Shown: one piece after another, positions 1 through 53,623 of the stretch
How positions within the stretch are numbered: the stretch's first letter is position 1
Layout of the letters: the number at the start of each line of letters is the position of its first letter
DNA from: a virus
Reading direction: 5' to 3' (one strand)
Virus record (IMG/VR): IMGVR_UViG_3300042691_014963
Coordinates: 1 to 53,623 of that record
Length of the DNA: 53,623 bases
Notes under the pieces: model-generated
What the model was told of the DNA's origin: nothing
The model's input: only the letters and a program-made list of their open reading frames with translations
The model's database searches: none
Program-made: the position numbers and the translations under genes

Positions 1-2
1 TT

Positions 3-287
3 GCTAAATTAAGTCCTGAAGACTTGGCTTTAATCTATCCACCTATCGAACGTGCCAACTTTGTTGTAAGAAAATCATGGTTAGGTCGTAACCAAATCAT
101 AACCTTTGTGAATAATAAAAATCAACGTATTACTTACAACCATGATGAGGTTTTAAAAGTGATGTTACCAAAGTTAAATCTAATGCCATGTTGGATTAAA
201 AGAGAATATTGGTCACAATCAACTGATATGCCAAGTAATGTTCGTCATCTGGCTACTGTTGAAGTTCTGGAGCCTACTGCAAAGTAG
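3..287 (+). CDS. Hypothetical protein, 3' part (5' end outside the window)
   Basis: The reading frame is open to the left edge of the window and stops at 287, so this is probably the C-terminal part of a longer protein; the only in-frame start codon near the edge is a TTG at 24. About 95 residues are visible, mixed hydrophobic and basic, ending in a VEVLEPTAK tail. I recognise no domain. It is followed by the first copy of the conserved promoter-like element, so it probably belongs to a transcription unit that begins upstream of the window. Confidence 0.55.
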   Translation, partial: AKLSPEDLALIYPPIERANFVVRKSWLGRNQIITFVNNKNQRITYNHDEVLKVMLPKLNLMPCWIKREYWSQSTDMPSNVRHLATVEVLEPTAK

Positions 288-290
288 GTT

Positions 291-333
291 CTTCAGGACC
301 AATACGGACAATATATGATAATAATAATGTAAA
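291..333 (+). promoter_or_regulatory. Conserved promoter-like element, copy 1 (divergent)
   Basis: Weakest of ten copies. The upstream box reads CTTCA instead of TTACA. The central TACGG (303-307) and TGATAATA (from 316) keep exactly the spacing of the other copies (12 and 25 nt from the first base of the upstream box). It precedes the gene at 345-569. Confidence 0.5.
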
Positions 334-344
334 TTAAATATAAT

Positions 345-569
345 ATGAGACTAATTAAAAATACTGCTTCAAATGCAGCCGAATTGTACAAGTTATTGGG
401 TAATAACAATACCGTATACTATAAAAGATTGGGCATGGTTCAAGTAAATAAGTTAGAACTACTTGAAAACCCAGCATCTAACATAGTTGTTGTGTATACT
501 CACGACGGTTCTGACTATTCAATCTTCATTCAGGACATTGTTGAGGTTTTTGACTTCGATCTTAACTAA
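345..569 (+). CDS. Small hypothetical phage protein (74 aa)
   Basis: An intact ATG-started frame of 74 residues, acidic toward the C terminus (ends DIVEVFDFDLN), with no recognised domain. It follows promoter-like copy 1 by a few bases of A/T-rich leader, which supports it as a real early gene. Downstream is the non-coding stretch 570-1047, beginning with a hairpin that also occurs in front of the helix-turn-helix gene at 7252. Confidence 0.55.
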   Translation: MRLIKNTASNAAELYKLLGNNNTVYYKRLGMVQVNKLELLENPASNIVVVYTHDGSDYSIFIQDIVEVFDFDLN

Positions 570-574
570 AATAG

Positions 575-621
575 TGCGACGTTAGCCTACTATATTATTA
601 GTTTAATGAGCTAATGTCACA
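575..621 (+). repeat. Hairpin element, copy 1 (start codon inside stem)
   Basis: The arms TGCGACGTTAGC (575-586) and GCTAATGTCACA (610-621) pair over 12 positions with one mismatch and one G-T wobble, around a 23-nt A/T-rich loop. The same element recurs at 7213-7259. In both copies an ATG followed by TCN CA lies inside the right arm, so the encoded peptide begins Met-Ser-His. Confidence 0.65.
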
Positions 622-688
622 CTTTTACATAATATCCCGGAGGGATAATACACGAATGTGTATAGCAACGCGTATAGCATTCACCTAA
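614..688 (+). CDS. Possible 24-residue leader peptide or relic ORF
   Basis: A very short frame starts at the ATG buried in the right arm of the hairpin (614-616) and runs 24 codons to a TAA at 686-688. Its first three residues (Met-Ser-His) match the start of the protein encoded at 7252, but the rest does not. It could be a leader peptide, a relic of a duplicated gene start, or a chance frame. It contains a small inverted repeat (ATCCC..GGGAT) near 635-646. Confidence 0.2.
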   Translation: MSHFYIISRRDNTRMCIATRIAFT

Positions 689-695
689 AACTCCC

Positions 696-734
696 TTACA
701 ATAGAAATACGACGGTAAAATGATAATATATGTG
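696..734 (+). promoter_or_regulatory. Conserved promoter-like element, copy 2
   Basis: TTACA at 696, TACGA 12 nt later and TGATAATATA starting at 721, exactly 25 nt after the first T of TTACA. No gene follows immediately; the next element is about 120 nt downstream, so it would drive a short non-coding transcript. Confidence 0.65.
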
Positions 735-819
735 AGGCCTGGCTTTGAAATAGAGTCGGAAGAGTGGACTCCGTCCTACACTATAGTTAAATAAGTGTCG
801 ATCTTCACCCAAAACTCGC

Positions 820-864
820 TTACAAAACGAATACGAACTCAATTTGATAATATAAATGTAACAA
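820..864 (+). promoter_or_regulatory. Conserved promoter-like element, copy 3
   Basis: TTACA at 820, ATACGA in the middle, and TGATAATATAAATG from 845 (offset 25), followed by TAACAAA. Again no gene follows directly. Confidence 0.7.
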
Positions 865-988
865 ATAACAAGTAAAATGATTAAAATAACTTAAAATTGT
901 AAGTAAAATTGATAAAATTGTTGTAAATAGAGAGATACTCTATAATACCTGTACTTCTTTTTTTTTAAGCAAATAAAGTGCAACCTTC

Positions 989-1033
989 TTACAATAAAAA
1001 TACGAATTGAAATTGATAATATAAATGTAACAA
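989..1033 (+). promoter_or_regulatory. Conserved promoter-like element, copy 4
   Basis: TTACA at 989, ATACGA, then TGATAATATAAATG from 1014 (offset 25) and TAACAAA. It lies just upstream of the ATG at 1048 and is one of the copies closest to the consensus. Confidence 0.75.
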
Positions 1034-1047
1034 AAACAAGTAAAAAT

Positions 1048-1347
1048 ATGAATTACCAAATAGTAGAAAGTAGAGAAATAGTATGGTGTGATAACGATGA
1101 CCGTTATATACTAATTATTAAAGAAAATGATGAGATTGTTGGCTTAAATTACATGCAAGGTGATGAACTTGATGTGTTTAAAGCGGATTTCATGTATATC
1201 GATTATGACTTAACCGACTTTTTTAAAGCGATTGAACCGTACTTAGTACACGAAAATGAGGTTGGCCGTATAAATGCGGCAATATGGGCTCACTTTGAAT
1301 ACACGAATTTAAAATTTGAGAGAAAATATATTAATGATAAAAAATAG
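1048..1347 (+). CDS. Hypothetical acidic phage protein (99 aa)
   Basis: An intact frame of 99 residues that starts 15 nt after a near-perfect promoter-like element. The protein is acidic and aromatic-rich with no recognised domain. It starts a run of small genes (1048-2031) whose products resemble short host-interaction or regulatory proteins of lytic phages; that role is inferred from position only. Confidence 0.65.
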   Translation: MNYQIVESREIVWCDNDDRYILIIKENDEIVGLNYMQGDELDVFKADFMYIDYDLTDFFKAIEPYLVHENEVGRINAAIWAHFEYTNLKFERKYINDKK

Positions 1348-1354
1348 TAAAATT

Positions 1355-1477
1355 ATGGAAGAATATAGTGATTGCTGTGGTGCAGGTAGACACCATATAT
1401 ATGATGAATTATGCGCGGATTGTTTAGAGCATTTTGTAGAATGCGAAGATTTTGATGAAGATGGTTTTACAAAATAA
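1355..1477 (+). CDS. Small Cys-rich putative zinc-binding protein (40 aa)
   Basis: A 40-residue frame begins at ATG 1355, eight bases after the preceding stop. It carries a CCGAG motif and a CADCLEH motif about 14 residues later, a small treble-clef or zinc-ribbon pattern seen in many short phage proteins of unknown function. The C terminus is acidic. The last codons overlap the beginning of promoter-like copy 5. Confidence 0.6.
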   Translation: MEEYSDCCGAGRHHIYDELCADCLEHFVECEDFDEDGFTK

Positions 1478-1510
1478 ATACGATAACAAATTGATAATAT
1501 TAATATAAAA
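1467..1510 (+). promoter_or_regulatory. Conserved promoter-like element, copy 5
   Basis: TTACA at 1467, ATACGA, and TGATAATATTAAT from 1492 (offset 25). The upstream box lies inside the last codons of the preceding gene. It drives 1520-1687. Confidence 0.7.
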
Positions 1511-1519
1511 AAATAACCT

Positions 1520-1687
1520 ATGAAATATCAAGTAAAAATAACCGAGTATTTAAGTAGAATAGTTGAAGTTGAAGCCGAAGACGAAGTTGATGCAAGACTA
1601 TTAGCGGAAGAAATGTATTGTGGCCAAGAAATAGTATTAGACTATGATGACTTCGATGATGTTGAATTTGAAATATATAATGATTGA
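1520..1687 (+). CDS. DpnD/PcfM-like protein (55 aa)
   Basis: A 55-residue frame starting MKYQVKITEYLSRIVEVEAE and continuing with a pattern of alternating acidic residues, an LAEEMY helix and a DDFDDVEFE end. This resembles the small DpnD/PcfM-like family (beta-strand, helix, beta-strand), found in phages and conjugative elements and of unknown molecular function. It is directly downstream of promoter-like copy 5; the next gene starts three bases after its stop. Confidence 0.65.
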   Translation: MKYQVKITEYLSRIVEVEAEDEVDARLLAEEMYCGQEIVLDYDDFDDVEFEIYND

Positions 1688-1689
1688 TT

Positions 1690-2031
1690 ATGGCAAATAA
1701 AATAACAATGGATTCGGTGCATGCTTTTATTGCGGGTAAACCGTTTCGTAGAGAAAATATGGATGTAACCGTTAACAGTAATGGTGTATATTTAAGATTG
1801 CACGGTAATATTATTGCATTGCGTGGCGATGACGGTAAAGTATACATTAGAAATTGTGGTTGGGAAACCAATACAACTAAAATGAGGTTGAATTATTTAT
1901 TACATGCCCTTAATTCCCCGTTGAAGATTGTGCAAAAAAATTGGATATGGTATTTAGGTAATAAAAAATGGGACGGTGGTAAAACTTACGTATATGACGA
2001 GACTTACAATCTAAATACGATAACAAATTGA
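1690..2031 (+). CDS. Hypothetical phage protein (113 aa)
   Basis: The ATG at 1690 is preferred over the TTG six bases upstream, because it directly follows the stop of the preceding gene. The protein has a central strand-rich section (GNIIALRGDDGKVYIR) and a basic, Trp-rich second half; no family recognised. Its final codons (TYNLNTITN) are encoded by the promoter-like element that starts the next transcription unit. Confidence 0.6.
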   Translation: MANKITMDSVHAFIAGKPFRRENMDVTVNSNGVYLRLHGNIIALRGDDGKVYIRNCGWETNTTKMRLNYLLHALNSPLKIVQKNWIWYLGNKKWDGGKTYVYDETYNLNTITN

Positions 2032-2048
2032 TAATATAAATGTAACAA
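2004..2048 (+). promoter_or_regulatory. Conserved promoter-like element, copy 6
   Basis: TTACA at 2004, ATACGA, TGATAATATAAATG from 2029 (offset 25) and TAACAAA. The upstream half is also protein-coding (end of 1690-2031), so the same bases serve two functions. It drives the cluster 2061-3542. Confidence 0.75.
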
Positions 2049-2060
2049 AAAATAATTACT

Positions 2061-2243
2061 ATGCAAAATTCAATCAAGTTTTTAAAGAATAATTTAATCA
2101 AATTAAATGGCGTGTTATATACACCATATACTGTAGGCGACTTACCAAATACCTTTGGATTTATTTACGATAATGAAAAAGAAACTGAAGGCTATAGCGA
2201 GTGGTTTAATTTCAAAGGTTTAACTTATATAATCAAGAAGTAA
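2061..2243 (+). CDS. Small hypothetical protein (60 aa)
   Basis: First gene after promoter-like copy 6, 60 residues, with a YTPYTVGDLP segment and a basic end. No domain recognised. The next gene starts one base after its stop, so the two are translationally coupled. Confidence 0.55.
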   Translation: MQNSIKFLKNNLIKLNGVLYTPYTVGDLPNTFGFIYDNEKETEGYSEWFNFKGLTYIIKK

Positions 2244-2244
2244 T

Positions 2245-2493
2245 ATGATAGTAGTAGCGACCAATATGAAAGAAGCGTGCCAATATCTTGAAGAAAAGAA
2301 AGCGCGCAATAGAGCCAACCGTATAAATGCGGTTAATACAAACGGATTATGTGGTAAGTTTACTAGCGAAGATTATAAGCAAGTAAAAACTAAAATGAAA
2401 GGTGCTGCCAACCGCAAAGCCAAAACCTTTAGCGTGACTAAATACTGGAATTACAATAACCTAACATTAAAAGAAATTAAAGACAAATATTAA
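2245..2493 (+). CDS. Small basic hypothetical protein (82 aa)
   Basis: 82 residues, rich in Lys, Arg and Asn, with an N-terminal helix (EACQYLEEKKARNRANR). The basic charge would suit nucleic-acid binding, but no domain is recognised. It lies in a tightly packed operon with one-base gaps on both sides. Confidence 0.55.
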   Translation: MIVVATNMKEACQYLEEKKARNRANRINAVNTNGLCGKFTSEDYKQVKTKMKGAANRKAKTFSVTKYWNYNNLTLKEIKDKY

Positions 2494-2494
2494 T

Positions 2495-2686
2495 ATGAAA
2501 AAATTAAACGGATTTGAAAGTTATTTAGTAACCGAGGGATTAAATATTCTACGTAGTGAGTGGAGAAATGAAATTAAATTAGCTGAAACAAATGGTAAAA
2601 TTCCATTAATGACTGAAGCTTATGTAGATATGGTTGTTGATGAAACAATTGAAAAAATTAAATTATTAACATTAAAACAAAAGTAA
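2495..2686 (+). CDS. Small hypothetical protein (63 aa)
   Basis: 63 residues, predicted to be mostly helical; the sequence shows no known domain. Neighbours on both sides are one base away, supporting real translation as part of the 2061-3542 operon. Confidence 0.55.
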   Translation: MKKLNGFESYLVTEGLNILRSEWRNEIKLAETNGKIPLMTEAYVDMVVDETIEKIKLLTLKQK

Positions 2687-2687
2687 A

Positions 2688-3002
2688 ATGGCTGAAAATA
2701 CAGGGCAATTAGACAAATTAATAGAAGATAAAGTAGATGCAAAAATTAGAGAATTTGCATCAAGTATAAGTAATCAAATAAAAGATTTCCTTAAAGACAA
2801 TGGTGATTATAGCGGCGACTATATATACCAAGCTGATGGGTTTGAGTTCCGCAATAGTTGTTTTGAACCAACCACATTTTCACATAAGCCAGTGAATAAT
2901 ATATATAAAAATATTAAAGGTGGATTAGAGTTATCTATTAAAAATAAAATGATTGAAAGAGCAACTAAAGATTTATTAGCTAAAGTAGCGTTATTATCAT
3001 GA
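2688..3002 (+). CDS. Hypothetical protein with N-terminal helix (104 aa)
   Basis: 104 residues, beginning with a long amphipathic helix (LDKLIEDKVDAKIREFASSI) and followed by an aromatic section. No recognised family. The stop codon overlaps the ATG of the next gene. Confidence 0.55.
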   Translation: MAENTGQLDKLIEDKVDAKIREFASSISNQIKDFLKDNGDYSGDYIYQADGFEFRNSCFEPTTFSHKPVNNIYKNIKGGLELSIKNKMIERATKDLLAKVALLS

Positions 3003-3223
3003 AAGAAAGATATATTACCATGCGCAATAGTAACCAGCTTGACATTGGTTTGCTATACACGCTTGCTTGTGACGAAGGTTTAGTTGCACCGATCGACCAT
3101 TTTGCAATGGCAATGTCGTTCGCTAATATCCAGCAAATTTTAGACCATTTAGACAGTAAATTTGAATTAACAAAATTATTCGGCAAAGACGGTAATTTTA
3201 TAAAAGTAATAAACAATGAATAA
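2999..3223 (+). CDS. Small hypothetical protein (74 aa)
   Basis: Starts in an ATGA overlap with the upstream gene and overlaps the next by eight bases. The 74-residue product is helical and slightly acidic, without a recognised domain. Confidence 0.55.
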   Translation: MKERYITMRNSNQLDIGLLYTLACDEGLVAPIDHFAMAMSFANIQQILDHLDSKFELTKLFGKDGNFIKVINNE

Positions 3224-3542
3224 AAAGTACAGATTAAAAGAAGACGGCACTAGAGAAGTGGCTATATTAATATCTCGCGGGTATGGTGCCGGTTGGGTTT
3301 CATGGATATATAATGCAGATGTATTATTTGATGAAAATATTGTTGATTTTGTATTAAATGATAAAGTTGACAGCGAAGAATTCGATAAATATATGGAAGA
3401 CACATACCCTAATGCATACATTGGCGGTAAAGACGGACTAACTGTTGTATGGTTAAATGAAGGTACTGAATTTCAAATTGAAGAATATGACGGCGCTGAG
3501 TCTTTGCGTCTTAAAGATGGGGAATACTGGCACAAAGCGTAG
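3216..3542 (+). CDS. Hypothetical protein (108 aa)
   Basis: 108 residues. The N-terminal part (REVAILISRGYGAGWVSW) is a pattern I associate with short conserved phage proteins of unknown function. The C-terminal half is acidic with strand-like segments (FQIEEYDGAESL). Its stop codon overlaps the upstream edge of promoter-like copy 7. Confidence 0.6.
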   Translation: MNKKYRLKEDGTREVAILISRGYGAGWVSWIYNADVLFDENIVDFVLNDKVDSEEFDKYMEDTYPNAYIGGKDGLTVVWLNEGTEFQIEEYDGAESLRLKDGEYWHKA

Positions 3543-3589
3543 TTACAATCTGAATATGATTAACAAATGATAATATATATGTAACAAAT
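3543..3589 (+). promoter_or_regulatory. Conserved promoter-like element, copy 7
   Basis: TTACA at 3543, AATATGA in place of AATACGA, TGATAATATATATG from 3568 (offset 25), then TAACAAA. It follows directly on the stop codon of the gene ending at 3542 and drives 3603-4226. Confidence 0.72.
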
Positions 3590-3602
3590 AAAAAATACAA
3601 CA

Positions 3603-3854
3603 ATGAGTGATTTAACTAAAAAAATTAATGTAGTAAGCAGATTGGCTACCCTGTCTAAAGTAGTAGACTTTGATAACTTTTATAATATAAGTATCTCTAT
3701 CCGCAACGATCAAGTTTCTTTGCAAGGCTATTTAACCAATGAAAACCTTGTAGCCGCTAAAAAACTAGACGTATTTTTAGAATATGATAACAATATGGAA
3801 ATGCTTAGAGGCGAATCCGAAGATGGTAAATTAAGAATCGTATTAACTACATAA
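3603..3854 (+). CDS. Small hypothetical protein (83 aa)
   Basis: First gene behind promoter-like copy 7; 83 residues with alternating polar and hydrophobic positions in the middle (ISISIRNDQVSLQGYL), suggesting a small beta-sheet fold. No family recognised. Confidence 0.55.
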   Translation: MSDLTKKINVVSRLATLSKVVDFDNFYNISISIRNDQVSLQGYLTNENLVAAKKLDVFLEYDNNMEMLRGESEDGKLRIVLTT

Positions 3855-3856
3855 TC

Positions 3857-4033
3857 ATGGAAAAAGAAAGATTAGCATACCAAGAAGCATTAGCATTTGA
3901 AGTGTGGATGCGTGAAATAGTAAAGACTGTACACTATGCCGATAATGAAAAAATGGCAGAAGCATACGATCGAGTGTTTAACAATGCATTAGAAATAAAG
4001 ATATATGAGAATACTAAACCAAAAAGAACTTGA
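3857..4033 (+). CDS. Small helical hypothetical protein (58 aa)
   Basis: A 58-residue frame from ATG 3857, two bases after the preceding stop, with helix-favouring composition (AYQEALAFEVWMREIVK). Its 3' end overlaps the next gene by 29 bases. The position inside a tightly packed operon supports it; no function is visible. Confidence 0.5.
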   Translation: MEKERLAYQEALAFEVWMREIVKTVHYADNEKMAEAYDRVFNNALEIKIYENTKPKRT

Positions 4034-4226
4034 CTTAGTTAGACTTGCCGTGCTTGAAGGACTTGAAGAAACTCAAAATTGGTTGTGGATAGATTTTAAA
4101 GTAGGTAATGATTCTTTAACGGTACACCAACAGCACCGTTTAAATCAAATTACCGATTTGCTATACACACTTTTCTGCGAAGTTGTCGAACAAGATGGCG
4201 TCTTACAGTCTGAATACGATCGATAA
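4005..4226 (+). CDS. Small helical hypothetical protein (73 aa)
   Basis: 73 residues, two helices (ELDLVRLAVLEGLEETQN and INQITDLLYTLFCEVV-like) joined by a polar segment. The last codons (QSEYDR) lie within promoter-like copy 8, as for the gene at 1690-2031. No recognised family. Confidence 0.55.
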   Translation: MRILNQKELDLVRLAVLEGLEETQNWLWIDFKVGNDSLTVHQQHRLNQITDLLYTLFCEVVEQDGVLQSEYDR

Positions 4227-4249
4227 ATGATAATATAAATGTAACCAAT
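4203..4249 (+). promoter_or_regulatory. Conserved promoter-like element, copy 8
   Basis: TTACAG at 4203, AATACGA, TGATAATATAAATG from 4228 (offset 25), then TAACCAA. It overlaps the 3' end of the preceding gene and drives 4263-5459. Confidence 0.74.
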
Positions 4250-4262
4250 AAAATATAATAAA

Positions 4263-4625
4263 ATGGATAAAATAAACGACCTGTTCGATCAGGAAATTAC
4301 AAAAACTGTAGATGCTTACCCAAGTATCTTTTCTAAAGATGATGTCGTTAACTTATTAAGTTCATTGCGAACTCAAGTATTAACTGAAGTATCAGAATTA
4401 AAACCTACAGACAGTACATATGATGTAAATGCAATCAATCGAGCTGTTGCCGATATAATAGATAATATTGATTTTTATGAATATATATATTCTGAACCTG
4501 AATTACATTGTTCTTACGGCTCTAGTTTTACGCTTGAATTAAATAATTCATTTGATGCTTACCAATTTAGCAGACAAATGGAAACAGAGTTAACCGATTA
4601 TTTCAACGATCTAGACAAAAAATAA
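4263..4625 (+). CDS. Hypothetical acidic protein (120 aa)
   Basis: 120 residues, acidic and helical, no recognised domain. First gene of the 4263-5459 unit; its TAA stop overlaps the next ATG by one base. Confidence 0.55.
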   Translation: MDKINDLFDQEITKTVDAYPSIFSKDDVVNLLSSLRTQVLTEVSELKPTDSTYDVNAINRAVADIIDNIDFYEYIYSEPELHCSYGSSFTLELNNSFDAYQFSRQMETELTDYFNDLDKK

Positions 4626-4873
4626 TGACAGCAAAACAAGTTAAAGACTATATACAAAATACGCTTAATCAAACGCCTCGGCACAGTTGTAGTGCCTTGG
4701 CTAAAGCGATAACAAAAGCGAGTAAAAAGTTTAATCAGAATGAATTTGATATGATGTATTTGTTACTTGAAAATGCACCTATTGACAATTATACACATAG
4801 TTATGGTTTTCATACTGCATACGGAAGAGAATTAATAAATACAATGAGTGATTATTACTATAAATATAACTAA
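4625..4873 (+). CDS. Small hypothetical protein (82 aa)
   Basis: 82 residues, basic N-terminal half with a helix (CSALAKAITKASKKFN) and an aromatic C-terminal half. Translationally coupled to the gene upstream through a TAATG overlap. No function recognised. Confidence 0.55.
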   Translation: MTAKQVKDYIQNTLNQTPRHSCSALAKAITKASKKFNQNEFDMMYLLLENAPIDNYTHSYGFHTAYGRELINTMSDYYYKYN

Positions 4874-4888
4874 TAATAAATAAATAAT

Positions 4889-5221
4889 ATGACTTTTACA
4901 ATTAATATCGGGTTGCTTAATAATCCTTATTCAGCCCAAGAAGTAATGGATTATCTAAAAACAATGCGCGGTTATAAATTACTGCAATTAACGCAAAGCA
5001 GCGGTAGTTACCATGATTTAATTGAACCTACAATTGTTGCTGAACTTGAAACTAATTATAAATTATTAAGTAAAGTTGTTGCAACTGTTGAAAACCTATG
5101 CGCCGTATTTGAACAAGAATGTATCGCTATTAGCTCCGATCAATTTGATTTGCTAGTATACGGTATCAAGCATGTAGGTTTTAAAGATAAATTTGATAAT
5201 GAATATTTTTTAACTATTTAA
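4889..5221 (+). CDS. Hypothetical protein (110 aa)
   Basis: 110 residues, mainly helical with a central acidic stretch; no domain recognised. A short A/T-rich spacer separates it from its neighbours. Confidence 0.55.
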   Translation: MTFTINIGLLNNPYSAQEVMDYLKTMRGYKLLQLTQSSGSYHDLIEPTIVAELETNYKLLSKVVATVENLCAVFEQECIAISSDQFDLLVYGIKHVGFKDKFDNEYFLTI

Positions 5222-5231
5222 TATAATAACT

Positions 5232-5459
5232 ATGACTAATGTAAACTTAGTGGAATCACTAACGGTTGATAGTAGCGCTATTTCAGAAGTCGCTTACTAT
5301 CCAAATGTCGAAAGATTAATTGTATTATTCAAAAGTGGTAAAGCGTACGAATATTTAAACGTACCGGGCCATGTAATGAATGGTTTAAGAGAAGCCTCAT
5401 CTAAAGGTAAATTCTTAAACAAATACATACTAGCACAATACAGATTTAAGAAACTGTAG
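5232..5459 (+). CDS. KTSC domain protein (75 aa)
   Basis: The 75-residue product matches the KTSC family pattern over almost its full length: DSSAISEVAYYP, LIVLFKSGKAYEYLNVP, then a helix and SKGKFLNKYI. KTSC domains are small beta-rich units, found alone in phages or fused to lysyl-tRNA synthetase-like proteins, with no firmly established function. It is the last gene before the structured non-coding region, whose first bases follow the stop directly. Confidence 0.8.
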   Translation: MTNVNLVESLTVDSSAISEVAYYPNVERLIVLFKSGKAYEYLNVPGHVMNGLREASSKGKFLNKYILAQYRFKKL

Positions 5460-5890
5460 TTGCTATACACGGTTGTCCTACTGATCCGCGCGGTAAGGTA
5501 GTGTAGAGGCCGTGTTCGACTCTGGGAGCAGTGAGTTCGTTAAATAAGAACTGTTCAAATAAGCATTTCCTTTAGGAATAATATGCTGTTAATTTCTGGG
5601 ATCACGTAAAGGCAGACCTTATTAGGTTGTGATCGAATTGCAAATAAAGGACAGAACCGGGTTGCAAATTAACTAAGAGCTAAGTACAGGGGTCCTGAAG
5701 GGCTAGTACGACCGACGGGTTAAGGGGTTCGGTTCCCCTTTTAGTTCCAAATATATAGTTAATAAGGCGTGAGTTCAGTAATCCTCCCATTTACACGCTT
5801 AGTGGAGGTAATTAACTATAAAAGGTGCTTATCGCTACTGGGCATTTCCCGGTAGTATCTGGATATAAGCTAAGTGTGAGTTCGTCAAGC
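5460..5890 (+). ncRNA. Candidate structured non-coding RNA region
   Basis: About 430 nt without a plausible gene but dense in strong inverted repeats. Hairpins: AGTTC/GAACT (5534-5552); AGCAT+TTCC/GGAA+ATGCT (5562-5587); GATCAC/GTGATC closing GACCT/AGGTT (5600-5634); the 10-bp perfect pair TATAGTTAAT/ATTAACTATA (5754-5763 with 5811-5820) enclosing GCGTG/CACGC; and GCTTAT/ATAAGC enclosing CTACTGGG/CCCGGTAG (5827-5870). A tRNA-like outer shape lies at 5671-5747. The octamer GTGAGTTC occurs three times (5531, 5769, 5876). Local GC content is clearly above the neighbouring genes. It ends just before promoter-like copy 9. I do not recognise a known RNA family. Confidence 0.55.
5671..5747 (+). ncRNA. 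tRNA-like element (acceptor and T-arm only)
   Basis: AACTAAG (5671-5677) pairs over 7 bp with TTTAGTT (5740-5746). Immediately inside lies a perfect T-arm: AGGGG, the loop TTCGGTT, CCCCT (5723-5739). The total is 77 nt including one discriminator-like base, the length of a normal tRNA. The 45 nt between do not fold into acceptable D and anticodon arms by eye, and no encoded CCA follows in register. It may be a degenerate tRNA or a tRNA mimic. Confidence 0.35.
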
Positions 5891-5891
5891 C

Positions 5892-5938
5892 TTACAGTAT
5901 AAACACGATTAAACAATGATAATATTAATGTAACCAAT
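5892..5938 (+). promoter_or_regulatory. Conserved promoter-like element, copy 9
   Basis: TTACAG at 5892, AACACGA, TGATAATATTAATG from 5917 (offset 25), then TAACCAA. It lies at the boundary between the structured non-coding region and the gene at 5950. Confidence 0.73.
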
Positions 5939-5949
5939 TAAATTAAATT

Positions 5950-6429
5950 ATGAATATATTTTATCTATCTACAGATCCTAAAAAAGCGGCTAAGTATATG
6001 TATAACAAGCATGTAGTAAAAATGATCTTAGAATCTGCTCAATTGTTATGTACCGCTCATGTAATATCTGACGGTGAAAATGCCAACGTACCTTATAAAG
6101 CAACTCATAAAAATCATCCGTCTGCAATATGGACACGCGAGTCAATCTCTAATTACAAATGGTTGTACGATCATATGATTGCACTTGGTGAAGAATACAC
6201 AAGACGTTATGGCAAAAAACATTTAACAATATTAAAATGTAGTGGCGTGCTAAGTAAAGCACCGGCTAATATAACTAAAACTGAATTAACACCAATGCCA
6301 CAATGCATGCCCGATCAATACAAAGTTCCCGGCAATAGCGTTGAAGCATACTGGAATTATTATGAAGCTGAAAAAGTTAATGTAAAAAATGCAAACGAAT
6401 CTATAATAACAAGGCCAACAATATTATGA
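5950..6429 (+). CDS. Conserved phage protein, possibly DNA glycosylase-like
   Basis: 159 residues beginning MNIFYLSTDPKKAAKYMYNK and HVVKMILESAQLL, followed by a PYKATHKNHPSAIW segment and a TRRYGKKH motif. This combination is widespread in T4-like, cyanobacterial and other marine phages and is sometimes annotated as pyrimidine dimer DNA glycosylase-like; activity has not been shown as far as I know. Several His residues (HVVKM, HKNHPS) could form an active site. The gene heads the unit behind promoter copy 9 and overlaps the next gene by 4 bases. Confidence 0.65.
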   Translation: MNIFYLSTDPKKAAKYMYNKHVVKMILESAQLLCTAHVISDGENANVPYKATHKNHPSAIWTRESISNYKWLYDHMIALGEEYTRRYGKKHLTILKCSGVLSKAPANITKTELTPMPQCMPDQYKVPGNSVEAYWNYYEAEKVNVKNANESIITRPTIL

Positions 6430-6611
6430 CACCAAAAGAAAAAGCAGAAGAATTGTATTTTAAAATGTATGATGTATATGGTTATGATGATTATCGTTTA
6501 CGAGCTATAAAATGTGCATTAATAACAGTTGATGAGATATTGAAAATAATACATACAAATATGGAAGATAAATATTGGCAAGAAGTTAAACAAGAAATAG
6601 AAAAGTTATGA
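6426..6611 (+). CDS. Small paralogous protein A (61 aa)
   Basis: 61 residues with the layout MTPKEKAEELYFKMY, then KCALITVDEILK, then a YWQEVKQEIEKL end. The next gene has the same three blocks, so the two are tandem paralogs. Similar short helical proteins are common in Bacteroidota phages and have no known function. ATGA overlaps link it to both neighbours. Confidence 0.65.
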   Translation: MTPKEKAEELYFKMYDVYGYDDYRLRAIKCALITVDEILKIIHTNMEDKYWQEVKQEIEKL

Positions 6612-6826
6612 CAGTAAAAGAAAAAGCAGAAGAGTTATTCAATAAATACTATAGTTATTTAAAAGCTAATTTAATGAATGATGAAGAAGCAAGAGAAGAT
6701 GCTAAGGAATGTGCATTAATAGCAGTTGATGAGGTATTAAAAGAATTAAATAAAAATGTTTGGATTTTTAACGAATTTAGAAGCAAATATTGGGAAGAAG
6801 TTAAACGAGAAATTGAGAAGTTATGA
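6608..6826 (+). CDS. Small paralogous protein B (72 aa)
   Basis: 72 residues sharing EKAEEL near the N terminus, ECALIAVDEVLKEL in the middle and YWEEVKREIEKL at the end with the upstream gene. It is longer by an 11-residue insertion in the middle. A recent local duplication is the simplest explanation. Starts in an ATGA overlap. Confidence 0.65.
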   Translation: MTVKEKAEELFNKYYSYLKANLMNDEEAREDAKECALIAVDEVLKELNKNVWIFNEFRSKYWEEVKREIEKL

Positions 6827-7020
6827 CAAGAGAAGAATTAAATGAAGCCGCAAGTAATAAAATTGGGTCTAAATTAGAATGTTTATTACGTGAAGATATG
6901 GAAAAGTATGTCAATTGGGGCATAAGCGCTGAGACAGTACGTGATATGATTGAATCACATAAAAGAGAAGTAAAATTATGGAGTTATATATTCCAATTAA
7001 TAGAACAAGATAATAAATAA
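6823..7020 (+). CDS. Small helical hypothetical protein (65 aa)
   Basis: 65 residues, helical and charged, starting in an ATGA overlap with the paralog pair. The N-terminal MTREELNEAA resembles the start of its neighbours, but the rest does not align. Function unknown. Confidence 0.55.
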   Translation: MTREELNEAASNKIGSKLECLLREDMEKYVNWGISAETVRDMIESHKREVKLWSYIFQLIEQDNK

Positions 7021-7024
7021 AATT

Positions 7025-7201
7025 ATGGCAGATATAACAATGTGTAAGGGCAATAACTGCAAATTAAGTAGTAATTGCTATAGATATAAAGCAACACAGG
7101 ATGAATATAGACAATCTTGGTTTGTTAAAGAACCTAATACAACAGAAAATGAATGTGAATATTATTGGGAATATAAAAAACCAAAAGATAATAAAAGCTA
7201 A
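7025..7201 (+). CDS. Small Cys-rich protein, putative metal binding (58 aa)
   Basis: A 58-residue frame from ATG 7025, four bases after the preceding stop. It carries CKGNNCKLSSNCYRYKA followed later by ECEYYWEY, a four-Cys pattern of small zinc- or iron-binding proteins seen in many phages. It is the last gene before hairpin copy 2. Confidence 0.6.
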   Translation: MADITMCKGNNCKLSSNCYRYKATQDEYRQSWFVKEPNTTENECEYYWEYKKPKDNKS

Positions 7202-7212
7202 TGAAACAAAAA

Positions 7213-7259
7213 TGTGACGTTAGCTAATTAATATAATAAAATAGCAAGCTAATGTCGCA
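7213..7259 (+). repeat. Hairpin element, copy 2 (start codon inside stem)
   Basis: TGTGACGTTAGCT (7213-7225) pairs with AGCTAATGTCGCA (7247-7259) over 13 positions, all Watson-Crick or G-T wobble, around a 21-nt A/T-rich loop. The ATG of the next gene (7252-7254) lies in the right arm. Relative to copy 1 (575-621) the arms changed but still pair. It may be a translational switch or a binding site for the gene product; both are inference. Confidence 0.65.
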
Positions 7260-7869
7260 TAGGAATTTAGAATACTTAAATAAAAAACGAGTGATATATA
7301 GACGTGGACCAATTAATGATAAGCCAAGTGAAGAGTTTGAATGGGGTAACTTCTATGAGTCAGGCACAAACGAATGTTATGAATTATTCAGAAGTAAAGC
7401 TAAAATTCCAACATATAAGTCTTTAAAGTGGCATTTATATGTTATATGGTATTTAAATCCTGATATGGATCAGAATGCATTTGAAGCTATCGCTAGGTTT
7501 ATATGTGAAAAGAATAACGGTTTTGTAACGTTCAATGTAAGTGAACAGCTATTACAAAGCATGATGTACGAAGTATCTTTAAAAGATCTTGATGAACCTC
7601 CTTATAATAAAACTCGTAAGATTATATTTAAGGATAACTGTAAGTTAACTGTCACTGAGAAGTTATCTATAGTAGGACAAATGATTGGTAAGACTAAAAA
7701 AGTTAGCGAATCCGATATATACGATGCGATGCTATACATGCACGATCTGCATCAAAAAATCACAATAAGCAAACTCGCTAATCATTTTGGTTGTACCTCA
7801 AGAACTATTCATCGCAATATGAGTAATGAACTTAAAAAAGAAAAAGAACTATTAAATCAATCATTATGA
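7252..7869 (+). CDS. Putative helix-turn-helix regulator (205 aa)
   Basis: 205 residues. The C-terminal 45 residues fit a helix-turn-helix: KITISKLANHFGCTSRTIHR, followed by a charged helix. The upstream part (KLTVTEKLSIVGQMIGKTKK and an SDIYDAMLYMHDLH helix) is helical and not assigned. This layout suggests a DNA-binding regulator or replication-initiation-like protein. The start codon is buried in hairpin copy 2, so translation may be controlled by RNA structure or by the protein itself. ATGA overlap with the next gene. Confidence 0.6.
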   Translation: MSHRNLEYLNKKRVIYRRGPINDKPSEEFEWGNFYESGTNECYELFRSKAKIPTYKSLKWHLYVIWYLNPDMDQNAFEAIARFICEKNNGFVTFNVSEQLLQSMMYEVSLKDLDEPPYNKTRKIIFKDNCKLTVTEKLSIVGQMIGKTKKVSESDIYDAMLYMHDLHQKITISKLANHFGCTSRTIHRNMSNELKKEKELLNQSL

Positions 7870-8084
7870 CAGAAGAAGAATATATTTGTAATTGGTGTAA
7901 AAAAAATTTTTATACAGAAAAACAAGCAGATGAATATGCTATTGAGTTTGCAGAATGGTGCGATAATAATTACTTTAGAATGGGTAATACTTCTATATGG
8001 AGCGATTCAACAGATTGGGAGGATAATATAAAAATTACCACAAAAGAACTATTAGAAATATTTAAAAAAGAAAAAGGATTATGA
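7866..8084 (+). CDS. Small protein with CxxC motif (72 aa)
   Basis: 72 residues with an N-terminal CNWCKK motif, many Trp and acidic residues, and a Lys-rich end. A single CxxC is not enough to call zinc binding. ATGA overlaps on both sides place it in a tight operon (7252-8702). Confidence 0.55.
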   Translation: MTEEEYICNWCKKNFYTEKQADEYAIEFAEWCDNNYFRMGNTSIWSDSTDWEDNIKITTKELLEIFKKEKGL

Positions 8085-8308
8085 TTAATTATAAAAAAGA
8101 GCTTGTAAGGTATCTTAAAGAATGCCATACAGAAACATCTGCAAAACATTTAATAATTACTTTAGAATCTGAAAAAGAATTTTGGAAAACAGATTTAAAA
8201 GCATATTTATCAGCAAGTGATAATTACGAACATATGAAAGACTTGATTGATAGAATATCAGAAGTAAATGAACAAATAAAAATTGTTAAAAAAGAGAAAG
8301 GATTATGA
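8081..8308 (+). CDS. Small charged helical protein (75 aa)
   Basis: 75 residues, highly charged and predicted to be helical or coiled coil through most of its length (IDRISEVNEQIKIVKKEKGL). It ends in KKEKGL like its upstream neighbour, hinting at shared origin of the tail. No known family. Confidence 0.55.
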   Translation: MINYKKELVRYLKECHTETSAKHLIITLESEKEFWKTDLKAYLSASDNYEHMKDLIDRISEVNEQIKIVKKEKGL

Positions 8309-8505
8309 AACAATTCTTAATATTCACTATAACTTGGATAGCTAGTAACTTAGCAATTCCATTTTGGGTTGTAGGGCATGTACATTTAACAATTAATATA
8401 TATGAAGATATTTATGAAATTATCACCTCTTGTTGGCTGAATATATTAGTTGGCATAGGATTTTGGATAGAATGGAAAAATAATATAAAACAAAATAGAT
8501 TATGA
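8305..8505 (+). CDS. Small membrane protein (66 aa)
   Basis: 66 residues with two hydrophobic segments (about residues 3-25 and 40-55) separated by a short acidic loop, and a basic C-terminal tail. It is the only clear membrane protein in this arm. A role in envelope modification, superinfection exclusion or lysis is possible, but nothing in the sequence decides this. Confidence 0.6.
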   Translation: MKQFLIFTITWIASNLAIPFWVVGHVHLTINIYEDIYEIITSCWLNILVGIGFWIEWKNNIKQNRL

Positions 8506-8702
8506 CAGCAGTAGAATGGTTATATAATAATTTAAAATCACATTTTGAGCATAATGGTGATTTATTAGAAGCAGTGCAAATTAGTTTCAATATAGCTAAA
8601 GAAATGGAGATGCAACAAATAATAGATGCTTATGATGTACAATGGGAATATGATGTAAAAAACGGAAAAGATTACTATAATAAAAAATTTAAAAACAAAT
8701 AA
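8502..8702 (+). CDS. Small hypothetical protein (66 aa)
   Basis: 66 residues; the N-terminal half (TAVEWLYNNLKSHF..LLEAVQISFNIAKEME) matches a short helical protein type frequent in Bacteroidota phages, with the rest charged. Unknown function. Starts in an ATGA overlap and ends three bases before the sigma factor gene. Confidence 0.6.
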   Translation: MTAVEWLYNNLKSHFEHNGDLLEAVQISFNIAKEMEMQQIIDAYDVQWEYDVKNGKDYYNKKFKNK

Positions 8703-8705
8703 AAT

Positions 8706-9473
8706 ATGAAAAGTTACAACATACCAAATTATATCAGGTATAAAGAAGATATTAAACAAACTAATAAAGATAGTGAATCAATTGATTTTAAATCATACCC
8801 AAGGGATAAACTAATCGCTAGATTTTTACCATTAGTTGAGAACATTGCAAAGAAGTTTTCTACAACTACGCAAGCATGCGGTGTATTAGATATTACAGAT
8901 CTTATTCAATACGGATCTATTGGTTTAGTGCAGGCAATTGACAAAATTGAATGGGACACAATTAGGGACAGTGATAACCAAGAAAGTACATTAAAATCAT
9001 TTTTATCTAAAAGAATTAAAGGTTCAATTAGAAGAGCAATTGATATTAATAGAGGTTCAATTAAAATTCCTGAATATAAATTATTAGAAATTAGAAAGAA
9101 TAGTGCAAATGATCAAAAGTTAGTTGCAATGTTTTTTAATTCAATATTTTTAAGTATTGATGAACAAATGAATAATGATAATGAAGATTTGTTTGAAGCA
9201 TATCAAATACCAGATCAGCATGAATTTTATAATATAGAATTAATGAATATCTATTTAACAAGTTTATTAAAGAAGCATCTTGATGACCGGGAGTTTGAAG
9301 TATTACGATTAAGTTACGGATTAGATTGTGATAAACATTCCGCAAATGATATTGCAGATAAGTTAGGAATCGAGGGACCGAGCGCTTATGTTAGAATTTC
9401 AGAGATAAAAAAGCAAGCGATTAACAAGTTAATTGATAATGTAGATTCCTCACAAGTCCTTGATTACCTATAA
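8706..9473 (+). CDS. Sigma-70 family RNA polymerase sigma factor
   Basis: 255 residues. Region 2 is visible at about residues 33-110: FLPLVENIAKKFS, then DLIQYGSIGLVQAIDK and an FLSKRIKGSIRRAI helix. Region 4 lies at about 190-245: LDDREFEVLRLSYGL, then a helix-turn-helix around SANDIADKLGIEGPSAYVR. Regions 1 and 3 are short or absent. It would redirect host RNA polymerase to phage promoters. Because the conserved elements in this arm share a rigid architecture, they or a late promoter set outside the window are candidate targets; that link is inference. Confidence 0.85.
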   Translation: MKSYNIPNYIRYKEDIKQTNKDSESIDFKSYPRDKLIARFLPLVENIAKKFSTTTQACGVLDITDLIQYGSIGLVQAIDKIEWDTIRDSDNQESTLKSFLSKRIKGSIRRAIDINRGSIKIPEYKLLEIRKNSANDQKLVAMFFNSIFLSIDEQMNNDNEDLFEAYQIPDQHEFYNIELMNIYLTSLLKKHLDDREFEVLRLSYGLDCDKHSANDIADKLGIEGPSAYVRISEIKKQAINKLIDNVDSSQVLDYL

Positions 9474-9486
9474 GTTAAATGTAAAA

Positions 9487-9520
9487 TTAACAAAAAATAC
9501 GTAATTATATTAATATAAAA
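9487..9520 (+). promoter_or_regulatory. Possible variant promoter upstream of the Erf gene
   Basis: AATACGTAATTATATTAATA in the 69-nt gap between the sigma factor and Erf genes. It keeps a TACG core about 13 nt upstream of a TAATATAAAAG block but lacks the TGATAATATAAATG of the ten main copies. A related ACGTAATTATA string lies at 10852-10862 before the HNH gene. It may be a separate (middle) promoter class. Confidence 0.35.
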
Positions 9521-9542
9521 GTTAAACAATTAAATCAAATAT

Positions 9543-10103
9543 ATGGCAACAAAAAAAGAAGAAAAAGAATTAACGCTTAACGAAAAATTAGCGATTATTC
9601 AAACTGAATTCAAATCTAAAAAATCTAGATTCAATTCATTTGGTAAGTACAATTTTAGATCTGCTGAAGATATTCTTGAGGCAACTAAACCGTTTTTATT
9701 AAGATTAGGTGTTACAGTTGCAGTTACAGAAACGCTTATTGATAACAAAGACTTTCCAATATTAGAGTCTACTGCTACAATCAGTGATGGGTTTTCAGCA
9801 ATAACAGCAACAGCAATTGTAGGCGTTGATCTTGATCAAAAAGGTATGCAAATGCCTCAGAAGTTTGGATCAGCATCAAGTTATGGTAAGAAGTATGCAT
9901 TAGGTAATCTATTCTTAATCGATGACACTCAAGATCCAGATCATGGCAAAGCAGATCCTGAAGTTAAGAAGGCTGCGTTAACTGTTAATGACCCTGCATT
10001 TGAAAAAGCAAAAGATTTTATAGCAAAAGGCGGATCGATTGATACAATCAAAAAGAAATACGAATTAGACGCTGAAGCATCTAAAATATTAGAATCACTA
10101 TAA
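9543..10103 (+). CDS. erf: Erf-type single-strand annealing protein
   Basis: 186 residues that follow the ERF superfamily: an N-terminal helix LNEKLAIIQTEFKSKKSR, then KYNFRSAEDILEA, an SATISDG strand, and the family signature FGSASSYGKKYALGNLFLID followed by DDTQDPD. These proteins anneal complementary single strands and act in recombination-dependent replication. The next gene encodes a PD-(D/E)XK nuclease, the usual partner of an annealase. The gene starts its own unit after a 69-nt gap. Confidence 0.88.
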   Translation: MATKKEEKELTLNEKLAIIQTEFKSKKSRFNSFGKYNFRSAEDILEATKPFLLRLGVTVAVTETLIDNKDFPILESTATISDGFSAITATAIVGVDLDQKGMQMPQKFGSASSYGKKYALGNLFLIDDTQDPDHGKADPEVKKAALTVNDPAFEKAKDFIAKGGSIDTIKKKYELDAEASKILESL

Positions 10104-10104
10104 T

Positions 10105-10836
10105 ATGACTAAAGAAGAAATCTTAGAAAAATTAAAAGATGATGAGCATTATTATGGTGAGTTTGGTAAAAACTTTTTAAGTAATTCAAATATATCTGCA
10201 TTACTTACTAATCCATTATTGCTGAATGAACCTCAGCCTCCAAATCCTAATTTTGTAATTGGTGGCTACTTTCATACGGCAATATTGGAACCTGATAAGT
10301 TAGATAAGTATAAAATCATTAAAGCAACAACCAGAAATACTAATGTGTATAAAGAACTATCTGGTGGAGAAATCTGTTTATTACAACATGAAGCAGATAA
10401 AATAGAGTTAATGAAAGATACGATGCTGGCTAATAACATTTGCAAAGATCTAATACGCGGATTCAATGTTGAATATGAAAAGCCAGGCATTGCTGAATTA
10501 TTTAATGTAATGTGGAAAGGTAAAGCAGATATTATCAATCATGATGAAGGTCTTATTATAGATCTTAAAACAACTTCTAATATAACAGAATTTGCATATT
10601 CCGCACGAAAATATAATTATGATAGTCAAGCATATATTTATAAAAATTTATTCGGATATGATCTTATTTTCATAGCTATTGATAAAGTTACACATCAAAT
10701 CGGTATATTTGATTGTTCAGATAAATTTTTACAATCAGGTGAAGATAAAGTAAAGAGAGCTGCTGAAGCTTATGAATTATTCTACAAAACAGAGGACTTT
10801 GACCCTCAACAATTTTTAGTGACCCGTACATTGTAA
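10105..10836 (+). CDS. PD-(D/E)XK nuclease, recombination exonuclease-like
   Basis: 243 residues, one base after the Erf gene. The core reads WKGKADIINHDEGLIIDLKT, with the Asp of KAD and the D-L-K giving the D...(D/E)xK signature, then a YDSQAYIY helix typical of RecB/exonuclease VIII-like phage nucleases. The N-terminal GGYFHTAILEPDKLDKY matches the same group. It would resect DNA ends to produce the single strands used by Erf. Confidence 0.82.
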   Translation: MTKEEILEKLKDDEHYYGEFGKNFLSNSNISALLTNPLLLNEPQPPNPNFVIGGYFHTAILEPDKLDKYKIIKATTRNTNVYKELSGGEICLLQHEADKIELMKDTMLANNICKDLIRGFNVEYEKPGIAELFNVMWKGKADIINHDEGLIIDLKTTSNITEFAYSARKYNYDSQAYIYKNLFGYDLIFIAIDKVTHQIGIFDCSDKFLQSGEDKVKRAAEAYELFYKTEDFDPQQFLVTRTL

Positions 10837-10890
10837 ATAAATATAAAATGACGTAATTATAAAAGCATAACAACATACAATTAATTAGTT

Positions 10891-11433
10891 ATGACTGCAG
10901 AAGAACGTAAAGAAAAAAGAAAAGCATATATGAAAGAGTATATGCTTTCTTATAATAAAAAGTATTATTCAAATAATAAAAATGATATTAGACTATCACA
11001 AAAAGAATATTACAATGCTAATAAAGAAAAAATAAGAGAACAACAAAATGATTATTTTAAAGAATATAGAATAAAAAATAAAATAAAAATTAATGAATAT
11101 TCTAGAAATAGAAGAAGAAATAACCCTTTATATAAATTAAAAAACATACTTAGAACTAGAATATATTACTTTCTAAAATCTAAAAAGTTTATAAAAAATA
11201 AAAATACAGAAGAAATTATTGGGTGTTCTTATATAAATTTTAAAGAATATTTGGAACTATTATTTAAAGATAATATGAGTTGGGAAAACCATGGAGAATG
11301 GCATATTGATCATATAATACCTTTAGATAGTGCAGAAAACGAAGAAGATATAATTAAGTTATGTCATTATTCTAACTTACAGCCTTTATGGGCTAATGAA
11401 AATTTAATTAAATCAAACAAAATTACTAACTAA
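10891..11433 (+). CDS. HNH endonuclease, probably homing type
   Basis: 180 residues. The N-terminal ~70 residues are very basic with short repeated AYMKEYM / NKKYYSNNK-like units. The C-terminal HNH core includes WHIDHIIPLD, then an LCHYSNLQPLWANENLIKSN segment with the conserved Asn residues. It sits between the nuclease and SSB genes of the recombination module, each separated by short gaps, as expected for a free-standing homing endonuclease. The gene is more AT- and Lys-rich than its neighbours, fitting recent acquisition. Confidence 0.85.
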   Translation: MTAEERKEKRKAYMKEYMLSYNKKYYSNNKNDIRLSQKEYYNANKEKIREQQNDYFKEYRIKNKIKINEYSRNRRRNNPLYKLKNILRTRIYYFLKSKKFIKNKNTEEIIGCSYINFKEYLELLFKDNMSWENHGEWHIDHIIPLDSAENEEDIIKLCHYSNLQPLWANENLIKSNKITN

Positions 11434-11445
11434 AAACAAAAAAAA

Positions 11446-11760
11446 ATGGCCTCCATCATTAAAGCGAGTATCAATTTAAACGAAATCCCTAAGCACAAAA
11501 TTATAGACGGCAAGAAAGGAAAGTACCTTCCCATTACAATTACATTAAATGACGAAGTAGATCAATTTGGTAATCAAGGACCAATACAAGTAGAACAAAC
11601 AAAAGAAGAACGTGAATCTAAAGCAGCTAAAACATATCTTGGAAATGTTAAAGTGGTATGGACGAATGGTCAAAATGTTGCTGCTGCACCCAGAACTGAT
11701 GGGCAGTCTACCCCGGGACAAAGAGTGGCCGCGACAGTAGAAGATGATCTACCATTTTAA
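11446..11760 (+). CDS. ssb: Single-stranded DNA-binding protein-like
   Basis: 104 residues with an N-terminal ASIIKASINLNEIPKHKI strand pattern, a KGKYLPITITLNDE strand pair and the acidic C-terminal tail EDDLPF. Such a D/E-rich tail ending in Phe is typical of SSB proteins and recruits replication partners. The protein is shorter than bacterial SSB and resembles small phage SSBs. It lies between recombination genes and the primase-helicase, followed by a terminator. Confidence 0.78.
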   Translation: MASIIKASINLNEIPKHKIIDGKKGKYLPITITLNDEVDQFGNQGPIQVEQTKEERESKAAKTYLGNVKVVWTNGQNVAAAPRTDGQSTPGQRVAATVEDDLPF

Positions 11761-11772
11761 GATTATATATTT

Positions 11773-11816
11773 ATAGAATAGTTAAGCCCCACAAGTTGGG
11801 GTTTAATTATCTATAA
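11773..11816 (+). terminator. Rho-independent terminator after ssb
   Basis: GTTAAGCCCCA and TGGGGTTTAA pair around a CAAGT loop (11782-11806), with an extended A/T stem from the flanking TATAG and CTATA. It ends the recombination unit just before promoter copy 10. Confidence 0.7.
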
Positions 11817-11826
11817 TAGTAAGCTC

Positions 11827-11869
11827 TTACAATCTAAACACGATTGTATAATGATAATACATATAACAA
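11827..11869 (+). promoter_or_regulatory. Conserved promoter-like element, copy 10
   Basis: TTACAAT at 11827, AACACGA, TGATAATACATA from 11852 (offset 25), then TAACAAA. It follows the terminator and drives the replication and nucleotide-metabolism genes from 11930 on. Confidence 0.7.
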
Positions 11870-11929
11870 ACTATATTCATTTAAATATAAAACAATCAAT
11901 TATTAACAAATCATATTCAATTAGATATA

Positions 11930-13648
11930 ATGCAGACAACAGAGATAAATGGTTTTTTGATTGACCAATTCAATCAATACAATCTTGAAGAGGGTAAGTC
12001 TCAAGGTGTTTGTCCTTTATGTTCGCCAAACAGAAAACCTCAAAATGAAAAAGCAAAATGTGCTTCATATGATTGGCAGAGAGGTATAGGAACTTGTCAC
12101 AACTGTAATAAAACTTTTCAACTACATACATATCAACGCAAAGGCAAGAGTGAAAAAACATATATTAAACCTCCTCAAAAAGAAGTTGTTGAGGAAATGC
12201 AAATTAGTGAACCAGTAATAAAATGGTTTGAAACAAGAGGTATTTCAAAAGAAACTTTGTATGAATTACAAATTACAGAAGGCCAAGAATTTATGCCTCA
12301 AACCGGTAAAACTGAAAATGCTATACACTTTAATTATTTTATTGGCGACCAATTAATTAATGTTAAATATCGTGACGGTCGTAAAAATTTTAAATTATAC
12401 AAAGGTGCTGAAAAAATATTCTATAATATTAATAGTATTGTAGGATTTGAATATTGTGTTATTGTAGAAGGTGAAATGGACGTACTTGCATTGCATGAAG
12501 CAGGTATTACAAATGCAATATCAGTTCCTAATGGTGCAACATTGGGTACAAACAATCTTGAATATTTAGATAATTGTATTGATTATTTTGAAGATAAAGA
12601 TAAAATTATTATTGCAGTAGACTCTGATGCAGCAGGCCAAGCTTTGCAAACGGAGCTTGTAAGAAGATTAGGATCCGAGATTTGTTATTTAGCATCGTTT
12701 GAAGACTGCAAAGATGCAAATGAATATTTATTAAAGTATGGAAAAGAAGCATTATCACAAAGAATATCAAGAGCTAAGCCAGTACCACTTGAAAACGTTA
12801 CAACATTTAAGGATATTGAAGACGAGGTTACTGACTTTGTGCGAAATGGTTTTAAACCAGGTTTCCAAGTTGGATTAGATAATTTTGATAGTATTTTTTC
12901 AACTTATACCGGCCAATTTATTACTGTTACTGGTATACCTAGTTCCGGTAAATCTGATTTTGTGGATCAAATGATTATTGGTTACAATGAAAAGTATGGT
13001 TGGAAAACCGCATACGCATCGCCAGAGAATATGCCTACATATTTACATGCTCATAAGCTAATGCGGAAAACATGGCAAGGTATGCCTACGGTTGCAGATA
13101 TTAAGACTGAAAAGTGGAACCAAGTTGCTGATCATGTAAATGACAATTATTTCTTTATTGATATGGAACGATATACATTAGATTCTGTGCTTAAAAAAGG
13201 TGCTGAACTAGTTAAACGTAAAGGTATCAAATGTCTTGTTATAGATCCATTTAATAAGATAAGGGATATGAATGCAGAATCTGGTGATGTAAATGCATAT
13301 ACATTAGAATATTTAACTAAGATTGAAATCTTTGCTAAAAAATATGATGTGCTGGTAATTATTGTTGCGCATCCTACAAAAATGTATAAAGATTCAAAAG
13401 GTAATATTGAAGAACCTACTATGTACAATATTAAAGGTGGTGGCGAATGGTACGATGCTTCATATCATGGTTTATTAGTGCATAGAAACTACGAAGATAA
13501 AACTGTTAAAGTAAAAGTTCTTAAATGTAAATTCCAAAATCTTGGAGAGAATGGCGCTGAATGTCATTTTAAATGGGAACCCGCTTCTGGTTGTTTTATT
13601 CCTCATGAACCTATTAATATTAATGAAGATAAAATGCCTTGGGAATAA
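11930..13648 (+). CDS. T7 gp4-like primase-helicase
   Basis: 572 residues, the length of T7 gp4. In order: a zinc-binding domain with CPLC (28-31) and CHNC (56-59); a Toprim domain with VEGEMDV (E180) and DSD (D231, D233); a DnaB/RecA-type helicase domain with Walker A GIPSSGKS (335-342) and Walker B CLVID (D439). It primes and unwinds DNA at the replication fork. A matching DNA polymerase is not in this window. The gene stands behind promoter copy 10. Confidence 0.93.
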   Translation: MQTTEINGFLIDQFNQYNLEEGKSQGVCPLCSPNRKPQNEKAKCASYDWQRGIGTCHNCNKTFQLHTYQRKGKSEKTYIKPPQKEVVEEMQISEPVIKWFETRGISKETLYELQITEGQEFMPQTGKTENAIHFNYFIGDQLINVKYRDGRKNFKLYKGAEKIFYNINSIVGFEYCVIVEGEMDVLALHEAGITNAISVPNGATLGTNNLEYLDNCIDYFEDKDKIIIAVDSDAAGQALQTELVRRLGSEICYLASFEDCKDANEYLLKYGKEALSQRISRAKPVPLENVTTFKDIEDEVTDFVRNGFKPGFQVGLDNFDSIFSTYTGQFITVTGIPSSGKSDFVDQMIIGYNEKYGWKTAYASPENMPTYLHAHKLMRKTWQGMPTVADIKTEKWNQVADHVNDNYFFIDMERYTLDSVLKKGAELVKRKGIKCLVIDPFNKIRDMNAESGDVNAYTLEYLTKIEIFAKKYDVLVIIVAHPTKMYKDSKGNIEEPTMYNIKGGGEWYDASYHGLLVHRNYEDKTVKVKVLKCKFQNLGENGAECHFKWEPASGCFIPHEPININEDKMPWE

Positions 13649-13983
13649 TGGATAAAAATAAAGGTAATTCTAAAGTTGATATGGGATTTTATGCACCAAC
13701 GCAATCTGAAAATGATGCAAGAAGATGGTGTATTAATAATGGAATATACATATCACCTAAAGCATTTAATACTTTAGAATGGTATGTTTGTATTGTAATG
13801 AATGGTAAAGAAAACAAAAGTCCTAAAACTTACAAGAAAGTTGATATATGGAAACAAATGTATTTATTTTATCTTTATTATTACAATAAATATAATACAG
13901 ACATAAAGATCCAGCCAATGTTAGAAGATAAAAAGAAACCAGTAAAAGTAAAAAAAGAATCAAATACAATAGAATTATTTTAA
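13648..13983 (+). CDS. Hypothetical protein downstream of primase-helicase (111 aa)
   Basis: I start the gene at ATG 13648, which overlaps the primase-helicase stop by one base (TAATG), rather than at the TTG nine bases upstream. The first ~85 residues are aromatic-rich (WCINNGIYISPKAF, KVDIWKQMYLFYLYYY); the last 25 are Lys-rich, ending in NTIELF. Unknown function; the context suggests a replication accessory role. Confidence 0.6.
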   Translation: MDKNKGNSKVDMGFYAPTQSENDARRWCINNGIYISPKAFNTLEWYVCIVMNGKENKSPKTYKKVDIWKQMYLFYLYYYNKYNTDIKIQPMLEDKKKPVKVKKESNTIELF

Positions 13984-13984
13984 T

Positions 13985-14749
13985 ATGACAAAATACGAAG
14001 CGCAATACAAAGAATTATTATTAAAGTGTATGTTTGGGGTATATCGCAAAGACCGTACAAATGTAGGATGCCTATCAATATTTAATGCTAATTTAAGAAT
14101 TGATCTTACAGATGGTTTTCCATTGTTAACCGGAAGAAAGATGTTTCAAAAAACTTTTGATACAGAATTCGAATGGTTTATTAACGGCGAAACTAATATT
14201 CAAAGATTCAGAGATGCTAATGTAAAAATCTGGGATGCTTGGGCAGATGAGAATGGGGAACTTGGTCCTGTATATGGTTATCAAATGCGTAATTTTAATG
14301 GTGCCGGTGGCGATCAACTTAAATCTGTAATAACAAGTTTAAAAAATAATCCAGATAGCAGAAGACATATAATATCTCTATGGAATCCATTACAATTGCA
14401 TCAGATGGCTTTACCACCGTGCTATTTGTATTTTCAATTTTTTGTAGAACAAGATCGTCTTAATATGTTTGTTGTACAAAGATCAGGCGATATGTTTTTA
14501 GGAGTTCCATATGATGTAGCTCTGTTTGCTAAAGTTCTTTTATATATTGCTGAAAAAACAAATTTAAAAGCAAACTATATTGATGTGCAGATTGTGGATG
14601 CGCATGTTTATAATAATCAACATGATGCTATTAACAAATATCTTGATCAGGAAACTTTTCAAGCTCCAGACTATATTTATGAAAATGGAGTATTAACCTT
14701 AATAAATTACAAACACGGTCCAATAATTTCAGCAAAAGTGGCCATTTAA
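13985..14749 (+). CDS. ThyA-family enzyme, probable dCMP hydroxymethylase
   Basis: 254 residues with the full thymidylate synthase fold: DRTNVGCLSIF near residue 20, LGPVYGYQMRNF, DSRRHI, the catalytic Cys at 146 (LPPCYLYFQF), QRSGDMFLGVP and DAHVYNNQ. Numbering matches E. coli ThyA, but residue 177, the Asn that selects dUMP, is Asp here (PYDVA instead of PFNIA). Asp at this position is what T4 dCMP hydroxymethylase has, and an Asn-to-Asp change in thymidylate synthase is known to favour dCMP. The product may therefore be hydroxymethyl-dCMP or methyl-dCMP. A MazG-type pyrophosphatase gene follows. Confidence 0.85.
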   Translation: MTKYEAQYKELLLKCMFGVYRKDRTNVGCLSIFNANLRIDLTDGFPLLTGRKMFQKTFDTEFEWFINGETNIQRFRDANVKIWDAWADENGELGPVYGYQMRNFNGAGGDQLKSVITSLKNNPDSRRHIISLWNPLQLHQMALPPCYLYFQFFVEQDRLNMFVVQRSGDMFLGVPYDVALFAKVLLYIAEKTNLKANYIDVQIVDAHVYNNQHDAINKYLDQETFQAPDYIYENGVLTLINYKHGPIISAKVAI

Positions 14750-14757
14750 TCTAAATT

Positions 14758-15537
14758 ATGTATTATATATATCACATTTTTGGTAAAAAAATTGGAGTTA
14801 CACGTAATCTTAATAATAGGGTTACAAGCCAACAAGGCTATAAAGAAAATGAGTATGAAGTTTTAGAGACCAGCGATGACATAGATTATATATCAGCTCG
14901 GGAACTAGAACTTCAATCTATCTACGGCTATAAAGTAGACCGTCAATCGTATAAAAAATTAACTCAAAAAAAATCAAATCAAATGCAATTAAATGTAACA
15001 GAACAAACAACCACATTTCCATGCCCACTTAATAAACTTAAGGGTAATCTTTCAGATAACTTAGGCATGCGGATAACAACTTCTTTTGGCAGTTATACCC
15101 TTACCTCAGATTTAATGGATTGGATAGTAGAAAATGCAAATACTTCTATGTTTAATCCTGCTAGAAGTTATGTATACAATAAAGCCTTAGACGAATATGC
15201 TAAAACATTAATCAATAAAGAAAATGTTGTAGAAGAACAACCTAATGTATATGATCTTATTAGACAATGGGCTGACGAACGTGGTATATACAGAAATGGC
15301 GATGCTAAAACGCAGTTTATAAAACTTCAAGAAGAAACCGGTGAATTAGCAAGGGCTATATTAAAGAATGATCGCAATGAATTAATTGATGCAATTGGTG
15401 ATGCTATTGTTGTATTAACTAATCTGGCTGCTTTAGAAGGTTTAAAAATTGAAGATTGTGTTGTATCAGCTTACGAAGTAATTAAGTCAAGACAAGGATC
15501 AATGGTTAACGGAACATTTGTAAAACAAACACTATAA
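14758..15537 (+). CDS. GIY-YIG-like / MazG fusion protein
   Basis: 259 residues. Residues 1-60 resemble a GIY-YIG nuclease core (YYIYHIFGKKIGVTRNLNNR, then a helix with an ARELELQSIYGY end). Residues ~165-259 form a MazG-type pyrophosphohydrolase: KLQEETGELARAILKN, then ELIDAIGDAIVVLTNL with the acidic metal ligands, and an AYEVIKSRQGSM end. MazG-type enzymes hydrolyse dNTPs to dNMPs; next to a dCMP-type ThyA this could supply dCMP by removing dCTP, as T4 gp56 does. The linker is unassigned. Confidence 0.78.
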   Translation: MYYIYHIFGKKIGVTRNLNNRVTSQQGYKENEYEVLETSDDIDYISARELELQSIYGYKVDRQSYKKLTQKKSNQMQLNVTEQTTTFPCPLNKLKGNLSDNLGMRITTSFGSYTLTSDLMDWIVENANTSMFNPARSYVYNKALDEYAKTLINKENVVEEQPNVYDLIRQWADERGIYRNGDAKTQFIKLQEETGELARAILKNDRNELIDAIGDAIVVLTNLAALEGLKIEDCVVSAYEVIKSRQGSMVNGTFVKQTL

Positions 15538-15538
15538 T

Positions 15539-15979
15539 ATGAGAAAACAAGAAATTGAATTTAGAGACCCAGTTGTACAATCAGTAGTAAATAAATTTGT
15601 AGAGCGTTCAGATGTAGGCTATGCTAAATATAAAATGACTCTGCGAGATGATAATTCAGATGTATACGTTTGGCTTAATCATTTACAAGAAGAATTAATG
15701 GATGCTACATTGTATCTTCAACGTTTAAAAGAAGAAATATCTGATCTACGAGAAGAAAAAGCTTTAATTAATGAATTAAAAGAAATTGATATTATAGACG
15801 AGTTTGTATTCATACCTAAAAAAAAAGAGAAGAAAGCGAAGGTGAAAAAATCTTCGGGGCCGAAACTTGGTCGTGGTGATCATTTTACTTTTACAATAGA
15901 TGAACCAAAATACCAACGCACTTTATCATCAACAGCCACTAGTCATTTTGCTTCACTGCATCCAGAAGATAATGATTAA
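15539..15979 (+). CDS. MazG-like / phage nucleotide-metabolism protein (146 aa)
   Basis: 146 residues. The N-terminal ~75 residues (KFVERSDVGYAKYKMTL, then WLNHLQEELMDATLYLQRL) match a phage protein type related to the all-alpha nucleotide pyrophosphatases, with the EExxDA pair as likely metal ligands. The C-terminal half is low-complexity, Lys-rich, and probably disordered. One base separates it from the MazG fusion; its stop overlaps the next ATG. Confidence 0.6.
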   Translation: MRKQEIEFRDPVVQSVVNKFVERSDVGYAKYKMTLRDDNSDVYVWLNHLQEELMDATLYLQRLKEEISDLREEKALINELKEIDIIDEFVFIPKKKEKKAKVKKSSGPKLGRGDHFTFTIDEPKYQRTLSSTATSHFASLHPEDND

Positions 15980-16476
15980 TGAAAAAAATTAAAAGAAAAA
16001 AAGGTCCAGTAGTTTCTAAGGTGGTATCATATGATGGTATCGCCTTTAAATCTGGCCTTGAAAAATATATGTATAAAGCATTAAAAGAAGCTGGTATACC
16101 TACTGAATATGAAAAGCATACATTTGAATTACTACCGTCGTTTACATTTAAGAATGATTGTATAGAAAGACAGGCTAATAGTAAAGGTGATTTTATAAAC
16201 AGAGGTAACAAAAAAGTATTGAACTTAAAATACACACCGGATTTCGTAGGTGATGGTTTTATAATTGAAACTAAAGGTAGAGCAAATGATGCTTTTCCTT
16301 TGCGTTGGAAAATGTTCAAATATTTAATGACTTTAACATGTGACAATAGGACACTATATAAACCACAGAATCAAGCAGAATGTGATATTACTGTTGAATT
16401 AATTCTAAAAAACCAAAACAAAACTTATGACAAAAAAGAAAACAAAGTTAGTAGAAACACCAGAAGAGCCAAATGA
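15979..16476 (+). CDS. T7 endonuclease I-like Holliday junction resolvase
   Basis: 165 residues. E28 in the N-terminal helix (KSGLEKYMYKAL), then YTPDFVGDGFIIETKG, place E28, D88, E97 and K99 in the order and spacing of the T7 endonuclease I catalytic set. The family cleaves branched DNA before packaging. An insertion between E28 and D88 makes it somewhat longer than T7 gp3. Gene location beside nucleotide metabolism mirrors T7-like gene order. Confidence 0.82.
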   Translation: MKKIKRKKGPVVSKVVSYDGIAFKSGLEKYMYKALKEAGIPTEYEKHTFELLPSFTFKNDCIERQANSKGDFINRGNKKVLNLKYTPDFVGDGFIIETKGRANDAFPLRWKMFKYLMTLTCDNRTLYKPQNQAECDITVELILKNQNKTYDKKENKVSRNTRRAK

Positions 16477-16609
16477 AAGATATTGGAGTATAACAATAGG
16501 ACTTTATCCAGGAATATTGTTTGGATTCAGAACTTACCAGGAAAAAGATTTTTCAACACATGTATTATATTTACCGTTCATTGACATTGCATTAGAGATA
16601 GATAATTAA
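16427..16609 (+). CDS. Small hypothetical protein (60 aa)
   Basis: 60 residues; the frame overlaps the resolvase gene by 50 bases. The part beyond the overlap (ERYWSITIGLYPGILFGFRTY...IDIALEID) looks like a small beta-rich protein and resembles short phage proteins of unknown role. Confidence is moderate because of the long overlap; a later internal start is not available. Confidence 0.5.
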   Translation: MTKKKTKLVETPEEPNERYWSITIGLYPGILFGFRTYQEKDFSTHVLYLPFIDIALEIDN

Positions 16610-16624
16610 TAATTAAAACTAAAT

Positions 16625-18493
16625 ATGAGTTTAACATTAGACAAGCAGATTTTAAGTGATATAACAGTATACACTAAATATGCTAAGTATTTGCCAAACA
16701 AGGAAAGACGTGAAACCTGGCATGAATTAGTAACAAGGAATATGGAGATGCACGTTGCTAAGTTTCCTAAAATGAAAGAATCAATCGAAGCGATTTATGA
16801 AAATTTTGTATTCCCTAAAAAAGTTTTACCTTCAATGCGAAGCCTACAGTTTGGTGGTAAAGCTATTGAGCTTAATAATGCTCGCATTTATAACTGTGCT
16901 TTCTTACCTGTTGATAGTATTCATAGTTTTTCTGAGACTATGTTTTTACTTCTTGGAGGTACTGGAGTTGGCTATTCGGTCCAAAACCATCAAATTGAAA
17001 AACTACCTGAAATTAGAAAACCTAATTATGATCGTAAGAAAAGGTATGTTGTACAAGACAGTATTATCGGATGGGCAGACGCCATCAAAACCCTCTTCAA
17101 GTCCTACACAGGAGCAATGACATCGCATATCGAATTTGATTTATCCGATATAAGACAAAAGGGTGCATTGCTTGTAACAGCTGGAGGTAAAGCACCAGGA
17201 CCAGAGCCACTTAGAATTGCATTAGTGAAGATTGAAGCTATTCTAAGAACAAAAGAAGATCGATCTAAATTAACAGATATTGAGTGTCACGATATTATGT
17301 GCCATATTGCCGATGCTGTCTTAGCCGGTGGTATCAGACGTGCTGCAATGATTTCTTTATTTGATCTTGACAGCACAGCAATGCTTAATTGTAAAGCTGG
17401 TAATTGGTGGGAAGAAAATCCTCAAAGAGGTAGAGCAAATAATTCAGTAGTACTTTTAAGACATAAAATTGATAAAAAAACATTTGACAAAGTTTGGGAA
17501 CGTATTGAAGCTTCTGGATCGGGCGAGCCAGGCATTTATCTTACTAATGATAAAGATTGGGGTACTAATCCTTGCTGCGAAATTGCTTTACGTCCTTATC
17601 AGTTCTGTAATTTAACAGAAATTAATATGGCCACCGTTGAAAGCCAAGAGGACTTTAATGCAAGAGCATCAGCGGCATCATTCTTAGGAACATTGCAAGC
17701 ATCGTATTCAGACTTCCATTATCTTAGAGATATATGGAAAAAGAACACAGAAAAAGACGCATTACTTGGAGTATCAATGACAGGTATTGCATCAGAATCT
17801 AATTTAAATTTAAATTATGAAGAAGCTGCTCAAGTGGTTAAAGAAACAAATAATGTTATTGCCGCAGCACTCAACATTAACACGGCCGCAAGGACGACTG
17901 CCGTTAAGCCGGCTGGGACTACTAGTCTGGTTCTTGGGACTTCTAGTGGCATCCATGCTTGGCATAATGATTACTATATTCGTCGCATGCGCTTAGGTAA
18001 GAATGAAGCAATCTATTCTTATCTTGCAATAAATCATCCAGAATTGATTGAAGATGAATATTTTAATCCAACATTACAGTCAGTTATTTCTGTGCCTCAG
18101 AAAGCTCCAGAAGGAGCCATAACACGACATGAATCAACATTGGATCTATTAGAAAGAGTCAAATTAATTTCTAAGGATTGGGTTAAGCAAGGTCATAATA
18201 AAGGTAACAATACCCATAATGTTTCTTGCACTGTTTCAGTAAGAGATGAGGAATGGAAAATTATTGGTGAATGGATGTGGGCAAATAAAGATTATTATAA
18301 TGGATTATCTGTTTTACCATATCATGGCGGTACATATAAACAAACGCCATTTGAAGATTGTACCAAAGAAGTGTATGAAGAAATGATGGCAACATTAAAA
18401 GATGTTGATCTATCTAAAGTAATTGAAATACAAGACAACACTAACTTTAGCGAGTCAGTAGCTTGTGGCCCAAGCGGTTGTGAAATAACTTAA
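16625..18493 (+). CDS. nrdJ: Class II (B12-dependent) ribonucleotide reductase
   Basis: 622 residues, closest in pattern to the monomeric adenosylcobalamin-dependent ribonucleoside-triphosphate reductase of Lactobacillus (739 aa), but shorter. Visible are LPSMRSLQFGGKAIE, NCAFLP (C91), FLLLGGTGVGYSVQ, the radical site NPCCE (315-319) with FCNL (C328), AVKPAGTTS and the C-terminal redox pair CGPSGC (C614, C619). It makes deoxyribonucleotides without oxygen or a small subunit, but needs host B12. No B12 riboswitch is seen upstream. No intein. Confidence 0.93.
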   Translation: MSLTLDKQILSDITVYTKYAKYLPNKERRETWHELVTRNMEMHVAKFPKMKESIEAIYENFVFPKKVLPSMRSLQFGGKAIELNNARIYNCAFLPVDSIHSFSETMFLLLGGTGVGYSVQNHQIEKLPEIRKPNYDRKKRYVVQDSIIGWADAIKTLFKSYTGAMTSHIEFDLSDIRQKGALLVTAGGKAPGPEPLRIALVKIEAILRTKEDRSKLTDIECHDIMCHIADAVLAGGIRRAAMISLFDLDSTAMLNCKAGNWWEENPQRGRANNSVVLLRHKIDKKTFDKVWERIEASGSGEPGIYLTNDKDWGTNPCCEIALRPYQFCNLTEINMATVESQEDFNARASAASFLGTLQASYSDFHYLRDIWKKNTEKDALLGVSMTGIASESNLNLNYEEAAQVVKETNNVIAAALNINTAARTTAVKPAGTTSLVLGTSSGIHAWHNDYYIRRMRLGKNEAIYSYLAINHPELIEDEYFNPTLQSVISVPQKAPEGAITRHESTLDLLERVKLISKDWVKQGHNKGNNTHNVSCTVSVRDEEWKIIGEWMWANKDYYNGLSVLPYHGGTYKQTPFEDCTKEVYEEMMATLKDVDLSKVIEIQDNTNFSESVACGPSGCEIT

Positions 18494-18496
18494 ATT

Positions 18497-19060
18497 ATGA
18501 TATATATACAAGATGATTTTTTAGACATCAATATAATTAAAAGCTTAGATAAAGATAAGAATAATTTCCAGGAAGTAAAAACTCCTGGAAAGTCTTTCTG
18601 GGTTAAAATGCCGTCTGATAATTTTGTAGAAATAGTTTGTGAAAAAATTTCTAAAATAGAAAACGGTATTATAGAACCAATATTAAGTTTTTTTAGAGAA
18701 GCTAAACAAGGTCAAGATAATGATTGGAGAATACATAATGATTCTATTATAGAGGGCCAGCAACCGGATAGAGCAATAGTGTTGTATATATCAGAGGAAC
18801 AAGAAGATGGTTTAAATGGAACGGCTTTTTGGGAGCATTGGAAACACGGAGAAAAATTTGAAAATGTTACTTCGGAAGAATATAATAGGTTATTAAAAGA
18901 AGATTCTAATAGCCCGCAAAAATGGAGATTAAAATCTATTATAGGGCATAAACAAAATAGATTGTTATCATATCCATGCAATTATTTTCACAGTAAATAT
19001 CCTAATGAGTTTTTAGAAAGTAGAAAAGTATTTGTAATGTTTTATAAAATAAAAAAATGA
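18497..19060 (+). CDS. 2-oxoglutarate/Fe(II) oxygenase-like protein
   Basis: 187 residues. The motif IHND gives the His-x-Asp pair (H80, D82); AIVLYISEEQEDGLNGTAFW follows; the distal His is H165 (NYFHSKYP) and an Arg at 176 (ESRKVFVMFY) fits 2-oxoglutarate binding. This is the jelly-roll oxygenase layout common in marine phages. Substrate unknown: DNA base, protein or small molecule are all possible. It lies three bases after the reductase gene. Confidence 0.75.
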   Translation: MIYIQDDFLDINIIKSLDKDKNNFQEVKTPGKSFWVKMPSDNFVEIVCEKISKIENGIIEPILSFFREAKQGQDNDWRIHNDSIIEGQQPDRAIVLYISEEQEDGLNGTAFWEHWKHGEKFENVTSEEYNRLLKEDSNSPQKWRLKSIIGHKQNRLLSYPCNYFHSKYPNEFLESRKVFVMFYKIKK

Positions 19061-19281
19061 AAGAAAAAAATTTAATTGAAATGAAAAATAAGTTGGATGC
19101 AGTTATTAGAGTGCTACAACAAGTTATAGATGAACAAACTCATTTAAGAACATTAGCTGCAGGAACCTTTGAAACTGTAAAATTAATGCCTGGATATAAT
19201 GACGCTATAACTATATTAACTGAAAGAGCTAAAGAAAATTTAGCTTCCAAAGAAGTTGAAGAAGTTAAATTAGATACTTAA
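19057..19281 (+). CDS. Small coiled-coil protein (74 aa)
   Basis: 74 residues, an extended helix with heptad-like pattern (LIEMKNKLDAVIRVLQQVID) followed by a short acidic tail. Last gene of the left arm; overlaps the oxygenase gene by four bases (ATGA) and ends just before the terminator. Confidence 0.6.
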   Translation: MKEKNLIEMKNKLDAVIRVLQQVIDEQTHLRTLAAGTFETVKLMPGYNDAITILTERAKENLASKEVEEVKLDT

Positions 19282-19285
19282 TTAA

Positions 19286-19323
19286 ATTAAAAAAAGGGAG
19301 GCCAATTAGCTTCCCTTTTTTTG
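19286..19323. terminator. Bidirectional terminator between the two arms
   Basis: AAAGGGAGGC (19293-19302) pairs with GCTTCCCTTT (19309-19318) around CAATTA, with A-run on one side and T-run on the other, so it can stop transcription from both converging arms. Confidence 0.88.
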
Positions 19324-19365
19324 TTATGGAACTTTAGGTATGGTGCCTATTTTTATTTGTTCCCA

Positions 19366-22300
19366 TTAATATTTATTCATTGCTTGTCTTCTTTTTATTT
19401 CAGCAATTCTATTTGCTCTTCTTTTTAAAGCGGCTTCTTGCTTTAATTTTATTCTTTCTTCTGTAGGTAAAGCCATAATAGAATCTTTAGTACGTTTTCT
19501 AGTTTCTTTCGCTTTGATTTTACCTTCTATGACTCTTTTTTCTTTAGCTTTAGCTATTATTTCTTCATCTCCTTTTGTTTCTTCTATACCAACAGAATAT
19601 GGAGTAAATCCTATACCAACTGCAATTCTTTGCCAAGCTTGATTTTGTGAATTTAATGCCTGTGATACGTTTTCAATTTTATTTACTAAGCGATCCATAG
19701 GTAAATTTGTACCGGCTTCAACAAATTTTCCAGTTACCCCATACATAGGGCCTAAGTGAACTCTGCCATCTTGCATTACGCCCCATCCTCTTTCATCTAT
19801 AAGATCTTTTTCAAATTTAGTCTGTTGAAGACCAGTGTATACCTTTCTAAGTTTAGATCCAATAGGAGGCGAGATATTGGCACCTTCTAACATTACTTTT
19901 GCATAATCAGCTTTAAAGTCTTTATCTTTTTCATCTAAATACTTACTAGTCATATTTTTTAAGGTAGCTACGATACCACCTAAAAATCCTGTTCCTCTTA
20001 ATATAGTATCTAAAATTCCATTAACAACACTTATTACTTTATCATCAGTTGTTTTCTTTTTTGCCTTTGCTTTTTCAGGATCTAATTCTTTGTCATCATC
20101 ATCAAAAGCAACAGCGAATAAACCTTGTTGCAAAGCCGCAAATAAAGCATTTTGTATTGCTAAATAATAGGTTATTTTTGCAACATGAGTTTTAGCATCT
20201 CCCCTACCGTTTTTAAGATCTAAAAATGATTTTTTAATTGTTCGAGATTGTTGCATTGCAGTATTTTGGAATGTTAATAATAATCTTCCTGCACCGCTTG
20301 CTTGTTGTTTTGATATATCTCTTGGATCTCCTGATTGTTGGGTTTCGTCAGAAACTTTAGTAAAATCATTCCACGCATTAGCTTCGGCTTCCGCCTGCGT
20401 TTGTCCTTCTTTTAAATAAGTCTTAATTCTATTTCTGTAAAATGGAGCACCTCCTGAAGCAATAGCAAAACTATCGGCTAATTGCGTCGGTGTATAACCT
20501 ATTTTTAATAAATAAGAAACAACTGCATTTACTTTATTTTTACTACCAGCAGCAGCATTAGCTATTTCAGCAGCAGCTACATCTTCTTTTAAACCGCCAC
20601 GTCTTTCTTTCATTTTATCTGAATTCCAAATACGCGCAAAATCTTCCCAATATTGCTTTTGATTTGCAAATGCTTTTGCAGCAGCAATAGGATTATTATC
20701 TCTTAAATTTAAAAAGTTTATAGATCCAATTAATTGTAATGCGGCAGATCTTGTATTTAAGAACATTATAGTTCCAGTAGACCCATTAACCCAATTACTC
20801 CAACGAGTTGTTTCTTTATCTGCGCCAAAGCTTCTATTTTTTCCAGTAATCATTCTATATAATGAATCCTCAATAGCTTCTCTTACATTTGTACCATATA
20901 CTGCTTCAACTTTATTAATATTAGGACCTACAAGTTTTCCGTTTTCAAATTTGCCAAAGATTGTTTCTGCATTGTCAATAAACTCAGTAAGGAATTTTTT
21001 ACGACCTTCACCTTCTGTTAAATTATGCAAATCAGATATAATTGTACTTGAGTCCCAATATTCAGTAGGAGTTACCCAACCTTTACCTTGTCTACCTGTA
21101 ACTATTAGTCCTTGTTTAAAAGCATTCAATTCAGGATTATTATTTACAAGATCAGTTAATTTTCTTTGATCTCTTTGGGATATACCAGGTATTTCAACAC
21201 CTTCTTCCACCCACATTGCAACTCGTATTGCTTGATCATATGTAAAGTCTCCATCTGGAGTTAATTTTTCTAATTCCTTTTTAATATTAGGAAATTGATC
21301 AGTTAGTTTTTTATAATCTTTTTTAATTGACTGTCTTGCAGCATCCATCAAATCATTTCCATTCGCATATGGCTTTAACAAAGTATCACTAAAAAATTTT
21401 TTTTGAGCTTCGCCTTCTGCTCCTTTACCCATAAAATTATATAATAATAATTCGAAGTCGGCTGCAGATGGCGGTACATAAATATCAAATTTGTTTTTCC
21501 CAACGCCTCTTCTTCTTGCAACAATATCAGAAAATATTTTATAGCTTTCCACGCCTTTATTTTTTTCAATTATATTATTGAAATCTTCAGACATAGTTTT
21601 ACTATATTTTAATTTTGCTTGCTGTATTTTTGATTTGACGTCAAGTACATCTAATGCATTTTTAACAGCGGTAATATTTTGTATTGCATCATCTGTAAAA
21701 TAAAAATCGTTATAACCTTCCGACGCTTTACTAACTATCCAATCCGCTTTTGCTTGTGCAGAACTGTTCCCTAATCCGGTAATATTTTCTATTGGAATAT
21801 CTAATCCCATAGAATCTAAAAATTCTTTTATAGGTCCTGCAGAATTAGCAGGTCTTGCGGTTAAAATATGAATATCTTTTGTACCGTATTTTTTTGCAAG
21901 CTTAAGAACTTTATCTAACATAGGACCAGGTGTTGCATCAACCACTTTACTAAATTCAGAAAAATCAAATGTTGCGCCTTCGTTTAATAATTGCGCACCA
22001 TTTTTTGCAAATTCTTCAGCATTTAATTTTCCAGTTGTTCCGTCTGCTTTTGTGTATAGCACACTTCCTTTTGTAAATGCTAATGTATCATCAAAATCTA
22101 CAACTGAAATTCCTTTACGAGTTTTAGAATAATCAACATTAGCAGCATTCTCAATAGCTTTAGTTGTTTGTTGTGAAATACGTCTTTCTTTTGCTCCGGG
22201 AGCTTCTTTGGCTAAAGCATCGAAATTAGCTTCAGAACCATACATATTTTCTAAATTGCGTAAAGATTTTCTAAATGGTAATAAAGCTTCAATAAATTCC

Positions 22301-25300
22301 AAGTTTTCATTACGCATTTTTCCATTGCCAGAATATTTTAACCCAGCATCAGTTAAAGCTTGGTCTGCTTTTATAGGGATAAGGTTAATTTTTAATGATT
22401 CTATATATGCTTTAAGATCTTCATTTGTTATATTTTTATCTTTTAAGTAATCTTCAAGATATTTTTTTGTATCATTAATAGTTGTATTATGCTCTAATAT
22501 TACTTCTTTAGATTTTAATCCACTAACATAAAATCCCATTTTGTACATTTTTCTTAAAGCACCCTGCATATCTGTACCAAGAAGATTAATGTGATTTAAA
22601 CCACCGGCAATATCTCCTTTATTTTTATAATAAGATAATGTATTAATAACATGGTCTCCTGCTAAAGTAGCTTCTCCATTAATTACATTAATTGTTTCTT
22701 TGCTAATTTCATTGTTTTTAGAAAGAGAAGACTTTATTTCCGTAATTGGCAAATAAGATCTAATATCCTTGCCATTAATTCTTATATAAGTTCTAAGTTG
22801 GCCATTAACTTTTTTTTGCCCTATTTCAAAAACTTTGTTAACAAATAATTCTTTAGCTTTAGCTTCACCTAATACTCTTGTTAGAGCCGGTTGTAATACA
22901 TTAATTAAATAATCTCTATTTGTAGTTATAAAATTACCACTATTAGTTTTATAAGATTTTAATTCTGCACGTAAAAATGTTTCTATACCCGCGGTAAGTT
23001 CTGCATCAGTACTATTTTTTAATTCAGTAATAACTCTTTCTAAAGACTCTTCATGGGCAATTGATCCAAGTCTACTGGCTTGAGAACCTAATTTCTTTTT
23101 GCCGGCAGCTTCAATTTGATTTATATGGTATATTAAACTTGTAACAATAGGGGAGTCTGGATTAAAATCTTTTTTTCTTTTGTCATAGCCTAAATATTCT
23201 TTTACTAATTTATATTCTTCTGGCTTTAATTTATTTTGCCACTCAAAAAGACCCTCCATTGCTTTTTCTATAGCAGGAGCCTTATTCCCAATAGCATATT
23301 TAACATTACCCATTTCAGCTTGCCTAATAACTTCAATGGCAAAATTATTAGCAATTTCAGCCCCTTGTCTCTCTTGATTAGCTTTTAATGTTTCAGCTAA
23401 TGGACCATTGGTTTCAAGGTCTTTTATTATTAGGTTTAATCCTATATCTTTTGCAATATTTACTGCTAAGGATTCTTTAGCTCCTCTTCTTGGATTACCA
23501 TCAGGGCCAATAATTGTTGCTAAAAAGTCTGCATCAGAAATTACCTGCCATGCATTTGGCACCCTTCTAACAAGCTCATGACCGGAGGTTCTACCCGCAT
23601 TGTCAGTATTAACAGATTCTCTATCTATTTTTTCAGGAACCCATTCTGGATAATTTAACCATTTACCATTAACTCTTTTTTGAATAGCAATTGGCATTCC
23701 ACCTAATACTTCTTTACCTGTATTTTTACCCATTAAATAGGTGGTGGTCATGTTTTCTAATACATATCTTTTATGTTTTAATAGCCAATTTACCAATTCG
23801 CCATCTTTTTTACCGCCCATTTCTTTTTTTATAATAACATCTAGTTCTTTACCAATAGCATTATTAATTTCAGAAATTAAAGGTGTTACAGTGCGATTTA
23901 ATGTTACAGGAGCATCAATTCTAGTTTTTAGCGTCCTAATATGAGGCATCATCTTATCTGACATTTCTTTTTCCACCTCTGGACTAAAAACTTTTGCTTC
24001 TAATACATTCTTATATTTTGGTTTTTCTTTTGTCTCTGTTGGGACTTCTTCAGTTATTAAACCTTTCTCTAATTCTACATCTTTTTTAATCCCACCTTTG
24101 GTAGCGCCTTCAATACCTAATTCGGCGGCTAAAGCATTAGCTCTAAGATTTAAACGAGAACTGATAAATTTATCCAATGATTGTTTAGATGGATCAAATT
24201 CATTATTAATTAATAACGATGCACTTTGTAATAATGCCTCTTTGTATTCATCTCTGGTTACTCCTCGTTTAGCATCCGGAGTAATAGGATCATACAATCT
24301 TCTTGTTATAGTTTCAACTGTTCCGCCAAGTTCTTTACCTATTACAGATTTTGTAAAATCATTAGTAGGCGCTCCACTTGGTGTATAACTTAATCCCTCT
24401 GAAGCTAACCTTTTAGGATCCCCATTATATTTAGTATCTAATAAATTTTGAAGATTAGTTTTACTTTTAACTTCCCTTTCCTCAGACGGTTCTTTTTTAA
24501 TTGCAGGCTTGCTTTCTGGTGTAATACCGGATTTTTCAGCAATTTCTGCTCTTTTAATTTTAGTTTCTAAATTAATAAGTTGTTGATCATAATCTTGTGG
24601 ATCATAATCAAATTCATTCTCTTTAAGTTCTTTAAGTTCTAATTTAAGTTCCGCTGCAGTTTTTGCATAAGGAGTTTTACCTGAAGGAGTTCCTGTAGAT
24701 GGATATTTTTTTGCAAATTCAATTGCAGATTCGCTTGCTTGCCCAGTTTTTGCCTTTTCAGCAATACTTTTAAGCATATCATACATTTCTTTTGCGCCTT
24801 CTTTACCAGGCAAAAATTTTGCTTTTGGAAAACCTAATATACTTAAAATATTTTCAATTGGTTTTTTTAGCTTAGCGAATGATTCTGATCTATAAGATAA
24901 TTCTCCTGTTCTTACTGCTTCAACAAATGCAGTTATATATTCTTCATAATATTTTTTCTTATCAGCCTCAACTACTTCACCTTTTTCATTAACTTCATAT
25001 TTATAAAAGCTATTTATACGATCATCAATAATTTTTCTTTCTTTAGGAGCTAATTCGTTTTTCCAATCATCAATAAATTTTATACCTTCCGGTGTTATAT
25101 CTCCATTTTCATCCTTCATCCAACCCTCAAAAAAGTCATGTGTTATTTCATGCGATCCTGTACCAACCGCTCTTGTTCTTTCAACACGATCCTTATTAAT
25201 ATATCGCTTTTTTCCATCTACAAATGCATTTGCATTTTCAGGGGCTTCAAATCCCTTAAGTTTTAAATGAGCTTTTTTAAATTCTTCTTCGGTTAGTAAT

Positions 25301-28278
25301 TCACTTTTTTCTTTGCCAATAGCTTTTGCATTTGCATCAGCAGCTTCTATATCTAACTCAAAATCTCTAGTGGCTTTTATTTTAGTTATTTCTAATAATT
25401 CTTTTGTTCTAGCATTATTTTTTTCAACTTTTTCAACACGCTCATTTATTTTTGGCCTATTAAATGGTTCTAATGCAGGATTTTCTTTAATACCAGTTTC
25501 CAATGTTTCTATTTCATGGCGTAATTCCTGATTATTTGCAAGGTTGCTTAATAATTCTTTTCTTTCAGGAGTATCACCAACTATGCCATTACTATCTAAT
25601 ATTTTACTATATTCTAAAGCATTATTTTGGTAATATTTTAGATTTTTATATAATGGACTTTTAGTATCTAAACCGTATTGGTTTTTAAGCATAGACATTG
25701 GAGTATCGGATAATACCTGGTAATCAGCTCCACTTAATTTTTCACCATATTTTATTTTATTTATAATAACAAATAAACGTGAAGAATCCGGTCCAATAAG
25801 TCCTGCTTTTATATTTGCTTTAGCATTTTGTATTTCTAAATCACCTCTTAATACATTAGCTGCTGTTTTTATAGCAACTTCCTCTCTAGCCATTGCTTCA
25901 AAATCAACAGTATCTTTGTTTTTTATATTTAATTTTTCTAATGCAGCTTGTTCTGCAGCGTCAATTTCAGCTTCTCTTGTATTTAAAGCTTCATTGGTTT
26001 CACCTATTTTATGATCAATACCTAATAATTTTCCAGCCTTAACAGATTCACTATCAAATATTGGCAACTTCATTACATCAGCTTTTAAAGCATCTGTAAA
26101 TTGTTTAGGTGCACTTAATCCTAATAAACCTAAAGTTGCTAAAGTAGAAGCAATATGATTTTTTGTTGTTAAAGTGTTATAAACTTCAGCAAGATTTGCA
26201 TTACCTGTTTTTATTAAGTTTTCTTTTACCATATCAGCGCCTTCAGCAACAAGCATAACAGCACTCCCTGTGGTAGTTCCAACAGCATATCTACCAGCAG
26301 CACTGGCTATTTTTGATTTATATAACGTTTCTAAAACCGGACTGGTTATTTTTGATTTAGATAACACTTCTAAAACCGGTGTAAGTATTGGAATTCCATT
26401 AATTAATGCGGCTTTTATCATTTTTTCTGTTACAACGTTACCAGCTCCTAATGCCGCTGCAAATGTAGGGCTAGTAGCCGGTGCTCCTGTTGTAGCATCA
26501 AGTATTTCATCAGCCATATTCATAAGAGTAACCTCTTTCATTCCGCCAACAAATATATCTGCCGCAGTTTTTATAGCTTTTGTATTACCAAAAGTTTTTG
26601 ATATAAGATCTTTTGTTAATGTCCCAACCGCTTGTACTTGAGGGCCTGTTAATTTTCTTGTTACAAATAAAGCTCCTATTAAAGGAGTTATATTTGCTGC
26701 AGATTTCACCCCCGCTTCGCCCCAAGTCTCTGTAAGTTTATTTTCAAGTACTTGTTTATCGTCATATTTAAATCCAATACTCCCCATAACCTCATTAAAA
26801 GCGTTTGCCGCTTCCAACCTATTTACACGAGAAATGTCTTGGCCAGAGCTATAAGGCGATACATTAGTTATTGCTTTAAGAGTTTCAGAAGCATAATCCA
26901 TTAATTTACTATTCCTTTTAGTAGTAATAGGATCATAATTCAATTCCATTGCTTTTGTTAAAACTAAATATTGTTCTAATTTTTTATTAAATGCAATTGC
27001 TAATGGATGTTTACCAGGTAATTGACCAATGTTTTTAGGAAGCTTACCTGTTTTTACAACTTCTTCTAAATTTTTAATATCTGCATCAAAACCAGTTTGT
27101 GATCCTAGATAAGGACCACCAACACTTTTTACAAATGTACCAAGTTTTTCAATATTAGTTTCTGCATTATATATATTGTTTTGCTTTTTTAAAGCGGCAT
27201 TTGCCAATGCTAATAACTCATAATAAGTTTTAGCCTGTGCTGTTTCTAAAGTTGAGTCTGTATTTTTATCAGCTAAACTTTTTGCTTTTTCAGAAATCTC
27301 TTTCTTTTTAGTATTTATTTCACTTAAGGTTAATAATTTACCAGTAGCTTCATCATATAATTTACCACCAATGTTTAAATCCTCTCTTAGTGTATTAATT
27401 TCTTTTTCTAATCTTTTTACTTCAGATTGGTTATTACTTTTTTTAGCCGCTAATAATAAATCATTTTTTTCTTGTAATTCTTTTTCATCAGTTGTTAAAA
27501 ATAATTTACCATTTTCTGTAGCTTTATTTATAGGATTAATCCCATTTTTTATATCAACCTCTTTAAATTTTAAACCGTTGCTTTTAATCCAATTATTTTG
27601 CATGTCAGGCAAAGATTTAATAATTAGATCTCCATCTGGGATTTTCATATAATCAGGTTTTGGCATTTCATTTGGGACAGTTATCATTGGAATTATACTT
27701 CCAGCTCCTGGAGTTGTGATTCCATTAATAAATGTTGCAAATTCAGGATTATTTAATTCCTCTTCAGTTACCCATATATTATCGCCAAGTTTTTGTTCAT
27801 ATATAGGTAATTTTTTAGCAATTTGTTCTTGCTTTATTTGGTCAGCTTTTGCTAAAGCGTCTGTAGCAATAGCGGTATATTTTTGTTTTTCTTCTTTAAC
27901 AATCTCTTGTGCTAATCCGCGTCCTCTTTCTTCATTGCTTAATCTACTAATCTCTTTTGTAATATCTGGTAAACGTTCTGAAACAACAGGTTTAAAAGGC
28001 GTTTTAGCAAAGTCTATTACTGGTTTAACAGATGAAACCGAAGAAACTTTTGCCGATTTGGATGCCGTACTTTTTGCTGCTACAGGCGCACCCTTCTTTG
28101 CAGCAGCTTTTTTCTTTTTTGGATCTTCCTCATCTGCAATAATATTTAATTCTTCGCTTTCTTTTTTTAATTCATTTCTATTAATAATGTCGTCAAGCGT
28201 TGTATTTTGCTCAGAAGCAAATTGAACAAGCTCTTCTTCATCATAAATATCTCCTAAATCATTAATGTATTTTGCCAT
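19366..28278 (-). CDS. Giant polyvalent virion protein (2970 aa), gp16-like position
   Basis: The largest gene, one sixth of the window. Visible parts: a low-complexity Lys/Ala/Ser stretch (~residues 50-85); hydrophobic segments near 520-720; a zincin motif HEITH (H1043, E1044, H1047) with acidic EEYITAFVEAV downstream; a HAD-like motif DFDDT (D2061, D2063), an ILTARP strand and FTDDA; and an Ala-rich hydrophobic helix near 2700-2725 followed by DDDDKE. The C-terminal third (FADSFAIASGG-like and LLLTFQNTAMQQS) resembles the end of other phage giant proteins. Last gene of the late operon, after three proteins matching T7 gp13-15 order, so it is probably an ejected internal protein that also delivers enzymes. 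Functions of the domains are inferred. Confidence 0.75.
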   Translation of the reverse strand: MAKYINDLGDIYDEEELVQFASEQNTTLDDIINRNELKKESEELNIIADEEDPKKKKAAAKKGAPVAAKSTASKSAKVSSVSSVKPVIDFAKTPFKPVVSERLPDITKEISRLSNEERGRGLAQEIVKEEKQKYTAIATDALAKADQIKQEQIAKKLPIYEQKLGDNIWVTEEELNNPEFATFINGITTPGAGSIIPMITVPNEMPKPDYMKIPDGDLIIKSLPDMQNNWIKSNGLKFKEVDIKNGINPINKATENGKLFLTTDEKELQEKNDLLLAAKKSNNQSEVKRLEKEINTLREDLNIGGKLYDEATGKLLTLSEINTKKKEISEKAKSLADKNTDSTLETAQAKTYYELLALANAALKKQNNIYNAETNIEKLGTFVKSVGGPYLGSQTGFDADIKNLEEVVKTGKLPKNIGQLPGKHPLAIAFNKKLEQYLVLTKAMELNYDPITTKRNSKLMDYASETLKAITNVSPYSSGQDISRVNRLEAANAFNEVMGSIGFKYDDKQVLENKLTETWGEAGVKSAANITPLIGALFVTRKLTGPQVQAVGTLTKDLISKTFGNTKAIKTAADIFVGGMKEVTLMNMADEILDATTGAPATSPTFAAALGAGNVVTEKMIKAALINGIPILTPVLEVLSKSKITSPVLETLYKSKIASAAGRYAVGTTTGSAVMLVAEGADMVKENLIKTGNANLAEVYNTLTTKNHIASTLATLGLLGLSAPKQFTDALKADVMKLPIFDSESVKAGKLLGIDHKIGETNEALNTREAEIDAAEQAALEKLNIKNKDTVDFEAMAREEVAIKTAANVLRGDLEIQNAKANIKAGLIGPDSSRLFVIINKIKYGEKLSGADYQVLSDTPMSMLKNQYGLDTKSPLYKNLKYYQNNALEYSKILDSNGIVGDTPERKELLSNLANNQELRHEIETLETGIKENPALEPFNRPKINERVEKVEKNNARTKELLEITKIKATRDFELDIEAADANAKAIGKEKSELLTEEEFKKAHLKLKGFEAPENANAFVDGKKRYINKDRVERTRAVGTGSHEITHDFFEGWMKDENGDITPEGIKFIDDWKNELAPKERKIIDDRINSFYKYEVNEKGEVVEADKKKYYEEYITAFVEAVRTGELSYRSESFAKLKKPIENILSILGFPKAKFLPGKEGAKEMYDMLKSIAEKAKTGQASESAIEFAKKYPSTGTPSGKTPYAKTAAELKLELKELKENEFDYDPQDYDQQLINLETKIKRAEIAEKSGITPESKPAIKKEPSEEREVKSKTNLQNLLDTKYNGDPKRLASEGLSYTPSGAPTNDFTKSVIGKELGGTVETITRRLYDPITPDAKRGVTRDEYKEALLQSASLLINNEFDPSKQSLDKFISSRLNLRANALAAELGIEGATKGGIKKDVELEKGLITEEVPTETKEKPKYKNVLEAKVFSPEVEKEMSDKMMPHIRTLKTRIDAPVTLNRTVTPLISEINNAIGKELDVIIKKEMGGKKDGELVNWLLKHKRYVLENMTTTYLMGKNTGKEVLGGMPIAIQKRVNGKWLNYPEWVPEKIDRESVNTDNAGRTSGHELVRRVPNAWQVISDADFLATIIGPDGNPRRGAKESLAVNIAKDIGLNLIIKDLETNGPLAETLKANQERQGAEIANNFAIEVIRQAEMGNVKYAIGNKAPAIEKAMEGLFEWQNKLKPEEYKLVKEYLGYDKRKKDFNPDSPIVTSLIYHINQIEAAGKKKLGSQASRLGSIAHEESLERVITELKNSTDAELTAGIETFLRAELKSYKTNSGNFITTNRDYLINVLQPALTRVLGEAKAKELFVNKVFEIGQKKVNGQLRTYIRINGKDIRSYLPITEIKSSLSKNNEISKETINVINGEATLAGDHVINTLSYYKNKGDIAGGLNHINLLGTDMQGALRKMYKMGFYVSGLKSKEVILEHNTTINDTKKYLEDYLKDKNITNEDLKAYIESLKINLIPIKADQALTDAGLKYSGNGKMRNENLEFIEALLPFRKSLRNLENMYGSEANFDALAKEAPGAKERRISQQTTKAIENAANVDYSKTRKGISVVDFDDTLAFTKGSVLYTKADGTTGKLNAEEFAKNGAQLLNEGATFDFSEFSKVVDATPGPMLDKVLKLAKKYGTKDIHILTARPANSAGPIKEFLDSMGLDIPIENITGLGNSSAQAKADWIVSKASEGYNDFYFTDDAIQNITAVKNALDVLDVKSKIQQAKLKYSKTMSEDFNNIIEKNKGVESYKIFSDIVARRRGVGKNKFDIYVPPSAADFELLLYNFMGKGAEGEAQKKFFSDTLLKPYANGNDLMDAARQSIKKDYKKLTDQFPNIKKELEKLTPDGDFTYDQAIRVAMWVEEGVEIPGISQRDQRKLTDLVNNNPELNAFKQGLIVTGRQGKGWVTPTEYWDSSTIISDLHNLTEGEGRKKFLTEFIDNAETIFGKFENGKLVGPNINKVEAVYGTNVREAIEDSLYRMITGKNRSFGADKETTRWSNWVNGSTGTIMFLNTRSAALQLIGSINFLNLRDNNPIAAAKAFANQKQYWEDFARIWNSDKMKERRGGLKEDVAAAEIANAAAGSKNKVNAVVSYLLKIGYTPTQLADSFAIASGGAPFYRNRIKTYLKEGQTQAEAEANAWNDFTKVSDETQQSGDPRDISKQQASGAGRLLLTFQNTAMQQSRTIKKSFLDLKNGRGDAKTHVAKITYYLAIQNALFAALQQGLFAVAFDDDDKELDPEKAKAKKKTTDDKVISVVNGILDTILRGTGFLGGIVATLKNMTSKYLDEKDKDFKADYAKVMLEGANISPPIGSKLRKVYTGLQQTKFEKDLIDERGWGVMQDGRVHLGPMYGVTGKFVEAGTNLPMDRLVNKIENVSQALNSQNQAWQRIAVGIGFTPYSVGIEETKGDEEIIAKAKEKRVIEGKIKAKETRKRTKDSIMALPTEERIKLKQEAALKRRANRIAEIKRRQAMNKY
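26302..26379. repeat. 39-bp tandem duplication inside the giant gene
   Basis: Two adjacent 39-bp units, 26302-26340 and 26341-26379, differ at four positions. They encode two 13-residue units of the type (S/T)PVLE(T/V)LxKSKI. The in-frame duplication keeps the reading frame. Confidence 0.85.
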
Positions 28279-28294
28279 AAAATTTATTTAAATA

Positions 28295-29911
28295 TTATTT
28301 TAATTTTTTTCTACCAATTTTAGTAATATCAACAGTACCACCTATTGTATTTACCAAATCCTGTAAATCATCTCCTTTTGTATCTATCTTAACTTTTAAA
28401 CCAGATGAATCATATTTATATAAAGAGCCTTTTCCATTGGTAACTTTAAGATATAATCCATCTTTACCAGGTATTGCTTTACCGGATTTTATTCTTTCAA
28501 TTATAATATTATTAAATGCTTCTTGGTTTTTTTGATCCGCTGTAGGTTTATTTCTATCATCACCTCCTGGCTGTTCTGGCTTAGGAATAGTTACAATTGT
28601 TGATTTCTGAGTATAATATACTGGATCTCCAATTTTTAAAGCTCTTTTATTATCTACGTCTTCTTTAGTTGCCGGTCTGTTACTGTATTCTTTGCCAAGT
28701 TTATTTTCAACATCTATTTCAAATAATTTTTTGCTGAAAAACTCTTCTTGAGCCTGAGGCGTTGGATTAGCTTTGAAAAATTCTTCTAAAGTTTCATTCC
28801 CTCTGTATAACCTATTTTGTAAAAATGACTTTAATTGTGCAGGATTTCTTAAGTCTGAGTTAAGTAAAGCGCGAGCTCCAGTATCATAATACAGTTTTGC
28901 ACTATTAGATATAGCTGGCATATTCAAATAAATTGTTTCTATTTGTTTTTCTTTATTAGGAGCATCTTTAATTTTTTCTTTTGTTATAACAGGATTACCA
29001 GGATTTATTATAAAACTAGTTTTTAGTTCGTTAGTTTTACTATCCAAAATATCAGCTTGAGTTTTACCCCATATTTTATCAGAGTCTGGAGCTTCCGGAA
29101 CTTTATGGTAAAATGTACCGTCCCAATCACCTGCTTTTTTCTTAAGCTTAACGGAGTATTGCTTGGTAGCATCGTCATAAATAATACTGCTATTTTTGCC
29201 TTTTGCTATTTCCGCATTAAGTTCTTCATCAGAAAATTTTTCTAAATCTTTTTCTCTATTTACTTTTGTTATTATTTCAATTATTGGATTAGAAGGATCT
29301 CCTCCATCAAGATAAAGATCTTTAGTTACTCTATTTCTATAATTATAATTTTCAGGATCGCTAGCGTAATATGATATTTCATTAATTTTTTGATCCAATG
29401 GCGTATCTCCATTCCAATCTGTATTTAACCAATCTCTAGGCCCAAATAATTTACCCTCATCAATATTTTGTTTCATTCCAGCAAAAGTAGGAATTGTTTT
29501 ATCTTTAAATTGGTTTACGCTTTTAGAATATTTATCATTAGCAATAATTTCTTCAGGAGTTAAAACGCTAAATGAAGCTTTAACTGCATTTTCACCGTCT
29601 TTTTTTAATAAATCAGAATACAATTCACCAAATTTATTTACAAAAACCGAATCAGCATTTTTTACCTTATCAACAGCAGCATCTACCTCTTTCATATTGG
29701 CAGTTGATTGCTTAATGCTGGCTAATTGAGTAGCAATTTGTTTTTCTTCGGTTTGTTTTTTTAATTTTGCCTCATAAGCTCTTTCCTCCGCGGCAAGTGC
29801 TAATTGAGCATTCATTGCCTTAGCAAAATTTTCCCCAAAACTAGCTATACCTTGACCAAAGATCATTGCAGAATCATCTCTAATTATTGTAGGATTATCG
29901 TATGCACTCAT
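28295..29911 (-). CDS. Internal virion protein-like (538 aa), gp15-like position
   Basis: 538 residues, no transmembrane segment, an early coiled-coil region (residues ~30-90, ALAAEERAYEAKLKKQTEEK) and a charged, mostly soluble remainder with a Gly/Asp-rich linker near 450 (KPEQPGGDDRNKPTAD). No family recognised from the sequence. It lies between a gp14-like and a giant gp16-like gene, so it is probably an internal or ejected virion protein. Confidence 0.6.
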   Translation of the reverse strand: MSAYDNPTIIRDDSAMIFGQGIASFGENFAKAMNAQLALAAEERAYEAKLKKQTEEKQIATQLASIKQSTANMKEVDAAVDKVKNADSVFVNKFGELYSDLLKKDGENAVKASFSVLTPEEIIANDKYSKSVNQFKDKTIPTFAGMKQNIDEGKLFGPRDWLNTDWNGDTPLDQKINEISYYASDPENYNYRNRVTKDLYLDGGDPSNPIIEIITKVNREKDLEKFSDEELNAEIAKGKNSSIIYDDATKQYSVKLKKKAGDWDGTFYHKVPEAPDSDKIWGKTQADILDSKTNELKTSFIINPGNPVITKEKIKDAPNKEKQIETIYLNMPAISNSAKLYYDTGARALLNSDLRNPAQLKSFLQNRLYRGNETLEEFFKANPTPQAQEEFFSKKLFEIDVENKLGKEYSNRPATKEDVDNKRALKIGDPVYYTQKSTIVTIPKPEQPGGDDRNKPTADQKNQEAFNNIIIERIKSGKAIPGKDGLYLKVTNGKGSLYKYDSSGLKVKIDTKGDDLQDLVNTIGGTVDITKIGRKKLK

Positions 29912-29947
29912 ATTTATTATATTATTTATTTATATATTTTTTTAAGG

Positions 29948-30682
29948 CTACCAGTCTGCTTTTTTTGTACCAGCAAGAGTGCCTGCTATGCTCCCCACCG
30001 AAGAGAATGCGCCGCTCCACGCACTTGCTTGTGCCATATTTGCACTTGCAGCATTCTGCATTGCTTGTTGTTCTTGTCCAGCTGTATAACCTAAATCTTG
30101 ATTAGTTCTAGCTTCTTTAGCTTGAAACATAAATTGCTGTCCGGCTGCTAAATTTTGCTGTAATCTTTGGCCTTCAGAGATTTGTATATTTTGCAATCTT
30201 TGCTGCTCGGACATTTTAGCTTGATTCTTTTGAGCTTCTCCTTGAGCTCTTAACCTTTCGTTTTCAGCTTCTTGTTGCTCAATAGTTGATGCAACCCCTT
30301 TTTTACTTTGTAATGCAGCTTGCGCCAATGCGGTTGCTCCACCCGCACTTGCTCCAGTTTCACGTAAAGTGTCCAATGTATTTGCTAAAGCAATATCCGA
30401 TTGTTCCATTTGTATTTCCGCTGCTTGAGTGGCTACACCTAAATTTGCATAAGGATTTGTTATCATTCCAGACAAATCTTTTGCCATGCTACTTAAATCT
30501 TTATCATTAGCATAAGGATTAACAATAACCGCTCTATTGGCCTTTATGGCTGCCATTTCTTGTCTAGCTCTATCCGCATCATTACGTGCTCCCCTTGCTG
30601 CTTGTTTTGCCTGATTTGCTGAAATTGCGCCACCTAATAGAGATGCTCCTGCACCTATTGCTGCTGCTGTTACTACTCCCAT
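29948..30682 (-). CDS. Internal virion protein, T7 gp14-like (244 aa)
   Basis: 244 residues. The start GVVTAAAIGAGASLLGGAIS is a Gly/Ala-rich membrane-inserting segment; the middle is a long Gln/Ala/Glu-rich coiled coil (EQQEAENERLRAQGEAQKNQ); the end is again Ala/Gly-rich. This is the design of T7 gp14-type proteins, which enter the outer membrane during DNA ejection. It lies directly between the acetyltransferase-like and 538-residue genes. Confidence 0.75.
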   Translation of the reverse strand: MGVVTAAAIGAGASLLGGAISANQAKQAARGARNDADRARQEMAAIKANRAVIVNPYANDKDLSSMAKDLSGMITNPYANLGVATQAAEIQMEQSDIALANTLDTLRETGASAGGATALAQAALQSKKGVASTIEQQEAENERLRAQGEAQKNQAKMSEQQRLQNIQISEGQRLQQNLAAGQQFMFQAKEARTNQDLGYTAGQEQQAMQNAASANMAQASAWSGAFSSVGSIAGTLAGTKKADW

Positions 30683-30683
30683 A

Positions 30684-31091
30684 TTACATTATTTTTTTTG
30701 AAATTTCATACGATGGAGTTTCATCCACCATATATCCTAATTTTTTGTGTATATTTATTAAACTTTTATTTCTAGCAATACTAATTATTGTATTATAATC
30801 TTGTTGTTTTGCAACATTCTCTAACGATTTTATTAGCATTTCTAGCGCTTCTTTCCTATCTGATTCCCTGTATTGTGGATTAGAAACAATCCAATCCAAC
30901 CAAGCTACTTTAGAGTTTGATAAGTATAAAAATCCAGCCGCAACTGGAATGTCCCCTTTACAAACCATAACTCCGCCGCAACCATTCAATGGTAAAGTTT
31001 CTTTGCTAACCGCAGGCCATCTCCACCATTTCCACCAAGAAGACATATCTTCCCAGTCTGATTCTCTTAATGCTCTTACATTTAATTCCAT
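30684..31091 (-). CDS. GNAT acetyltransferase-like protein, gp13-like position
   Basis: 135 residues with GNAT features: VRALRESDWEDMSSWW at the start, CKGDIPVAAGFLYL strands, VAWLDWIVSNPQYR and the late NIHKKLGYMVDE motif. In T7-type phages a small GNAT-like protein (gp13) is encoded at the same relative position, before the ejection proteins. Size also fits (T7 gp13 is 138 aa). Catalytic activity is uncertain. Confidence 0.72.
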   Translation of the reverse strand: MELNVRALRESDWEDMSSWWKWWRWPAVSKETLPLNGCGGVMVCKGDIPVAAGFLYLSNSKVAWLDWIVSNPQYRESDRKEALEMLIKSLENVAKQQDYNTIISIARNKSLINIHKKLGYMVDETPSYEISKKIM

Positions 31092-31106
31092 TTAATTTTA
31101 TTTAAT

Positions 31107-32939
31107 TTAATATGATGATTCTACATATTCTGCTGAGGCAACATATAATTCTGCTTTTTGATTTATACTTGGATCAATAGTTGCATTGTCACACGTTAAA
31201 GTAGCTGTTGCATAAAAACCTTTAATACCCGCAATAGATTGCCCCCATTGAACCTCCCCTTGTTGTACTGCGCTTATATTTAAAATATTAGCAAAATATT
31301 TATTTTCTTTTTTCTTAAACCTATTTTCAAATAACTGGTTTTCTAAACCTGCTAATGTAGATGGAAAGAAATATTGTTGCACACTGGCAGAATTATCTGT
31401 TTCCGTATAAAAAGAATTTGGAACAATTATTGTTATCGGAGTTGAAAGAACCGTTTGTGCCGTATTTACAGAATAAGTTCCTACGCCTCCAGTACCACCT
31501 ATATACGCTGTTATTATTGTATTTGCTAATATTCCAGTTCCACTTAAAATTTGCCCAACTTGTATTATACCACTAGTAACACTTGTAACAGTTAAAGTAG
31601 TTCCAGTTATAGATCCTATAAATAAAACACTTGGGTCTGTAGTAGTAGAAGATAAACTCCAATTTTGTGTTCCTTCGTAATTAATAGTTAAAAATGTTTT
31701 AGAAACTGATACATTAGGATTAAATACAATACTAACCTCAGATTTATAAAAGTTATTATAAAAAGTTGCTTTAGGAACTGAACTAATATAATGTTTCCAT
31801 AAGTTACCAGATTTAACAGTATAAAAATTATTTCTTAAACTTATACCATTATTAGGAATATAACTAAAAAAGCTTGTCCATCCATTAACATCTTCATCAA
31901 AGGCTAATGTAACACTCTCACCCGATGTAGGTTGTATAGACAATACATATTGTTTATTATGTATATCCCACATCCCATAAACATATCCATCACCTAAACT
32001 AGGATTTGATAATTGATCCCTAAAATAATCAAACATGCCATAAGCAGATATTTCTGTTATACCATCTTGTGATAATCGTAATACTACATTTTGATAATCG
32101 TCTGTAAAGTATTTTCGATAACCATAAACGGCAAAACTTTCTGGATGAGAGCCTATACCATAATTTCCAGAATATGATTGAATCTGGCCTATTACTTGCG
32201 TCCCAGAAGTGGTAATTGGTTGTCCTTCCGCTGAGTACACTGCATCTTTATTTATTAAAGCTCTACTTACTTTTAATTCTTGGAATATAATTAAGTTTGT
32301 ATCTTCTGCATATAATTTTTGTATTGATCCTTGAGCCGGATCTACAGCTCTAGTAATATCATCTGCTACAGAAAATTGATTAGTATTATTAACACCAGTT
32401 TTTGAATTAAATACACCGGAATATATTAAGGTACTTAATAATCGTTCTCTTTGAGGAGATTCTTCCACTATATAAGCTTTAACACCAAAATCAACTGAAG
32501 TATTATTATATCCGCCTCTAATTCTAGCTTCTTCTATATACCAATCCCTATTTGCGGTTGTGGCATAACGGCTAGGCAGCCAAGCATTGTTTATTATTTT
32601 ACCAAATGTTATTAATGTAGTAGTAAGTACATTTGATCCAGTAATTGGACTTGATAAAGTTAATACTGTATCAGTTGCTCCTATTACTTTTAATATTATT
32701 GTATAAACGTATTCAACTCCCGATATTGTATAACTTAATAATTGACCTACCCCAACAGAAGCAGCATCAGCATTTGTTATGGTTATAGTATTTGTACCAA
32801 TGTTTGAATTAACAACAGGTAATGCCGTATTTGGAGCCGGGGTTGTTGTACTCGGATCGACAGCACTAACGGCTGTAATAGTAGCCATTTTTTTTAACCA
32901 AAAAGAGTTATAATATTTTATTTCTATAGTAGCTGACAT
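31107..32939 (-). CDS. Tail protein with beta-structured repeats (610 aa)
   Basis: 610 residues. An N-terminal Thr/Val/Asn-rich section ([20 protein letters not shown]) and a later unit ([20 protein letters not shown] followed by a [11 protein letters not shown] end) are of a repeat type seen in phage tail and fibre proteins; the middle has Trp/Tyr-rich strands. Role: tail or nozzle component, inferred from its position between the 1352-residue tail gene and the ejection module. A second ATG at 32888 ([12 protein letters not shown]) is an equally plausible start, because a run of eight A precedes it. Confidence 0.65.
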
Positions 32940-32971
32940 ATTTAATAATTACTTGTTTTTTTATATTATTA

Positions 32972-35900
32972 CTAGCATGGATTTATAATAGCTGTACCTC
33001 CAGCTCCATATGTTAATGAGGTATCTATTATACAAGGATAAGTACCTCCGTAGAATGTGCTGCCAACAAAATTACCAGGAGTTAATACTCCACCTATTAT
33101 TGTAATTTCGTCATCAAGTAATGCCTGCCAATTAATACTAGTTGTAGGATTGTCATTAGTTAATTTCCATTTCTTAGTAGCTGTTGGAATATATGTAGTA
33201 CATGAATTATTGCTAGAACTACTAGGAGGGGACGATATAGTATATTGGTCCTGTATATCTATTGGTATAATTCTACCAAGTGAAGTTATAAGATTACCTG
33301 TTATATATAAGGTATCCACAGAATTAACATCAACTCCCTGATCTACCGTAAATCCAAATGTTCCATAAAAATCACTGGTACTGAATGTAAGATTTCCTGT
33401 ACCTGGATTTGTAGCATAAAAAACTGCACCACTAACGGTATATCCTATTACTTCTACATCAGAATTAGATACATCTATTGTTTCACCTACTTGCATTACC
33501 CTCCAAAAGTTCAATTGGCCTGTAACGGTATTTACCTGTGTTGGAGGAGTACCGGCGCTTGTAGTAACTACACTATTCCAGTCAGCACAATAATTATTTG
33601 CAATAGGCACATAAAGTGTTATATTTCTTTCTGAATATGAAGATCCAGGACCTGGGGCATTAGTTGTAAAATTGTAAGCATCGGTAAGTCTAATGGTCGT
33701 ATTAAAATTAACACCCATTGGGACTGTTATATTTATTAAACTAATAACACCTGTTACTGGATCTATACTAAAATAATTTGAAAATCCGGGAGTGGAGCTG
33801 TATATTGACCATCGTAATTGCTGTTTATTGAAAAAAGGATCTAATACTACTGTAGGAGCTCCGTTTGTACCCGTACAAGATATTATAGGACCAAGTATTA
33901 AATCATTAATATTAAATACTTCTACCGGGCTTTGATAAGTAGGATAGGTTATTACAGGAGTAGAATTATTTAAACTATTATTAGCCTTTAAAGTTGTATT
34001 GCCATTAGTTGTATCTACTATGTTAAAAGTAAATATATATTTTTCTTTTAATCCCGCGTTTATTAAAAATGTAAACGGTGTCTTTATTTTAATAGCAAAT
34101 TTACCAGCATATAAACCTGCTGTTTCTCTTATTAATTCAAAATCAGCACTTCTATTAGCTCCGGTTAAATCTTCAACGGTCATAGACATGCTATCTACAA
34201 CTATTGTAGTACCTAAACTATTAACTGGTAAAAAATACCCAGTTATATATGGAGAAGTTTGTGTTCCATAAGTCAAAGGTGTACCTACGCCTGCTGGATC
34301 TTGAAATTCATTATGATTGAATATTAAATTATCAAATCCTATAGCGATATTACTACCCGTTAATATATCAGCATTTAGATCTGATATTAATCCAGATGAT
34401 GAAGTTTCCCAAAATATATCAAGTAATGATACAAATGGTGAAGTCTCATAAACGCTTAAAAATGGGTTCATGGTATTTACAGCCGCAGGAGGTGCTGCCG
34501 CACCTAAATTGCTTGCTACAACACCAATTTTATTTACAGTAGATATTCTAGCTATAATAGGAGTTGTACTTAATTGGTAAAAATTATTAGAAGCTGTACC
34601 ATTTACATTATTAGTACTATTTACTGGTAAAAAATTTAAATCTGACGATGAAGCTATCGTAGAAGCTACGTCCGCTTTTTTAGCTGGATAGTATTGTTTA
34701 TTTGTGGCATAATAAGGAGCAACTGCATCTAATAAGTTTTCAACTCTACCGAATAATTCAACACTACTTCTATATTGTTTTTGATCTGGGCCAACCTCAC
34801 TTAAATCTCTAGGTATTTTATTTATATTATCATTCAATAATACGGTATGTGCGGTTTTATTTTGTTCATTTCCAGGAAAAATTGTTGGATTACCGGGACT
34901 GGATGTTTGGAACATTGGGTACCCATTTAAAAATCCTGGCAAATAAACATTATAATACTCTTGTTGCTGTTGTCTTACAACTATTTTATAAGAATACCAA
35001 CCTAATTGATTTAAATCATAAGCGTATTTAACATCGGGAGCTACCCCTGTATATTTATAAATATCATTAATAGGCAATTCGGTTTCTACAGTATATAGTC
35101 CTGTAATGGCATCGAACCCTAGACCGGTTACTTTTACATAGTCGGTATATTTTCCTCTTAAATAGTTTCCGACTATTGGATAATTTCTTTGAGCTGGCGC
35201 TGCAGCTAAAGTAAATGTATATATATAGAAATCATTACCACTTGGTGGAGTAACTAATTGATTAAAATTTGGGTTAGTTAATATTTGAAATCCATTTCCA
35301 GTTTGACCATCAAATCCTGAAACTATTGCATATAAACCAGGTGTGCCTGCTCCTTCATTTATATCTGAAATTATAGGAGAATTTATAACCATAGCTAATG
35401 TATTACCTCTCCAGTTTTTAACATTTAAATTATCACTTTCAATATAATATGGAGAATATATAGTGGATCCAACTAAACTATATAAAGCGGATTGCCCAAT
35501 ATCATTAGATGATAATATAACTGTTGATTGTCTACCAAATTTATCTGCTAAAACTATTCCAGCTTGATAATTTCTATTTTGCTTTAAAGTGTGATTTGGG
35601 TATTCTGCCCAACTAGTAAAAGAATCTGTTTTTTTAGTTACAGTTAAATTATAATTTATACTAGCAGGCGGAGTACTTTTATTAATGAAGTTACCATATA
35701 CAACTCTATTACCAACAATTTCTTGAGCTTTTGCTCGGATAGGTACTTTATCATATACTCTAACTGTTTGGGCTTCTGGTAAAGTTTTATAAGGTTTTTG
35801 TGATTTATAAGTATAAGTATAATTATTTGTAGGACCAGATTCTAATTTTATTTCATTGACATCAATAGTCTCTAATACCTTTACTGAAAGAGCATCAGAT

Positions 35901-37030
35901 TCTTTATATAAAATATCAATACTTTTTATTTTATATGAATTTTCTATATTGTTTCCAGTATCAGGTAATTCTATATGTAATTCAATATTATTTATAAAAT
36001 TTTCCATCCATGAAACAACGGTACTTCTATAAGCCGCATCTTCATCCCCGTTTAAAAAATATCCATTTTGATTTGGGATAAATAATATTTGAGTAAATGG
36101 AGCCATTAATGAATATTCACCATCATCAAATCTATATCTATAACTAAATCTCACATATTTATCCTTTAAATAATTTGGATCCCCTTGCCAATTAGCTTCA
36201 TCTGCTTTATTTGTCATGGTTGTACCATAAAAATGCAAAACAGTACCTATTGGAATAGTTGTTGCTCCAGGCACAGAAATAATAATAACGCCGGTAGATT
36301 TATTTAGATCTGTTATTACGGCATAATCATTTAATGTTAATGGCGGGGTAGATAAACTAGTTATCAATTGCATGCCAACATTTAATAGCGCGGCATTAGC
36401 AAGAGATACAGTAAAAGATAAAGACTCCGTTGTTGGATTACTAGAAGCACTCGTTGTTGTAACAGGCACATCTAAATAAACATTTATTGGTAATACTGGA
36501 GCATATTTTGCAACTGATATTTGGGTTTCATCAGTATAATAATTTGGATTAGAAAGAGCTGTAGATATATTTATTTTTCTAGGTTGATTTCTATTATCTG
36601 TCCAAAATAATAAATCTTCTATAACATTCGCACCTAATATTGCATATTGTGGATTTGTAGCAAAATTTAAAAAAACGCCAGAAACTAAAGTTGTTAAAGT
36701 ATTAGAAGCGGCGTCATAAACAGTAATACGCATATCTCCTGAAATAGGAGGCAATAATGTAGATGTATTTGTATCTGTATAATCCGTCCAAAATTGAAAT
36801 ATTCTATTATTTTGATTATCAGCTACTTGCCCTATACAAACTAAGTTTGCATTGCCAGTAGTTACAGCAAGATCATTACCAAAAATAGCCTCTAATGCTC
36901 CAACGTCCTTGTCTTCTGCCTTACCTACTGATATATTTAAAGCGTTTCTATACTCTCCATTTGGAATAAGTCTATCATCTAGATCTTTATTCATTTTGGA
37001 TTGTAAAAAACTATTTTTTACTTCTGCCAT
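32972..37030 (-). CDS. Large tail protein, stabilisation-protein-like N terminus
   Basis: 1352 residues. The start (NSFLQSKMNKDLDDRLIPNG, then EYRNALNISVG and a DVGALEAIFGN segment) is a pattern found at the N terminus of 'stabilisation' or tail proteins of crAss-like and other Bacteroidota podoviruses. The remainder is Asn/Thr/Tyr/Pro-rich and beta-structured; the C-terminal third contains cadherin-like strands (SIDPVTGVISLINITV, TIRLTDAYNF) and six or more Cys residues near the end. A role as tail hub with receptor-binding C terminus is inferred. Confidence 0.65.
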   Translation of the reverse strand: MAEVKNSFLQSKMNKDLDDRLIPNGEYRNALNISVGKAEDKDVGALEAIFGNDLAVTTGNANLVCIGQVADNQNNRIFQFWTDYTDTNTSTLLPPISGDMRITVYDAASNTLTTLVSGVFLNFATNPQYAILGANVIEDLLFWTDNRNQPRKINISTALSNPNYYTDETQISVAKYAPVLPINVYLDVPVTTTSASSNPTTESLSFTVSLANAALLNVGMQLITSLSTPPLTLNDYAVITDLNKSTGVIIISVPGATTIPIGTVLHFYGTTMTNKADEANWQGDPNYLKDKYVRFSYRYRFDDGEYSLMAPFTQILFIPNQNGYFLNGDEDAAYRSTVVSWMENFINNIELHIELPDTGNNIENSYKIKSIDILYKESDALSVKVLETIDVNEIKLESGPTNNYTYTYKSQKPYKTLPEAQTVRVYDKVPIRAKAQEIVGNRVVYGNFINKSTPPASINYNLTVTKKTDSFTSWAEYPNHTLKQNRNYQAGIVLADKFGRQSTVILSSNDIGQSALYSLVGSTIYSPYYIESDNLNVKNWRGNTLAMVINSPIISDINEGAGTPGLYAIVSGFDGQTGNGFQILTNPNFNQLVTPPSGNDFYIYTFTLAAAPAQRNYPIVGNYLRGKYTDYVKVTGLGFDAITGLYTVETELPINDIYKYTGVAPDVKYAYDLNQLGWYSYKIVVRQQQQEYYNVYLPGFLNGYPMFQTSSPGNPTIFPGNEQNKTAHTVLLNDNINKIPRDLSEVGPDQKQYRSSVELFGRVENLLDAVAPYYATNKQYYPAKKADVASTIASSSDLNFLPVNSTNNVNGTASNNFYQLSTTPIIARISTVNKIGVVASNLGAAAPPAAVNTMNPFLSVYETSPFVSLLDIFWETSSSGLISDLNADILTGSNIAIGFDNLIFNHNEFQDPAGVGTPLTYGTQTSPYITGYFLPVNSLGTTIVVDSMSMTVEDLTGANRSADFELIRETAGLYAGKFAIKIKTPFTFLINAGLKEKYIFTFNIVDTTNGNTTLKANNSLNNSTPVITYPTYQSPVEVFNINDLILGPIISCTGTNGAPTVVLDPFFNKQQLRWSIYSSTPGFSNYFSIDPVTGVISLINITVPMGVNFNTTIRLTDAYNFTTNAPGPGSSYSERNITLYVPIANNYCADWNSVVTTSAGTPPTQVNTVTGQLNFWRVMQVGETIDVSNSDVEVIGYTVSGAVFYATNPGTGNLTFSTSDFYGTFGFTVDQGVDVNSVDTLYITGNLITSLGRIIPIDIQDQYTISSPPSSSSNNSCTTYIPTATKKWKLTNDNPTTSINWQALLDDEITIIGGVLTPGNFVGSTFYGGTYPCIIDTSLTYGAGGTAIINPC

Positions 37031-37035
37031 ATTAT

Positions 37036-38283
37036 TTAGTGTTTAATCCATTTAGATTTACCTCTCATTACCTGAGTGATTTCTTCTAATTTAATATTAG
37101 ATAATCTAATTTTTGTATTTCTTAATTTTGCTGATTTTTCACGATGCAATCTTTGTACTAAGTACTCTGGCTGATTAGCTCTAATTGAAACTATAGCGTG
37201 TATAATGTAAGCATATAAAGCCTCCTCCGCTAACTTTGGAACTCTTGTGTCTAAGTCATAAGCTAAACCATCAGATATGTATTCTAATACAATAAGTTTC
37301 CCTCTTAAATCGCTGCTGAAAGACATTTTGCCTTCTCTATCATTTATTGTAAAATATCCATTAACATTACTATATTGTGGATCTAATCCATATTGTCTAC
37401 CGTAGGCATAGTAATCCCATTGATAACCGTCCCAATAATTGTTTATATTATTTATATTATTTACACCATTTTGTAAACCAAATAAAAAGCTAAAATTATC
37501 ATTATCCCATCTTTTTTCCGTTAAAGAAGTACCTTCAATATTGCTGTCAAAATTATCTTGAATAGGAACACCACTACTATCTTGTACTGGATTTTCATAA
37601 GGATTTATAGTAAGATTATTTGCAGGGTAAATAGGATGCTTAATGCCATAAATATCAATCCACGATACTTTGACATAATTAACATAGTCTTGTGGCAATA
37701 CTATGCTTAAACTAGAAGGTATATTTAATTCAGCAGATTTTATACTTTTTAAAGTATCATAACTAAATTCTTGCATTGCTCGTTTAGCATGGAATATTAC
37801 ATCTGTTCTTTTAACATCTGTAATTATTTTGCCAGCACCAACATAAGCAACCATAAAGTTATTTATAATATCATTTAAAGTTATATAAGAATAACTACCA
37901 TAGTTTTCTTCTGTTGTATCACCATAAGCTTTTTGAGCTGGCGTATTGCCATATTTTCCGCCATCTAATGTTTTTAATTGTACAACTAAATATGTACCTG
38001 CAGATGGAGCTATAGGAAAAATTATTTCATTATTAACAACATTGTATGGTTGTGTATATTCCGTAAATGTTCCAGGCAATCCGCTAGGACTACTATATAA
38101 TTTAAAATTATTTAATGCATATTTTGCGTTTGCAGGGCTCCAAGCATTTGGATCAAGAAATACTAAATCTGTGTTAAATGTTGCTAAAAAAGTATCTAAA
38201 ATACCGTCTCCTATAAAACCTTGAGCACCTTCGTAGTATTGTCTATTTGTTTCGGTTATTAAACCATTATTTGGTATAGCCAT
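37036..38283 (-). CDS. Head-tail adaptor / ring-like protein (415 aa)
   Basis: 415 residues. The centre carries KRTDVIFHAKRAMQEFSYDT and LPQDYVNYVKVSWID, a helix-plus-strand pattern of head-to-tail connector proteins in marine and Bacteroidota podoviruses. The end is basic with several helices (RLHREKSAKLRNTKIRLS). Five bases separate it from the large tail gene and six from the smaller adaptor upstream. Confidence 0.65.
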   Translation of the reverse strand: MAIPNNGLITETNRQYYEGAQGFIGDGILDTFLATFNTDLVFLDPNAWSPANAKYALNNFKLYSSPSGLPGTFTEYTQPYNVVNNEIIFPIAPSAGTYLVVQLKTLDGGKYGNTPAQKAYGDTTEENYGSYSYITLNDIINNFMVAYVGAGKIITDVKRTDVIFHAKRAMQEFSYDTLKSIKSAELNIPSSLSIVLPQDYVNYVKVSWIDIYGIKHPIYPANNLTINPYENPVQDSSGVPIQDNFDSNIEGTSLTEKRWDNDNFSFLFGLQNGVNNINNINNYWDGYQWDYYAYGRQYGLDPQYSNVNGYFTINDREGKMSFSSDLRGKLIVLEYISDGLAYDLDTRVPKLAEEALYAYIIHAIVSIRANQPEYLVQRLHREKSAKLRNTKIRLSNIKLEEITQVMRGKSKWIKH

Positions 38284-38289
38284 CTCTTA

Positions 38290-39012
38290 TTAGCTTTTAG
38301 AATTAATGTTTTCTGCTTGTACTTGTTGAGCAGCTGCTTGTACAATTTGTGGGTCTTTAATAATTATACCAGAATAAAGTAATATTCTAATTATAAGATT
38401 TGTTTGTTCAATAGGATGTAAGTCAAAATCTTGTGAACCAGTAGGATTTGAAATAGGATCATATTGTGATGAATTATATACATATTGATAATTAGGCGCA
38501 GAAGTTGTAAATCCCCATCTTGGATTAGTTGGCTTTTTAATATATGTACAACTAATATCAGTGGTTATTGTAGTTGGGTATACTTTAATTACAAAATCTT
38601 TATATGTATATACAGGCCAATATTTAGTAGGTTTAGTTATTGGCGATAAATTAAGTTCTAATAACTCATTTGGTTGAACATATTGAACTTCTTTTTCATT
38701 TTTATAAATTACAGTGCCTAATTTATAAAAATTAGTTACTGCTGGTATATCAAAACCTCCAGCTATAGGTGGGCATACCCCCTCAGTTTGGAAGATTGCA
38801 ATTTTTTCTTGTATATTTTTTACACGATCAGCATATTCTGTATCGTTATCTGGCACACGAATTTGTTGATTTAAATCTTCAAAATATTCATTAAATATTT
38901 CAAGTTGAACTTGTGTTGCTGTTTTATTAAATTCATCAGGAGTCATATAGCCCCTCTGTTCCTTATTTAGGATTAATAAAACTGTTCTATAAACCGTATC
39001 TACATTTACCAT
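38290..39012 (-). CDS. Head-tail adaptor / tail tubular A-like protein (240 aa)
   Basis: 240 residues: an N-terminal helical part (VDTVYRTVLLILNKEQRGYM, FNKTATQVQLEIFNEYF), central strands (DFVIKVYPTTITTDISCTYI) and a helical end (QTNLIIRILLYSGIIIKDPQ). This mixed layout is typical of podovirus connector rings (P22 gp4 or T7 gp11 size). Position after the capsid genes fits. A hairpin lies just upstream. Confidence 0.62.
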   Translation of the reverse strand: MVNVDTVYRTVLLILNKEQRGYMTPDEFNKTATQVQLEIFNEYFEDLNQQIRVPDNDTEYADRVKNIQEKIAIFQTEGVCPPIAGGFDIPAVTNFYKLGTVIYKNEKEVQYVQPNELLELNLSPITKPTKYWPVYTYKDFVIKVYPTTITTDISCTYIKKPTNPRWGFTTSAPNYQYVYNSSQYDPISNPTGSQDFDLHPIEQTNLIIRILLYSGIIIKDPQIVQAAAQQVQAENINSKS

Positions 39013-39036
39013 CTGTTATATTTATTATAATATTAA

Positions 39037-39058
39037 GGCGGTAACCTCAGCCACCGCC
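39037..39058 (-). terminator. Intergenic hairpin upstream of adaptor genes
   Basis: GGCGGT and ACCGCC pair around a 10-nt loop in the gap between 39078 and 39012. No long T-run follows on the minus strand, so it may attenuate transcription or mark an RNA-processing site instead of a full stop. Confidence 0.5.
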
Positions 39059-39077
39059 TATATATTAATATTACGTA

Positions 39078-39842
39078 TTATTTTAATTTTTTCTCTATAG
39101 ACTTAAAGATTTCTACACCTTCATCAGTCTTGAAAAATGCTGCCATTGCAGAATAAGGATTTTCATCAAATGGGACCGTCATTAACTTTTTATTGTTTGA
39201 TGTCCAATTAAATGTTCTTTGATCCTGCGACAATGTTATAATGTTTGCCTCTACTGCTTTAATAGCTAAATTTCTAAGTTCTACGTTTTCATCATTTGCT
39301 AATTCTATAAATAAAGAAGGATTATTTCTTGCAAATAATAATAAGTCTCTTTTAATTTCTTTTGAACTCATTTCGGAAACTTTAGATCCAATCTCAACTC
39401 TAAGAATTGCTTCTGCTTGATCAACTTCCATAGCTAATGCTGCATTTAAAGCTTGTACTTGTAATTCTAATTCATCTAATTCATCTTCTGCTACTTCAAT
39501 AGCATCAAACTCCATATAAAGTTTATTACGCAGTGGATGATATAATGATAATAATTTTTGTAAATTTTGTTTTTCTTTAGGGACTTTTAAATCCCCATTT
39601 TCAAAAGTAATATGCCCTATTGTTGCCTCTCCTTTTTGTTCGTCTACAAATGGAGAATCTTGGTTAGTTGCATATCTAAGTTCTCTTTGTGTTTTTGTAT
39701 CGGGATCAAAATATAATAAAGCATGTTTACTTGTATGCTTACTTGGAATTGTAAGTGTTAAAGGATTCATATCATTTTTTAAATAGTAAATCCTATCTTT
39801 AATTTCCCATGCGGTATTATCCGCTTTTTTTGCTGTTGCCAT
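39078..39842 (-). CDS. Capsid-region protein, unknown (254 aa)
   Basis: 254 residues, acidic and helical in the middle (DAIEVAEDELDELELQVQAL and a following VDQAEAILRVEI segment). The gene lies directly downstream of the capsid gene, beyond a strong terminator. It could be a head-completion or assembly protein; no family recognised. Confidence 0.55.
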   Translation of the reverse strand: MATAKKADNTAWEIKDRIYYLKNDMNPLTLTIPSKHTSKHALLYFDPDTKTQRELRYATNQDSPFVDEQKGEATIGHITFENGDLKVPKEKQNLQKLLSLYHPLRNKLYMEFDAIEVAEDELDELELQVQALNAALAMEVDQAEAILRVEIGSKVSEMSSKEIKRDLLLFARNNPSLFIELANDENVELRNLAIKAVEANIITLSQDQRTFNWTSNNKKLMTVPFDENPYSAMAAFFKTDEGVEIFKSIEKKLK

Positions 39843-39863
39843 AATATAATATAATTTAATAAT

Positions 39864-39920
39864 TTTTTTTAAAAAAAGTAGTATTTACCCCCGTAGTTTT
39901 AACGAGGGTAAACCTACTAT
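39864..39920 (-). terminator. Strong terminator after the major capsid gene
   Basis: On the minus strand AGTAGGTTTACCCTCG and CGGGGGTAAATACTACT form a ~16-bp stem around TTAAAACTA, followed by a T-run (39877 downward). It probably reduces read-through so that capsid mRNA is made in excess of the tail genes. Confidence 0.85.
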
Positions 39921-39930
39921 GTAACTAATA

Positions 39931-41391
39931 TTAGATACCTTTGAATAATACAAAGTTATTAGCTCCTTGAGTAACTAAACATCTTTCTGACAAGAAGTTT
40001 ACTTCCATTGCATCAAGAGTAGAGTTTTCAGCTCCACCTGCAGATCCTGTTAACCAAGACTTCATACGTCTGTCATCAGCTTGAGAAGCTCTATAACGAA
40101 CGTGTAAGAATGGTCTACGGATATTTGTTCCTAATTGTTGATCATAAACTGTAGAAGTTCCAGCAGGAATTAATACACCTTCGATAGAATTGATACCAAC
40201 AATACCTCCACGAGTAGATGCATCATTTAAGTATTTCCAATCAGTTTTGTAGAAATCATAAGAACCTCTTCTGAATCCAGAGAAACCTAAGTTCAATGCC
40301 ATCTCTTCAGAGTTTTCGAATAATCCAAAAGCAACCCCTCCATTAGGACCAGAAGATAATGCAGCAAGCATATCATCAAAATCTAAAGCAGTTTGTCTTT
40401 GTAAGAATAACATGTTTTCTTCAACAGCTCCTTGAGTATCTAAGTTTTTAAGGATTTGATCAAAAGATGTAAGTCCACCTGCTGCAGTAAATCCAATTTC
40501 AACGTTTCCTCTTTCTTGGATAGCAGCGAATAAACCTTGAGTACCAGGTAATTGAGAAGCGTCATAAGCTCCTGAACCAGCTACATTATTTCTTTCACCT
40601 TCTACTAATGCCATTTCTAAGTAATCTTCAAAACGTAATCTTGTTTCAGATTCAGCTTTTAAGAACCATAAATATCCAGAAGTTCCATCTTCTGTAGCAA
40701 CTTCAACCCATCCAATTTGAGCCATATCAGATCCATTAATAACATATTGATTTCTGATAATAACAGGAGAGTTTGAGTATTGAGTAAGAACTGGATTAAC
40801 GCTAATTCTTGCAGCAGAGTTACCTGCTCCTGTACCAATTGTAGTACCTTTAGTATAATCAGATCCATAAACGAATACTTTTAATCCACTAGCTGCAAAT
40901 CCTTGAGTAGTAAGAGAAGTACCTTTGTAAGTTTGAACAACAAAGTTTCCTGTACCACCAACACCAGGTGTAGTAGCAGTAACAATAGCTTTTGCTTCTA
41001 ATCCACTGTTTGGATCTAAAACAACTACTGTGTCATTTACAGAAACTACGTTATAAGCTGTTGCTCCACCACCAATGGTAATTGTACTTGGGTTAGTACC
41101 TACAGCACCACCGTTAACTTGAGTACATCCATTATAAGCAATATGTAATCTATTTTGTTCAGACCAAATAACTTGATCAGAAGTCATAGGCATTTCAGCC
41201 CCTACCATACGTAAGAATCCAGATAAAGTTCTGTTTCCATAACGCTCTACTTCTGCTTCGTAGATTTCTGGTAAATATTGTTGAGCAAAATCTGCTCCAG
41301 ATCCAGTGTTAAATTTCAAATAGTTTGTATTTAACAATTGTTGAGTTTGAGAAGGTATAATACTTCCAAACTGCGGCGATAATGTTGCCAT
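39931..41391 (-). CDS. Major capsid protein (486 aa)
   Basis: 486 residues with features of an HK97-fold capsid protein: a helical start (LPEIYEAEVERYGNRTLSGF), MVGAEMPMTSDQVIWSEQ, a long beta-rich middle, and a C-terminal part rich in strands (HVRYRASQADDRRMKSWLTG). Gene position (after portal and scaffold-like genes, before a strong terminator) and codon composition less AT-rich than the neighbours fit a highly expressed capsid gene. Confidence 0.82.
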   Translation of the reverse strand: MATLSPQFGSIIPSQTQQLLNTNYLKFNTGSGADFAQQYLPEIYEAEVERYGNRTLSGFLRMVGAEMPMTSDQVIWSEQNRLHIAYNGCTQVNGGAVGTNPSTITIGGGATAYNVVSVNDTVVVLDPNSGLEAKAIVTATTPGVGGTGNFVVQTYKGTSLTTQGFAASGLKVFVYGSDYTKGTTIGTGAGNSAARISVNPVLTQYSNSPVIIRNQYVINGSDMAQIGWVEVATEDGTSGYLWFLKAESETRLRFEDYLEMALVEGERNNVAGSGAYDASQLPGTQGLFAAIQERGNVEIGFTAAGGLTSFDQILKNLDTQGAVEENMLFLQRQTALDFDDMLAALSSGPNGGVAFGLFENSEEMALNLGFSGFRRGSYDFYKTDWKYLNDASTRGGIVGINSIEGVLIPAGTSTVYDQQLGTNIRRPFLHVRYRASQADDRRMKSWLTGSAGGAENSTLDAMEVNFLSERCLVTQGANNFVLFKGI

Positions 41392-41410
41392 AATTTTTAA
41401 GTTTTAATTT

Positions 41411-42583
41411 TTAAAATTTTTTCGTTTGTATTTTTAATTTTGATGAATCCAAACCGCTAACTGATTTTATTTTAAGGCCATTTATAAACACTTCACCAAC
41501 TTGGCGAGGTGCACTTGTACTAGGATTTTTAGAAGAAGTAATAACTTCTTTTACGGCATCCGCTTTACCTTGTTCATAAAAATGTGCAGCTATTTTGTCA
41601 GCATTCATCGCTGTGTACAAAGCTTTATGGTAACCCGGTGCATCTGTTACATTCCCCTCGCTGTCTAGAAACTTTCCGACAAAAGATTGTATATTTGATT
41701 GGGTTTCCGCTACTTGAGACGGATTTTGCAAACTATATCTAAATTTTTTTTCACCTAAATTAAATTCAAAACCTTTGAATTCATTATTGAAAAGATTAAT
41801 GGTTTGCTTTCTAAACGCCTCTTGTTGTTGAGCCACTTTGCTCTGCTCTTTATTGTATCGATTAAAAAAATCAAATGCTTTTTGATATTCATTATTTATC
41901 GTAGGACGAGATTTTATTTCAGCATAATATTTTTCTTTAGTTTCTTCTAAAAATTTTTTTGCTTTTGAAACCTCTTCTTTAAAAGCTAGTTTTTTTAATC
42001 TAATTTCTCTATCATCGTCTAGATCCTCATCGTAATAAAATTTATCTTCTAATAAAAAGTCAATTTCATCATTATCTAAATGAGGTTTTGTTTTTTTATA
42101 ATATTCTTTTAATAGAGCATTATTACTAATATTTGAATAGTCCGCATTTAACCTTACATAGTCTTCTACGGTACCACCTGTTTCTTCCATAAACAAAACA
42201 AGCTTTTCAATGTTTTCAGGTAATGGTTTCCCTGTATTAACTTGTTCATTTATATGGTGCTCTAATTCTTGAGTTGTTTCTTTTGTCTCTTGTTTTATTT
42301 CTTGTTCAGAGATTTCTTGAATAACATTTTCAACGGTCCCTTCGTTTCCTTGCTCCATTTCTTGCAATTCCACTGCGGGCTGTTCTGTGCGTAACACGCT
42401 TTCATTTGTGCTTTGTTCTTGAACGGCATCCTCTTGTTCTTTAGGTATTACTACTTTAATTGGTTCGTCCTGTGCTACAGATAAATCAATTTTTATTGGT
42501 TCATCTATTTTTGCAAGTTTTTTCATTGCAGGTTTTCTACCTTTAATTTTAAACTCTCCTTCTACTTTTTCGTTTTGTGACAT
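41411..42583 (-). CDS. Putative scaffolding protein (390 aa)
   Basis: 390 residues, acidic, Glu/Gln-rich and mostly helical; residues ~45-120 are low-complexity (repeated EQE, QEISEQ). A small basic end (SSKLKIQTKKF) could contact the capsid shell. These traits and the place between portal and capsid genes are those of phage scaffolds; sequence conservation is not expected in this class. Confidence 0.7.
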   Translation of the reverse strand: MSQNEKVEGEFKIKGRKPAMKKLAKIDEPIKIDLSVAQDEPIKVVIPKEQEDAVQEQSTNESVLRTEQPAVELQEMEQGNEGTVENVIQEISEQEIKQETKETTQELEHHINEQVNTGKPLPENIEKLVLFMEETGGTVEDYVRLNADYSNISNNALLKEYYKKTKPHLDNDEIDFLLEDKFYYDEDLDDDREIRLKKLAFKEEVSKAKKFLEETKEKYYAEIKSRPTINNEYQKAFDFFNRYNKEQSKVAQQQEAFRKQTINLFNNEFKGFEFNLGEKKFRYSLQNPSQVAETQSNIQSFVGKFLDSEGNVTDAPGYHKALYTAMNADKIAAHFYEQGKADAVKEVITSSKNPSTSAPRQVGEVFINGLKIKSVSGLDSSKLKIQTKKF

Positions 42584-42616
42584 AATATAATAATATAAAA
42601 TTGGTTAATTTGTTAT

Positions 42617-45013
42617 TTAAGTTCCTAATTCGGATAATCCATCAAATACTGGATTAGACTCAAAATCTTTTGGCAATGAATTATTTTTTCTTTGATCTAT
42701 TAATTCCGATTGTTGTGTGGCTTGTATCTTTGTTCTTTCGTCTTTTCTATTTTCTTGTTCTTGAAATTTATTTAAATCGGATTGTACTTTTAATTGGGCT
42801 AATTGCATATCATATTGAAAAGCTTCAGCTAATAATTGCTTTTTAATTTCAGCTTCTGTTTGCATTCTTTGTAATTCAAATTGAGATTTTGCTTGCTCTA
42901 AGTTAACCATAGTTTCAGTTAAAGCTTGTTGTTTTTGAACTTCAAACATTGCAGCTTTCTCAGCGCTTTCAGAATTTGCTTGAGCTTGCGCTTGTATATT
43001 AGCCAATTGTTGTTGTTGTATCTTTTCTTGCTTACGTAATCTTTTTAATTTTAATAATTCGTTTGCAAGTTTTAAATTTTTAATTTGTCTAATATCAATA
43101 GCATCTTCCAAATCAATTCCTCCATTTTGTAAAGAAACTTGTATATTTTGTTCTAATTGGGCTTTTTCTTCTTCATCCGGTTCAACTTCTAAATAAATAC
43201 CAAAATCGTATAAATTTAAATTACTTACTTCCTTAAGTGTTTCAACATTATAAGTAGAAATACTATTCTTTAATGAGTTTTCAGTTAATGGGAAATTTAA
43301 ACAATCAGCAATTCTTAAAGATATATTTTCGCAGGTTTTAACAGTTAAATACAAACTTGCATCTTTTATATGTCTTGTTGCAACGTTTGAAGCATTTGCA
43401 GCCATTTTTTGTAAACCTACTAAGGCATTTGAATCTGGTTTGCTTCCATCAACAGCTTCATTTAATCCCGTTACATCACGGATCATTTGTAGATAATATT
43501 GATAAGTTTGAATTAAACTTTGTATTTTACCTTGTCCACCCGATGTTGCTAACTCTTGAATAGGAACTTTAGCTCTATTTAATTCTCCGTCTTGATTTAA
43601 TGATCTACCAACAATACTACCCGTTTGGAAATACATATTTAATGCCTCCGCAGGATTGTAATTTGTACCATTACCAAGATCAACTTCCGCTAATCCATCA
43701 ACATCTAAAAATACACCATCAGGAACTACTCTTGATAATACCTGTTGTAATTTTAAATGCGTTAATTGAATCATATCGGCAAAAGATATACATTTGCTTA
43801 CAATAGAATCAATTCTTCCTTTATACATTCTAGGAGCTACTATATTATAATTCATTTGCACTCTTGTAGTATCAGCTGCTGGACGTGTCATATCATTTGA
43901 CAGTTTCCATTCTAACATCATATCTGTACCTACAATTTTTGCTCCCGTATATAATACTTCTATTGTTCTAGAAACTTTTTCAAAATTGTCATTTTTAGGT
44001 GGGTTAAAAGAGCTATCTTTTTGTATAACTTTTTCTAATCCGTTTTCACCATGTTTGATTTTAAATACCTGATCCATATAAGTTTTATACTCAAAATATA
44101 ATACTTGTACGGTATTAGTATCGTAATTACCCCATCCCTGAATATATTGTCTGTTGCCAGGCATTTGTTGAATTCTATATAATTCATCCTCGGAAATATG
44201 AGGAAATTGTTTTTTTAATTCTGGAATTGTAACAGCTTTTACTTCTCCAACATAATAAATATCTTCAAAATTAGGATCTTCTGTATATGAATAAACCATA
44301 TAAGCTGGATCTACATAATCAATAACAATACCTTCAGTTGGGTTAAATGAAGTTTTTGTTGCTGCAATACCTATTGTTGTTAAATCATAATTTAATCTTT
44401 TTCTAGTAAGATCAAATTTATTTGTTTTTAATATTGTATTTATTGCTTCTTCTTCTGCTATCTCAATTGATTGCTTATAAGAAAGCTGCATATGAAGTTG
44501 TAATTCATCTTTTGTTCTAGGTAAATCTGCGGCTGGAATATTACTTTTTGCAATATTAATACCTGTAGTTTGCATTGCTTCCTGTATTTGTGACTGAGCC
44601 ACCATATCAAATGCTAATGCTGAAGCATAATCGGTACGTTTTTTTATTGATTCTGGATCTTGAGCAAAAGCTCTTACGTCATATGTTTTTTGGGATATAC
44701 CATTTGCAACTATATCTACAAACTTTGATAATATAGGTACTGGTGTCCAGTCTAAATTCAAATAAGATAAATCACCATTTATTGATAACTCATCTTTATA
44801 TTTTTGCGGAGACTGTTCTCCTCTGGCATATAATCTTAATCTATTAAAATTATTCCAATTAGTTAAATATCTATTACCAGAGGTTCTACCATAATTGAAC
44901 CATTCTTGTTCTATAGCACGTGACACTTGTAATCCATATTCTTCGGATGCTTTAGTAGCATCGTCTACAACTTGACTAGGAAAAGCACTATTTGTATTTG
45001 TGTATATATTCAT
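42617..45013 (-). CDS. Portal protein (798 aa)
   Basis: 798 residues. The first ~130 residues contain the wing-type helices of portal proteins, the central part has DPAYMVYSYTEDPNFEDIYY and GLNEAVDGSKPDSNALVGLQ, the latter resembling the stem/channel region, and the last ~180 residues form a Gln/Glu/Lys-rich coiled coil, the 'barrel' of long podovirus portals. The gene follows the terminase after zero bases. Confidence 0.82.
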   Translation of the reverse strand: MNIYTNTNSAFPSQVVDDATKASEEYGLQVSRAIEQEWFNYGRTSGNRYLTNWNNFNRLRLYARGEQSPQKYKDELSINGDLSYLNLDWTPVPILSKFVDIVANGISQKTYDVRAFAQDPESIKKRTDYASALAFDMVAQSQIQEAMQTTGINIAKSNIPAADLPRTKDELQLHMQLSYKQSIEIAEEEAINTILKTNKFDLTRKRLNYDLTTIGIAATKTSFNPTEGIVIDYVDPAYMVYSYTEDPNFEDIYYVGEVKAVTIPELKKQFPHISEDELYRIQQMPGNRQYIQGWGNYDTNTVQVLYFEYKTYMDQVFKIKHGENGLEKVIQKDSSFNPPKNDNFEKVSRTIEVLYTGAKIVGTDMMLEWKLSNDMTRPAADTTRVQMNYNIVAPRMYKGRIDSIVSKCISFADMIQLTHLKLQQVLSRVVPDGVFLDVDGLAEVDLGNGTNYNPAEALNMYFQTGSIVGRSLNQDGELNRAKVPIQELATSGGQGKIQSLIQTYQYYLQMIRDVTGLNEAVDGSKPDSNALVGLQKMAANASNVATRHIKDASLYLTVKTCENISLRIADCLNFPLTENSLKNSISTYNVETLKEVSNLNLYDFGIYLEVEPDEEEKAQLEQNIQVSLQNGGIDLEDAIDIRQIKNLKLANELLKLKRLRKQEKIQQQQLANIQAQAQANSESAEKAAMFEVQKQQALTETMVNLEQAKSQFELQRMQTEAEIKKQLLAEAFQYDMQLAQLKVQSDLNKFQEQENRKDERTKIQATQQSELIDQRKNNSLPKDFESNPVFDGLSELGT

Positions 45014-47236
45014 TTATTCAATAATTTTTGACGTAGTCCCTCTATTATTATATTTTTTAAATCCTAAAGGTATATTTGTTACTTCTTTTTTATATGTTGG
45101 TATATACTTATTTTTATTACAAGCCATTATTGCTAACCCCGAACTAATAGAAGCATCATGACTTGTTCTAGAATTTATATTAAATCTTGCCCAATCTTCT
45201 AAAGTTTCTTGAAAGTACATTGTGCCATATCCGTATTCAAATAATCCAATGTGATCTTCTATATAGGTTTCAATAGCGGCCGCGTGCGCTTGTATAACAT
45301 CTTGTGAAGAGTTTGGTATACCGCCTATTTCTCTTTCTGTAGCAGATAATTTACTGTATGTTTTATCTGGTCTATTCATTGAAAAATTTCTGTAACCTCG
45401 TCTTTTTAAATAGTATAATAACCTTGGTTTATTATTTTCCGCAAGTACTGGCATGCCATAAAAAACTAAAGCCATTAGTACATCTTCAAAAAATATTTCA
45501 GCTGTTTGAGGTCTAGATATATATTGTAAAAAAAACGTATTAGAGGGGGCGTCGTCCATTGTAAATTTGGTTAATCCATGAAGTGCTCCTTTTGATCCAA
45601 TACCGTCTACTGTTCCCGATATATCATAACTATCGCAACCAAAAGCCCCTATATGTTCATTGCCCGGGTATTTACCACCATTTTTTAATATTACGTGGTT
45701 TTGCAAATAATACGGAGGAATCCAAGAAATTAAAAATCTTCCATTTTTATTAGGATAAAAAACTACCCTTGTATCTTGCACTCCGTTTTCCCATTGGAAA
45801 TTTCCTCTGGTTAAATTATTACTATTTCTTAAATCATTATTATAATCAATTTGCTCGTATATTTTTGTAAGATTAAATAATGATTGTTTTGTTTCATCTC
45901 TGAAGGCATGTTGCTCTGTTCTTGGAAATTGACGATAATATTCGTTTAATCCATCTGGATCAGATTTTAATCCGTCAACTTCATTTTGCCAATGCTCAAT
46001 AACGCCTACTTCAATATCATTTCCATCGATTCCTCTAATTTGCGTTTTTGGAGTATTGAATACAGGTAAGCCATAAGTATCAATGAATCCCTCGTAGGAC
46101 CATTCCATAGGTATGAACAAACTATATAATCCTGAGCCAGTCTGTCCATTGGCGTTTCTTTTTGTAACATCGGAATTGTAATAAAGCTTTTTAAAATTAT
46201 CTCCCCCCTTATCTAAAGCATTTGATGTTGAACCCATCATACACTTACCAATAATTCGGCTACCTAATCGTAAACATGTTTTTGTAACACGCCAGTTATT
46301 TAATATATTATCTGGTCTAAGCCATTTTCCACTCTCATCATGAACAAGAAGTTTTAATTTTTCTCCATCATAAGAGTTGTCTCCTGTATTTTTCCAGTCA
46401 ATTGTAGTATCAAGTCCATCAAGTTCTTCTGGAACATCATTATTATCTAATTTTTTTCTGGTAAATTTAGAAGCCGGGACTCTATAGGCTAATTCCGTTT
46501 TTGGCCTATCCATACCGTCTTGAATAGGTTTAAAAAAGAAAGGGTAATTAAGTGAGATTGGGACAACCTTGTCAGTAAACATTGTTTTAGCATCTGCTCC
46601 TGACTTAGACAATATACCAAATCTTGAGTCACTTGATATTGTCGCTTGATTAACTAATTCTGCCGAAGACATAAATGAAAATCCAGAACGTCTGTTTTTT
46701 AAATAACACATTCCATAACATCTATGATCCGCTTTGCAGGCTTCCCAAAATATGAAGAATAATCTGTTTGACTCTCTAAAGTCTGGAGCTCCTACATCAA
46801 TTTTGCTCCATTGTAGGTACATATAATGTGTACCAGTTATATAAGTGGGGATTCCATTGTTATAAAAAGAAAATCCGTCTTCACGTCTTTTAAACTCTTC
46901 ATCAATATAGTCATACCATTTTTCTTTAAATGCATCTGGATATTTATTCCAATCAAATACATTTTTTATTTTTGTAAGTTCTTTTGGTATTTCTAATTGT
47001 TCCCAATATTGTAGTTCTTTTTTAGAATCTCTTTTATATGAACTTTCTATTAAAGGTAAAGCTATTTTTAAATTCTGTATTTCGTATATTTCGCCAATTT
47101 TGCCAGTCTTACTTATAACAATAACATCGTGTTCTTTATTATACCCGTATTTCCACTTATTATTTTTATTACCGGTTTTTATAACACTTGATTTAATATA
47201 ATCTGGTAAAACTCTAAATAAAGTATTTTCGTACAT
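45014..47236 (-). CDS. terL: Terminase large subunit (740 aa)
   Basis: 740 residues. The ATPase has an atypical Walker A (KNRRSGFSFM, about residues 180-189, with no Lys at the usual GK position), an LLVHDESGKW Walker B near 299, and an MMGSTSNA motif-III-like segment. The RNase H-type nuclease domain includes FGCDSYD (near 534) with its acidic ligand. The enzyme cuts and packages DNA at the portal. A separate small subunit is not evident; the 91-residue gene upstream is a candidate. Confidence 0.85.
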   Translation of the reverse strand: MYENTLFRVLPDYIKSSVIKTGNKNNKWKYGYNKEHDVIVISKTGKIGEIYEIQNLKIALPLIESSYKRDSKKELQYWEQLEIPKELTKIKNVFDWNKYPDAFKEKWYDYIDEEFKRREDGFSFYNNGIPTYITGTHYMYLQWSKIDVGAPDFRESNRLFFIFWEACKADHRCYGMCYLKNRRSGFSFMSSAELVNQATISSDSRFGILSKSGADAKTMFTDKVVPISLNYPFFFKPIQDGMDRPKTELAYRVPASKFTRKKLDNNDVPEELDGLDTTIDWKNTGDNSYDGEKLKLLVHDESGKWLRPDNILNNWRVTKTCLRLGSRIIGKCMMGSTSNALDKGGDNFKKLYYNSDVTKRNANGQTGSGLYSLFIPMEWSYEGFIDTYGLPVFNTPKTQIRGIDGNDIEVGVIEHWQNEVDGLKSDPDGLNEYYRQFPRTEQHAFRDETKQSLFNLTKIYEQIDYNNDLRNSNNLTRGNFQWENGVQDTRVVFYPNKNGRFLISWIPPYYLQNHVILKNGGKYPGNEHIGAFGCDSYDISGTVDGIGSKGALHGLTKFTMDDAPSNTFFLQYISRPQTAEIFFEDVLMALVFYGMPVLAENNKPRLLYYLKRRGYRNFSMNRPDKTYSKLSATEREIGGIPNSSQDVIQAHAAAIETYIEDHIGLFEYGYGTMYFQETLEDWARFNINSRTSHDASISSGLAIMACNKNKYIPTYKKEVTNIPLGFKKYNNRGTTSKIIE

Positions 47237-47511
47237 TATTTGGATCTCCCTTCTGCAAAGCCTTTAAATGTTTTTGCTATTGGTTCTTTTTCGCTTTCTT
47301 CTAACATTTTTTCCTCTTCTTCAATCCGACTAAGAATTTCAAAAGCATCAAATATAGCTAGTTTTTTTGTTGCCGCCGCATTCTTTAATTTATCTGCTGC
47401 TAAATCATCATCCCCATTATCTAGAATAGCTTCTTCTGCAACTTTAATAAGCTCCAATACCGCTTTGTGACCAGCTTGGACTATATTCTTCTTCGTCTCC
47501 TTTATATTCAT
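47236..47511 (-). CDS. Small helical protein upstream of terL (91 aa)
   Basis: 91 residues, mainly helical with a clear charge pattern (GDDDLAADKLKNAAATKKLA, SRIEEEEKMLEESEKEP). Its stop overlaps the terL start by one base. A small terminase subunit is possible from position and helical design, but no HTH is evident. It overlaps the GroES-like gene by 68 bases. Confidence 0.6.
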   Translation of the reverse strand: MNIKETKKNIVQAGHKAVLELIKVAEEAILDNGDDDLAADKLKNAAATKKLAIFDAFEILSRIEEEEKMLEESEKEPIAKTFKGFAEGRSK

Positions 47512-48061
47512 ATTTAATTACAATATCATTAGATTTCATACAATATAATCGCTGGCCTTCTATTATAAATTCAAATTCGCCATTCGGCGTATATCCAACT
47601 AAGTCTCCAGGATTAATTTTAAGCGCTTTTAAAGCGTCATTTCCATATTTTAATATTCCAATAAGCTTACGCTCTTTATCGAGCTTTAAATGGTCTATAT
47701 TTTTTAATGGCTTAATAAAGCATCTGTCTCCAAATGATTTCCATTCACCGTCTGTTTTATATAAATATATTTGATCTAAATCACAAAAAAATTGATTATC
47801 CATAAAATAGGACCTACTATTTTTTTTATTTCCTTTAGTGTCATAAAATACTCTAAAAACATTATGATGTATAATAACAAAATCACCTTCTTTTATATCT
47901 GTTTTATAAGCTAATGGTGTTGAAACAACTTGTGCTAAATTATTAACAGATCTAAAACTTTCAATTTTAGTGTTTAATATTAAATTTTTACCTTCAATAT
48001 TTATTTCGTTATCATATCTTTCGCCTACTGGCTTTACAATAAAACTAAATACACTACGCAT
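47444..48061 (-). CDS. Double GroES-like protein (205 aa)
   Basis: 205 residues. The second half (RCFIKPLKNID... KINPGDLVGYTPNG, EFEFIIEGQRLYCMKSNDIV) follows the GroES strand order including the GD(R/L)V turn and the final MxxxDI strand. The first half has a similar turn (IKEGDFVIIHHNVFRVF) and a matching strand order, so the protein looks like two GroES domains in tandem. It could replace or complement a GroES ring for folding a phage protein such as the capsid. No mobile-loop sequence can be assigned by eye. Confidence 0.65.
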   Translation of the reverse strand: MRSVFSFIVKPVGERYDNEINIEGKNLILNTKIESFRSVNNLAQVVSTPLAYKTDIKEGDFVIIHHNVFRVFYDTKGNKKNSRSYFMDNQFFCDLDQIYLYKTDGEWKSFGDRCFIKPLKNIDHLKLDKERKLIGILKYGNDALKALKINPGDLVGYTPNGEFEFIIEGQRLYCMKSNDIVIKYEYKGDEEEYSPSWSQSGIGAY

Positions 48062-48071
48062 AATATATTAG

Positions 48072-48299
48072 TTAATATTCAAGATCATATTCAACTGAGA
48101 TAGCCATATTTGAATTAAACTTTTTCCATGGCATTACTTCATCTTCTTTTCTTATATATATATTGTAAGATCCATCGGCATGATCTAATCTAATATAAGC
48201 TATTTCATGCCCTCCATATACAATTTGACCAATAGAATAATGCATAGCTTCATTCTTGTAATCAGATCCTATACTTATTTTTCTAATTACTGAGTCCAT
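48072..48299 (-). CDS. Small hypothetical protein (75 aa)
   Basis: 75 residues, strand-rich in the middle (HYSIGQIVYGGHEIAYIRLD), acidic at the end. No recognised domain. Its ATG overlaps the stop of the next gene upstream by one base. Confidence 0.55.
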   Translation of the reverse strand: MDSVIRKISIGSDYKNEAMHYSIGQIVYGGHEIAYIRLDHADGSYNIYIRKEDEVMPWKKFNSNMAISVEYDLEY

Positions 48300-48553
48300 T
48301 ATTCTACTTCTTTAACTTCTTCTTCTATATCTGTATAAGTACCATCTTCTAAATTAATATTAATAGGCCCATACTCTTCTTGTAGTTTTGTTTTAAACTC
48401 TTCAATTGCTTTATTAACATCTGCTATTTGATGCAGGAATCCATGTTTTTGTGATTCTAATAATCCAATATTAGTTAATAACGCTTGAAGATCTTTTTGT
48501 TGGTTTACAATTATTTCTAATTGTTCTTTTGTAATTTGTTTTACTACTTCCAT
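48299..48553 (-). CDS. Small coiled-coil protein (84 aa)
   Basis: 84 residues, coiled coil over most of its length (EQLEIIVNQQKDLQALLTNI) and an acidic end. Function unknown; the position among late genes suggests an assembly role. Confidence 0.58.
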   Translation of the reverse strand: MEVVKQITKEQLEIIVNQQKDLQALLTNIGLLESQKHGFLHQIADVNKAIEEFKTKLQEEYGPININLEDGTYTDIEEEVKEVE

Positions 48554-48592
48554 TTTATTTGATTTAATTATTAATATTATTTTTTATTGTTT

Positions 48593-49324
48593 TTAAAGTT
48601 GAAATAATAGGCTACCTGACATACCAGCATAAGGTTGCGTATTAACGTAACTAACATTTGTCCCTGCTATTATATCATTACCATTACCACTTTGATCAAT
48701 TAATGACGAAGCCAAATTACCCCCCTGCATAGTAAGCATAATGGTAGGTGGAGAAGCCATAAGATTCATTTGAGGAGGAAAAAATGGTGAAAAGACGTCA
48801 TATACATCAGTCGTGCTCCATCTAAAATTATTCATCATCCCATTTAATATGTATTCCTGGCCATTAGACCCTATATTCATTTGATTACCGCCAGTTGGTA
48901 TTGCTGGCGATGGAGAGGATACAGGCGTTGAAGTAACCCATGTTCCATTTACCCCCAAATAAACATTATTTCCTTTACGTTCTATAACAAAATAATTCCA
49001 AAAATTAGTATTTATTGCAGTTGAAACATCCCAAATAAATATAAGGTAGCTGTTTGTAGAATACAAAAATTCCCAATTTGCGCCATTTCTAGTTAAAAAG
49101 GCAGCATGCTCTCCCTGTATATCTGCTCCAAATGAAAAAAACACATGCGGCTCACTAGTTGCTTTTGGAGTTATATACCCAGCATAAAACTCTATAGTAT
49201 AATTCTGCCCAGTTGGTATATCAAACATAGGATCTGCCGGTATTTCTGCGCTAAATGGTATTGGTCCGCCAGATTGATAACTTGCGTTAGGCCAACCTAT
49301 CCCTATTCCATTTCCAAATCCCAT
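48593..49324 (-). CDS. LamG/concanavalin-like tail or spike protein (243 aa)
   Basis: 243 residues in the pattern of a LamG jelly roll: YTIEFYAGYI, VFFSFGADIQG, a following EFLYSTNSYLIFIWD strand run, NYFVIERKGNNVYLGVNGTW, MMNNFRWSTTDVY and the late SLIDQSGNGNDI. Such domains in phages bind surface glycans or cover receptor-binding tips. The start codon overlaps the stop of the following small structural gene (ATGA-type). Confidence 0.7.
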   Translation of the reverse strand: MGFGNGIGIGWPNASYQSGGPIPFSAEIPADPMFDIPTGQNYTIEFYAGYITPKATSEPHVFFSFGADIQGEHAAFLTRNGANWEFLYSTNSYLIFIWDVSTAINTNFWNYFVIERKGNNVYLGVNGTWVTSTPVSSPSPAIPTGGNQMNIGSNGQEYILNGMMNNFRWSTTDVYDVFSPFFPPQMNLMASPPTIMLTMQGGNLASSLIDQSGNGNDIIAGTNVSYVNTQPYAGMSGSLLFQL

Positions 49325-49629
49325 TAGTACAATGCTATTATATTACTGCAAGTTGTAGTTTCCGTCCCGTCATCATCCGCATATACTGCATCAACAATAA
49401 CTGGAAAAAAAGTGCCATTCGGTATATTTTTAAAAACAGTGCATACCGCATTAACGCCCCCCGTTCCATTATCTGCATCTCCTCCTATAACTTTACAAAC
49501 TAACGTACCGCCTGTTCCTATATATAAAGCTGCTGAATTTAATAACGGACTTGATCCCGTAGGATTTCCTGTTGGCGTTACTAATGCAGCACTTGTTCCA
49601 AAATCTGGTTGATTACCGTATTGTCCCAT
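49324..49629 (-). CDS. Small virion/spike-base-like protein (101 aa)
   Basis: 101 residues, Gly/Thr/Val-rich, with NSAALYIGTGGTLVCKVIGG and then VFKNIPNGTFFPVIVDAVYA and a final NIIALY. This is the pattern of the short beta-structured spike-base proteins of many tailed phages, which decorate the capsid or carry a tail tip. Confidence 0.68.
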   Translation of the reverse strand: MGQYGNQPDFGTSAALVTPTGNPTGSSPLLNSAALYIGTGGTLVCKVIGGDADNGTGGVNAVCTVFKNIPNGTFFPVIVDAVYADDDGTETTTCSNIIALY

Positions 49630-49631
49630 AA

Positions 49632-49889
49632 TTATTTTTTAAATATTTTACTATATATTTTACTTTTATTTCTTATTATATCTCCATTTAATGGGAATTC
49701 TAATACAACATCTCCCGGAAAAGAATATTCTTTCTCTGGTTCCATAATTTTAGAATTGCCTTCATTATCAATACCCAAAACGGGGAAACCTACGTTTTTC
49801 ATTGTGATTTCCCCGCTAGGTATTACATTATAAGGTCTATCTTTATCAGGACTATTTTTTTTATAACCTGTTGTTGATAGATTTTTCAT
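49632..49889 (-). CDS. Small hypothetical protein (85 aa)
   Basis: 85 residues with a basic, short-sequence composition and a PEKEYSFPGDVVLEFP segment. No domain recognised. Lies between the basic repeat protein and the spike-base-like protein in the late operon. Confidence 0.5.
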   Translation of the reverse strand: MKNLSTTGYKKNSPDKDRPYNVIPSGEITMKNVGFPVLGIDNEGNSKIMEPEKEYSFPGDVVLEFPLNGDIIRNKSKIYSKIFKK

Positions 49890-50693
49890 TTAGCATTTTT
49901 TCATTTTAGCTGGAGTTTTTTTACCACCCATTTTGGTAACCGCTTGTCTACCTAATTGCTTAGCTGGAGATTTTTTCATTTGTCTAGCTGGAACGTCTCC
50001 AGTATTAGAACCAATTACTTTTTTATATTTACCAGTAGATTTATCTAATACTACTTTCTCATAAATATTTTTGTAAGCAGTACCAGCTTTTCTAGTCTCG
50101 TTGGCTTTTTTGTTACCCATCTCACCAGCTGTAATAGGTCCAAATCCTGCATTTCTTAATTTTTTATCAATAGCCGTACTATCAGCAGAAGCTCTTTTAC
50201 TGGTTTCAGCCATAATTTTATTTTTAATATCTTGCTCAAGCTTTTTTCTCATAGCTTCGCCTTCTGAACGCGCTTTTTCAGTTTTAGCTTTAGCATCGCT
50301 TTCTTTTTTCTTAGCGATCATTGCTTCAACTTCTTTATCAACTTGCTTTGCAGGCGATTTAGAAAATTTATAATTTCTTTTATATTTACCTGTAGTTTTG
50401 TCTTTATCTACAGAACGGATAATTTGTGAGTCAAATTGGTCTTTTATAAGGCTTCTAGTTTCATTAGCCTTTTTATTTCCCATTTCTCCTGCTGTAATTT
50501 TACCGAATCCAGCGTCTCTTAATTTTTTATCTACACTAGTGCTATCTGCTACCGCTTTTTTCTCGTTTTCGTCACGTCTAACTTTTCTAGCAATCATTTC
50601 GTCAACTTCTCTGTCAACTTGTTTAAATGGAGTAGGAATACTACGTCCTGTTTTTGCGTAATTCCCTCTACCTGGGTTCATTTTAAATGCCAT
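49890..50693 (-). CDS. Basic repeat protein with SPAK motifs (267 aa)
   Basis: 267 residues, very rich in Lys, with MAFKM at the start and TPAKMKKC at the end. Two long repeats (about residues 30-115 and 125-225) share VDKKLRDAGFGKITAGEMGN / IDKKLRNAGFGPITAGEMGN and a following TTGKYKR / STGKYKK block; SPAKQ motifs occur twice and near the end. The Lys/Pro/Ala pattern recalls histone H1-like tails and would suit a DNA-associated virion protein. Function is inferred. MAFKM is shared with the gene at 51148. Confidence 0.7.
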   Translation of the reverse strand: MAFKMNPGRGNYAKTGRSIPTPFKQVDREVDEMIARKVRRDENEKKAVADSTSVDKKLRDAGFGKITAGEMGNKKANETRSLIKDQFDSQIIRSVDKDKTTGKYKRNYKFSKSPAKQVDKEVEAMIAKKKESDAKAKTEKARSEGEAMRKKLEQDIKNKIMAETSKRASADSTAIDKKLRNAGFGPITAGEMGNKKANETRKAGTAYKNIYEKVVLDKSTGKYKKVIGSNTGDVPARQMKKSPAKQLGRQAVTKMGGKKTPAKMKKC

Positions 50694-50731
50694 TTCTTTT
50701 TGTTTTAATTATTATTTGTTATTTTTGTCGG

Positions 50732-51103
50732 TCAAATTTTAGTATAAAAAATTGTATAGGTGCCGTCGGGGTTGGTAATTTCACATTGTAAATTTGATTC
50801 ATTAATAAAAGTATATTTACTTTCTGTGAACCAATTTGTTTCTGGAAATCTAGCTTTTACAACAAAGTAAGTTTTATAAGTTTTAAACTCTATAATATTA
50901 AACTCTTTATTAGATTTTTTTTCAAATTCTTTGACAATTAATTCTTCTTCGGGTGTAACATAAAAAAGAAGATAACCATCGACGTCATCTGATACCCAAA
51001 CACCTTCTAAGATGTTTGTATTAATAATCTTGCTAGTTTGAACTTGTGAAAAACTAACTAACCCTACCAATAAAAATGCAATGTTTAAAAATAATTTTTT
51101 CAT
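50732..51103 (-). CDS. Secreted protein with flavobacterial-type signal peptide (123 aa)
   Basis: 123 residues. The N terminus (MKKLFLNIAFLLVGLVSFSQ) is a Sec signal peptide: two Lys, hydrophobic core, cleavage after SFS or SFSQ, a pattern frequent in Flavobacteriia. The mature part is a small beta-rich domain (EGVWVSDDVDGYLLFYV, TYKTYFVVKARFPE, GTYTIFYTKI), resembling short lipocalin-like or host envelope proteins. It sits among virion genes; it looks like an accessory ('moron') gene that alters the host envelope or periplasm. Confidence 0.7.
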   Translation of the reverse strand: MKKLFLNIAFLLVGLVSFSQVQTSKIINTNILEGVWVSDDVDGYLLFYVTPEEELIVKEFEKKSNKEFNIIEFKTYKTYFVVKARFPETNWFTESKYTFINESNLQCEITNPDGTYTIFYTKI

Positions 51104-51147
51104 AATTAAATAATATTAAATTTATATAATATTATTATTACGTGTAT

Positions 51148-51462
51148 TTATTGCTTTTTATAAGCTTCTAATTCCCAAGGTAGTTTCTTAGAACCTTCTT
51201 TCATAGTTGCTCTGGAATATTTCTTTCCTTTCCACATTACATGAGTATCGGTATAATCTAAATCACCACGTTTCATTTGATCTATATGAACCTTTTCGTG
51301 TGATATAGTTTTATTCTTCTTTAGTTCTAAGGGTGAAGCGTTTTTGTTAATTAAAATAGTACCATTGTTTTGCGCCATACCTAATACATTGTCTTCCATA
51401 TCAGTACTATATATTGGGGTATTATCACAATTATATGGCATACCTTTCATTTTAAATGCCAT
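51148..51462 (-). CDS. Minimal zincin-like metallopeptidase (104 aa)
   Basis: 104 residues. The core is SHEKVHIDQMK, giving HExxH with H55, E56, H59, and an acidic PWELEAY near residue 97-101 may give the third ligand, as in other minimal phage zincins. The N terminus MAFKM is shared with the basic repeat protein. It could trim virion proteins or be injected; there is no signal peptide. One base separates its stop from... the gene at 51464. Confidence 0.65.
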   Translation of the reverse strand: MAFKMKGMPYNCDNTPIYSTDMEDNVLGMAQNNGTILINKNASPLELKKNKTISHEKVHIDQMKRGDLDYTDTHVMWKGKKYSRATMKEGSKKLPWELEAYKKQ

Positions 51463-51463
51463 G

Positions 51464-51670
51464 CTAATATTTTTTCATTTTAGCCGGAGCCATTTTAGAT
51501 GCTCTCGGTTTAGTAGCAGATTTTATTTGTTTTGCAACAGGTGTTCTTTTAACTTTACCGTACTCTTTCATTTGCTCAGCTTTTGATTCTTTTTTTTCAT
51601 GTTTCATCATTGCTGATTTAGAAGCATACTTTTCCCCTGTTTTTTTCTCAATAACTTTTTTAGTTGCCAT
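51464..51670 (-). CDS. Small very basic protein (68 aa)
   Basis: 68 residues, about one third Lys or Arg, ending in SKMAPAKMKKY like the basic repeat protein (TPAKMKKC). Contains RTPVAKQIKSATKPR, similar to the H1-like tail motifs. The two proteins probably share a function, such as coating DNA or binding a common partner in the virion. Preceded by a terminator hairpin upstream (51690-51724). Confidence 0.65.
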   Translation of the reverse strand: MATKKVIEKKTGEKYASKSAMMKHEKKESKAEQMKEYGKVKRTPVAKQIKSATKPRASKMAPAKMKKY

Positions 51671-51689
51671 ATTTTTTTTTGTTTAACTA

Positions 51690-51724
51690 AATACCCCTAT
51701 AAAGATTAATCTATAGGGGATTTA
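51690..51724 (-). terminator. Hairpin terminator in the late operon
   Basis: CCCCTATA (51694-51701) pairs with TATAGGGG (51712-51719) around a 10-nt loop, followed on the minus strand by an A/T-rich run. Together with the terminator at 39864-39920 it probably sets relative levels of late transcripts. Confidence 0.72.
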
Positions 51725-51732
51725 AATTATTA

Positions 51733-52068
51733 TTATGCGTAAACTGCATTTGTAACAACGATTGGCACGTTGTTAACGATTGGCATTGAAACCGGCATAA
51801 ATACTGCCGTTGGAGTTTGTGCTAATGCTTCATAAATAGCTTTAGCAACAACTGCAACTGTACCAGCACCTGCTGTAGATGTATGCGTTAAAGTAAGTGT
51901 TTTTTGCCCAGCACCTAATCTATTATCAAAATAGATAACAGTAACTGTTGCAGATGTTTGTTTTACGTCAAATATTAAATCTACAGGTAAGTTAATAGGA
52001 CCTCCGTTAGGGTCTGTAGCTGTTGCATAACCTGTATCGGTTGACGGGATGGAAATAAATTGTGCCAT
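51733..52068 (-). CDS. Small structural protein (111 aa)
   Basis: 111 residues, Val/Thr/Ala-rich and beta-structured (VDLIFDVKQTSATVTVIYFD, a TLTLTHTSTAG segment and PIVVTNAVYA at the end). Low charge and lack of Lys distinguish it from its basic neighbours. Probably a virion decoration or spike-base protein. Flanked by hairpins on both sides. Confidence 0.6.
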   Translation of the reverse strand: MAQFISIPSTDTGYATATDPNGGPINLPVDLIFDVKQTSATVTVIYFDNRLGAGQKTLTLTHTSTAGAGTVAVVAKAIYEALAQTPTAVFMPVSMPIVNNVPIVVTNAVYA

Positions 52069-52129
52069 TTTTTTTGTTTTTGTTTAGTTGTTTATTTATA
52101 TATATAAAAGACGTTATTATTAACGTTTA

Positions 52130-52345
52130 TTATCTTTTTTTTGCTCTTTGAGTAATTGGTTCCATATTATGAGTTGGTTGATCAAATCTAAGTTTGATTC
52201 CATTTTTACCTGAACTAGACCCTTTACCTTTTGGGTAACCTGTTGTATCAAATGGGCCGTTCCATAAAGCATTTGCTCCTACTCCAGACATTTTTGCTTC
52301 TTTATCAAATGGAGTTGTTGGGTGTTTTGTTGCGTTTATATTCAT
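52130..52345 (-). CDS. Small basic hypothetical protein (71 aa)
   Basis: 71 residues, Gly/Ser/Lys-rich, mostly disordered (GKGSSSGKNGIKLRFDQP). No domain. Basic end TQRAKKR. Perhaps a virion component. Confidence 0.55.
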   Translation of the reverse strand: MNINATKHPTTPFDKEAKMSGVGANALWNGPFDTTGYPKGKGSSSGKNGIKLRFDQPTHNMEPITQRAKKR

Positions 52346-52347
52346 AA

Positions 52348-52818
52348 TTAGTTGTTTTCAAAGCCTAATGTAGGCGTTATACTTGTTTCTACTCCTTGTG
52401 GTGGCATTTGTGGCATATCCTGTGACATAACTGATGTGTCCATTTGCATATCTTGATTTTGCATTTGCATAATTGGAGGATTTACCGGTGGAACACTTCT
52501 AGTAAATGTACCTGGATTTTGACTGCCATATACATTTCTAATCATTCTAGCATTACCAAATGCTTTAGGATTAATTTCAGAATGCATCATTTGTTTTTTT
52601 ACAGTAGGAGTAGCCGGTGCACTTAATCCAGAAATTTTCATAGGCGCTTGCTGAGCTTGCTGCGCTTGTTGTGCGCTATTTTGAGCTGCTAAATTACTCA
52701 TGCCAGCACTTAATCCTCCTGCAAATATATTTTGCGCCTGTGGTTGATTTTGACGACCGCCTAATCTACCAGCAAGACCAAATTGATTTAAAGGACTTTT
52801 ATTATTTTTATCCACCAT
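52348..52818 (-). CDS. Gln/Met-rich low-complexity protein (156 aa)
   Basis: The first in-frame ATG at 52845 gives 165 residues, but the second at 52818 (MVDKNN) is better placed: it follows a short GGA-containing leader and overlaps the preceding gene by only eleven bases. The protein has AQQAQQAQQAP repeats and a Met/Gln-rich end (MQMQNQDMQMD), and would be largely disordered. A virion or assembly role is inferred from position. Confidence 0.55.
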   Translation of the reverse strand: MVDKNNKSPLNQFGLAGRLGGRQNQPQAQNIFAGGLSAGMSNLAAQNSAQQAQQAQQAPMKISGLSAPATPTVKKQMMHSEINPKAFGNARMIRNVYGSQNPGTFTRSVPPVNPPIMQMQNQDMQMDTSVMSQDMPQMPPQGVETSITPTLGFENN

Positions 52819-53263
52819 AATTCCTTGTTTTATCTTTATTAACATTATGTATTGCTGTTGCCATAACAGTATTCATATATGTGTCTTCTTTCATTATTAT
52901 ATTTCTATGACTTGTTGGTATATCTTCTTTACCTAACATTATACGATACATTTTGCTTATTAGTTGTTTACACTTAAATGAAACTTTATATATGTTATAT
53001 TTTTGGGTTGTATGGTTTCTATTTCTCCATACTACTATCCACCCTTCTTTTAATAAATTGTTCCAGCGTTTATTATCCCAACTATATGCGTATGTACCTA
53101 TTTTATAATCTTGTTTTGTAAAAAAATCCATGCAATCAAAATAAATTAACAATTCTAAATCTGCATCGGTTAAATTATTATTTTTACAAGCCCATTTGCG
53201 TATTATTCTATAATGCTTTAATAAACCAAGTTCCTTAATATCCGAGGCTTCTAAACGACTCAT
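52808..53263 (-). CDS. Conserved phage protein, winged-helix-like (151 aa)
   Basis: 151 residues. Pattern LLKHYRIIRKWACKNNNLTD, ADLELLIYFDCMDFFTKQDY, TYAYSWDNKRWNNLLKEGWI and TQKYNIYKVSFKCKQLISKM matches a protein I have seen repeatedly in Bacteroidota and uncultured marine phages near their structural genes. Helix-helix-strand order is that of a MarR-type winged helix, so a late-gene regulator is possible. Function not established. Confidence 0.65.
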   Translation of the reverse strand: MSRLEASDIKELGLLKHYRIIRKWACKNNNLTDADLELLIYFDCMDFFTKQDYKIGTYAYSWDNKRWNNLLKEGWIVVWRNRNHTTQKYNIYKVSFKCKQLISKMYRIMLGKEDIPTSHRNIIMKEDTYMNTVMATAIHNVNKDKTRNYGG

Positions 53264-53520
53264 AATACAACAACTACGTCTCCAAGTTTTATAACATGAT
53301 AAGTTTCCTTATCTAATTCTATTTTATGTCCAGCATGACGATCATAAAATATTCTATCGCCTTCTTTAACACCTACCACTTCTTCACCAACAGATTTTAT
53401 TTTAGCCTCTATATATCTAATATCTTCTCTTTGATTTTCTGCTAATAGTAATCCACCTTTTGTTTTAGTAGTGCCTTCTTTTATTTTTTCTATAATTAAA
53501 TTTCTACCTACTGCTCTCAT
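53260..53520 (-). CDS. groES: Co-chaperonin GroES
   Basis: 86 residues, short for GroES but with the full order of strands: NLIIEKIKEGTTKTKGGLLL, where the loop TTKTKGGLLL corresponds to the mobile loop with its hydrophobic IVL-like tip, then AKIKSVGEEVVGVKEGDRIF and YHVIKLGDVVVVL at the end. It caps the GroEL ring during protein folding. The ATG overlaps the TGA of groEL by ATGA, so the pair is translationally coupled, in an order opposite to the usual groES-groEL. Confidence 0.93.
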   Translation of the reverse strand: MRAVGRNLIIEKIKEGTTKTKGGLLLAENQREDIRYIEAKIKSVGEEVVGVKEGDRIFYDRHAGHKIELDKETYHVIKLGDVVVVL

Positions 53521-53623
53521 TGTACTCTCAAATTATTGATTACACAATCCGTTGACAATATAGTAGTAGCTACAGAAGCTGCATTTCTTAATGCTGATTT
53601 AGTAACTAATAAAGGATCAATAA
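53517..53623 (-). CDS. groEL: Chaperonin GroEL, C-terminal end (5' part outside the window)
   Basis: The frame is open to the right edge. The visible 34 residues read IDPLLVTKSALRNAASVATT and then ILSTDCVINNLRVQ, matching the GroEL C-terminal region of the form DPxKVTRxALxNAASVAxxxLTTECxV. It stops after Gln and lacks the Gly-Gly-Met repeats that normally line the folding chamber floor. It is the first visible late gene and is followed by groES in a 4-base overlap. Confidence 0.93.
   Translation of the reverse strand, partial: IDPLLVTKSALRNAASVATTILSTDCVINNLRVQ

Follow-up and report, generated by a model that had tools for sequence, protein, structure and literature searches.

Genome context and repeated elements

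The DNA analysed here (the window) is an IMG/VR virus record, IMGVR_UViG_3300042691_014963, of 53,623 bases. Its forward-strand genes, which extend to ~19.3 kb, comprise small ORFs and genes for a helix-turn-helix (HTH) protein, a sigma factor, ERF, an exonuclease, a primase/helicase, thymidylate synthase and ribonucleotide reductase; the remainder of the window is occupied by reverse-strand structural genes. The portal and terminase proteins are 51% and 65% like those of MW202828, respectively, and also resemble those of Flavobacterium elemo, Cellulophaga, Tenacibaculum and Maribacter phages. Judged by these resemblances, the window virus is a tailed phage of Bacteroidota, with a host that probably belongs to the Flavobacteriia. 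As near-complete relatives measure 58-67 kb, the record is probably short of some sequence.

The left arm carries, all on the same strand, nine near-identical copies of a motif of the form TTACA-N7-YAYGA-N8-TGATAATA and a tenth, degenerate one (Table 1); the minus strand and the right arm of the window have none. With up to 3 mismatches allowed, the pattern matched 8 times in the real sequence and 0 times in 100 dinucleotide shuffles. Searches of the non-coding parts of the arm for tRNA and Rfam explanations found none. A possible conserved hairpin in the RNA at the start codon of the HTH gene was rejected too, since its pairing covariation did not beat shuffles.

Table 1. Coordinates of the motif copies and of the two putative regulatory genes in the window
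Feature	Position	Strand	Remarks
Weak motif copy	291..329	+	Predicted start 329; ATG of ORF 345-569 lies 16 nt further
Strong motif copy	696..734	+	Predicted start 734; no ORF of at least 60 aa before next copy
Strong motif copy	820..858	+	Predicted start 858; then a 5-codon mini-ORF and a T-run near 960
Strong motif copy	989..1027	+	Predicted start 1027; ATG 1048
Strong motif copy	1467..1505	+	Predicted start 1505; ATG 1520; overlaps end of preceding small ORF
Strong motif copy, best match	2004..2042	+	Predicted start 2042; ATG 2061
Strong motif copy	3543..3581	+	Predicted start 3581; ATG 3603
Strong motif copy	4203..4241	+	Predicted start 4241; ATG 4263
Strong motif copy	5892..5930	+	Predicted start 5930; ATG 5950; last copy before HTH and sigma genes
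205-aa protein, C-terminal helix-turn-helix	7252..7869	+	Syntenic partner just upstream of sigma
Sigma-70 family factor, 255 aa, proposed motif reader	8706..9473	+	PHROG 351, E 1.3e-22
Strong motif copy	11827..11865	+	Upstream of primase/helicase gene, ATG 11930

Pattern and matrix scans of the window recovered all ten motif coordinates given in the initial annotation. The layout described there (TTACA, a TACGA core 12 nt downstream, then TGATAATA) holds for the spacing and for the two outer elements, which are exact in 9 of 9 strong copies, but TACGA is exact in only six of these nine (696, 820, 989, 1467, 2004 and 4203); the core reads TATGA at 3543 and CACGA at 5892 and 11827. Only copies 820, 989, 2004 and 4203 match the full TGATAATATAAATG exactly. 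The accompanying statement that copies occur only upstream of left-arm genes is right as to arm and strand but does not extend to copies 696 and 820, directly downstream of which there is no ORF of at least 60 aa. Several copies (1467, 2004 and 4203) overlap the 3' end of the upstream gene.

The tenth copy, at position 291, reads CTTCA/TACGG/TGATAATA and scores 9 bits by a matrix derived from the window, compared with 45-53 bits for the strong copies and 3.6 bits for the next best match. It is probably a real, weak copy, since it reaches 22.9 bits by the matrix of the whole phage group (described below), and scores above 16 by that matrix occur only once in reverse orientation as against 258 times in forward orientation.

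Conservation of the motif in related phages

Related loci were picked through protein similarity to the sigma factor and the primase, the motif itself playing no part in the selection. The motif recurs in dozens of related uncultured phages in IMG/VR, and in the 89 loci selected in this way it is found only on the strand of the sigma and primase genes; a refined matrix gave 258 forward matches and 1 reverse match at any threshold from 10 to 16. The group consensus, built from 210 distinct sites, is (T)TACARWCWAAAYACGA-N9-GATAATATAAATR. TACA stands 25 bases before GATAATA in 189 of 442 GATAATA occurrences, and ACGA stands 13 bases before it in 148 of the 442. When related genomes were scanned for the 12/25 spacing, as proposed at the outset, that spacing proved fixed, with the gap pair (7, 9) kept in 131/132 instances. 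Base 25, immediately before GATAATA, varies among lineages and is nearly constant inside most genomes, and one whole clade has no YACGA element while keeping the HTH gene.

Site positions were followed in ten relatives measuring 58-67 kb, three of which have overlapping ends; the sites begin at the divergent arm junction and extend into the replication genes. They are confined to the sigma-side arm except for one isolated match in a single genome (G030), and no reverse-orientation sites were found in these ten near-complete genomes. We found no description of this motif in the literature searched.

Promoter-like anatomy

If GATAAT is set to positions -12 to -7, base 38 of the motif becomes +1. 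All 210 distinct sites have A or G at this base, and in 79% of them a pyrimidine comes directly before it, which predicts that the conserved purine seven bases after GATAAT marks the start of transcription. The distance from the predicted start to the next ORF start has a median of 20 nt, versus 177 nt for random positions, and the next ORF start falls within 10-45 nt at 61% of sites versus 10% of random positions. The reported median 5' UTR in F. psychrophilum is 24 bp (PMC9723704). With this numbering TTACAR occupies -38 to -33 and YACGA -26 to -22, and the spacer between TTACAR and GATAAT is 20.

This architecture matches neither of the promoter types from which it was originally distinguished: it lacks the TAnnTTTG at -7 with TTTG at -33 of the usual Bacteroidota promoter, and it lacks the TTGACA and 16-18 bp spacer of a sigma-70 promoter, having a longer spacer and a different upstream box. 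It is also unlike the sigma-A, sigma-54 or ECF promoter classes of Flavobacterium psychrophilum, where TAnnTTTG, TAnnTTGY, -24/-12 and CGT box classes have been reported (PMC9723704). The proposal that the elements form a non-host, promoter-like architecture is well supported by their fixed spacing, strand and position, by the start-like purine and by their absence from cellular genomes (see below). As for promoters of a phage sigma factor, we find a conserved multi-copy motif at a fixed place and on a fixed strand ahead of genes. Promoters of the sigma-70 type seldom have three elements at entirely fixed distances.

The phage sigma factor and its neighbor

The putative sigma factor at 8706-9473 matches Pfam Sigma70_r2 above the cut-off and r4 below it. 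Its closest solved relative by sequence is FliA, sigma-28 (PDB 1rp3, E 5.5e-6), and its AF2 model (mean pLDDT 77) matches sigma factors in initiation complexes (Foldseek E 1.9e-6). Region 2.4 contains an RIKG-type segment. The -10 consensus of FliA, GCCGATAA, includes GATAA, and this fits the core of the motif. The sigma gene lies downstream of most promoter copies. No host-type promoter was found consistently ahead of the sigma operon.

The HTH protein encoded just upstream is present in 63 loci, and the gene order HTH-sigma-ERF-exonuclease is kept across loci. HTH_11 is matched weakly, by 28/40 members of the family, and the AF2 model (pLDDT 90) gave no fold match in the PDB. This protein is a possible co-regulator.

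Co-occurrence and covariation of motif and sigma factor

One sigma gene, of the PHROG 351 type, is present in every motif-bearing record long enough to include its expected position. Thirteen motif-bearing records have no sigma match, and all of them stop 0.1-1.8 kb past the last motif copy, before the place where sigma is expected. Nine related cultured or complete phages had 0 motif matches each; a sigma match is missing from eight of these, and the ninth, Gundel_1, has a weak partial match of 53 aa (E 4.6e-5). Motif and sigma gene are in this sense present or absent together, an association confounded by shared ancestry and incomplete records. Among 84,980 bacterial/archaeal species genomes the strict motif was absent except on three small contigs; these carry genes of the phage group and are probably phage contaminants binned in error.

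Host-type elements show the opposite distribution. TAnnTTTG precedes 42/105 genes in four sigma-less relatives (MW202828, elemoA, phi10:1 and phi19:3, three of the four read in part) versus 13/365 genes in eleven sigma-bearing genomes (Fisher p 4e-20), and the rate in the latter is close to that in permuted controls. This contrast indicates that the sigma-bearing lineage has phage-specific elements where its relatives have host-type ones.

Covariation was less discriminating as to the reader. Across 37-47 genomes, motif distances correlate with sigma distances, and with primase and HTH distances as well or better; Mantel (matrix-distance) and nearest-neighbour tests did not single out a reader, since all genes follow phylogeny about equally. 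The YACGA part correlates best with HTH distance (r 0.32-0.34; partial 0.26-0.29 given primase), which is a slight lead only. One genome, L049, has a sigma factor only 67-69% identical to those of its neighbors and a primase that is 96-97% identical, and seems to have replaced its sigma. Its promoters and those of the neighbors differ at three positions (8, 15 and 25), while the bases flanking one orthologous promoter are unchanged. That the promoters changed together with sigma is suggestive, not decisive, of specificity following sigma. In two other pairs (L069/L073 and L012/L015) the sigma factors are strongly diverged and the motif is the same.

Interpretation and alternatives

The reading that we favor, with a probability of roughly 0.65, is that the ten elements are promoters read by the phage sigma factor together with host core RNA polymerase. 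On this model the sigma factor, bound to the host core, would recognize GATAAT as a -10 element, TTACAR would take the place of the -35/-33 element and YACGA would serve as an extra element in most lineages. RNA would begin 38 nt downstream of the first T, at the conserved purine, leaving a leader of mostly ~15-22 nt, and the promoters would turn on the small-gene blocks by the arm junction, sigma's own operon and the replication operon. Promoter function, start site, reader and timing are proposals of this model, set beside the observed motif, fixed spacing, strand, position, conservation and sigma co-occurrence. Two readers had been suggested in the initial annotation. Co-occurrence across records and the fact that the lineage has few host-type promoters favor the phage sigma factor but fall short of proof; an unusual form of host RNA polymerase acting without phage help is disfavored, as the hosts do not carry the motif. 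If early-side genes use phage-specific promoters from the start, the specificity factor must come with the virion; we regard it as doubtful that the lineage has dropped host promoters in both arms, so that sigma or another specificity factor must enter in this way.

The same elements could be activator-dependent promoters, in which the HTH protein, or another activator of the phage, would bind the direct repeat TACAR-N6-YACGA, whose halves are 11 bp apart (one helical turn) and end 9 bp before the -10, and would recruit RNA polymerase with a host or phage sigma in a layout like that of the PhoB box. The repeat and its 11-bp period are present in the sequence, the HTH gene adjoins sigma wherever both are covered, and it is HTH distance that YACGA tracks best. 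We nevertheless think this unlikely, because a whole clade has the HTH gene without YACGA, near-identical HTH proteins (83-90% identity) accompany both motif states (L049 versus L047/L050/L055) and the fold of the HTH protein matched no known activator. Should the elements instead be operators or replication/packaging repeats with no promoter role, their many copies in one arm and fixed internal spacing would be accounted for, but their fixed strand, fixed distance to start codons, start-site-like step and -10-like core would not, and we give this very little credence.

Two further explanations concern the polymerase. A phage RNA polymerase delivered with the virion could read the early promoters in the manner of N4 and crAss-like phages, with sigma serving later genes. 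This would suit the use of the motif by all junction-side genes, including those upstream of sigma, and the near absence of host-type promoters, and a 2970-aa protein of unassigned function is encoded at the end of the late arm. As a candidate virion polymerase this protein is disfavored at the sequence level, having no DxDxD motif and no Pfam, PHROG or PDB match, and a giant protein is also found in sigma-less relatives that use host-type promoters. A span of ~40 bp with a -10-like element is, moreover, atypical of single-subunit polymerases, and we consider the virion polymerase improbable. An unmodified host holoenzyme, with sigma-A or an alternative host sigma, would account for the first transcripts, and GATAAT differs from TATAAT by one base. 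Against this, the motif is missing from cellular genomes, the sigma-less relatives are rich in TAnnTTTG elements instead and the reported host classes are TAnnTTTG, TAnnTTGY, -24/-12 and CGT box (PMC9723704), so that a host reader appears quite improbable.

Significance and comparison with known systems

With phage sigma and host core as the favored reader, sequence alone predicts the regulon and the transcription starts of a widespread group of uncultured Bacteroidota phages and pairs them with one candidate sigma factor, which, if it is the reader, would redirect host RNA polymerase. Within a cluster of relatives, promoter use seems to have shifted between the host type and the phage-specific type, which could allow transcription rewiring to be studied by comparison. 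Rigid promoters and their sigma could also provide a separate expression system in Bacteroidota, where the usual bacterial promoters fail.

FliA is the closest solved sigma by sequence and has GATAA in its -10 as well. FliA promoters have TAAA at -35 and a 15-bp spacer; in the phage motif the upstream box, TTACAR, is more distant and YACGA comes in addition. The motif shares its geometry with PhoB-box promoters, in which a pair of direct repeats with an 11-bp period stops ~10 bp short of the -10; unlike in that system, no PhoB-like winged-helix protein was recognized among the scanned proteins and one clade has lost the second repeat. With the Bacteroidota sigma-A promoter (TTTG / TAnnTTTG) the motif shares an upstream element ~20 bp before the -10 region, as for the -33 box, but both boxes mismatch and TAnnTTTG is near control level in sigma-bearing phages.

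The best parallel for a phage sigma working with host core, a reader that we infer here, is found in phiEco32 and 7-11, which likewise have two opposite gene clusters and a few well conserved phage-specific promoters between genes (PMC4331800). Their promoters are short and centred on the -10 (TAATGTATA; TGATGT with TG/TATA) and serve structural genes too; the middle and late promoters are sigma-dependent, and early genes rely on host sigma-70 promoters (PMC4331800). Here, by contrast, the promoters consist of three rigidly spaced elements and occur in the early-side arm only, with hardly any host-type promoters present. We file the motif, with its putative reader, as a variant of phage sigma-dependent promoters.

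Additional features of the window and related records

A second promoter-like element, weaker than the TTACA/YACGA/GATAAT motif, was observed in the window as ACGTAATWATA or ACAAGTAATWAT. The ERF gene and several late genes are preceded by it, and in relatives we found it at orthologous positions. An inverted repeat, TGTGACGTTAGCT...AGCTAATGTCGCA, overlaps the HTH gene's start codon and has the same location in most relatives; a further copy was seen elsewhere in the left arm. This repeat may be an operator or serve in translational control, and covariation gave no support for an RNA helix at the HTH gene start.

Coordinates of the additional features in the window
Feature	Position	Strand
Second promoter-like element	9499, 10851	
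Second promoter-like element	51143, 39076, 32954	minus
Inverted repeat at HTH gene start	7211-7262	
Further copy of inverted repeat	~573-622	
Stretch of possible short RNAs from motif copies 696 and 820	734-989	
Folded non-coding stretch	5460-5890	
2970-aa protein	19366-28278	minus

Motif copies 696 and 820 have no sizeable ORF downstream and could drive short RNAs, one of which could end at a T-run near 960. The folded non-coding stretch has strong predicted structure and contains tRNA-like fragments; ARAGORN and Rfam returned no match to it. In the late arm, the 2970-aa protein had no family match; by eye, we spotted an HExxH-like stretch (HEITH) and a HAD-like DxDxT stretch (VVDFDDTLAF).

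Genes of this phage group together with the motif were also found on contigs from three bacterial MAGs (loci L267-L270; JAGVEE010000375.1, NYWC01000123.1 and JAHEKB010000135.1), which are apparently mis-binned phage DNA.

The record of MW202828, a sigma-less relative without the motif, includes an annotated repressor protein. Upstream of its early genes (44500-49900) we observed GTGTCGTTAACGACAC palindromes, which resemble operators.

Follow-up and report, generated by a model that had tools for sequence, protein, structure and literature searches.

The question raised by this locus is what a phage does with a very long protein encoded at the very end of its late genes. The window, that is, the whole stretch of DNA analyzed here, is a virus record of 53.6 kb with 31% G+C, and it carries on the minus strand, at 19366–28278, a single uninterrupted open reading frame of 2970 residues, the last gene of the late operon, whose product (hereafter the giant) contains no cysteine. 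It is known that proteins injected together with phage DNA act before the phage genes are expressed, and few of them have known enzymatic roles. The original prediction regarded the giant as a polyvalent protein that has zincin and HAD motifs and may be injected into the host to act early on host proteins and phosphorylated substrates. It had placed the frame exactly, as well as the motifs HEITH (residues 1043–1047) and DFDDT (residues 2061–2065), whose catalytic residues are conserved, and had correctly stated that T7 gp16 (1318 aa, 44% of the giant) is less than half as long. It did not mention the strand, the absence of cysteine, the putative sigma-2-like domain, the conserved polyvalent C-terminal domain, or the fact that in this family the HAD domain is dispensable and the zincin is not. 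The following paragraphs describe the evidence that leads us to consider it probable, as a whole, that the giant is an ejected pilot protein that combines a zincin acting as a protease with a HAD domain acting as a 3'-phosphatase.

The minus-strand operon runs from a GroES-like protein through TerL (PHROG match, E 1e-167) and the portal (E 3e-137) to several virion proteins; then come two proteins of 1352 aa and 610 aa, the latter tail-fibre-like, followed by the GNAT-like protein of 135 aa (30684–31091), the gp14-like one of 244 aa (29948–30682), a 538-aa protein (28295–29911) and finally the giant, so that its neighbors are as originally described. The GNAT-like protein (PHROG_17252 and PHROG_1249, acetyltransferase, E 2e-4) is homologous to elemo gp21 and phi38:1 gp98 (blastp E 1e-25 and 6e-7, respectively). 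The 244-aa protein is called gp14-like on the basis of its position and hydrophobic N-terminus, and it is the positional counterpart of elemo gp20, while the 538-aa protein occupies the position of T7 gp15 and phi18:3 gp121; both lack cysteine. The last three genes (gp14-like, gp15-like, giant) thus follow the order of the ejection triad of T7. The portal shares 41% identity with that of the Flavobacterium phages elemo and 27–35% with those of the Cellulophaga phages phi38:1 and phi18:3; a match in a spring metavirome reaches 51%. These relatives point to a host that is probably a member of the Bacteroidota. Other genes of the window deserve mention at this point. The GroES-like co-chaperonin (47444–48061, minus strand) adjoins the terminase; no GroEL was identified among the window ORFs scanned, and elemo and MW202828 encode both GroEL and GroES. 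A sigma-70-like factor is encoded as a separate gene at 8706–9473 on the plus strand (Pfam region 2, E 5e-6; PHROG_351, E 1e-22), and similar genes lie close to the giant in two related loci (L005 and L014).

The order TerL-portal-...-GNAT-gp14-like-gp15-like-giant is common to Flavobacterium phage elemo and phi38:1, and largely to phi18:3. The last slot is occupied in elemo by gp18 (3694 aa, annotated as a structural protein), in MW202828 by a 3859-aa protein, in phi38:1 by gp101 (1691 aa, also annotated as a structural protein) and in phi18:3 by gp123 (1935 aa), which according to its record was annotated from experimental MS/MS proteomics and is a virion protein. All four have almost no cysteine, and a hydrophobic helix with an acidic patch behind it lies 180–395 residues from the end in elemo gp18, phi18:3 gp123, the MW202828 protein and the giant of the window. 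The proteins of this slot are mosaic: elemo gp18 has a blastp segment in common with gp101 and gp123, neither of which contains HExxH. The link between the giant and the MS-detected gp123 is a chain through elemo gp18 (a shared zincin first, a blastp segment second) and not full-length homology.

The composition of the giant is the second line of evidence. It contains no cysteine in 2970 residues, where 30 would be expected from base composition (the probability of finding none at the rate of other phage proteins is 4e-10), and together with the 538-aa and 244-aa proteins it forms a group with 0 cysteines in 3752 residues, compared with 14 in 4545 for the other proteins of the virion module (Fisher P 2e-4) and 0.73% for all other window proteins examined. 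Across the family, 182,018 residues include 28 cysteines. The same absence is found in T7 gp15 and gp16 (L096), in N4 gp50, gp51 and gp52 (L097) and in crAss001 gp46 (L098, L099); crAss001 gp47, gp49 and gp50 have one to three cysteines each, and less clear cases are T7 gp14 (1 in 196) and crAss001 gp45 (2 in 842). For N4-type virion RNA polymerases the absence of cysteine has been explained by ejection, since disulphides would be an obstacle on the way through the tail (PMC3915230, PMC2784036). Cysteine exclusion is the strongest evidence offered here by the sequence in favor of an ejected giant, and because it extends across all domains it suggests that all parts of the protein pass through the tail; the near-total absence of cysteine in unrelated phages could prove to be a simple and general sequence marker of ejected cargo. 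From synteny and cysteine exclusion we conclude that the giant is, in all likelihood, an ejected polyvalent protein. A different view would be that it is a late protein foreign to the virion (a lysis or assembly factor, for example) that neighbors the ejection genes by accident, and it can be said in its defense that the virion reading was drawn only from position and composition; given the synteny with an MS-detected virion protein, the cysteine exclusion and the polyvalent fold described below, we regard it as very improbable.

A scan of IMG/VR revealed relatives of the giant encoded on 556 stretches, which makes the family common in viral metagenomes; a second scan with a divergent relative as query returned that relative alone. 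The alignment comprises 62 non-redundant full-length proteins (that of the window included) of 2211–3829 aa, mostly from metagenomic contigs. The whole protein had no match in Pfam, PHROGs, the PDB or an annotated phage collection, and the family, whose core is covered by neither Pfam nor PHROGs, is both uncharacterized and widespread. Conservation is distributed in blocks: residues 1020–1160 (zincin), 1320–1670, 2040–2220 (HAD) and, with the highest values, 2220–2900. The strongly variable regions are residues 1680–2030 and the N-terminal thousand residues (25279–28278), which evolve fast and differ in length among relatives; in this N-terminal part most 30-residue blocks show a column identity of about 0.1–0.3 and an occupancy of 0.3–0.8. 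Residues 1405–1670 (23269–24066) form a conserved domain (column identity mostly 0.4–0.54, occupancy mostly above 0.9) with a pLDDT over 90 across most of its length, in which the motifs TTTxLM, AIQK and GRTSG are recognizable and for which no known match was found. In two relatives (L013, 6680–15846; L045, 6713–14738) the gene consists of two overlapping frames split near the HAD region, and sequencing error, decay and frameshifting are the candidate explanations. In seven others (L015, L018, L019, L020, L022, L023 and L028) an additional module, some 150 residues long, lies behind the HAD domain or replaces it, and its pattern, GNAAEVFGIVINGV...EPSRIKLY, is perhaps that of a GNAT-like protein.

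The most conserved part of the giant, residues 2240–2900 (19579–21561), has a column identity of mostly 0.5–0.78, and in a Foldseek comparison with BFVD its model matches the C-terminal parts of polyvalent-type viral proteins, whose annotations read large polyvalent, ART-PolyVal or MuF-type (E 1e-13 to 1e-5, with TMq mostly 0.35–0.5). The AlphaFold2 models were built from the sequences of the window and of the loci only, with regions 1–1000 and 1680–2030 left out. Domain-wise structure prediction, which had been suggested as a check, gave zincin-like helices, a HAD domain nearest to Pnkp and this polyvalent-type C-terminal fold. The giant is therefore a large multidomain protein beside late virion genes (TerL, portal), with a zincin hub domain and a shared fold, as are the polyvalent proteins. 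A search with the families LPD3 and LPD38 gave no match, and since the control genomes were silent too, this silence is not evidence of absence. In N4, the C-terminal 1400 residues of the virion RNA polymerase are needed for encapsidation (PMC5512222), and by analogy the C-terminal domain of the giant is likely to be part of the packaging or ejectosome machinery. This region also contains the conserved hydrophobic helix (residues 2706–2724), followed by an acidic patch (DDDD; 20092–20163 for residues 2706–2729), a pattern kept in relatives, 60 of 62 of which have an acidic run within the last 300 aa. The hydrophobic helices of the original prediction are thus borne out by one conserved helix, and less so by strength, given that the highest 19-residue peaks are modest (1.58 at residue 621 and 1.36 at 2706).

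The zincin-like domain (residues 1013–1165; 24784–25242) was identified by conservation, hhalign and the AlphaFold2 model. Its HExxH motif, HEITH in the window (25138–25152), is invariant (H1043, E1044, H1047) in 55 of 55 aligned relatives, and E1113 (24940–24942), the proposed third zinc ligand, is kept in at least 90% of them. In the model of residues 1005–1680 the HExxH lies on one helix (H36-50) and E1113 on the following one (H103-119), as in zincins, and the domain is common to the family and elemo gp18 (hhalign probability 91, E 9e-7). The composition of the giant predicts 0.01 HExxH and 0.18 D-hydrophobic-D-x-T motifs by chance, and neither HEITH nor DFDDT can be attributed to chance because their catalytic residues are conserved across relatives. 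The domain is probably a catalytically active metalloprotease. It is retained in the relatives that have lost the HAD domain and is therefore a core part of the machine rather than a swappable effector, and a dispensable effector role is accordingly less likely than self-trimming or the cutting of a protein at the place of entry; the original prediction had the zincin acting on host proteins, and while the zincin stands, its target may equally be the giant itself. It could also be that the zincin cleaves while the virion is being assembled, within the particle or procapsid, and that the giant is processed before packaging, as has been proposed for DdrB of P1 (PMC5512222), and an invariant zincin would fit this proposal. 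The N4 virion RNA polymerase, however, is packaged uncleaved in spite of its zincin (PMC5512222), which also speaks against obligatory self-cleavage, and the exclusion of cysteine from all domains suggests that the whole giant passes through the tail; processing during virion maturation thus seems unlikely. On the subject of zincins, a HEAFH motif is present at residue 2157 of crAss001 gp47 (L099, 26120–33145), near the C-terminus of this virion RNAP-associated cargo protein, and it is possibly a further zincin in an ejected giant.

The HAD domain occupies residues 2050–2215 (21634–22131) and displays the four motifs of this superfamily in a Rossmannoid fold: DFDDT (motif I, 22084–22098), LTARP (motif II, residues 2139–2143, 21850–21864), K2177 (motif III, 21748–21750) and D2196-D2197 (motif IV, 21688–21693; D2196 is kept in at least 90% of relatives). 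Residues D2061, D2063, T2140, K2177 and D2197 show no variation among 54 relatives with 46–81% identity to the window protein. The possibility that DFDDT is a catalytic motif of the DxDxD type of RNA polymerases was rejected, because three further HAD motifs follow in order. The four motifs are intact in 59 of the 62 full-length relatives, degenerate in one (L016) and absent in two (L017 and L018), which marks the HAD domain as a module open to exchange and the zincin as part of the core. In L016 the motif context of the HAD region (from about 12560) has decayed to DIDER, VTIEP and GDKFKN, and the zincin is intact. Loss of the catalytic residues in all close relatives, an outcome named at the outset as fatal to the idea, is not what is seen, as nearly all keep them.

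The model of the HAD domain (pLDDT of about 85) has as its best VIA match the 3'-phosphatase of T4 Pnkp (5uj0; Z 10.7 over 120 residues, 2.5 Å), followed by the Pnkp1/Rnl/Hen1 complex (Z 10.2) and Nir2 (Z 9.1); the structural matches include phosphoserine phosphatase as well. The family profiles agree, with 32 of 54 members matching PHROG_415 "polynucleotide kinase" (best 1e-8; the window protein, E 5e-5) and 8 of 33 matching NCBIfam TIGR01664 "DNA 3'-phosphatase". Plain Foldseek against the PDB gave no match at E ≤ 0.001, profile searches of the PDB with both conserved blocks and the HAD block gave chance matches only, and the single-sequence hhalign comparison of the HAD family with T4 Pnkp is weak (probability 27, E 7e-4, motif I only), so that the link to Pnkp is carried by the fold and the family profiles. 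T4 Pnkp contains R176 and D254, which we take to be important residues, and at the level of sequence the family has no obvious conserved counterpart of either, so the substrate of the HAD domain may differ. With T4 Pnkp as the best match, nucleic-acid ends are likelier substrates than phosphoproteins, and the prediction is that the domain most likely dephosphorylates nucleic-acid 3' ends; the HAD motifs of the original prediction hold, and its phosphorylated substrates give way to nucleic-acid 3' ends as the first candidates. According to the T4 record, PseT acts together with RNA ligase to mend tRNA in restrictive prr hosts. The scan of the window genes, some small ORFs lying outside it, revealed neither a kinase nor a ligase as a partner, and repair would then need host enzymes.

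These results bear directly on the host takeover that was originally proposed, in which the zincin and the HAD domain are effectors that cut or dephosphorylate host proteins or metabolites when infection starts. The catalytic residues are indeed conserved, effector zincins in polyvalent proteins are allowed for by Iyer et al. (2017; PMC5512222), and HAD domains are versatile, with phosphoserine phosphatase among the structural matches of this one. Against this, both the structure and two profile libraries give polynucleotide phosphatases as the best matches, and a zincin that persists where the HAD domain is lost behaves as core machinery; we therefore find host takeover rather unlikely, and continue with the pilot protein that carries a protease and a 3'-phosphatase.

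Between the zincin and the conserved domain lies a helical region (residues 1274–1389; 24112–24459) for which a sigma-70 region-2-like fold is offered as a hypothesis, based on its predicted structure. Sigma factors fill all of its first 11 VIA rows, with the alignment at region 2 and Z 5.8–7.6; values of 6–7 are within the chance range for helical domains. Its local pattern, KYNPESGIPLAAYINKYLPVRAI (KY-x-P-xxxG-xx-LAAYI), resembles sigma region 2.2–2.3. In hhalign comparisons with a sigma profile the tiles over this region are the best of 24 (P about 0.012–0.014, at a probability of 3.5%), and in HMMER sigma searches the best segments of several relatives fall here too, at an insignificant E above 1. 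Neither hhalign nor HMMER thus gave a significant sequence-profile match to sigma-70 region 2, and no Pfam sigma match was found among the 25 best-represented families. If the resemblance is real, the region could hold the core of the host RNA polymerase at the incoming DNA, and the giant, like the N4 virion RNA polymerase or T7 gp16, would launch early transcription with a borrowed polymerase. T7 gp16 has been reported to recruit host RNA polymerase (PMC12633501), and such a role is compatible with the preferred explanation. In view of the scores just mentioned, and of the separate sigma factor gene that the window already has, this start-up of transcription is a tentative reading, less likely than not.

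Starting from the gene, motifs, conservation, synteny, cysteine exclusion and predicted folds computed here, the injection, catalysis, targets and order of events may be pictured as follows. Among the ejection (pilot) proteins of a short-tailed Bacteroidota phage the giant would be the largest, packed in the head together with the 244-aa and 538-aa proteins; it would thread the tail ahead of the DNA, partly unfolded and free of disulphides, and would land at the inner membrane and cytoplasm, in the slot of T7 gp16 or the N4 virion RNA polymerase. The conserved C-terminal domain would serve as the packaging or ejectosome module common to large polyvalent proteins, the zincin metalloprotease would most likely trim either the giant or some protein where entry takes place, and the HAD domain, if active as a polynucleotide 3'-phosphatase, would clean DNA or RNA 3' ends damaged by host defense at entry. 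The polyvalent, injected and early-acting character originally attributed to the protein thus gains support from synteny with an MS-detected virion protein, cysteine exclusion and the polyvalent C-terminal fold, and should be read as presumed on these grounds. If the HAD domain is of the Pnkp type, it would be an end-repair enzyme delivered by the virion and a direct counter to nuclease-based defense; a genuine sigma-like domain, for its part, would account for an immediate start of transcription in a phage that has no virion polymerase. The joint proposal, an infection starter in which one cysteine-free chain is at once a protease, a 3'-end phosphatase that repairs ends cut by host defense and a sigma-region-2 domain that captures the host RNA polymerase, borrowed in place of a virion polymerase, is rather doubtful as a whole.

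The class of ejected polyvalent proteins that contain zincins is already established (PMC5512222), and N4 gp50 is its best studied member (PMC12633501). Like the large polyvalent proteins surveyed by Iyer et al. (2017; PMC5512222), the giant has more than 2000 residues, several domains, a position beside virion genes, a zincin-like metallopeptidase and a comparable predicted C-terminal fold; it differs in that no LPD or other Pfam domain was detected in it, and in having a HAD/PNKP-like and possibly a sigma-2 domain. It resembles elemo gp18 (Elemovirus, NC_055854), phi18:3 gp123 and phi38:1 gp101 in its slot in the late operon, its size and its near lack of cysteine, and elemo gp18 also in its zincin, whereas all three lack the HAD domain and cannot be aligned with it overall. 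N4 gp50 has a similar size (about 3000–3500 aa), no cysteine, the last position of the ejection triad and a zincin followed by a helical C-terminal region, but it has no HAD domain, and its single-subunit T7-like RNA polymerase domain was not found in the giant, either as a Pfam match or by profile similarity to gp50. T7 gp16 (with gp14 and gp15) shares the position in the triad and, with gp15, the absence of cysteine; it has no HAD domain and no detectable sequence similarity to the giant. Comparison of the domains with crAss001 gp45, gp47, gp49 and gp50, N4 gp50 and T7 gp15 and gp16 showed nothing similar beyond a weak overlap with the HExxH of crAss001 gp47. Searches of the literature on ejection proteins turned up no description of a HAD or a sigma domain, though unpublished or subscription work may contain one, and the words "phosphatase" and "PNKP" are absent from the text of the 2017 survey (PMC5512222). 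As for T4 Pnkp (PseT), its core HAD residues (DxDxT, [S/T]xR, K, DD) correspond to those of the giant, whose HAD domain differs in lacking the kinase half and in being embedded in a giant that is presumably ejected. Set against these systems, what looks new is the core family outside Pfam and PHROGs, the fusion with a Pnkp-like HAD domain, the possible sigma-2 domain, and the combination of them in one protein.
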